A stretch of 32,533 bases of DNA from Alphaproteobacteria bacterium (GTDB taxonomy: Bacteria; Pseudomonadota; Alphaproteobacteria; Caulobacterales; Caulobacteraceae), in the NCBI GenBank assembly GCA_018895795.1, contig JAHINZ010000054.1:1-32533 (forward strand), in the 5' to 3' direction. This document shows positions 1-32,533 of this stretch, piece by piece. Position 1 is the stretch's first letter; every line of letters begins with the position of its first letter. A program made the position numbers and the translations under genes. Below the pieces are notes generated by a model. It did not search any database, was not told the DNA's origin, and saw nothing but the letters and a program-made list of their open reading frames with translations.

Positions 1-1
1 C

Positions 2-652
2 GACCTGGGCAAGCCCACCGTGGTGTTCCTGCTCAATGGCCGTCCGCTGTCGGTCAATCTGCTGGCGCAGCGGGCCGACGCCATCATCGAGGGCTGGTAT
101 CTGGGTCAGGAAACCGGCAACGCCGCCGCCGACATCCTGTTTGGCCGCGCCAATCCGGGCGGCAAGCTGCCGGTCAGCATCGCGCGCGATGTCGGTCAGC
201 TGCCGATCTTCTACAACCGCAAGCCCACCGCCCGGCGCGGCTATCTGTTCGATGCGCCGACCAACCCGCTCTATCCGTTCGGCTTTGGTCTGTCCTACAC
301 CCGCTTCGACATCTCGGCCCCGCGCCTGGCCAGGGCCAGCATCGGCCCGGGCGAGAGCGTCGCGGTCGAGGTCGATGTCGCCAACACCGGCAAGGTCGCC
401 GGCGATGAAGTGGTGCAGCTCTATGTCCATGACGTGGCCGCCTCGGTGACCCGTCCGGTGCTGGAGCTGAAGCACTTCAAGCGCGTGACCCTGGCGGCCG
501 GCGCCAAGACCACCGTGACCTTCCAGATCGCGCCCTCCGACCTGTGGCTCTGGAACCTGGACATGAAGCGCGTCGTCGAGCCCGGCGACTTCGAGATCCT
601 GGTCGGCCCCAACTCGGTGGACCTGAAGAAGGCGACGCTGACGGTGGTCTGA
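2..652 (+). CDS. GH3 family beta-glucosidase/beta-xylosidase, C-terminal part (5' end outside window)
   Basis: The reading frame is open from base 2, so the gene starts upstream of the window; the track's start at base 20 is only an internal GTG. The 216 visible residues match the end of a glycoside hydrolase family 3 enzyme. First comes the end of the alpha/beta sandwich domain (LGKPTVVFLLNGRPL, then IIEGWYLGQETGNAAADILFG and NPGGKLPVS). The conserved YPFGFGLSYT segment follows, and then a C-terminal fibronectin III-like domain (VANTGKVAGDEVVQLYV). The family removes beta-linked glucose or xylose from oligosaccharide ends. The catalytic Asp lies in the missing N-terminal part, so substrate cannot be read here. 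Next to GH115 and GH67 alpha-glucuronidases, xylo-oligosaccharide trimming is the likely role (inference). The family call is secure; the specificity is not. Confidence 0.93.
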   Translation, partial: DLGKPTVVFLLNGRPLSVNLLAQRADAIIEGWYLGQETGNAAADILFGRANPGGKLPVSIARDVGQLPIFYNRKPTARRGYLFDAPTNPLYPFGFGLSYTRFDISAPRLARASIGPGESVAVEVDVANTGKVAGDEVVQLYVHDVAASVTRPVLELKHFKRVTLAAGAKTTVTFQIAPSDLWLWNLDMKRVVEPGDFEILVGPNSVDLKKATLTVV

Positions 653-667
653 GGCACCCAAACCTTG

Positions 668-766
668 TCATCCCGGAAGCCTCGTAGAGGCTGTCCGGGA
701 CCCAGGGGAAACCGCACGGCATTGACCCCTGGGTCCCGGCTCTCCGCTTCGCTGCGACCGGGATGA
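668..766. repeat. Nested palindromic intergenic repeat (type A)
   Basis: Two inverted repeats are nested. The outer arms are TCATCCCGG (668-676) and CCGGGATGA (758-766). The inner arms are CCGGGACCCAGGGG (695-708) and CCCCTGGGTCCCGG (726-739). The element fills most of the gap between the GH3 gene and the esterase gene. It looks like a mobile REP-type intergenic repeat. The folded RNA could also act as a boundary for the GH3 transcript, but there is no T-tract. Confidence 0.8.
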
Positions 767-819
767 CGAGCTTTTTAGAACAAGAAACCGCTGTGCGGGC
801 GGTGGATAGGGAGTTCTCC

Positions 820-2748
820 ATGCGCCTTGCCGCGCCGATCCTGCTCGCCGCCCTGCTGGCCGGCCCCGCCGCGTCCCAGCCTCGCCTCAACGGCCTGTTC
901 GCCGACCACGCGGTGGTGCAGCGCGACCGGCCTCTGCCGGTGTTCGGAACCGCCAAGCCGGGCGAGGCGGTGACGGTGGCCTTCGCCGGCCGGACCGCGA
1001 CCGCCACGGCGGGCCCGGACGGCGCCTGGCGCCTGGACCTGCCGGCCATCCCGGCCGGCGGTCCCTATGACCTGACCGCGACCTCGGCCAGCGGCGTCCA
1101 GACCGTCCATGACGTGCTGGCCGGGGATGTCTGGCTGTGCTCGGGCCAGTCGAACATGGAGCTGCCGGTCGAGCGCGCCAACGACGCCTGGGGTCAGATC
1201 AACAATGTCGCGCCCAACGACACCCTGCGCATGGTGACGATCGAGAAAGCTGACGGCCGCACGCCGCGCGCCGACTTCGCCAAGCCGCCGGTGTGGAAGT
1301 CGACCAGCAAGGACACCGTCGGCCCGTTCTCGGCCGCCTGCTACTATTTCGCCCGCGAGCTGCAGAAGACCCAGTCGGTCCCGCTGGGCCTGGTCCACGC
1401 CTCATGGGGCGGCTCGGGCCTTGAGGCCTGGATGACCCCGGCCGCCCTGGGCCAGGTCGGCGGCTATGACGAAGCCATCGCGACCCTCAACCTGTCGAAC
1501 AAGGACCCGGTGGCCGCCAACCGCCGCTGGGGCGAGACGATCAAGGCCTGGTGGAGCGCCAAGCATCCGGGCGAGGCCGCCGTCGCGCCCTGGACCGGCG
1601 CCGGGGCCTGGACCCCCGCGCCGAAAGATCTCGGCGTCTGGGAGCGCTGGGGCGTTCCGGCCCTGGCCGAGTTCAACGGCGTCGTCTGGTTCAAGACCCA
1701 GGTCACCCTGACCCCGGCCCAGGCCCAGCAGGCCTCCGTTCTGGGCGTCGGCCAGGTCGACGAGATGGACACCACCTATCTGAACGGCGTCGGGGTCGGC
1801 GCCACATCGGGCGCCTGGCTGGACCGGTCCTATCCGCTGGCCGCCGGAACCCTGAAGCCGGGCCAGAACACCATCGTGGTCGCCGCCTATGACACCTACG
1901 CCACTGGCGGAATGTACGGCGATCCGGCCAAGCGGGCCCTGGTGCTGGCCGATGGAACGCGCTTGCCCTTGCAGGCCTGGACCTATCGCATCGAGCCCCG
2001 GGTCGGCGAGGATCCGCCGCGCGCGCCGTGGGATACCCTGGCCGGGGTCTCGACGCTCTATAACGGCATGCTCGCCCCGATGGGCCCCTACGCCGTCAAG
2101 GGTCTGGCCTGGTATCAGGGCGAGACCAATGTCGGCCGCGACAGGACCTACGCCGCCTTGCTGGACGCGTTCATGGCCGAGCGCCGTCAGGGCCAGTCGC
2201 CTGACATGCCGGTCCTGGTGGTGCAACTGGCCAGCTATGGCGACTTCGCCGTTCAGCCCACCGCCTCGGGCACGGCGGCCCTGCGCGAGGCCCAGCGCCG
2301 GGCGGTGCTCGCTGATCCGCACGCCGGTCTGGTCGTCACCACCGATATCGGCGATGCCACCGACATCCATCCGGCCAACAAGCAGGACGTCGGCAAGCGC
2401 CTGGCCCTGGCCGCGCGTCGACTGGCCGGCGAGGCCGTGACCACCGGTCCCGCGCCGGTGTCGGCCAAGCGGGTCGGCGACAGCGTGGTGGTGGCCTTCG
2501 AGCAGATCGGCGGACATCTGGTGGCGCGCGGCTCTGATCGGGTTATCGGCTTTGAGCTGTGCGACGGGGCGGGGCAGGGCTGTCGCTGGGCCGATGCTCG
2601 CCTCGACGGTTCGACCGTGGTGCTGACCGTCCCGGCCGGCGCTCCGGCCGCCAAGATCCGCTTCGCCTGGGCCGACAGCCCGACCTTCAACCTGTTTGAC
2701 ACCGCGGGCCTGCCGGCTGGGCCGTTCGAGATGGCGGTGCAGCCGTGA
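820..2748 (+). CDS. Sialate O-acetylesterase-like SGNH esterase (probable acetyl-xylan/acetyl-sugar esterase), exported
   Basis: A 642-residue secreted SGNH hydrolase of the sialic-acid-9-O-acetylesterase (SASA, DUF303) family, which removes O-acetyl groups from sugars. I chose ATG 820 over the track start at 763. Position 763 lies inside a palindromic repeat, whereas 820 follows a GGGAG-like ribosome site and opens a signal peptide (MRLAAPILLAALLAGPAASQ). The nucleophile motif CSGQSNME places Ser111. WYQGETN follows in the middle of the protein, and the Asp/His part of the triad is in DIGDATDIHP. An inserted beta-sandwich-like region (about 210-400) is usual for the family. The stop codon overlaps the GTG that opens the GH115 frame. 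In a GH3-GH115 context, deacetylation of glucuronoxylan fragments is the most likely job; sialic acid is unlikely (inference). Confidence 0.88.
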   Translation: MRLAAPILLAALLAGPAASQPRLNGLFADHAVVQRDRPLPVFGTAKPGEAVTVAFAGRTATATAGPDGAWRLDLPAIPAGGPYDLTATSASGVQTVHDVLAGDVWLCSGQSNMELPVERANDAWGQINNVAPNDTLRMVTIEKADGRTPRADFAKPPVWKSTSKDTVGPFSAACYYFARELQKTQSVPLGLVHASWGGSGLEAWMTPAALGQVGGYDEAIATLNLSNKDPVAANRRWGETIKAWWSAKHPGEAAVAPWTGAGAWTPAPKDLGVWERWGVPALAEFNGVVWFKTQVTLTPAQAQQASVLGVGQVDEMDTTYLNGVGVGATSGAWLDRSYPLAAGTLKPGQNTIVVAAYDTYATGGMYGDPAKRALVLADGTRLPLQAWTYRIEPRVGEDPPRAPWDTLAGVSTLYNGMLAPMGPYAVKGLAWYQGETNVGRDRTYAALLDAFMAERRQGQSPDMPVLVVQLASYGDFAVQPTASGTAALREAQRRAVLADPHAGLVVTTDIGDATDIHPANKQDVGKRLALAARRLAGEAVTTGPAPVSAKRVGDSVVVAFEQIGGHLVARGSDRVIGFELCDGAGQGCRWADARLDGSTVVLTVPAGAPAAKIRFAWADSPTFNLFDTAGLPAGPFEMAVQP

Positions 2749-5700
2749 CCCTGATCTCCGCTCTCCCCGGCCCCCGGGTCGCGCAAAGCGCGCGCCCGAG
2801 GATAAACTCCAGCCGGGGCCCAGATTCATCCGGAGTCTGTCGGGCTGACGCGCCTGAGGAGGGCGTCAGCCGCTCTGGCATTCGTGGCTTCGATCTGGGC
2901 CCCGGCTTTCGCCGGGGAGAGCGGAAGTGGGGGATCGGCGGCGCCGTTGCGGCCCTGGCCCTCGCTGCGGCCCTCGCGCTCGCCGTCGCCCTGGCCGCCC
3001 CCACCGAAGCCAAAGCCGCCGAGCCCGCCGCGATCGCGACGACCGCCGCGCCCCGCGCCTTTCCCCTGATCCAGAACGGTATGCCCGCCCGCGTCGAGGC
3101 CGACGTCACCGACTTCCCCGGCGTGCTGCGGGCCGTCGGCGATCTGCGCGCCGACCTGGCCAAGCTGTCGGGCGGCGCTCCGGCCAAGGACGCCCCCGTC
3201 GTGATCATCGGCACGATCGGCAAGAGCGCCGCGATCGACGCCCTGATCGCCTCGGGTAAGCTGGACGTCTCCAAGACCAGCGGCCAGTGGGAGGGCTTCG
3301 TCCAGCAGGTGGTCGACAACCCGCGCCCGGGCCTGGGCCGCGCCTTGGTGATCGCCGGGGCCGACAAGCGCGGCGCGATCTTCGGGGCCTATGACCTGTC
3401 GGAACGGGCCGGCGTCTCGCCCTGGACCTGGTGGGCCGATGTGCCCGTCCCGGTGCGTCCCGACCTGTTCGTCGCCGCCGGCGCGCGGGCCGAGAAGCCG
3501 AAGATCAAGTATCGCGGCATCTTCCTCAATGACGAGAACCCGGCCCTGTATGGCTGGGCCAACGCCACGTTCGGCGGCTTCAACCACGCTTTCTATGAGC
3601 GGGTCTATGAGCTGATCCTGCGGATGAAGGGCGACTATCTGTGGCCGGCCATGTGGGGCAAGGCGCTCTACGACGACGACCCGCTGAACGCCCCCCTGGC
3701 CGACGAGATGGGGATCGTGATCGGCACCTCGCACCACGAGCCGATGATGCGGGCCCATATCGAGTGGGAACGTTACGGCCAGGGCCCCTGGGACTACGCC
3801 AGGAACCCCGAGACGCTGCGGGCCTTCTGGCGCGAGGGCGTCCAGCGCATGGGCGCCAACGAGAGCCTGGTCACGGTCGGCATGCGCGGCGACGGCGACG
3901 AACCGATGAGCCAGGGCACGGCGACCCAGCTCCTGGAAACCATCGTCGCCGACCAGCGCAAGATCATCGGCGAGGTCACCGGGAAAGACCCGGCCAAGAC
4001 CCCACAGGTCTGGGCGCTCTACAAGGAGGTGCAGGACTATTACGACGCCGGCATGCGCGTGCCCGACGACGTCACCCTGCTGTTCGCAGACGACAACTGG
4101 GGAAACATCCGCCGTCTACCGGAACTTGAGAAGGATGGGCGGGGCAAGACCCGCGCCGGCGGCTACGGCGTCTATTATCACTTCGATTATGTGGGCGGGC
4201 CGCGGAACTACAAGTGGCTCAACACCAACCAGATCGAGCGCACCTGGGAGCAGATGAAGCTGGCCGACGACTACGGCGCCGACCGTCTGTGGATCGTCAA
4301 TGTCGGCGACCTCAAGCCCATGGAACTGCCGATCGAGTTCTTCCTCGACTATGCCTGGAACCCCGACGCCATGCCGGTGGAAAAGCTGGCGACCTACACC
4401 CGCGACTGGGCGGCGGCGCAGTTTGGGCCCGAGCACGCGGTCGAGATCGCGACCCTGCTGGACGGCTACACCAAGCTGAACGCCCGGCGGAAGCCCGAGC
4501 TGATCGATCCCTCGACCTTCAGCCTGGTCGAGGATCGCGAGGCTGAACGGGTCGAAGCCGAATGGGCCGCCCTGACCACCCGCGCCGACGCCCTGCGCGC
4601 GGCCCTGCCCAGGGCCCAGCAGGACGCCTTCTTCCAGCTGGTCTGGTTCCCCGTCCAGGCCAGCGCCAACCTGACCCGGCTCTATGTCGCCGCCGGCCGC
4701 AATCGGCTCCATGCCCAGCAGGGCCGGAGCGAGGCCAATGCCCAGGCCGACCTCGTCAAAGCCCTGTTCGCCCGCGACGCCGACCTGACCCGGCAGCATG
4801 ACGCCCTCAACGGCGGCAAGTGGATCCACATGATGGACCAGACCCATATCGGTTACACCAGCTGGCAGCAGCCGGAGGCCAACATCATCCCGACCACAGT
4901 GGCCGTGACGCCCGTGGCCGGACCGGCCCTGGGCGTGGCGGTCGAGGGGCGCGCGGCGGCCGTCGACGGCGCGGCCGATCTGCCGCCGTTGCATCGCTAT
5001 GGCGTGCAAAGCCGCTGGATCGACGTGTTCAATCGCGGGACCGGCCCGCTGGATTTCACCGTTTCGCCGGGCGCGCCTTGGCTGAAGGTCGAGCGCGGAC
5101 CGGCGGGACCGGGCGGCGACACGCGGCTGGAGGTCTCGGTCGACTGGGCCAGGGCGCCCAAGGGCGAACAGCCGGTTCCTGTGACGATCACCGGCGCCGG
5201 CGCGAGCGGGGTCGTCACCGCGCTGGTCGTGAATCCCGCGCGCCAACCGGCCAAGGGCGCCTTTGTCGAGGCCGGTGGCGTCGTGGCCATCGAGGCCGAG
5301 CACCACGCCCGGGCGACCGTTGTCGACGGCGTCAGCTGGAAGACCATCGCCAATCTGGGTCGCACCCTGTCGGGCGTGGCCGCCTATCCGACGACCGCGC
5401 CGTCCAGCGTTCCCGGCAAGGGACCAGCGCTGGAATACATGGTCGATTTCGAGAAGGCCGGCCCGACCGACCTGACGGTGTTCGTCTCGCCCAGCCTGGA
5501 CTTTCGGGGCGGCGATGGGCTGCGCTACGCGGTATCGCTCGACGCCGCCGCGCCGGTGGTGGTCAACATCATTCCCGACCCGTCGGAAAGGGCCTGGAAC
5601 AAGGCTGTGGCCGACAATATCCGCGCCCTGACCACCCGGCTGGACATCCCCTCGGCCGGCCCGCACCGCGTGACCCTGTGGCGGGTCGATCCCGGCGTGG

Positions 5701-5777
5701 TTTTCCAGCGTCTGGTGCTGTCGCGCGGCCCGCCGAGCGGCAGCTATCTGGGGCCGGCGGAGAGCCTGAAGCCGTGA
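2745..5777 (+). CDS. GH115 xylan alpha-1,2-glucuronidase, exported
   Basis: A large GH115 enzyme, a family that removes (4-O-methyl)glucuronic acid from internal xylose residues of polymeric or long xylan. The N-terminal domain (VVIIGTIGKSAAIDALI, RGAIFGAYDLSERAGVSPWTWW) is followed by the family landmark KYRGIFLNDE. The catalytic barrel carries LRMKGDYLWPAMWG, GTSHHEPMMRAHIEW, VTVGMRGDGDEPMS and LLFADDNWGNIRRLP. Beyond about residue 700 there are C-terminal beta-domains. The start is problematic. The only canonical in-frame start before the signal-like stretch (GIGGAVAALALAAALALA) is GTG 2745, which overlaps the previous stop. That start gives about 60 residues encoded by a palindromic repeat. 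A GTG at 2927 has a good Shine-Dalgarno (GGGGAGAG) but is in another frame. The stop lies only 6 bases from the convergent permease stop. Function is confident; the N-terminus is not. Confidence 0.93.
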   Translation: MTLISALPGPRVAQSARPRINSSRGPDSSGVCRADAPEEGVSRSGIRGFDLGPGFRRGERKWGIGGAVAALALAAALALAVALAAPTEAKAAEPAAIATTAAPRAFPLIQNGMPARVEADVTDFPGVLRAVGDLRADLAKLSGGAPAKDAPVVIIGTIGKSAAIDALIASGKLDVSKTSGQWEGFVQQVVDNPRPGLGRALVIAGADKRGAIFGAYDLSERAGVSPWTWWADVPVPVRPDLFVAAGARAEKPKIKYRGIFLNDENPALYGWANATFGGFNHAFYERVYELILRMKGDYLWPAMWGKALYDDDPLNAPLADEMGIVIGTSHHEPMMRAHIEWERYGQGPWDYARNPETLRAFWREGVQRMGANESLVTVGMRGDGDEPMSQGTATQLLETIVADQRKIIGEVTGKDPAKTPQVWALYKEVQDYYDAGMRVPDDVTLLFADDNWGNIRRLPELEKDGRGKTRAGGYGVYYHFDYVGGPRNYKWLNTNQIERTWEQMKLADDYGADRLWIVNVGDLKPMELPIEFFLDYAWNPDAMPVEKLATYTRDWAAAQFGPEHAVEIATLLDGYTKLNARRKPELIDPSTFSLVEDREAERVEAEWAALTTRADALRAALPRAQQDAFFQLVWFPVQASANLTRLYVAAGRNRLHAQQGRSEANAQADLVKALFARDADLTRQHDALNGGKWIHMMDQTHIGYTSWQQPEANIIPTTVAVTPVAGPALGVAVEGRAAAVDGAADLPPLHRYGVQSRWIDVFNRGTGPLDFTVSPGAPWLKVERGPAGPGGDTRLEVSVDWARAPKGEQPVPVTITGAGASGVVTALVVNPARQPAKGAFVEAGGVVAIEAEHHARATVVDGVSWKTIANLGRTLSGVAAYPTTAPSSVPGKGPALEYMVDFEKAGPTDLTVFVSPSLDFRGGDGLRYAVSLDAAAPVVVNIIPDPSERAWNKAVADNIRALTTRLDIPSAGPHRVTLWRVDPGVVFQRLVLSRGPPSGSYLGPAESLKP
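2811..2907. repeat. Palindromic repeat (type B, copy 1) within the 5' part of the GH115 frame
   Basis: Perfect 15-base arms AGCCGGGGCCCAGAT (2811-2825) and ATCTGGGCCCCGGCT (2893-2907) enclose about 67 bases. The left arm and its flank are shared with a second copy at 12728-12822 (common core GCCGGGGCCCAGATTCATCC). The element sits between the esterase stop and the start of the GH115 signal-like sequence. It contains no stop in the GH115 frame. Confidence 0.85.
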
Positions 5778-5783
5778 CGGCGT

Positions 5784-7163
5784 CTAGCGCCGCCGCCGCG
5801 CCACCAGCCCATAGGCCAGGCTGACCGCCAGCAGGAACGGTCCGCCCACGATCAGGGTCAGCCGGAAGGCTTCGGTGAACAGCGTGGTCACCAGCACCGC
5901 CGCCATCAGGCCGGCGCCCAGGAGACTGGTCCAGGGCGCGCCCCACATCCGGAACGGGCCGGGCGGGCCGGTGTCCTGGCGCCGAAACGCCACGTGGGTC
6001 AGGAAGATCATCAGCCAGGTGACCATCGCCCCGCAGGTGGCGATCGAGATCATCACCGTGAAGGCGGTGTCGGGACTGAACGTGAAGACCACGGCCGCCA
6101 CCGCCACGCCCAGGGCCGCGACGGCCAGCGCCTTGACCGGCACGCCCCGGCCGTTGAGCTGTCCAAACACGGTCGGCGCGAAGCCGGCGCGCGACAGGCC
6201 AAACAGCATGCGGGTGGCGGTGTAGAGCTGGCTGTTCATCGCCGACAGGGCCGCCACCAGGATCACGAAATTGACGACATCGGTCGCGCCGCTGATGTGC
6301 AGCACCTTGATCACGGTCACGAACGGGCTCTCGCCGGCCCCGGCCGAGGTCCACGGCACGATGGCCAGCATCAGGGCCAGGGAGGCGAGGTAGAACAGCG
6401 CCAGTCGGGCCAGGGTGGCCTTGAAGGCGCGGACGACGGCGCGTTGCGGATCGGCGGCCTCGGCCGCCGCCACGGCGATCATCTCGATGCTGAAATAGCT
6501 GAAGATGGCCAGGATCACCGCCACCCAGGTCCCCCAAAGGCCCTTGGGAAAGAAGCCGCCCTGGTCGGTATAGAGGTGGAAGCCCGCCCCCGCCGCCTGG
6601 GCGGCCGGCGAGCCGAACACCCAGATCGCGCCCAGCACGATGAAGCCGACGATGGCGACGATCTTGATCAGCGAGAAGGCGTATTCGACCCAGCCGAACA
6701 GGCCGACGCTGAAGGCGTTGACGGCGATCAGGGCGGCCGAGAAACCGATGATCCAGACCAGGCCCGGAACCTGGGGCAGCCAGACCTTCATATAGATGGC
6801 CACCGCCGTCACCTCCGTGCCGACGGCCAGGATGATGGCCGACAGATAGGCGTAGCGGATCAGATAGCCGGCGAACGGACCCAGATAGCGCTCGGCCTGG
6901 ACGCCGAACGATCCGGCCCCCGGATGGGCGGCGGTCATCTCGGCCAGGGCGCCCATCAGCAGCAGGGCGATCAGGCCGCCGATGGCGTAGCTGATCAGAA
7001 CGCTGGGCCCGGCCAGGCCGATGGCGAAGCCGCTGCCCAGGAACAGGCCCGTGCCGATCGCCCCGCCGATGGCGATCATCGACAGCTGGCCCGAGCTCAG
7101 CCCGCGCTTCAGCCCGGCTTCCCGCGCCGCCAAGGCGTCGATCGAAGGTCCCTTGGTGGTCAT
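5784..7163 (-). CDS. APC-superfamily amino-acid permease (AAT type)
   Basis: A 459-residue inner-membrane transporter with about 12 hydrophobic segments. It opens with the family signature LSMIAIGGAIGTGLFLGSG, followed by EMTAAHPGAGSFGVQAERYLGP in the second and third segments. These belong to the amino-acid transporter (AAT) branch of the APC superfamily, which imports amino acids with protons. It is the last gene of the kynB-kynU group and starts 23 bases after the kynU stop, with a G-rich ribosome site before ATG 7163. Co-transcription suggests import of tryptophan, kynurenine or another aromatic amino acid (inference). Sequence alone does not set the substrate; D-alanine, D-serine and GABA permeases look alike. 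Confidence 0.9.
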   Translation of the reverse strand: MTTKGPSIDALAAREAGLKRGLSSGQLSMIAIGGAIGTGLFLGSGFAIGLAGPSVLISYAIGGLIALLLMGALAEMTAAHPGAGSFGVQAERYLGPFAGYLIRYAYLSAIILAVGTEVTAVAIYMKVWLPQVPGLVWIIGFSAALIAVNAFSVGLFGWVEYAFSLIKIVAIVGFIVLGAIWVFGSPAAQAAGAGFHLYTDQGGFFPKGLWGTWVAVILAIFSYFSIEMIAVAAAEAADPQRAVVRAFKATLARLALFYLASLALMLAIVPWTSAGAGESPFVTVIKVLHISGATDVVNFVILVAALSAMNSQLYTATRMLFGLSRAGFAPTVFGQLNGRGVPVKALAVAALGVAVAAVVFTFSPDTAFTVMISIATCGAMVTWLMIFLTHVAFRRQDTGPPGPFRMWGAPWTSLLGAGLMAAVLVTTLFTEAFRLTLIVGGPFLLAVSLAYGLVARRRR

Positions 7164-7186
7164 GGTCGCCCCCCGGCGGTGCTCAT

Positions 7187-8419
7187 TCAGGTGACCGCCG
7201 CGCGGGCCGCATAGCGCGGGTCGTCCCAGGCGCGGGACGTCAGGATGTCTTTCAGGGCCTGCACGGCCCGCCAGACATCGACATAGCCCAGATACAGCGG
7301 CGTAAAGCCAAAGCGCATGGCGTCGGGATCGCGGAAATCGCCGATCACCCCGCGGGCGATCAGCGCCTGCATCACCGCATAGCCGTCAGGATGCGCGAAC
7401 GAGACGTGGCTGCCCCGCGCGGCGGGGTGGCGCGGCGTCAGCAGGGTCAGGCCATGGCCCGCGCAATGGGCCTCGACCCAGGTGATGAACAGGTCGCAGA
7501 GTCGCTGGGACTTCTCGGTCACCGCCGTCATGTCGGCCTCGAGGAACAGATCGACGCCGCACTCCAGCGCCGCCAGGCTGAGGATCGGCGGCGTGCCGCA
7601 CAGGAAGCGCTTCAGATCGGGGGCCGGGGCGTAGTCGTCGCTGAAGGCGAACGGCGCGGCGTGACCCATCCAACCGCTGAGCGGCGAGCGCAGGGTCGCC
7701 TGATGGCGCCGGGCCACATACAGGAAGGCCGGCGCGCCGGGGCCGCCGTTCAGATATTTGTAGCCGCAGCCGACCGCCAGATCGACGCCCGCCGCGCTGA
7801 GCTCCAGGGCCACCGCCCCGGCGCTGTGGCTGAGGTCCCACAGGATCATGCCGCCCCTGGCCTGCACCGCCTGGGTGACGGCCCGCAGGTCGTAGCGCTG
7901 GCCGGTCTTGTAGTGGACATGGGTCAGCATCACGATCGTCTCGGGCCCGGCGGCGGCGATGATCTCATCGCGCGGCAAGGCCCTGACCGAGACCGAAGGG
8001 TCCATCGCCGCTATACCCTGGGCGATATAGAGGTCGGTCGGGAAGTTGCCGGTTTCCGACAGGATGACCCGCCGCCCGGGCGCGGCCGTCAGGCCCGCCG
8101 ACAGCAGCTTGAACAGATTGACCGAGGTGGAGTCGGCGACGATCACCTCGTCGGCCTGCGCGCCGATCAGCCGCGCGATCTTGCCGCCCACCCGCTGCGG
8201 CGCGCCGATCCAGTCGGCGGTGTTCCAGCTGCGGATCAGGCCCTGACCCCACTCCTGGCGCATCACCTCGGCCAGCCGGGCCGGCGTGGCCGAGGGCAGG
8301 GCCCCCAGCGAATTGCCGTCCAGATAGAGCACGCCCGGCGGCAGGTCGAAGCGGTCCCGGAACGGGGCCAGAGGATCCTCGGCGTCCAGGCGCTGGGCGT
8401 CTTGCAGGTCCGGGATCAT
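7187..8419 (-). CDS. kynU: Kynureninase
   Basis: A cytosolic PLP enzyme (410 residues, normal length) that cleaves L-kynurenine to anthranilate and L-alanine. It has the kynureninase opening [31 protein letters not shown], and [13 protein letters not shown], which contributes to PLP binding. The PLP-contacting [10 protein letters not shown] (Asp195) and the Schiff-base lysine in [13 protein letters not shown] (Lys221) are present, as is the C-terminal [14 protein letters not shown]. Its ATG overlaps the kynB stop as ATGA (8416-8419), implying translational coupling. No tryptophan 2,3-dioxygenase (kynA) and no anthranilate-degrading genes are visible in the window, so the pathway must be completed elsewhere or use imported (formyl)kynurenine. 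Confidence 0.97.
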
Positions 8420-9051
8420 GGCAGGTCGCGCAGCACGGCGCGCACCGGCGAGGCGTCCAGTCCGGCCAGCCGCAGGGGCAGGGCGATCAGCTCATAGTCG
8501 CCGGCCGGAACATCATCCAGCACCAGGCCTTCCAGGATCCGCAAGCCGGCGTCGCGCACGGCCAGGTGGGCGTCCATGGTCTTGCTGTCTTCCGGATCCA
8601 GCGACGGCGTATCGACGCCGATCAGCTTGGCGCCGCGCGCCGCCAGCAGCCGGATGACGTCGGGCGCGATGGCCGCGAAGGCGCTGTCCCACGCCCCGTG
8701 CGGAAACCGCTCATAGGTGCGCAGCAGCACCCTCGGTGGCGCGCCGTCCAGGTGCGGCGCCAGCCGGTCGGCGGTGATCAGCGCGCCCCATCCGCGCGCG
8801 TCGACCACGCGGGCCGGGCCGAGATAGGCGTCCAGATCCACCGCGTCGATCGCCGCGCCGGCCGGATCATAGTGCAGCGGCGCGTCGGCGTGGGCGCCGC
8901 TGTGGGTCGACATCGTCAAGCGCGACACCGCCACCGGCCCGCCGTCATGGTCCCACACCCGCTGGGCGCTGAACGTCGTGTCGCCGGGCCAGACCGGCAG
9001 GGTCGCGGTCAGGGGCTGGGAGATGTCGCGAAGGGTCAGGAGGGGCTCCAC
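8416..9051 (-). CDS. kynB: Arylformamidase (N-formylkynurenine formamidase)
   Basis: A 211-residue metal-dependent hydrolase of the cyclase/KynB family that hydrolyses N-formyl-L-kynurenine to kynurenine and formate. The N-terminal [17 protein letters not shown] is typical. The zinc-binding motif [12 protein letters not shown] supplies His50, His54 and Asp56. The C-terminal [20 protein letters not shown] and a final [18 protein letters not shown] match bacterial KynB. The start is GTG 9051 with only a weak ribosome site. The gene lies 49 bases after the esterase gene and overlaps kynU by ATGA, so at least kynB, kynU and the permease form one operon. Confidence 0.96.
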
Positions 9052-9100
9052 AGGCCTGTGTGTCTGACCTCACTTAGGGCCAAAGCGCGGTGGCGTCGAT

Positions 9101-10150
9101 CTATAGGCGAATGGCGCGCGCCTCCGCGCCATTCACATACAGGGTCAGGGCAGCGGGCGGTCCGTCGCCGGGCTCGAAGGTGATCCTGGCGTCCGCGCCA
9201 AGGATGTAGAAGCGGTCCAAGCTCTCGGCCAAGATGTTGATCGGCGGAAAGCCGGAGACCTGCAGCAGCACCCCGTCCTCGTCCTCGCCAAGGGTCACCG
9301 TCTTGCCGTCCGACAACCGGTAGACGCCGAAATAGCGCCGGGTCTGCTGTGGCGTCAGGGTGATGGGGGAGGGCCTCTTGATCGGCGCGGTGCGGGGCAG
9401 CAGGAACGGCATGGCCGCCGGCATGATCAGCGGATAGTAGGAAATGTGCTGCTCGCCGGCGAAGGCCTGGGTTCGCAGGATCAGATGCTCGGGATCGCCT
9501 GACAGGGCGGCCGAGACCTTCTGTCCGCCGTCGACCATGTAGTTGTCTTCAGCAGCGCCCCAGGCGACGAAAACCTTGCGGTCGCCGGCCCTGGCGCGCA
9601 CGGCTTTCAGTCGCTCGATGACGCCAGGATCAGCCCAGACCGAAGGGCTGGCGATCAGATAGCCGCTGAACGCCTCGGGCCGGTCGGCCAGCATGTTCGC
9701 GGTGAAGATCCCCGACAGCGAATGGCCAAATAGTACGGCCGCCTTGGGATCCAGCGGATAGCGGGCCTCCATCAAGGGCTTAAGCTCTTCCAGCAGAAAG
9801 GCGCGGAACGCCGCCCCGCCGCCGCCCTTGGCCACCGTGCCGTCCGGGCGGGTTCCAGGTCCGAACAGCAGGTCGTGCTCCCGCGTGAAGGGGCCGCCGG
9901 GCGGGTAGCCGATGGTGATGACATAGGCCGGGGCCATGGTCCCGGCGCCGCCCAGCAGCCATCCGGTCGGCCCGGCCATGTCGTAGCCGCCGTCCAGCAC
10001 ATAGACCGCCGGCGCCAACTGACCCGGCAGGATTGGTGGAGTGCCCGGCGCGGTGACCTGCACCGCGAAGTCGCGACCGACGCGCTCAGAGTGGACGATC
10101 AGCTGTACCGCCCGTCGCTGTGGCGCGGGGCCTTCGGAGACGATCTTCAA
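9101..10150 (-). CDS. Alpha/beta-hydrolase esterase (esterase D / PF00756 type), probably exported
   Basis: A serine esterase of the IroE/Fes/EstD-like fold with nucleophile elbow LFGHSLSGIF, LILRTQAFAGEQHISYYP near the catalytic His, and a small C-terminal beta-rich tail. The track starts at TTG 10150. The same frame continues upstream without a stop and encodes a clean signal peptide (RTWATAALASLALALPAYAADA), so the natural protein almost certainly starts near 10219-10228. No ATG, GTG or TTG exists there in frame; the candidates are ATC/ATC/ATT after a GGGGA motif. Either a rare start codon is used or the start has been damaged. Substrate is unknown: sugar acetyl or feruloyl esters fit the xylan setting, and 49-base spacing to kynB hints at co-transcription. 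Confidence 0.8.
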   Translation of the reverse strand: MKIVSEGPAPQRRAVQLIVHSERVGRDFAVQVTAPGTPPILPGQLAPAVYVLDGGYDMAGPTGWLLGGAGTMAPAYVITIGYPPGGPFTREHDLLFGPGTRPDGTVAKGGGGAAFRAFLLEELKPLMEARYPLDPKAAVLFGHSLSGIFTANMLADRPEAFSGYLIASPSVWADPGVIERLKAVRARAGDRKVFVAWGAAEDNYMVDGGQKVSAALSGDPEHLILRTQAFAGEQHISYYPLIMPAAMPFLLPRTAPIKRPSPITLTPQQTRRYFGVYRLSDGKTVTLGEDEDGVLLQVSGFPPINILAESLDRFYILGADARITFEPGDGPPAALTLYVNGAEARAIRL

Positions 10151-10262
10151 GGCGTCGGCCGCGTAGGCGGGCAGGGCCAGCGCTAGGCTGGCGAGGGCGG
10201 CTGTCGCCCAGGTTCGAATGATGATGACGTGTCCCCACGCTATGGATGCGTCGCAATATTGG

Positions 10263-10281
10263 ATTAAACTTTTAGTTTAAT
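10263..10281. promoter_or_regulatory. Perfect AT-rich palindrome upstream of the esterase/kyn genes (candidate operator)
   Basis: ATTAAACT-TTT-AGTTTAAT is an 8-base perfect inverted repeat with a 3-base centre. It lies about 40 bases before the likely start of the exported esterase and stands out from GC-rich surroundings. Its size and position suit a dimeric repressor site; the cognate regulator is not identifiable. It is not terminator-like. Confidence 0.5.
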
Positions 10282-10296
10282 TCAAGTCGCGGAACA

Positions 10297-10428
10297 CCCC
10301 CTCCGCCACACCGCGTATTCGCGGCGCGCCACCTCCCCCGCTTCGCATGGGAGGAGGAAGCGCTCCTTCTCCTCACCCGTACAACGGGGGAGGTGGCGCG
10401 GTGTCGATAGACGCCGTGACGGAGGGGG
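10297..10428. repeat. Multi-armed palindromic intergenic repeat (type C)
   Basis: Three nested pairs of arms are visible: CCCCCTCCG (10297-10305) with CGGAGGGGG (10420-10428), CGCGCCACCTCCCCCG (10325-10340) with its exact complement at 10385-10400, and an inner GGAGGA.GCG / CGC.TCCT stem. Together with the palindrome at 10263 it fills the 300-base gap between the FadR-type regulator and the esterase. The transcript could fold into a long cruciform hairpin after the regulator gene. Confidence 0.8.
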
Positions 10429-10450
10429 CGTCCGGCGGGTCAGGAAACCC

Positions 10451-11200
10451 CTAGATCGCCACGCGCTTGGCGATCGCGCTGCGGCGGGCGCTGGTTTCCT
10501 GCTTGGCCTTCTGGACCGCCTCGGTCTCGGTGGCGCTGAGCAGGTGCTCGATCACCCGCTCCAGATGGTCGCGCATGGCCTGGCGGGCGGCGGCGGGGTC
10601 GCGGGCCTTCAGGGCCTCATAGACCCGGCGATGTTCGTGGATGCGCGGCTCCAGCCCCATGCCGCGGGCCCGGGCCAGGATGTTGCGGGCCAGGGGCGAG
10701 CGGTTGCGCCAGTCCCACAGGTTCTCGATCGTGGCGATGATCGCGCCGTTGCCGGTGGCGCGGGCGATGATCATGTGGAATTCGCGGTCGGCGTCCTCGC
10801 CGGCGATCTCGTCTTCCTCGTGCATCCGCACCATCAGGGCTTCCAGCTGGGCCAGCTGGGCGTCGTCGATGCTGGTGGCGGCCAGGGCGGCGGCCTCGCC
10901 CTCGAACAGGCGGCGGGCCTCGATCAGCTCGAAGGCGCCGATCTCGAAGTCGATCTCGGCGGCGGGCGCTGCGGGGCGGACATCGCCGGTGACATAGATG
11001 CCCAGGCCGTGGCGGGCCTCGATCATGCCCAGCATTTCCAGGGCGATCATCGCCTCGCGCAGGGTGGGGCGCGACACCCCGAACTGCTCGGCCAGTTCGC
11101 GCTCGGTCGGCAAGCGGTCGCCCAGCTTGTACTGCCCGGCCTCGATGGCGTCGGCCACGGTGTCGGCGATACGGCGATAGAGCTTGACGTTATCGGCCAT
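10451..11200 (-). CDS. GntR-family transcriptional regulator, FadR subfamily (UxuR-like)
   Basis: A 249-residue DNA-binding regulator. The N-terminal winged helix (LYRRIADTVADAIEAGQYKLG, then ELAEQFGVSRPTLREAMIALEMLGMIEARHG, residues 7-70) is classic GntR. The C-terminal all-helical FCD domain (about 95-225) carries DREFHMIIARATGN, with the Asp and His expected to bind a metal and sense a small acid. FCD regulators of this type control hexuronate and other sugar-acid genes. It lies 122 bases after manD on the same strand, so it is probably in the manD operon. It is the best candidate to bind the TGGTCGGACCA-type palindromes found at 12654, 17369 and 29268, which fit the TNGTN3ACNA pattern of FadR-family operators (inference). 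Confidence 0.92.
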   Translation of the reverse strand: MADNVKLYRRIADTVADAIEAGQYKLGDRLPTERELAEQFGVSRPTLREAMIALEMLGMIEARHGLGIYVTGDVRPAAPAAEIDFEIGAFELIEARRLFEGEAAALAATSIDDAQLAQLEALMVRMHEEDEIAGEDADREFHMIIARATGNGAIIATIENLWDWRNRSPLARNILARARGMGLEPRIHEHRRVYEALKARDPAAARQAMRDHLERVIEHLLSATETEAVQKAKQETSARRSAIAKRVAI

Positions 11201-11322
11201 GGACAGTGTTTCGACTCTCGGGCGGCGGAAAGCCAGTGCGATCGGTTTCGCCTCAACTATCGCGCAGATTCTCGACCTTCGCTCGCCTTTTCACCCGTGA
11301 TCGACCGTTTCGCGCCCGCACA

Positions 11323-12534
11323 TCACCAATCGTGCATCGCGCCGTCCTCGCGGCGGGCGATCGGCAGATAGGCGCGCTTGTAGGGATGGGTGGCCGCCAG
11401 GGCTTCGTCGATGTCGACGCCGAGGCCGGGCGCGTCGCCCGGATACAGCATGCCGTCCGCGAAGGTGTAGCTGTGCGGGAACACCGCGTCGGTCTCGGGC
11501 GTGTGGCGCATATATTCCTGGACGCCGAAATTGGGGATCGACAGGTCCAGCTGCAGGGCCGCCGCCATGCTGACCGGCGACAGGTCGGTGGCCCCGTGGC
11601 AGCCGGTGCGCACATTGTGCAGCTCGGCGAAGCTGGCGATCTTGCGCAGATGGGTCAGGCCGCCGGCATGGACGACCGTGGCGCGGATATAGTCGATCAG
11701 CTGGTCCTGGATCAGGGTCTTGCAGTCCCAGATCGAATTGAACACCTCGCCCACGGCCAGGGGCGTGGTGGTGTGCTGGCGGACCAGACGGAAATTGTCC
11801 TGGTTTTCGGCCGGAGTGCAGTCTTCCATCCAGAACAGGCGGTAGGGCTCCAGATCCTTGCCCAGGCGGCCGGCCTCGATGGGGGTCAGGCGGTGATGGA
11901 CGTCGTGCAGCAGGTGGACGTCCCAGCCCAGGCGCTCGCGGGCGGCCTTGAACAGCTCCGGCGCGCTGCGCAGATATTTCTCGGTCGACCAGATGGTCTC
12001 CTTGGGCAGGTCGCTGTCGGCCGGTTCGTAGAAGAACTTGTCCTTGGAAACCCCGTAGGTCCCCTTGATCCCGGGCACGCCCGACTGCAGGCGGATGGCC
12101 TTGTAGCCCTGGGCGACATAGGCGGCGGCGTTGTCGAGGGTCTCCTCGATGGTCTCGCCGTTGGCGTGGCCATAGACCATCACGCCGGTGCGGCTGGCGC
12201 CGCCCAGCAGCTGATAGACCGGCAGGCCCGCGACCTTGCCCTTGATGTCCCACAGCGCCATGTCGACGGCGGCGATGGCCGACATGGTCACCGGACCGCG
12301 ACGCCAGTAGGCGCCCTTGTACAGGAACTGCCAGATGTCCTCGATCTGGTGGGCCTCGCGGCCGATCAGGCACGGAATGACATGCTCGGTCAGATAGGCC
12401 TCGACCGCCAGCTCGCGGCCGTTCAGCGTGGCGTCGCCGATCCCATAGGTCCCGTCCTCGGTGACGATCTTCAGCGTCACGAAGTTGCGCCCCGGGCAGG
12501 TCACGATGGTCTTGGCGGCGATGATCTTGGACAT
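11323..12534 (-). CDS. manD: D-mannonate dehydratase, enolase superfamily (ManD)
   Basis: A 403-residue enolase-superfamily enzyme converting D-mannonate to 2-keto-3-deoxy-D-gluconate in the glucuronate branch of xylan catabolism. Active-site residues known from the Novosphingobium ManD structure (Arg147, Tyr159, Asp210, His212, Glu236, Glu262) are all present, each shifted by one: Arg148, Tyr160, Asp211 and His213 (LLHDVHHR), Glu237 (FWMEDC) and Glu263 (AVGEVFN). The end reads DGAMHDW. The intact set argues for the high-activity ManD class rather than a promiscuous paralogue. It is transcribed divergently from the GH67 gene and is followed by the FadR-type regulator. Uronate isomerase and mannonate oxidoreductase, needed upstream in the pathway, are not in the window. 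Confidence 0.96.
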
Positions 12535-12636
12535 GGGACGCTTTCTGGCCGGGTCGAAGGGGCGACCCGTCGCGACGCGGCCAGCCGGCGCGTCATCGTG
12601 ACGGTTTCCTCCCGATCATCGGTTTAGCGGCGGGCG

Positions 12637-12664
12637 ATGGGTTGTCAACCATGAGGTCAGACCA
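12637..12664. promoter_or_regulatory. Tandem palindromes between manD and GH67 (candidate FadR/UxuR-type operator)
   Basis: GGTTGTCAACC (12640-12650) is a perfect inverted repeat, followed immediately by AGGTCAGACCA (12654-12664). The second shares GGTCnGACCAnTATGnG with the site before TBDR 1. The pair lies about 105 bases before manD and 220 bases before the GH67 start, so one regulator could control both directions. Confidence 0.55.
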
Positions 12665-12727
12665 CTATGTGTTCAGTGTCCCGACCTCTTGTGATCGGGC
12701 CCCACAAAATCCGTTCTCCCCGCCGAA

Positions 12728-12822
12728 AGCCGGGGCCCAGATTCATCCTGAGCGGTGAGCGATGATCCGCCCTAGGCGTCATCAAGATCACCATCGCCCT
12801 GGGTTCGATCTGGCTCCCGGCT
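12728..12822. repeat. Palindromic repeat (type B, copy 2)
   Basis: The left arm AGCCGGGGCCCAGAT (12728-12742) is identical to the copy at 2811. The right arm ATCTGGCTCCCGGCT (12808-12822) has two mismatches. The element lies between the putative operator and the GH67 start. A degenerate single arm (GGGGCCCGGATTGATCC) is also seen at 15093-15109 after the GH67 gene. Confidence 0.8.
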
Positions 12823-12883
12823 TTGGCTTCGCCGCCCTTCGGGTTGCCGGGAAGAGCGGGAGACAATAGTCCGGGAGTGAACA

Positions 12884-15019
12884 ATGCGTCTGCTGATCGT
12901 GATGGGCCTGCTGGCCAGTCTGGCCTTCGCCCCCGTCGCCCGCGCCGAGGACGGCCATGATCTGTGGCTTCGCTATCGCCCGGTGGAGGCCGGCGCCGGC
13001 TATGGCGTCGCCGCCCTGGCGCCCGTCGCCCCCACCCCGACCCTGACGCTCGCTCGCGCCGAGTTGGCGCGCGGCCTGACGGGCCTGACTGGCGCGCCTC
13101 CGACCGCCGACGCCGGGGCCCGTGACGGCGTCATCCTGATCGGCACGCCGCAGAGCTCGCCGGCCATCGCCAGGCTGGTCCTGCCGCTGAAGGCCGCCGG
13201 CGACGAGGGCTATCTGATCCGCACCGTCAAGATCGACGGCAAGTCCGCCACGGTGATCGCCGCCAACCGCGACATCGGCGTGCTGTACGGCGTCTATCGC
13301 TATCTGGCCCTGATCCAGACCCGCCGGCCGGTCGACAGCCTGGACCTGGTCTCGGCCCCCAAGGTCCGCTTACGGATGCTCAATCACTGGGACAATCTGG
13401 ATCGCACGGTCGAGCGCGGCTATGCGGGCCAGTCGATCTGGGACTGGTGGAAGCTGCCCGGCTACAGCGCCGATCCGCGCTATGTCGACTATGCCCGGGC
13501 CAACGCCTCGATCGGGATCAACGGGACGGTGCTCAACAACGTCAACGCCAAGGCGCTGAGCCTGACCGCGCCCTATATAGCCAAGGCCGCGGCCCTGGCC
13601 GACGTGTTCCGGCCCTATGGCATCAAGGTCTATCTGTCGGCCCGCTTTTCCGCGCCCATCGAGATCGGCGGCCTGAAGACCGCCGATCCGCGCGACCCGG
13701 CCGTGGCGGCGTTCTGGAAGGCCAAGGCCGACGAGATCTACACGGCCATTCCCGACTTCGGCGGCTTCCTGGTGAAGGCCAATTCCGAGGGCCAGCCCGG
13801 CCCGCAGGACTATGGCGCGAGCCATGCCGACGGGGCCAACATGCTGGCCGACGCGCTGGGCCCGCACGGCGGCGTCGTGATCTGGCGCGCCTTCGTCTAT
13901 TCGCACGAGCAGCCCGATGATCGCGCCAAGCAGGGCTACAGCGAGTTCAAGCCGTTCGACGGCCAGTTTCGCGACAATGTGGTGATCCAGGTCAAGAACG
14001 GCGCGATCGACTTCCAGCCGCGCGAGCCGTTCCACCCGCTGTTCGGGGCCATGCCGAAGTCCAACCTCGGCATGGAGTTCCAGATCACCAAGGAATATCT
14101 CGGCTTCGCCACTCACCTGGTCTATCTGGGTCCGCTGTACGAAGAGACGCTGAAGTCCGACACCTACGCTCACGGCCAGGGCTCGACCGTGGCCAGGGTG
14201 ATCGACGGATCGCTGGATGGCCGCAAGCTGACCGCCATGGCCGGCGTGGCCAATATCGGCGCCGACCGCAACTGGAGCGGCTCGCAGTTCGACCAGGCCA
14301 ACTGGTATGTCTTCGGCCGCCTGGCCTGGGATCCCGAGGCCTCCAGCCGCGACATCGCCGCCGACTGGGCCAGGATGACCTTCAGCAACGACCAACGCTT
14401 CGTGACCCCGGTCGTCGACATGATGATGGCCTCGCGCGAGACGGCGGTCGACTACATGACCCCGCTGGGCCTGCACCATCAGATGGGCCGCAGCCACCAC
14501 TACGGTCCGGGTCCCTGGGTCAGCGGCGGCGAGCGCGCCGACTGGACCAGCGTCTATTACGCCAAGGCCGGTCCCGACGGCCTCGGCTTTGACCGCACGG
14601 CGACGGGCAGCAACGCCGTGGCCCAATATGCCCCGCCGGCGGCGGCCTGTTTCGCGGATCTGAAGTGCGTCGACGAGAAGGAGCTGCTGTGGTTCCACCA
14701 CCTGCCCTGGGACTATCGCCTGAAGTCGGGCCAGACCCTGTGGGACGGCCTGGTCACGCACTATTCGCGCGGCGTGGCCGGGGTGGGCGAGATGCAGAAG
14801 ACCTGGGCGGGCCTGACCCCCTATGTCGACGCCGAACGCCACGCCCAGGTCGCCGACTTCCTGACGATCCAGCACCGCGAAGCCCAGTGGTGGCGCGACG
14901 CTTCGGTGGCCTGGTTCCAGAGCTTCGCCAAGCGGCCGCTGCCGGCCGGCGAGGCGGCGCCGCCAGAGTCTCTGCACTATTATGAGAGCCTCAGCTTCCC
15001 CTACGCGCCGGGAATCTGA
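12884..15019 (+). CDS. aguA: GH67 alpha-glucuronidase
   Basis: A 711-residue GH67 enzyme, which removes (4-O-methyl)glucuronic acid from the non-reducing terminal xylose of short aldouronic acids. A signal peptide (MRLLIVMGLLASLAFAPVARA) points to the periplasm. The N-terminal domain includes EGYLIRTVKIDGKSATVIAA and GVLYGVYRYLALIQ. The barrel starts at RMLNHWDNLDRTVERGYAG. By comparison with Cellvibrio GlcA67A, the acid is Glu302 (KANSEGQPGPQDYG) and the base pair is Asp376 (NGAIDFQPREP) and Glu404 (ITKEYLG). The 376-404 spacing equals the 28 residues in Cellvibrio. The ATG follows GGGAG with 8-base spacing. Together with GH115 it covers both polymer-internal and terminal uronate decorations. 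Confidence 0.97.
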   Translation: MRLLIVMGLLASLAFAPVARAEDGHDLWLRYRPVEAGAGYGVAALAPVAPTPTLTLARAELARGLTGLTGAPPTADAGARDGVILIGTPQSSPAIARLVLPLKAAGDEGYLIRTVKIDGKSATVIAANRDIGVLYGVYRYLALIQTRRPVDSLDLVSAPKVRLRMLNHWDNLDRTVERGYAGQSIWDWWKLPGYSADPRYVDYARANASIGINGTVLNNVNAKALSLTAPYIAKAAALADVFRPYGIKVYLSARFSAPIEIGGLKTADPRDPAVAAFWKAKADEIYTAIPDFGGFLVKANSEGQPGPQDYGASHADGANMLADALGPHGGVVIWRAFVYSHEQPDDRAKQGYSEFKPFDGQFRDNVVIQVKNGAIDFQPREPFHPLFGAMPKSNLGMEFQITKEYLGFATHLVYLGPLYEETLKSDTYAHGQGSTVARVIDGSLDGRKLTAMAGVANIGADRNWSGSQFDQANWYVFGRLAWDPEASSRDIAADWARMTFSNDQRFVTPVVDMMMASRETAVDYMTPLGLHHQMGRSHHYGPGPWVSGGERADWTSVYYAKAGPDGLGFDRTATGSNAVAQYAPPAAACFADLKCVDEKELLWFHHLPWDYRLKSGQTLWDGLVTHYSRGVAGVGEMQKTWAGLTPYVDAERHAQVADFLTIQHREAQWWRDASVAWFQSFAKRPLPAGEAAPPESLHYYESLSFPYAPGI

Positions 15020-15200
15020 GCGCGCTCGCCGCCTCCCACCGTTCGAGGCTGTCTAACGGTCCGCGTTCAGGGTCCCGCGTCTTGGCGACCTTGGGGCCCG
15101 GATTGATCCGCGGCGTGGGCGGCCAGGGCGGCGCAGATCAGGTCCTAGGGCGCGGCCGGGCCGACGGAAAACACCGGCGCGGTGGCGTATCGAGGCCGAA

Positions 15201-15215
15201 TACCCAAAATGGGTA
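15201..15215. promoter_or_regulatory. Perfect palindrome TACCCA-AAA-TGGGTA at the edge of the AT-rich island
   Basis: TACCCAAAATGGGTA is a 6-base inverted repeat with a 3-base centre, exactly at the GC-to-AT transition. Its shape suits a dimeric regulator. The nearest downstream gene is the chemoreceptor about 400 bases away, so the target is uncertain. Confidence 0.35.
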
Positions 15216-15533
15216 GGAATATTTATCTAAATTTGGCCAGGACTTGGTTATGGATGTGCCCTTTGGGGTCAGAAAAAGTGTGATTTTCCGCACATTGTTA
15301 CAGCTTTGTAAAATATAGATGACACCGCATCATTAGTAATATTGAACGTAGTTATCACTCAAAGACTTTGTATAGAACAATGTTATTTGACCGTGATACA
15401 AATATAAATAAGTAAATATCTCTCAAAATGTCACATTATAACTCTAAAATTTCAATTTTACGCAACTATATATCGAAAATCTCCTCCAGGTTTAAGTCAA
15501 GGCGGGAAGTATCGGTGCGCGCGCATTGTGCCG

Positions 15534-15548
15534 TTAACCTGCCGTTAG
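15534..15548 (+). promoter_or_regulatory. CtrA-like box TTAA-N7-TTAG before the chemoreceptor
   Basis: TTAACCTGCCGTTAG departs from the CtrA consensus TTAA-N7-TTAA by one base and lies about 75 bases before the chemoreceptor ATG. CtrA controls motility and chemotaxis genes in Caulobacter, which fits. A single 8-base-information motif can arise by chance. Confidence 0.35.
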
Positions 15549-15620
15549 CCATTTTTCACGAGCTTGGGTGAACTAAATGTAACGCAGTAAGATCGAGTAC
15601 GGGTGGGGGCTCGGTTATAG

Positions 15621-17186
15621 ATGTGGTTTCGGGAAAAAGCCCGAGCGAGGCGCGCCGAAAGCCGACGCCTGCGAGAGCTTGAAGGGCTGGCGGCCGCGAT
15701 GGATCGGTCGCAGGCGGTGATCGAATTTCGTCTCAATGGCACGGTCGTCCGGGCGAGCACACCCTTCCTGGGACTGACGGGTTATGCGCCCGCCGAGATC
15801 ATCGGCTGCCCGCACAGCATGTTCTTGTCGGAAGACGAAACGGACAGCGCTGCCTACCGTGATTTCTGGCGCGCCCTGGGGCGGGGCGAGTCGATCAGCC
15901 GCAAGGCGCGCTGGTACGGCAAGGATAGGACCGCCTTCTGGGTGCAGGCCTCCTATGGCCCGATCGTCAGCGGATCGGGAAAGGTCTCCCGCATCGTTCT
16001 GTTCATCACGGACCTGACCGATATCCACGCCGAGCAGAGCCGTCCGCGCAGCCCGACGGCTCGAATCGCCGAGCAGGACGAGGTCATCGCGGTCCTGTCC
16101 GACCAGTTCAAGGCGCTGGCGAAGGGCGACCTGGCCACGCGGATCACGACGCCGTTCGATGCGTCATACGCCCACGTCAAGGACGACTTCAACGCGGCGC
16201 TCGACAGCCTGGGTCAGACGATGAGCGCGATTTCGGCCGCGGCGGGCGGTCTTGGCGCGTCGTCCGATGCGGTGGCCCGCGTGTCGCATGACCTGTCGCG
16301 CCGCACGGGCCGACAGGCGTCGGATCTGGTGGAGGCGCGCACCGCCCTGGCCAAGCTGGCCCTGGCGGCCGCGCGCGGGGTGGAGAGCGCCCGCCAGGCG
16401 TCGGGGATGACCGCCGACACCCGCGCTGACGCCGGCGGCTCGCGCAAGGTGATGCGGGAGACGGTCGGCCTGATGGGCGAGATCGAGCAGAGCTACGCCC
16501 GGATCAGTCAGACCGCGGCGCTGGTCGAAGAGGTCGCCTCGCGAGCCAATGTGCTGGCCCTGATCTCCGGCGTCGAGGCCGGTCGAAACGCCGCCGCCGG
16601 GGGCGGCTTCTCGGTCCTCGCCGAAGAGGTGCGCGGCTTGGCCCAGCGGGCGAGCGACGCCGCCAAGGAGATCCGGGATTCGGTGGCGGCCAACCGGGTC
16701 CAGCTGGCGCGCGGCGTGCGGCTGGTGGGCGATATCGACGTCTCCCTGGGCGGCATGACGACCCGGATCACCCAGATCGACAGTCTGGTCGCCAAGGTGG
16801 CCAAGTCCGCTCAGGAGCAGGCGGCGGGCCTCGAACAGGTCCGGACGGTCATCAATCGGGCGGACACCGTCGCGCAGGACAATGTCGACATGGTCGGCGA
16901 GGCGGCGGTGGTCTCCAGCAAGCTGATCGACGAGGCCGACGGCCTGATCCGGGTGATCAGCCCCTATCGGGCCAATGTGACCTCGCGACCGACCCTGCGG
17001 GTCGAGCCCGCCCAGCCTTGCCGCCATACGCCGGCCAACAACGCCGTGGCGCAAGCCCAGGCCCGGATCGCCGCCTTCGCCCGTCCGAGCCACGCCGCAA
17101 GCCCGCCCGCGCCGGAGCGGGAACGCGAGTGGGAGTGGGAACGGGGTTGGGACGATAAGACTGAACGGTCAGCTTCCGCCATTTGA
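15621..17186 (+). CDS. Soluble PAS-HAMP methyl-accepting chemotaxis-type protein with divergent signalling tip
   Basis: A 521-residue protein without membrane segments. A PAS domain (about 25-140: VIEFRLNGTVVRASTPFLGLTGY through VLFITDLTD) is followed by a HAMP-like stretch (about 155-215, LAKGDLATRI) and a coiled-coil MCP signalling domain (about 215-450). The overall pattern matches Caulobacter receptors (VSHDLSRRTGRQASDLVEARTAL, EEVRGLAQRASDAAKEI, SAQEQAAGLEQV). The hairpin tip, normally close to QTNLLALNAAVEAARAGE.GRGFAVVA, reads SRANVLALISGVEAGRNAAAGGGFSVLA. The invariant Asn after LLAL is Ile and the EAAR motif is EAGR, so coupling to CheA/CheW may be altered. The C-terminus has a charged RERE-W-rich tail with no CheR-docking pentapeptide. 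The PAS domain suggests a redox, oxygen or ligand sensor. ATG 15621 has only a weak ribosome site. Confidence 0.88.
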   Translation: MWFREKARARRAESRRLRELEGLAAAMDRSQAVIEFRLNGTVVRASTPFLGLTGYAPAEIIGCPHSMFLSEDETDSAAYRDFWRALGRGESISRKARWYGKDRTAFWVQASYGPIVSGSGKVSRIVLFITDLTDIHAEQSRPRSPTARIAEQDEVIAVLSDQFKALAKGDLATRITTPFDASYAHVKDDFNAALDSLGQTMSAISAAAGGLGASSDAVARVSHDLSRRTGRQASDLVEARTALAKLALAAARGVESARQASGMTADTRADAGGSRKVMRETVGLMGEIEQSYARISQTAALVEEVASRANVLALISGVEAGRNAAAGGGFSVLAEEVRGLAQRASDAAKEIRDSVAANRVQLARGVRLVGDIDVSLGGMTTRITQIDSLVAKVAKSAQEQAAGLEQVRTVINRADTVAQDNVDMVGEAAVVSSKLIDEADGLIRVISPYRANVTSRPTLRVEPAQPCRHTPANNAVAQAQARIAAFARPSHAASPPAPEREREWEWERGWDDKTERSASAI

Positions 17187-17518
17187 CTTCCGCCTTCCGG
17201 TCGATGCGTCCGCCGCGCGGATCCGAGCCGCCTCCCGCCGCCGCCCGTTCTCCCGCCCGCCGGGTTGGTATGACCTCGCCGCCCGGTTCCTCGGCAGGGC
17301 GGCGGCGCCGCGTCGCGCCAAGTCCCCAAAAGCCGGACCGTTACTGCAAAACCTCACTGGCAAAACATTGGTCGGACCAGTATGCGATTCCGAGGTATGA
17401 CCACGTTGACTTAAAAGGCCTTACCTCGTAACCGTCGAATCCTGTGACCGCTACCATCTATCGGCGGCGGTCAAACGACGAACGAGCGCGCATAGCGCCG
17501 TCTCACGGGGAGAGAAAC
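17187..17518. other. Intergenic/leader region before TBDR 1
   Basis: About 330 bases. The first half is GC-rich with no recognised gene; the 82-codon frame at 17187-17431 has no ribosome site and a low-complexity product. The second half carries the two palindromes annotated separately and a purine-rich ribosome site (GGGGAGAGAAAC) before ATG 17519. Confidence 0.6.
17369..17403. promoter_or_regulatory. Tandem FadR-type operator candidates before TBDR 1
   Basis: A perfect palindrome TGGTCGGACCA (17369-17379) is followed by the related AGGTATGACCA (17393-17403). Their centres are 24 bases apart, close to two helical turns. The first is identical to the site at 29268 and shares GGTCnGACCAnTATGnG with the manD/GH67 site. 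Confidence 0.55.
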
Positions 17519-20434
17519 ATGCTGTCATCCGCACGCCGTCATGGCGCTCGCCGCCTGGCCCTGATCGGGGCCACCTGCCTGACCTCCAGCCTGATCGGCC
17601 TGGCCGCCCACGCTCAGACCACGTCCGGCGCGACCGCCGCCGCGTCCGATACGGTCGAGGAAGTCGTGGTCACCGGGTTCCGCAAGAGCCTGGCCGACTC
17701 GACCAACGCCAAGCGCCAGAGCGTCGGCTTCACCGACACCGTCTTCGCCGAGGACATCGGCAAGTTCCCGGACGCCAACATCGCCGAGTCGCTGAACCGG
17801 ATTCCCGGCGTGCAGCTGACCCGCGAGATCAACGGCGACGGCCTGAACGTCGCCATCCGCGGCCTGGGCACCAACTTCACCAAGATCCTGTTGAACGGCG
17901 CCCAGGCGGCCGTGGCCTCGTCGGGCCGCACCGACAGCCAGAACCAGAACCGCGAAGTGGATCTGGACCTCTATCCGACCGAACTGTTCACCCGCCTGGA
18001 CGTCAGCAAGACGCCGACGGCCGATCAGGTCGAGGGTGGGGTGGCCGGCGTGGTCAACATGCGCAGCGCCCGGCCGTTCGACTACAAGTCCGCAGGTCAG
18101 CTGACCTATTCGCTTCAGGCCGGCAAGAACAACCAGGCCGACGACATCAGCCCGCGAGGTTCGGTGATCGGCAGCAAGACCTGGGAAACCCCAATCGGCG
18201 ACTTCGGCGTTCTGGCCGGCGCGGCCTTCGCCCGCAACAAGTCGACCACCACCGGTTTCGAGACCATCGGCTGGACCAACGCCAACATGAGCTGCGCCGG
18301 GTGCAACCTCACCGGCGGCAACGGCTTCAACTGGGCCTCGACCGTGCCGGCCGGCGTGACCACCAATGGCCTGACGCCCGGCCAGACGGTTGACAACGCC
18401 CTGCTGGCCTCGCTGAACCCGGGCGCCAGCCTGCAGCAACTCAGCGACGCGCAGATCCCGCGTCTGGGCCGCGACAGCTGGAGCTCGGGCGAACGCAACC
18501 GCGACTCCTACCTGCTGTCGCTGGAATGGCGCCCGAACGACGCCCTGAACTTCTATCTCGACACGCTGTACTCGAAGGCCGAGCGCAAGTTCGAGCGGAT
18601 CGACATCGACTGGGTGGTCCGCAACAGCAATTTCATGGTCCCGGTGGGCGTGAAGGTCGACAGCAACAACGTGGTCACCGAGGGTAAATTCCTCAACTCG
18701 CAGTTCTTCCTCGAATATCGTCCCTATGACGAAAACGTCGAGGTCCTGAACCTGAACCCGGGCTTCACCTGGCGCCCGAACGACTGGCTGAAGCTGGACG
18801 GCCAGATCAACTGGAGCCGCAGCGTCTTCCTGCGCGAAGCGCCTTCGGTCCTGGTCAACACCCCGCTCAACCAGGGCCTGGCGGTGACTTACGTCAACAA
18901 CGGCGGCGATCGGCCCAGCATCACCTCGAGCAAGAACCTCAACGACCCCAACCTGGGTTGGGTGTGGGCCGGCGCCCGCGTCAACATCCAGAACGAAAAG
19001 CGCGTCACCGCCACCAAGGGCGCCCATTTCGACCTGACGATGGGCGACGACACTGGCCTGAACATCAAGGTCGGCGCCGCCTATGACGACGTCAGCCGCC
19101 AGATCACGGCCATCGACAACAGCGGCCGCTGGCAGACCTTCACCTGCGGCGGCGGCGGCGTCACGCCGCAGAGCCCGGCCCCGTCGCCGACCCCGGCCTG
19201 CGACGGCCGCGCCGGCTCGGCCATTCCGCAGGCCAGCCTGTCCAGCTACCTCAAGCCCGGCCCGATCGGCTTCGTGACGGTGGACAAGGACAAGTTCTTC
19301 TCGGCCACCAACTATGACGCCTTCAACGCCGCGGCGCCCTATTCGTCCTCGGCGGCGACCGGCGCGGCCTCGGGCTTCATCCAGGAGAAGACCAGCGGCG
19401 CCTATATCGCCTTCAACGGCGTCTCTCAGGTGCTTGACCGTGACCTGAAGATCAATGGCGGCGTTCGCTACTACCGCACCGAGCAGACCATCAGAGGGCC
19501 GCAGACGGTCAACGGCGTGCTCTCCTTCCTCAGCCGCACCTCCCGATATGACGGCATGCTGCCGTCGTTCAACGCGGCCTGGAACCTGCGCGACGACGTC
19601 ATCCTGCGGATGAGCGCCTCGCGCACCCTCACCCGGCCCAACCCCTCGGCCATGCTGCCGGGCACCACGTTCAGCGATCCGTCGGCCCAGCAGGCCAACC
19701 AGGGCAACCCGAACCTGCAGCCCTATCTGTCGAACAATTTCGACATCGGCGGCGAATGGTACACCGGCGGCGCGGGCTATGTGGGCGTGGCCCTGTTCCG
19801 CAAGGAACTGACCGGCTTCACCGTCACCGGCAACAACACCATCCCGTTCCTGCAACTGGGCGTGCCCTATGACCAGCTGACCAATCTGCAGCAGCAGGCG
19901 ATCACCAACCGCGGCGGCCCCAACGCCGCCACCGTGACGGTGTCGCAGCAGGTCAACGCCGACGGCGTCCTGACCATCCAGGGCCAGGAAGTCACCTGGG
20001 TGCAGCCGCTGGACTTCGTGGTGGACGGCGCCGGCTTCACCGCCAACGCCACCCACGTCGAACAGAACCCACGCGGCACGGGCGCGCCGGCCAAGGCCAT
20101 CGGCGTCTCGCCCTGGACCTACAACGTCACCGGCTATTACGAAAAACACGGCGCGACGGTGCGTCTGTCCTATGTCTGGAACGACGCCCAGATCTCCTCG
20201 GGTCCGAACCAGAACGGCATTCCGGTCGCCGAACTGGGCACCGACGCCCGCGGCCAGTGGGACCTCTCGGCCAGTTATCAGTTCGAGAACCTGCCCACCC
20301 AGCCGCGCGTCACCCTGGACGTGATCAACATCACCGAGGAGCCGCAACGCAGCACCTTCGCGTGGGACAATGCGGCCTTCAGCTTCTATCAGCCGGGTCG
20401 TCAGGTCATGCTGGGCATTCGCGGCAAGTTCTAG
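17519..20434 (+). CDS. TonB-dependent receptor 1
   Basis: A 971-residue outer-membrane receptor importing substrates by TonB energy. I start it at ATG 17519, not the track's 17444, because this gives a proper signal peptide (MLSSARRHGARRLALIGATCLTSSLIGLAAHAQ) and a ribosome site. A TonB box (VEEVVVTGFRKSL) follows the cleavage site. Then come the plug domain (GKFPDANIAESLNRIPGVQLTREI, NVAIRGLGTNFTKILLNG, GGVAGVVNMRSARPF) and a beta-barrel ending in GRQVMLGIRGKF with the terminal Phe typical of outer-membrane proteins. This class, often named TonB-dependent receptor of the carbohydrate/oligosaccharide type, is abundant in Caulobacter. With GH67/manD upstream and a shared operator-like site, uptake of aldouronic or xylo-oligosaccharides is likely (inference). 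The gene ends at a strong terminator. Confidence 0.95.
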   Translation: MLSSARRHGARRLALIGATCLTSSLIGLAAHAQTTSGATAAASDTVEEVVVTGFRKSLADSTNAKRQSVGFTDTVFAEDIGKFPDANIAESLNRIPGVQLTREINGDGLNVAIRGLGTNFTKILLNGAQAAVASSGRTDSQNQNREVDLDLYPTELFTRLDVSKTPTADQVEGGVAGVVNMRSARPFDYKSAGQLTYSLQAGKNNQADDISPRGSVIGSKTWETPIGDFGVLAGAAFARNKSTTTGFETIGWTNANMSCAGCNLTGGNGFNWASTVPAGVTTNGLTPGQTVDNALLASLNPGASLQQLSDAQIPRLGRDSWSSGERNRDSYLLSLEWRPNDALNFYLDTLYSKAERKFERIDIDWVVRNSNFMVPVGVKVDSNNVVTEGKFLNSQFFLEYRPYDENVEVLNLNPGFTWRPNDWLKLDGQINWSRSVFLREAPSVLVNTPLNQGLAVTYVNNGGDRPSITSSKNLNDPNLGWVWAGARVNIQNEKRVTATKGAHFDLTMGDDTGLNIKVGAAYDDVSRQITAIDNSGRWQTFTCGGGGVTPQSPAPSPTPACDGRAGSAIPQASLSSYLKPGPIGFVTVDKDKFFSATNYDAFNAAAPYSSSAATGAASGFIQEKTSGAYIAFNGVSQVLDRDLKINGGVRYYRTEQTIRGPQTVNGVLSFLSRTSRYDGMLPSFNAAWNLRDDVILRMSASRTLTRPNPSAMLPGTTFSDPSAQQANQGNPNLQPYLSNNFDIGGEWYTGGAGYVGVALFRKELTGFTVTGNNTIPFLQLGVPYDQLTNLQQQAITNRGGPNAATVTVSQQVNADGVLTIQGQEVTWVQPLDFVVDGAGFTANATHVEQNPRGTGAPAKAIGVSPWTYNVTGYYEKHGATVRLSYVWNDAQISSGPNQNGIPVAELGTDARGQWDLSASYQFENLPTQPRVTLDVINITEEPQRSTFAWDNAAFSFYQPGRQVMLGIRGKF

Positions 20435-20533
20435 TCTCGCCGACCCCGTCGTCGCGCGTCAGCGCGGCGGCGGATCTTTCTCCCCTCGTCGCCTTTTCGC
20501 GCGACCGTCTTCCCGACCTCGCGTGAAGCTCCC

Positions 20534-20568
20534 GGCGCATTCCCCACCCCGGAATGCGCCGTTTTTTT
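20534..20568 (+). terminator. Rho-independent terminator of TBDR 1
   Basis: A perfect 10-base stem GGCGCATTCC / GGAATGCGCC with loop CCACCCC is followed by G and seven Ts. It lies 100 bases after the TBDR 1 stop and before the convergent histidine kinase. It is the clearest factor-independent terminator in the window. Confidence 0.93.
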
Positions 20569-20609
20569 ATCCGAAAGGCCGGTCGCGGACGTCGGCTGAT
20601 CCCCGCCGG

Positions 20610-22736
20610 TCAGGCGGTGGCGGCGGCCGGTGACGGCGACAGCGCGGCGTCGATGCCGGCATAGAGGCTCTCGGGCGTCACCGGCTTGGTGATGAACCCG
20701 TCGGCCCCGACCGCCAGGGCTTGTCGGCGGTAATCGGCCGAGGCATTGGCCGTCATCATCACGATGGGCGTGGGCGCGCGACCCTCGCGGGCTTCCCATT
20801 GGCGGATGCGCGTGGTGGCCGACAGGCCGTCCATGACCGGCATCTGCATATCCATCAACACCAGGTCGAACCCCTCCTGGCGCACCCGATCGAACGCCTC
20901 GGCCCCGTTCTCGGCCATGGTCAGGCTGACCTGCAGGGGCTCGAGCAACAGCTCCACCACCCGGCGATTGACCGGATGGTCCTCGACCAGCAGAATCCGC
21001 GGCGCGCGATCGGGCATCAGCGCGCGCGGGTCGTTTTCGGTGATCGCCGGGGCCGCCGCTGAAGGCGGGGCCAGGCGCAGCGGAATGGTGAAGCAGAACC
21101 GGCTGCCGCCGCCTTCGCGCGCCTGCGCGTCGATCTGTCCGCCCATCAGCGCGACCAGATTGCGGCAGATCGCCAGCCCCAGGCCCGTGCCGCCGAAGCG
21201 CCGGGTGACCGTGTCGTCGCCTTGCACGAAGCGCTCGAACAGACGCGGCAGGATCTCGGGGGCGAGGCCGATCCCGGTGTCGTCGACGGTGACGGTCAGC
21301 CGGCGGTCGGCCGCGTCGGGCAGGGCGGCATGGACCTCGACCCGCACCTGCACCGCGCCGCGATCGGTGAACTTGATGGCGTTCGCGGTCAGGTTGGACA
21401 CCACCTGACGCAGGCGCAGGGCGTCGCCCAGGTAGAAGCCGTCGATGTCCGGGGCGAAGACGAGATCGAACTTCACACCCTTGCCTTCGGCCCTCAGGCG
21501 CATCAGGTCGGTGCAGGTCTGGATCTCGGCGCGCAGGTCGAAGGGCGCGACCTCCAGCTCCATGCGCGAGGCCTCGATCTTGCCGATGTCGAGCAGGTCG
21601 TTGAGGATGCGCTCCAGCGTCTCGCCGGAGTGGACGATGATGTCGACCATCTCGCGCTGACGGTCGGGCATCGGTTGGCGCGACAAGAGCTTGGCCAGAC
21701 CGATGACCCCGTTCAGCGGGGTGCGGATCTCGTGGCTGACATTGGCCACGAAGGTCGACTTGGCCGCGCTGGCCCGCTCGGCGACGGCGGCCGTCTCGAT
21801 CAGCTGGGCCTCCTGCAACTTCAGCTGGGTGATGTCGGCGAAGGTGGTCAGGGTCTTGGCCGGTTCCGGACCGTCGTCCTCGAAGATCGGCAAGGCGTTG
21901 ACGGTCAGCCACCGGCGCCCGTCCTGCGGGAGGTTGACGCCCAGGATAAAGTCCAGAACCGGCTTGCCCGTGGCCAGGCACTGCATCGAGGGTTGCTGGT
22001 CCACGGCCAGGGGCAAGCCGTCGACGTCCACCAGGCTCCAGCTGGGATCGAGCGAGGATCGGCCGACCAACTGGTCGCTGGTCAGGCCCAGCAGCCGGGC
22101 GGCGTTGGCGTTGTGCTCGATGATCACGCTGGCCCGGTCCTGCAGGACCACGCCCTCGCGCATCGCGGCGATGATCATCCGGTACTGCTGGTCGCCTCGG
22201 CGCAGGTTCTCGAGATCCCGGGCGTGCGAGCCGGCGATATTGGCCCCGACCCGCGCCTCGATCATCATCATGGCCACGCGCGACAGGCGCTCCAGGCACC
22301 GCAGTTCACGCGGCGTCCAGATCTTGGGCTGGGTGTCCATGGCGCACAGCGTGCCGATCCGCAGGCCGTCGACCGTGGTCAGAGGGGCCCCGGCATAGGC
22401 CCGGACCCCGGGCTGCCCCGTCACCAGGGGGTTTTCCGCGAAGCGGGCGTCCAGGGTGGCGTCCTCGATCACGAACAGGGAGGCCGACCGGATGGCGTGG
22501 TCGCAGAAGGCGATGTCGCGCGGCGTCTGCTGGATCTCGATCCCCAGCTTGGCCTTGAACCACTGCCGGTCAGCGTCGACCAGCGAGATCAGGGCCATGG
22601 GGGCGCCGCAGGTCTCGGAGACCTCGGCGACCAGGTTATTGAAGCCCGGGTCCTCGAAGGTGTCGAGAATATCCAGCGCCCAAAGCGCCGCCAGTCGCCG
22701 CCGCTCATACTCCGCCGTGGCTTCGAGACTCTTCAT
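20610..22736 (-). CDS. Hybrid sensor histidine kinase (GAF-PAS-HisKA-HATPase-REC)
   Basis: A soluble 708-residue hybrid kinase. I prefer ATG 22736 (MKSLEATAEYERRRLAALWALDILDT) over the track's TTG start, since the GAF-kinase family usually begins just before this R-RL.AL..L.ILDT motif. A GAF domain (about 20-165, AFCDHAI, YAGAPL) is followed by a PAS domain (about 185-305). The dimerisation helix carries VANVSHEIRTPLNGVIG (His335). The ATPase domain has an N-box (VVSNLTANAIKFTD), DDTGIGL and FGGTGLGLAICR. The C-terminal receiver has LLVEDH, phospho-acceptor Asp629 (LVLMDMQMPVMDG) and Lys in ITKPV. No output domain is present, so phosphate would pass to a separate phosphotransfer protein, or the receiver acts as an internal gate. 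It lies 148 bases after halogenase-like gene 1 on the same strand. Confidence 0.94.
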   Translation of the reverse strand: MKSLEATAEYERRRLAALWALDILDTFEDPGFNNLVAEVSETCGAPMALISLVDADRQWFKAKLGIEIQQTPRDIAFCDHAIRSASLFVIEDATLDARFAENPLVTGQPGVRAYAGAPLTTVDGLRIGTLCAMDTQPKIWTPRELRCLERLSRVAMMMIEARVGANIAGSHARDLENLRRGDQQYRMIIAAMREGVVLQDRASVIIEHNANAARLLGLTSDQLVGRSSLDPSWSLVDVDGLPLAVDQQPSMQCLATGKPVLDFILGVNLPQDGRRWLTVNALPIFEDDGPEPAKTLTTFADITQLKLQEAQLIETAAVAERASAAKSTFVANVSHEIRTPLNGVIGLAKLLSRQPMPDRQREMVDIIVHSGETLERILNDLLDIGKIEASRMELEVAPFDLRAEIQTCTDLMRLRAEGKGVKFDLVFAPDIDGFYLGDALRLRQVVSNLTANAIKFTDRGAVQVRVEVHAALPDAADRRLTVTVDDTGIGLAPEILPRLFERFVQGDDTVTRRFGGTGLGLAICRNLVALMGGQIDAQAREGGGSRFCFTIPLRLAPPSAAAPAITENDPRALMPDRAPRILLVEDHPVNRRVVELLLEPLQVSLTMAENGAEAFDRVRQEGFDLVLMDMQMPVMDGLSATTRIRQWEAREGRAPTPIVMMTANASADYRRQALAVGADGFITKPVTPESLYAGIDAALSPSPAAATA

Positions 22737-22884
22737 ACCGGACCGAGCGCGCTTCCTCGCTGATTCTGACCTTCTAGCATGCGACCGCAAGGTTAACCCG
22801 GGATCGGGCCGAACCGGGACGAAACGTCACAGGGGTCGCCGGCCTGCGGCCGCCATGCGTCGCCCGAGCGCGGATCGGCGAGGG

Positions 22885-24396
22885 TCAGCCCATCGCGTCG
22901 CAATTGGCCTTGATGAAATCGAGGTGGCTGGGCATCACCTCGGCCGACCGGGCGATCACCGCCTTGATCTCGGCCATCCGCCGGCGCAGCGCGTCGTTGC
23001 TCATCACGTCGACCATCGGGTCATAGCCCTTGGGCGCCAGGCCCTGGCCGACCATCACCGCGAACCACGAGGTGTCGTTGAACAGCTCCTCGTTCTCGCG
23101 GAAGATCCGGCCATAGCTTTCGAACACCGCGATCTTGTCGGCCAGATAGTCGGGGATCGCCATCTCGCGCAGATAGTCCCAGTAGGGCGTGTCGTTGCGG
23201 GTCGTGGCCTTGAAATGCAGGATCAGGAAGTCGCGGATCGTCTCATATTCGAACCGCATCACCCGGTTGTAGCGATCGATGTCGGGTCGGCGGAAATCGC
23301 GGTCGGGGAACATGGCCAGCAGTCGGGATATGCCCACCTGGATCAGGTGGATCGACTGGCTTTCCAGCGGCTCCATGAAGCCGGCCGCCAGGCCGATGGC
23401 GACGACGTTCTTGTTCCAGCTTTTCAGGCGGCGTCCGGCGGTGAACTTGATCAGCCTGGGATCGGCCAGGGGCTCGCCGTCCAGACGGGCCAGCAGATCG
23501 GCCGTGGCCTCGTCCTCGCTGATATGGGCGCTGGAAAAGGCGTAGCCGTTGCCCAGGCGATGCTGCAGCGGGATGCGCCATTGCCAGCCGGCCGGGCGGG
23601 CGGTGGCCCGGGTCACCGGGGCCCGCGAGCCGCCCAGGGCGCAGGGCACGGCCACCGCGCGGTCATTGAGCAGCCAGTTGGACCAGTCGTCATATCCCGT
23701 CTTCAGGGTCTGCTCGATCAGCAGGCCCCGGAAGCCCGAACAGTCGATGAACAGGTCGCCGGCGATCACCTGACCGCTCTCCAGCGTCACCGAGGTGACA
23801 AAGCCGGTCTCGCCGTTTTGCTGCACCGAGGCGATCTTGCCTTCCTGGCGGGTCACCCCGCGCGCCTCGGCATAGTCGCGCAGGAACTGGGCATAGAGGC
23901 CGGCGTCGAACTGGAAGGCGTAGGCGATCGATCCCAGCGGCGAATTGGCCTGGCCGTTGGGCCGCATGAACCTGCTCTGCCGCGCGGCGACGGTGTTGAG
24001 GGAATAGGCCCCCAGGTCATGGTCCTCGCCCATCGCCCGCAGCTTCAGCCAGTAGGCGTGGAACGACACCGCCTCCATGTCGACGCCATAGGGGCCGAAG
24101 GGGTGATGGTAGCTGTGGCCGATCTGCTTCCAGTCGACGAAATCGATGCCCAGCTTGAACGTCGCCTTGGTCTTGCGGACGAACTCGTTCTCATCCAGCC
24201 CCAGCATGCGGTTGAACATGTTGATCTGCGGGATGGTCGACTCGCCGACCCCGACCGTGCCGATCGCCTCGGACTCCACCAGGGTCACGCGGGTGCGGCC
24301 GTCCTTCAGGAAGCGGCCCAGGGCGGCGGCGGTCATCCAGCCGGCGGTGCCGCCACCGACGATGACCACGTGGTCCAGGCGATTGTCGATCTTCAT
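22885..24396 (-). CDS. Tryptophan-halogenase-family flavoprotein, copy 1
   Basis: A 503-residue flavin-dependent halogenase-family protein. The start is ATG 24396, because it overlaps the stop of copy 2 as ATGA; the track start 30 bases earlier lies inside copy 2. The FAD-binding [18 protein letters not shown] is followed by [11 protein letters not shown]. The lysine corresponding to catalytic Lys79 of PrnA is Lys81 ([14 protein letters not shown]). The WxWxIP signature is [17 protein letters not shown]. The region around PrnA Glu346 reads [13 protein letters not shown]: Glu is kept, but Thr348, which helps hold the halide, is Gln. Family members oxidise halide through a flavin hydroperoxide and need a separate flavin reductase, none of which is seen here. 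TBDR-linked members in Xanthomonas and Brevundimonas prefer free indoles and bromide; the natural substrate is unknown. Confidence 0.92.
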
Positions 24397-25910
24397 GCGG
24401 TCTTCTCGAATTGCGGCGCCGCGCAATAGCGGGCGATGAAGGCTTCGTGAGTCGGTAGGGCCTGCGCGGTCTGGCGCACCAGCGCCGCCAGGCGTTGCAG
24501 TTGGCCGCGCACCAACTGCTCGTCCAGGCTGTCGACCAGCGGGTCATAACCGCGCGGGCGGATGTTCTGGCCCAGCAGCACCGCCAGCCAGCTGGGTTCG
24601 GCGAACAGGTCGTAGTCCGACTGGAACAGGCGTCCGCGCGCCGCGAACAGCTCGATCTTGCGCTGCAGGCTCTCGGGGATGGCCATGTCGCGGGCCTCGC
24701 GCCAATAGGGCTCCGGGCGGTCGTTGGCCTTGAAGTGCAGGATGATGAAGTCGCGGATCAGCTCGGTCTGCAGCGTCGTCAGGCGATTATATTCGGCGAT
24801 CTCGACGGGGTCGAAACCCCGGTCGGGGAACAGGGCCAGCAGCTTGGTGATGCCGGTCTGGACCATGTGGATGCTGGTGCTTTCCAGCGGCTCCAGAAAG
24901 CCCGACGACAGGCCGATGGCGACGCAGTTCTTCACCCAGGCCTGCTTGCGCCGCCCGGCCTTGAAGCGGATGACGTTCGGCTCGGCGCGGGCCGGGCCGT
25001 CCAGGGTGGCGCGCAGGCGGGCCAGGGCGTCCTCGTCGCTGATATGGCGGCTGGAATAGACATAACCGTTGCCGGTGCGGTGCTGCAGCGGGATGCGCCA
25101 GCGCCAGCCGGCCGTATCGGCCGTGGCGCGGGTATAGGGCGTCAGGCCGTCGCCGCCGGTCTGGCAGGGCAGGGCCACGGCGCGGTCATTGGGCAGCCAA
25201 TGGCTCCAGTCCTCGAAGCCGGTGTCCAGCGCCTGTTCGATCAGCAGGCCGCGAAAGCCCGAGCAGTCGATGAACAGATCGGCCTCGATCTCGTGCCCGC
25301 CGTCCAGGGTCACCGAACGGATGAAGCCGTCTTCGCCACGCAGCGCCACGTCCACCACCCGGCCTTCGCGGCGGACCACGCCGCGCGCCTCGGCATAGGA
25401 CCGCAGATAGCGGGCATAGAGGCCGGCGTCGAAATGGAAGGCGTATTTCAGGCTCGACAGCACCTGGCCGGGGTCCTTGCTGGGCAGCATGAACTTGCCC
25501 ATCCGCGCCGCCGTGGCCGACAGGTTGAAGTCGTCGATCGGCTGTTGCGAGCCCTCGCTGCGCGCCTTCAGCCAGATCTGGTGGAACTTCAGGGCCTCGA
25601 TATCCAGGCCAAAGCCGCCGAACGGATGCAGGTAGCGCGAGCCGGGCCCGGTCCAGTCGACGAACTCGATGGCCAGCTTGAAGCTGGCCTGGGTGGACCG
25701 CATGAAGTCGGCTTCGTCGATGCCCAGGATCTGGTTGAAGGTGGTGATCGGCGGGATGGTCGCCTCGCCGACCCCGACCGTGGCGATGGCGTCGCTCTCG
25801 ACCAGGGTGATCTCGACGCCCTTGAGCACCTTGGCCAGCGTCGCCGCCGTCATCCAGCCGGCCGTGCCGCCGCCGACGATCAGCACCTTGCGGATGGGGT
25901 TGGGGGTCAT
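24393..25910 (-). CDS. Tryptophan-halogenase-family flavoprotein, copy 2
   Basis: 505 residues, ATG 25910. It carries the full set of family motifs: [29 protein letters not shown], the catalytic-lysine region [14 protein letters not shown] (Lys78), [35 protein letters not shown] and [14 protein letters not shown] with both Glu and Ser-Thr of the halide site intact. By motifs it is a catalytically competent halogenase-type enzyme. It is separated from copy 3 by about 190 bases holding a long palindromic repeat, while its stop overlaps the start of copy 1, so copies 2 and 1 are translationally coupled. Its ribosome site is weak. Confidence 0.94.
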
Positions 25911-25939
25911 GGGCGTGGAGCCTCAAGGGGCAGGCTGAT

Positions 25940-26086
25940 CCTTCTCCCCTTGCGGGAGAAGGTGGCGACCGCAGGTCGACGGATGAGGGGTTGAAGGTGT
26001 TGTCCGGCGCGCTCAGCCAGATTGGGAACGCGGGCGCGACCCCTCATCCGGCGCTGCGCGCCACCTTCTCCCGCAAGGGGAGAAGG
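25940..26086. repeat. Long palindromic intergenic repeat (type D) between halogenase copies 2 and 3
   Basis: Perfect 28-base inverted arms occur at 25940-25967 and 26059-26086 (outer part CCTTCTCCCCTTGCGGG). Inside them is a second perfect pair, CGGATGAGGGGT (25980-25991) and ACCCCTCATCCG (26039-26050). The 147-base element has the shape of a small non-autonomous mobile repeat. It lies inside what looks like a single operon and could form a strong RNA hairpin that uncouples copies 4-3 from copies 2-1. Confidence 0.9.
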
Positions 26087-26102
26087 GAAGATGGTGAGCC
26101 GC

Positions 26103-27608
26103 TCAGGCATCGGTCATCCCAACTTGGGCCAGCGCCTGTTCATGACTCGGCAGCCCCTCCGCGGTCTGACGAAAGATCGCCTGCATGCGCTCCAAGGTCG
26201 CGCGCATTCGGTCCAGCGGCATCCGGTCGGCCAACGGATCATGGCGGACCGGCAGCACCCCGTGGCCGATGAAGGCGGCGACCCAGCTGGGTTCGAGGAA
26301 GGTCTCCTCGTCATACATCACCACCCGGCCGCGGCTTTCGAACTGGGCGATCTTGTAGGCCAGAGCCTCGGGCGTGGGGGCGTCGCGGCCCAGGTCCCAG
26401 ATCGCCCCGTCGCGCCGGCCGGATCGGCGATAGTGCAGGATGGCCATGTCGCGCATCCGCTCGATCATCGCCGCGCCGAGGCGGTTATATTCCTGCGCCG
26501 CCGCGGGCCCGTCGCCGGGACGCGGGAACAGGGCTATCAGCCGGGTGACGCCGCTCTGGATCAGGTGCAGGTCGGTGGCGTCCAGCGTCTCGATCCCGCC
26601 GGCCGCCCCGCCGATGGCCACACAGTTGCCGACCCTGGCCCGGGCCCGCCGGCCGTTGGTCAGGGTCCGGAATTCCGGCTCCGAACGGCCGTCCTCCGCC
26701 AGGCCGCGGCTCAGCGCCTCCAGCGCCGCCGCGTCGTCGGTCAGGTCGGCGCGATAGACCAGGCCGCTGTCCAGGGCGCCTTGCAGCGGGATGCGCCAGA
26801 GCCAGCCCTCGGCGACCGCCTCGATGTCGGTCAGGGGCGCGGCGACGTCCGGGGCCGGGGCGGTCAGCCGCACCGCGCGGTCGCCCGGCAGCAGGCTGGA
26901 CCAGTCCTCGAACGGCTCGTCCAGGGCCTGGCCGATCAGCCGGGCGGCGGGGCCGGTGGCGTCGACATAGAGCTCGGCCTCGACCCGCTCGCCGTCGGCC
27001 AGCGCCACGGCCGCGATGTCGCCGGTCACGCCGTCGCGGATCACCTGCGCCACCGCGCCGCGTTGCGCCTCGACGCCGTGGCTCAGGGCCAGGTCGCGCA
27101 ACACGCCGGCATAGAGCCCGGCGTCCAGGTGAAGGCCATAGGTCAGGGTCGACAGGGGCGAGCGCGGATCGGGGCTGGGCGGCGCGAACCGGCCCAGGTC
27201 GGCGGCGACGGCCGCCAGGTTGAAGACGTCCAGCGGGGCGCTGTCGCCGGCCTGACGCAGGCGGGCCCAGTAGTGGTGGAATTCCACCCCCTCGAGCCGG
27301 GCTCCGATCTCGCCGAAGGCCTCGCAATGGCGCGCGCCGGGCGTCCAGTTCAGGAACCGAGAGCCCAGCTTGTAGGTCGCCCGCGTGGCGGTCATCAGCG
27401 CCGCCTCGTCCAGGCCCAGCAGGGCGTGGAACGAGCGCAGGGCGGGCAGGGTGGAGCGCGCGCCGCTGGCCTCGGGCCCGGTCTCGACCACCCGGATCGC
27501 GGCCCGGCCGCCGGTGGCCCGGGCCAGGGCGGCGGCGGTCATCCAGGCGTCGATCCCGCCGCCGATGATCGCCACCCGGCCCAGCGGGAGGGGGCGTCCG
27601 GACCTCAT
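26103..27608 (-). CDS. Tryptophan-halogenase-family protein, copy 3, with degraded active-site motifs
   Basis: 501 residues. The start is ATG 27608, which overlaps the stop of copy 4 as ATGA. The fold is clearly that of its neighbours ([33 protein letters not shown] with Lys80 kept), but several signatures are lost. The FAD loop GGGTAGW reads GGGIDAW. The GVGEATIP loop is replaced by ASGARSTLP. The EPLESTSI halide/catalytic segment reads IETLDATDL, so the catalytic Glu is Asp and the following Ser is Ala. The QHR.GNGYVY strand reads [10 protein letters not shown]. The frame is intact with no stop, so this looks like a diverged paralogue under selection rather than a pseudogene: possibly a non-halogenating flavoprotein, a partner subunit or a binding protein. 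Function unknown. Confidence 0.88.
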
Positions 27609-29134
27609 GCCACCGCCCGTGCGTCGCAATGGGCGCGGATGAAGGCCTGGTGGTCCGGCATCGACTCGGCCGTGCGCCGCACCGCCGTCTTCAGCTCGGA
27701 CAAGGCCCGGGCCGCTCGGACCGGATCGATGGCGTCGGTCATCGGGTCCAGACCTTGCGGCAGGATGTTCTGGCCCAGATAGACCGCCAGCCAGGAGGGC
27801 TCCAGAAAGAAGCCGTCGCGATATTTGACGATCATCCCCCGGTCGCGGAACAGGTCCATCTTGTAGGCCAGGCTGTCAGGGATCGGGGCCGCCCGCCGGT
27901 CGATCCAGAACGGCGAGTCGTCGCGCTGGGTGGCGTGGTAGTGCAGCACCAGAAAGTCGCGGATCCGCTCGAACTCCAGGTCCATGACCCGGTTATATTC
28001 GTCCTGGTCGGCCTGGGCGCAATCGCGCTGCGGGAACAGTTCCAGCAGGGTGGTGACGGCCAGCTGGATCAGGTGGATGCTGGTCGACTCCAGCGGTTCC
28101 AGGAAGCCGCTCGACAGGCCGATGGCCACGCAGTTGCGGTTCCATTGCTTCTTGCGGCGGCCGGTGACGAACCGCAGGAAGCGCGGATCGGCCTGGGCCT
28201 TGCCGTCCAGCTTCGAGACCAGCACCCGGGCCGCGTCGTCGTCGCTGATATAGTCGCTGCAATAGACATAGCCGTTGCCGACCCGGTGCTGCAGCGGGAT
28301 GCGCCAGCGCCAGCCTGCCGCATCGGCGGTGGCGCGGGTATAGGGCGTGGGCGGCTCGACCGCGTCGCAGGGCACGGCGGCGGCACGGTCGCAGGGCAGC
28401 CAGCGGCTCCAGTCCTCATAGCCGGTGTGCAGCGCCTGTTCGATCAGCAGGCCGCGAAAGCCCGAACAGTCAATGAAGAGGTCGCCCTCGATCCTCTGGC
28501 CGCTTTCCAGGGTCACGGCCTCGATGAAGCCGTCCTCGCCGCGCAGGCTGACGTCGACGATCTTGCCCTCCGTGCGCCGCACGCCGCGCGCCTGCGCATA
28601 GGCCCGCAGGTACAGGGCGTAGAGGCCGGCGTCGAACTGGTAGGCGTATGAAAAGGTCGATCCCAGCGACCGTGGGTCGGGCGAGGGCGGCGCGAACCGG
28701 TTCAGGCGCGCCGCCACGATCGGCAGGCTGTAGGCCTCGATCGGATCGGCTTCGCCGCGCGCGTTCGCCCGCAGCCAGTGCTGGTGGAAGTCGACCCCGC
28801 CGATCGGCTGACCGAAGGCCCCGAACGGGTGGATATAGCTCTCGCCCTGGCGGCCCCAGTCGCGGAACTCGATGCCCAGCTTGAAGGTCGCCTGGGTCTT
28901 GCGCATGAAGTCGGCCTCGTCGAGGCCCAGCTTGGCGTTGAAGCCGCGGATATGGGGCACGGTGGCCTCGCCGACCCCGACCGTGCCGATCTCGGCCGAC
29001 TCGATCAGGTCTATGGTCAGGCGAGAGTCGGCCAGCACGGCGCTGAGGCCGGCGGCGGCCATCCAGCCGGCGGTTCCCCCGCCGACGATCACGATCTTCC
29101 GGATCGCGCCGTTCCCCATCATCTCCTCCGCCAC
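27605..29134 (-). CDS. Tryptophan-halogenase-family flavoprotein, copy 4 (first gene of the cluster)
   Basis: 509 residues from GTG 29134, preceded by AAGGGA at good spacing; ATG 29122 or 29119 are alternatives. All key motifs are present: [29 protein letters not shown], catalytic lysine Lys85 in [49 protein letters not shown] and [14 protein letters not shown]. It resembles copy 2 most closely. It is divergent from TBDR 2 across a 374-base region and is followed by copy 3 through an ATGA overlap. A link between TBDRs and halogenase-like genes is a known feature of Caulobacterales and Xanthomonas, where the substrate has not been established. Confidence 0.94.
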
Positions 29135-29267
29135 GACGTTTCCCTTTTGTCTTCTCTCTGTCGAACGTCCGTTTCTCGAGGAACGGCCTTAGCGACAAAC
29201 TGCAAATTGACAACGCTGTCTTACGTCGTCATCTCTATGTCATACAGGCGGCAAGCGCCGGTTCAGG

Positions 29268-29278
29268 TGGTCGGACCA
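29268..29278. promoter_or_regulatory. FadR-type operator candidate TGGTCGGACCA
   Basis: A perfect 5-1-5 palindrome, identical over 11 bases to the one before TBDR 1 (17369). It lies about 135 bases before halogenase copy 4 and 230 bases before TBDR 2. Confidence 0.5.
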
Positions 29279-29464
29279 TCGGGGAGATCGTCGGGGCCGG
29301 GGGGCCTGAAGCGGGTGTGTCGCACAGACGGCATGCGCTCCGTTGCTCCCTATCCCGCGCCGCTCTCCTCGCATGGCTACGTGAAGCGGGCCCTCGTGGC
29401 AACGCTTGACAACAGGGTTGCAGTCAGATGATCTGACCAACAATGGTCACGGTAACATGACCAA

Positions 29465-29478
29465 TGGTAGCGCTAACG
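29465..29478 (+). promoter_or_regulatory. XylR/LacI-type operator (xyl-box) before TBDR 2
   Basis: TGGTAGCGCTAACG matches, as I recall it, 13 of 14 positions of the xyl-box TGGTAGCGCTAACA described for XylR control in Xanthomonas, and resembles the Caulobacter xylose operator. It lies 31 bases before the TBDR 2 ATG, where a bound repressor would block transcription. No LacI-family gene is in the window, so the repressor would act in trans. Confidence 0.65.
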
Positions 29479-29508
29479 TCGCTACGCACAAAAGGGGAGG
29501 TTAAACAC

Positions 29509-32500
29509 ATGGGCTCTGTCCAGAGGTCGTTCGCGCAGCGCGGACGCAATTCATTCATGTCCGGACTGACATGCGGCGTTTCGGCCGTGGCGCTGAGCGC
29601 CGCGCTGTTCGCCGTTCCGACATTCGCCCAGGCCCAAACCAAGGCCAAGACCGATGACTCGGCCGTCGTCGACGAGGTCGTGGTCACCAGCATCCGCCAG
29701 AGCCTGAAGAGTTCCCAGGCCCTGAAGCAGTCGTCGGACATCATCGGCGACTCCATCACCGCCGAAGACATCGGCGCCTTGCCCGACCGGTCGGTGACCG
29801 AGGCCCTGTCGCGCGTGCCCGGCGTGTCGATCAACCGCTTCGCCGCGGGCGTCGACCCCGACCACTTCTCGACCGAAGGCAGCGGCGTCGTCGTGCGCGG
29901 CTTGAACTTCGTGCGCTCCGAGCTGAACGGCCGCGACAGCTTCACGGCCAATAACGGCCGCGGCCTCAGCTTCGCCGACGTGCCGTCGGAACTGCTGGGC
30001 GGCGTCGACGTGTTCAAGAGCCCCTCGGCCGATCTGATCGAAGGCGGCATTTCGGGCACGGTCAATCTGCGCACCCGCCTGCCGTTCGACAGCAGCAAGC
30101 GCATCCTGTCGCTGTCGGCCGAAGCCAGCTATGGCGACATGGTCAAGACCTGGAAGCCGACCTATTCGTTCCTCTACAGCGACCGCTTCGACACCAGCAT
30201 CGGTGAATTCGGCGTCCTGGCCAGCCTGGTCGACTCCAAGCTGGAAACCCGCAGCGACGCCATCCAGGTGTCCAACTTCGGTTGCCGCACCAATCTGGGC
30301 ACCGCCACCGCCGATTGCGGCAATGGCACGAAGGGCGTGTGGTTCCCGCGCGGCGCGGCGTTCCGCTCCACCAACACCGACCGCGAGCGCAAGGGCCAGG
30401 CGGCGGCCCTGCAATGGAAGAGCAATGACGGCACGATGCTGGCCGCCTTCCAGTATCTGCGCTCGGACTCGACCAGCAACACCACCGAACATGCGATGGA
30501 AATCGCCACAGACAACGTCGCCAGCAACGGCGACTCGCGTCCGGTGGCCGGCACCAGCTTCACGTTCGACAACAGCGGCGTGTTCACCGACGGCGTGATC
30601 ACCGGCACGACCGGCTGGCGCTCCGACCAGAACGGCGCCGATCCGCGCACGCCGATCGATGGCCTGCAGTCCAACAACATCCGTCGCGACGAACAGAACT
30701 CCAACGTCACGTCCGACTACGGCTTCAACTTCAAATGGACGCCGAACGACCAGTGGGGCTTCCAGTTCGACGCCCAGCATGTCGACTCCAAGGTCGATGT
30801 TCTGAGCATGGGTATCTGGGCCTCCACCTTCCAGAACGCGGCGATCACGCTGCACGGCGATGATCTGCCGACCGTGCTGTTCTCGGCGCCCTCGAACGGC
30901 CAGACCCAGTCCAACTGCCTGCCCTACAACAACAATTGCCCGTCCTACGACCGGGGCATGCACAATAATCTGAGCGACCCGTACAACACCTTCTGGCGCT
31001 CGGCGATGGACCACATCGAGCAGTCCGAAGGCACCGAGGACGCGGTCAAGTTCGACGTCGAATACAAGTTCGCCGGCGACACCTGGTTCGACTCCGTCAA
31101 GGCCGGCGTGCGCTGGGCCGAGCGCGATCAGACCACCCGGTTCTCGACCTATAACTGGGGTGTCTTGAGCGAAATCTGGGGCGAAGGCGGCCCCGTCTGG
31201 CTCACCGACAAGATCGATGGCGTGCCGAGCGCCGGCGGGTCGGGCCTGCCCGGCACGACGGGCGTCGACAGCACCGGCCGCGCCCAGCTGGACGGCTTCG
31301 CCAATTTCATGCGCGGCCAGACCCCTCTGCCGACGGGCACGGAGTCGCGCCTGTTCTACGGCGCCAACACCGCTGAAAACTACAAGGCGGCGTCGGACTT
31401 CGCCCTGTCGGTCGGCGACGAATGGCGGGCGCGCAACGGCGCCAATGGCTGCCCGCAGAACTGGGTGCCTCTGGCTCAACGCTGTAATGTCATCGCCGGC
31501 TCGCCCTTCCTGCCGCAGGAAATCAACCCGGTTAACGAGGTCAACAAGGCCGTCTATCTGGTGTCGCGCTTCAAGGGCGACGTCGGCGCGGCCCGCGTCA
31601 GCGGCAATATCGGCGTGCGCTATACGGCCACCCGCCGTCAGGCCGATGGCTTCCAGGCCTTCCCGAACACCAACTTCGCCACCGACGCCTCGTGCGCCGT
31701 CGTGCCCGCGGGCCAGACCGCGACGCCGTTCTGTCTGTTGACCCCCGCTGTTCGGGCCGCGGCCCGTCTGTGGGCCAATGGCGCGGTGACGCCGGTCACG
31801 GCCAATGCCGACTTCAACTACTGGCTGCCCAGTTTCAACCTGAAGGTCGTCATGCCCGGCGGCCTGCAATATCGCCTGGGCGCGTCCAAGACGGTCACGC
31901 CGCCGGATATCGGCCTGACGCGCAACTATTATAACCTGTCCCTGAACACCAACGCCGACGGCATCAGCAACGGCCGGCCCAGCGGCAATGTGACGGTGGG
32001 CAATCCGTACCTGAAGCCCACCCAGTCGACCAATCTCGACGCCTCGGTGGAGTGGTATTTCGCCCCGGTCGGCTCGCTGACCTTCGCGGCCTTCTACAAG
32101 GAGCTGACCGACGTCGCGACCAACACCACGGTGCGCAAGCCGTTCACCAACAACGGCGCCACGTTTGATGTGATCACGACCCAGCCGGGCAATTCCGACC
32201 AGAAGGCCAAGGTCAAGGGCTTCGAAATCGGCTACCAGCAGTTCTATGACTTCCTGCCCAAGCCGCTGGACGGCTTCGGCATCAACGCCAACTACAGCTA
32301 CATCGAGAGCAGCGGCGTGCCGCAAAGCACGCTGTCGGCGACCGACCCGGACGTGGCCGCCGGCCGCGTCACGACGGTCGACACCAGCAAGCTGCCGCTG
32401 CAGGGCCTGTCCAAGCACAACGCCAACTTCGCGGCCATCTATGAGAAGGGCCCGATCTCGGCCCGTCTGGCCTATAACTGGCGTTCGGACTTCCTGCTGA

Positions 32501-32533
32501 CGGTCCGCGACGTGATCGTGCCCTATGCGCCGA
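29509..32533 (+). CDS. TonB-dependent receptor 2 (3' end outside window)
   Basis: This open frame of 1008 codons is absent from the ORF track because no stop is reached; the frame was checked at several points and stays open. ATG 29509 follows GGGGAGG at 8-base spacing. The signal peptide (CGVSAVALSAALFAVPTFAQAQ) is followed by a TonB box (SAVVDEVVVTSIRQSL). The plug has ALPDRSVTEALSRVPGVSINRF, GVVVRGLNFVRSELNGRDSF and GGVDVFKSPSADLIEGGISGTVNLRTRLPFD, followed by barrel strands. It resembles carbohydrate-type TBDRs of Caulobacter and Xanthomonas. A xyl-box directly upstream argues for xylose-linked induction and xylo-oligosaccharide uptake (inference). The barrel's last strands and terminal aromatic residue lie beyond the window. 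Confidence 0.95.
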   Translation, partial: MGSVQRSFAQRGRNSFMSGLTCGVSAVALSAALFAVPTFAQAQTKAKTDDSAVVDEVVVTSIRQSLKSSQALKQSSDIIGDSITAEDIGALPDRSVTEALSRVPGVSINRFAAGVDPDHFSTEGSGVVVRGLNFVRSELNGRDSFTANNGRGLSFADVPSELLGGVDVFKSPSADLIEGGISGTVNLRTRLPFDSSKRILSLSAEASYGDMVKTWKPTYSFLYSDRFDTSIGEFGVLASLVDSKLETRSDAIQVSNFGCRTNLGTATADCGNGTKGVWFPRGAAFRSTNTDRERKGQAAALQWKSNDGTMLAAFQYLRSDSTSNTTEHAMEIATDNVASNGDSRPVAGTSFTFDNSGVFTDGVITGTTGWRSDQNGADPRTPIDGLQSNNIRRDEQNSNVTSDYGFNFKWTPNDQWGFQFDAQHVDSKVDVLSMGIWASTFQNAAITLHGDDLPTVLFSAPSNGQTQSNCLPYNNNCPSYDRGMHNNLSDPYNTFWRSAMDHIEQSEGTEDAVKFDVEYKFAGDTWFDSVKAGVRWAERDQTTRFSTYNWGVLSEIWGEGGPVWLTDKIDGVPSAGGSGLPGTTGVDSTGRAQLDGFANFMRGQTPLPTGTESRLFYGANTAENYKAASDFALSVGDEWRARNGANGCPQNWVPLAQRCNVIAGSPFLPQEINPVNEVNKAVYLVSRFKGDVGAARVSGNIGVRYTATRRQADGFQAFPNTNFATDASCAVVPAGQTATPFCLLTPAVRAAARLWANGAVTPVTANADFNYWLPSFNLKVVMPGGLQYRLGASKTVTPPDIGLTRNYYNLSLNTNADGISNGRPSGNVTVGNPYLKPTQSTNLDASVEWYFAPVGSLTFAAFYKELTDVATNTTVRKPFTNNGATFDVITTQPGNSDQKAKVKGFEIGYQQFYDFLPKPLDGFGINANYSYIESSGVPQSTLSATDPDVAAGRVTTVDTSKLPLQGLSKHNANFAAIYEKGPISARLAYNWRSDFLLTVRDVIVPYAP

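Follow-up and report, generated by a model that had tools for sequence, protein, structure and literature searches.

Gene order across two orders shows strict pairing of an intact BrvH-like flavin-dependent halogenase (FDH) gene, hal4, with a second halogenase-family gene, hal3, whose product is probably inactive. From 401 genomes of these orders, a hal4-type query drew a sample of 60 hal4-type genes, one per genome, and in 60 of 60 the gene that follows directly is of the hal3 type and has no FAD-loop motif; EPLES is also absent in 59 of these 60 partners. We consider it very likely that hal4 and hal3 are a functional pair, and the combination of an intact halogenase with an inactive partner suggests an undescribed system tied to nutrient uptake. 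The novel part is this conserved, apparently dead partner, which the original prediction for this locus had overlooked.

A halogenase operon in a glucuronoxylan uptake locus

The window, a 32,533-nucleotide stretch of DNA analysed as a whole, comes from a Caulobacter and carries hal1 to hal4 on the minus strand within a glucuronoxylan sugar-uptake locus. A profile search confirmed the expected four complete paralogues of about 500 residues (501–505 aa), all assigned to PF04820 by full-length matches, with scores of 671 (hal1), 667 (hal2), 442 (hal3) and 677 bits (hal4) against a curated cut-off of 21 bits. Their divergence from a TonB-dependent receptor (TBDR) gene was likewise confirmed: TBDRa (29509..32533, plus strand), which runs off the end of the contig, belongs to the TIGR01782 TonB-Xanth-Caul type (750 bits). 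The surrounding genes include a SASA esterase and GH115 (763..5777, plus), a GntR/FCD regulator (10451..11200, minus), a mandelate racemase/ManD-like gene of the enolase superfamily (11323..12534, minus) and a GH67 alpha-glucuronidase (12884..15019, plus), together with GH10 and glucuronyl-esterase-like genes. The presence of a TBDR, glycoside hydrolases, a sugar regulator and common operator-like sites bears out the placement of the hal genes in a polysaccharide-utilization (PUL/CUT-like) locus.

The operator-like sites said to be common to hal and xylan genes are indeed shared. Exact copies of TGGTCNGACCA stand at 29268 and 17369 and one-mismatch copies at 12654 and 29429, giving four matches against 1.16 expected, a count reached by 4 of 100 shuffles. 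The palindrome TGGTCGGACCA lies between hal4 and TBDRa (29268..29278) and again upstream of TBDRb (17369..17379), and its one-mismatch form AGGTCAGACCA falls between the ManD-like gene and GH67 (12654..12664). A second operator-like stretch, TGATCTGACCA / TGACCAACAATGGTCA, occupies 29429..29449, and its 29429 site is conserved in two further loci (L058 and L068). Other Caulobacter loci carry these sites at the same promoters, and orthologous loci have an exact TGGTC[A/T]GACCA at their GH67/ManD promoters. This sequence pattern supports shared regulation of the hal genes with xylan/glucuronate genes, with the GntR/FCD regulator as a candidate reader of the operator.

As originally stated, no flavin reductase, scaffold-building or resistance gene was detected among the window genes; the genome has three Flavin_Reduct genes, all on other contigs. 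With neither a partner flavin reductase nor scaffold genes nearby, the locus does not resemble a biosynthetic halogenase cluster. A tryptophan-breakdown (kynurenine) gene set is present in the window. We rejected it as a tryptophan supply and regard it as incidental, because the other Caulobacter loci that were read do not have it next to the hal cluster.

Reading from its first gene, the operon begins with hal4 (27605..29122, minus; 505 aa), an intact BrvH-like FDH with the catalytic Lys, WRWRIP and EPLEST, for which an alternative GTG start would extend the gene to 29134. It continues with hal3 (26103..27608, minus; 501 aa), probably a non-catalytic FDH paralogue in which the FAD-loop motif and catalytic Glu are lost. 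The last two genes are also intact BrvH-like halogenases: hal2 (24393..25910, minus; 505 aa) has all motifs, and in hal1 (22885..24396, minus; 503 aa) EPLESQS replaces EPLESTS, a form constant throughout the hal1 clade. GxGxxG and the GVGE(A/S)T(I/V)P FAD segment are present in hal1, hal2 and hal4. The earlier claim that three copies keep the catalytic Lys, WxWxIP and EPLES stands for EPLES, which only hal3 lacks, but fails for the other two motifs, since the Lys (the PrnA K79 equivalent) and WxWxIP are kept in all four proteins.

ATGA overlaps join the stop of hal4 to the start of hal3 (27605..27608, minus) and the stop of hal2 to the start of hal1 (24393..24396, minus), as had been described. 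The division into a 4-3 and a 2-1 pair did not hold up as a functional split: it is secondary and caused by a dispersed inverted-repeat element with 28-bp perfect arms and many genome copies (25940..26086; 57 genomic matches to the arm pattern) that separates hal3 from hal2, and in the nearest relatives (L046 and L058) these two genes overlap by ATGA. Elsewhere, ATGA or GTGA stands at the stop in 26 of 30 junctions from an active to a dead gene, and the overlap is also carried by 20 of 23 stops at active-to-active junctions. Because all four genes are overlap-coupled in many loci, ATGA is not special to hal4 and hal3.

Hal3 as a probable pseudo-halogenase paired with Hal4

Hal3 reads ETLDA in place of EPLES and A-SG-ARSTLP in place of the GVGE(A/S)T(I/V)P loop, and its FAD segment, GGGIDAW, has lost the last Gly of GxGxxG. 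The FAD-loop motif is absent in every hal3-type protein examined. The window protein has Asp at the E346-equivalent position, the column altered in the PrnA E346D entry 2jkc, and with its Lys and WxWxIP present it may keep weak activity. Its orthologues carry D, N or G at the catalytic Glu position, and several have lost the catalytic Lys. These relatives lose more motifs than the window copy, yet their frames are open and under purifying selection (dN/dS 0.22–0.42). An AlphaFold model of Hal3 (pLDDT 93.9) adopts the FDH fold, with a TM score of 0.93 to both BrvH and Xcc4156. Enzyme homology with conserved loss of catalytic residues, an open frame, dN/dS under 1 and a conserved neighbourhood point to a conserved pseudo-halogenase, probably a dead copy.

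Two other readings of Hal3 bear on these data. The intact fold, and the Lys, WxWxIP and Asp of the window copy, would suit an enzyme, not a pseudoenzyme, with different chemistry, for instance one that needs no flavin or uses it in another way; but across the orthologues Lys, WxWxIP and the acidic residue disappear in differing ways with no conserved replacement catalytic set, and shortened forms of 364–393 aa in one Caulobacter clade lack the strand region bearing WxWxIP, making such an enzyme improbable. Hal3 might instead be a decaying duplicate without a role, the remnant of a fourth halogenase whose frame has stayed open by chance or through polarity. It evolves faster than its neighbours, with higher dN/dS, and besides being shortened in that clade it is broken into two frames in G003, a complete genome, and lost in several Caulobacter. 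Since it is split or missing in these genomes, hal3 is not essential. Set against decay are the presence of a hal3-type gene in every one of the 60 sampled genomes across two orders, a dN/dS well under 1 and a segment, residues 421–440, conserved to the same degree as in the active enzyme. The losses, moreover, are joint: in the loci read, hal3 is absent together with hal4 and is never found without it, and in five Caulobacter loci TBDRa is accompanied by hal2/hal1-type genes but by neither hal3 nor hal4. We therefore think a role-less relic very unlikely and favour a retained pseudo-halogenase.

The same association is visible in a tree of 88 proteins, where the hal4 clade (20 rows, support 96/98) comprises exactly the active genes that precede a hal3-type gene, an arrangement found for none of the 47 other active FDHs (Fisher 1.7e-17). 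The hal3-type proteins group as a single origin with support of 100/100, but on long branches, and the data do not reject a tree that joins them to the hal4 clade (p-AU 0.35). A firm single-origin claim was accordingly set aside, and because of that result hal3 could have arisen by duplication of hal4.

Receptor linkage and known relatives

The occurrence of FDHs beside TBDRs is common: a TIGR01782 TBDR adjoins five of five FDH loci in genome G003 and four of six in G636, and none was detected within the roughly 20 kb examined around the L048 hal cluster. TBDRs from hal clusters group together in a single clade with 18 members. This same TBDR clade and hal4/hal3 cluster also stand beside a GH20 gene with a UTRA/GntR regulator, an FGGY kinase with LacI, and Gfo/Idh-type genes. 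Because the receptors are of one clade while the glycan genes differ, the substrate appears to go with the receptor pathway and a xylan-specific aromatic substrate is unlikely. The halogenases are thus probably, and with good confidence, receptor-tied rather than xylan-specific. The original prediction had offered, as one possibility, modification of an aromatic plant-wall decoration; its other suggestion, a reaction different from halogenation, may still apply. In the first case the four halogenases would act on xylan or lignin fragments imported by TBDRa. Such a role would suit the GH67, GH115, GH10 and glucuronyl-esterase-like context and the shared operator-like sites, but it was not borne out beside the non-xylan genes, and we give it little credence. 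Within the TBDR clade, clade-specific Trp occupies 2 of 17 positions (W524 and W531, 982-residue numbering), too few to argue from as modification sites.

By sequence and fold, the closest relatives of the hal proteins are BrvH/Xcc4156-type halogenases, the closest solved sequences being BrvH (PDB 6FRL, Brevundimonas BAL3), Xcc4156 (PDB 6Y1W, Xanthomonas campestris) and 9LUQ. An EPLESTS-type motif, with Ser after Thr, is shared with BrvH and Xcc4156, and brvH also adjoins a second FDH gene (PMC5945002). No pseudo-halogenase partner is described for either enzyme, however (PMC5945002, PMC7336383), whereas hal3 lacks the FAD-loop motif and catalytic Glu. Both use indole, not tryptophan, as a model substrate and prefer bromide, and neither has a native substrate in these reports (PMC5945002, PMC7336383), in keeping with the earlier view that the role of the family beside TBDRs is unestablished. 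Bromination of indole by BrvH in vitro (PMC5945002), along with the tryptophan-breakdown genes in the window, could indicate that the product of the cluster is a small halogenated compound of the indole type, a signal or inhibitor that cells release or import in step with the sugar regulon. Yet low activity made the authors doubt indole as the native substrate of BrvH (PMC5945002), the kyn genes do not accompany the cluster in other loci, and no scaffold-building genes lie alongside; a signal of this kind is a poor prospect, and a receptor-tied role remains the preferred one.

PrnA, RebH, PyrH and Thal share the fold and PF04820 with the hal proteins, and the catalytic Lys and Glu with hal1, hal2 and hal4. 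They differ in giving about half the BrvH/Xcc4156 bit score and in that the hal locus lacks a biosynthetic cluster; the closest relatives of the hal genes, BrvH and Xcc4156, are moreover inactive on free tryptophan. In a 2010 comparative-genomics paper, TBDR operons with SapC, Cupin_8 (JmjC-like) and tryptophan halogenase were reportedly predicted to be peptide-modifying. There, too, an FDH adjoins a TBDR, and some relatives combine both types, as in locus L087 with hal4/hal3 and Cupin_8, but the window cluster has neither SapC nor Cupin_8 and instead carries the hal4/hal3 pair. QhpG and LodB are flavoproteins that act as modifiers or maturases of protein-bound Trp. As flavin enzymes whose targets are residues in proteins they offer a precedent, and they give weak local matches to hal1, hal2 and hal4, but the hal scores fall far below the curated cut-offs and the hal proteins are not members of these families. 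A literature search covering mainly open-access papers found no description of TBDR-linked halogenases or pseudo-halogenases.

A possible Hal4:Hal3 complex

The best explanation as a whole, to which we assign slightly less than an even chance, is that Hal4 and Hal3 are the catalytic and the non-catalytic partner of one complex, which would work in a TBDR-coupled pathway on a large aromatic substrate, perhaps peptidic. The sequences themselves show the operon, the missing catalytic motifs of Hal3 and its conservation, the strict hal4 pairing, the single TBDR clade and the common operators; the complex, the substrate and the chemistry are what we infer. The hal4-hal3-hal2-hal1 genes would be an old operon of cytoplasmic FDHs belonging to one TBDR clade and induced with the glycan regulon. 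Hal1, Hal2 and Hal4 probably function as enzymes of the BrvH/Xcc4156 type with FADH2 supplied in trans. Hal3, probably co-produced with Hal4 through translational coupling, would most likely be a non-catalytic subunit of a Hal4:Hal3 complex, there to hold the substrate, to assist docking or to regulate. A common dimer is seen in crystals of Trp halogenases (PMC7336383), and Hal3 perhaps stands in for one of the two subunits that normally make up the FDH homodimer. The chances of a physical Hal4:Hal3 complex seem evenly balanced.

Xcc4156 and BrvH have open sites and do not accept free Trp, and there is a published proposal of a peptide substrate (PMC7336383, PMC5945002). The hal set may modify an aromatic group of a large substrate, for which the leading candidate is not a xylan decoration but some peptide or protein from the receptor pathway, possibly the TBDR before export; even so, we hold a peptide or protein substrate to be rather unlikely. 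Markedly less probable still is the most specific form, in which an obligate Hal4:Hal3 heteromer post-translationally halogenates (or flavin-oxidizes) aromatic residues of an outer-membrane receptor or pathway peptide, with dead Hal3 presenting the substrate.

BrvH-type halogenases are widespread beside TonB-dependent receptors, and a strictly paired inactive partner is a possible reason why these enzymes look weak or promiscuous alone. Should the partner alter activity or target a protein, the pair would represent a class of receptor-linked halogenation and offer enzymologists a missing subunit.

The hal gene cluster and its degenerate third member

The window is one contig of a 3.84-Mb, 494-contig genome. 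Among named organisms it matches Caulobacter sp. 32-67-35 and Caulobacter sp. HMWF025 most closely, at 82–88% protein identity for hal1, hal2 and hal4. Four PF04820 genes lie on the minus strand: hal1 (22885–24396), hal2 (24393–25910), hal3 (26103–27608) and hal4 (27605–29122). The original prediction read them as two coupled pairs, 4-3 and 2-1. The 190 bp that separate hal3 from hal2 contain a dispersed inverted-repeat element (25940–26086) with perfect 28-bp arms. Genome-wide, 57 sites fit the arm pattern, often in facing pairs approximately 100–130 bp apart, and none fits the reversed control. In L046 and L058, the closest relatives, an ATGA overlap joins hal3 to hal2 as well. The ancestral arrangement was thus probably a single coupled operon, hal4-hal3-hal2-hal1.

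Compared with its three neighbours, hal3 no longer has GVGE(A/S)T(I/V)P, EPLES or the final glycine of GxGxxG. Lys80 is retained, and Asp343 aligns with the column altered in the PrnA E346D structure (2jkc). The FAD-loop motif is missing from all hal3 orthologues examined, the acidic residue has become D, N or G, and the lysine and WxWxIP are gone in some. One Caulobacter clade carries a protein shortened to 364–393 residues, of which the 393-residue form is still predicted to fold (pLDDT 88.6) without the strands bearing WxWxIP. The AlphaFold model of full-length hal3 (pLDDT 93.9) matches the solved halogenases BrvH and Xcc4156 with a TM score of 0.93. Pairwise dN/dS values of 0.22–0.42, against 0.08–0.34 for hal1, hal2 and hal4, indicate purifying selection on hal3 that is weaker but clear, and residues 421–440 are as conserved in hal3 (0.87) as in hal4 (0.89). 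The hal3 protein belongs to PF04820 by descent; because it fails two defining functional motifs, the name halogenase should not apply.

Pairing of hal3 with hal4

Proteins resembling hal3 also occur in Sphingomonas, Sphingosinithalassobacter, Erythrobacter, a Lysobacterales MAG and a gammaproteobacterial MAG. In an 88-protein tree, every active gene with a hal3-type gene immediately after it falls into a single clade (support 96/98), whose 20 members are all of this kind; the remaining 47 active proteins never occupy that position. Because these loci had been found through hal3, we searched 401 genomes from two orders with hal4-type proteins as the sole query. A hal3-type gene lay immediately downstream in all 60 best loci, one per genome (approximately 10 of these genomes had supplied query sequences and approximately 50 were new); the FAD-loop motif was absent from 60/60 and EPLES from 59/60. 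In the tree, the hal3 and hal4 proteins cluster the loci alike, and the two sets of pairwise identities are correlated (Spearman 0.61), in part through shared ancestry. Five Caulobacter loci (L070, L072–L075) carry TBDRa with hal2- and hal1-type genes and lack both hal3 and hal4. The sole counter-example seen was G003, a complete Caulobacter genome that retains an intact hal4 but has hal3 broken into two frames (L069:8789–10010).

In the gammaproteobacterial MAG (L053/L093), two hal3-type genes alternate with intact ones in a single operon, active-dead-active-dead-active, with a GH10 gene and a sugar transporter alongside. Three TBDR loci hold another group of degenerate halogenase-like proteins, which form a clade of their own (L079:10102–11667, L085:7444–9012 and L089:7204–8751), and each of these loci has an intact halogenase too; L089 encodes Pfam-confirmed SapC and Cupin_8, and L079 and L085 carry genes that match these in size.

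Receptor, glycan and operator context

TBDRa (29509–32533, plus strand), a TIGR01782 TonB-dependent receptor, is divergent from the cluster. The source genome has ten PF04820 genes on six contigs, all six (window counted) with a TBDR near a halogenase. In G003, which has 22 TIGR01782 receptors, 5/5 flavin-dependent halogenase (FDH) loci lie no more than approximately 2 kb from such a receptor; the same holds for 4/6 in a second genome, G636. On the receptor tree, the 18 receptors that neighbour hal clusters fall together in one clade (support 100), with members from Caulobacter, Sphingomonadales and a gammaproteobacterial MAG, and the linked state requires 5 changes versus 16.2 in shuffles; three of the 18 (L013, L076 and L077) adjoin other intact FDHs without hal3.

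Around the cluster lie GH3, SASA esterase, GH115, GntR/FCD, ManD-like enolase-superfamily and GH67 genes, together with a chemoreceptor, a second receptor (TBDRb) and a hybrid histidine kinase; in orthologous loci GH10 xylanase follows TBDRa, with a glucuronyl-esterase-like gene in one. Elsewhere, hal clusters adjoin GH10/GH43 (xylan), GH9/GH1, GH20 with UTRA/GntR, an FGGY kinase with LacI, or Gfo/Idh with a xylose-isomerase-like gene. This variation argues against a xylan-specific aromatic substrate and, with the single clade of linked receptors, tells against the aromatic plant-wall decoration proposed originally. The xylan region also holds genes for tryptophan breakdown on one strand (5784–9051; amino-acid permease, kynureninase and arylformamidase); such genes adjoin the cluster in none of the other Caulobacter loci compared.

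The operator-like sites predicted to be common to halogenase and xylan genes were borne out: TGGTCNGACCA, a palindrome, is present both in the hal4/TBDRa promoter and at TBDRb, and ManD/GH67 has a one-mismatch form. Within the window this is only modestly beyond chance (4/100 shuffles reach four matches). Other Caulobacter, however, carry the same sites at their own hal4/TBDRa and ManD/GH67 promoters, and the halogenases are therefore probably members of the Caulobacter glucuronoxylan regulon. The TBDRa promoter also carries the window's one copy of a LacI-like palindromic core, TGGTAGCGCTAAC (29464–29478).

A candidate non-catalytic partner

The nearest solved relatives of the hal proteins, BrvH (6FRL) and Xcc4156 (6Y1W), have open substrate sites and accept indoles but not free tryptophan; their native substrates are not known, and action on peptides has been suggested (PMC5945002, PMC7336383). 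Trp-type halogenases share a crystal dimer (PMC7336383). In hal1, EPLESQS replaces EPLESTS, constantly among the orthologues examined, and the chemistry may differ, since the residue changed from Thr to Gln is presumably part of the halide site. We found no description of a pseudo-halogenase partner like hal3 in the open literature searched, although non-open literature may hold one.

The hal1, hal2 and hal4 proteins group with BrvH and Xcc4156 as ordinary new representatives of that kind. The most economical reading of hal3, in which we infer complex, substrate and chemistry alike, is a non-catalytic subunit that would replace one half of the FDH dimer or otherwise dock on Hal4. The Hal set would act on a large aromatic substrate within the receptor pathway, with FADH2 supplied by flavin reductases encoded elsewhere in the genome.
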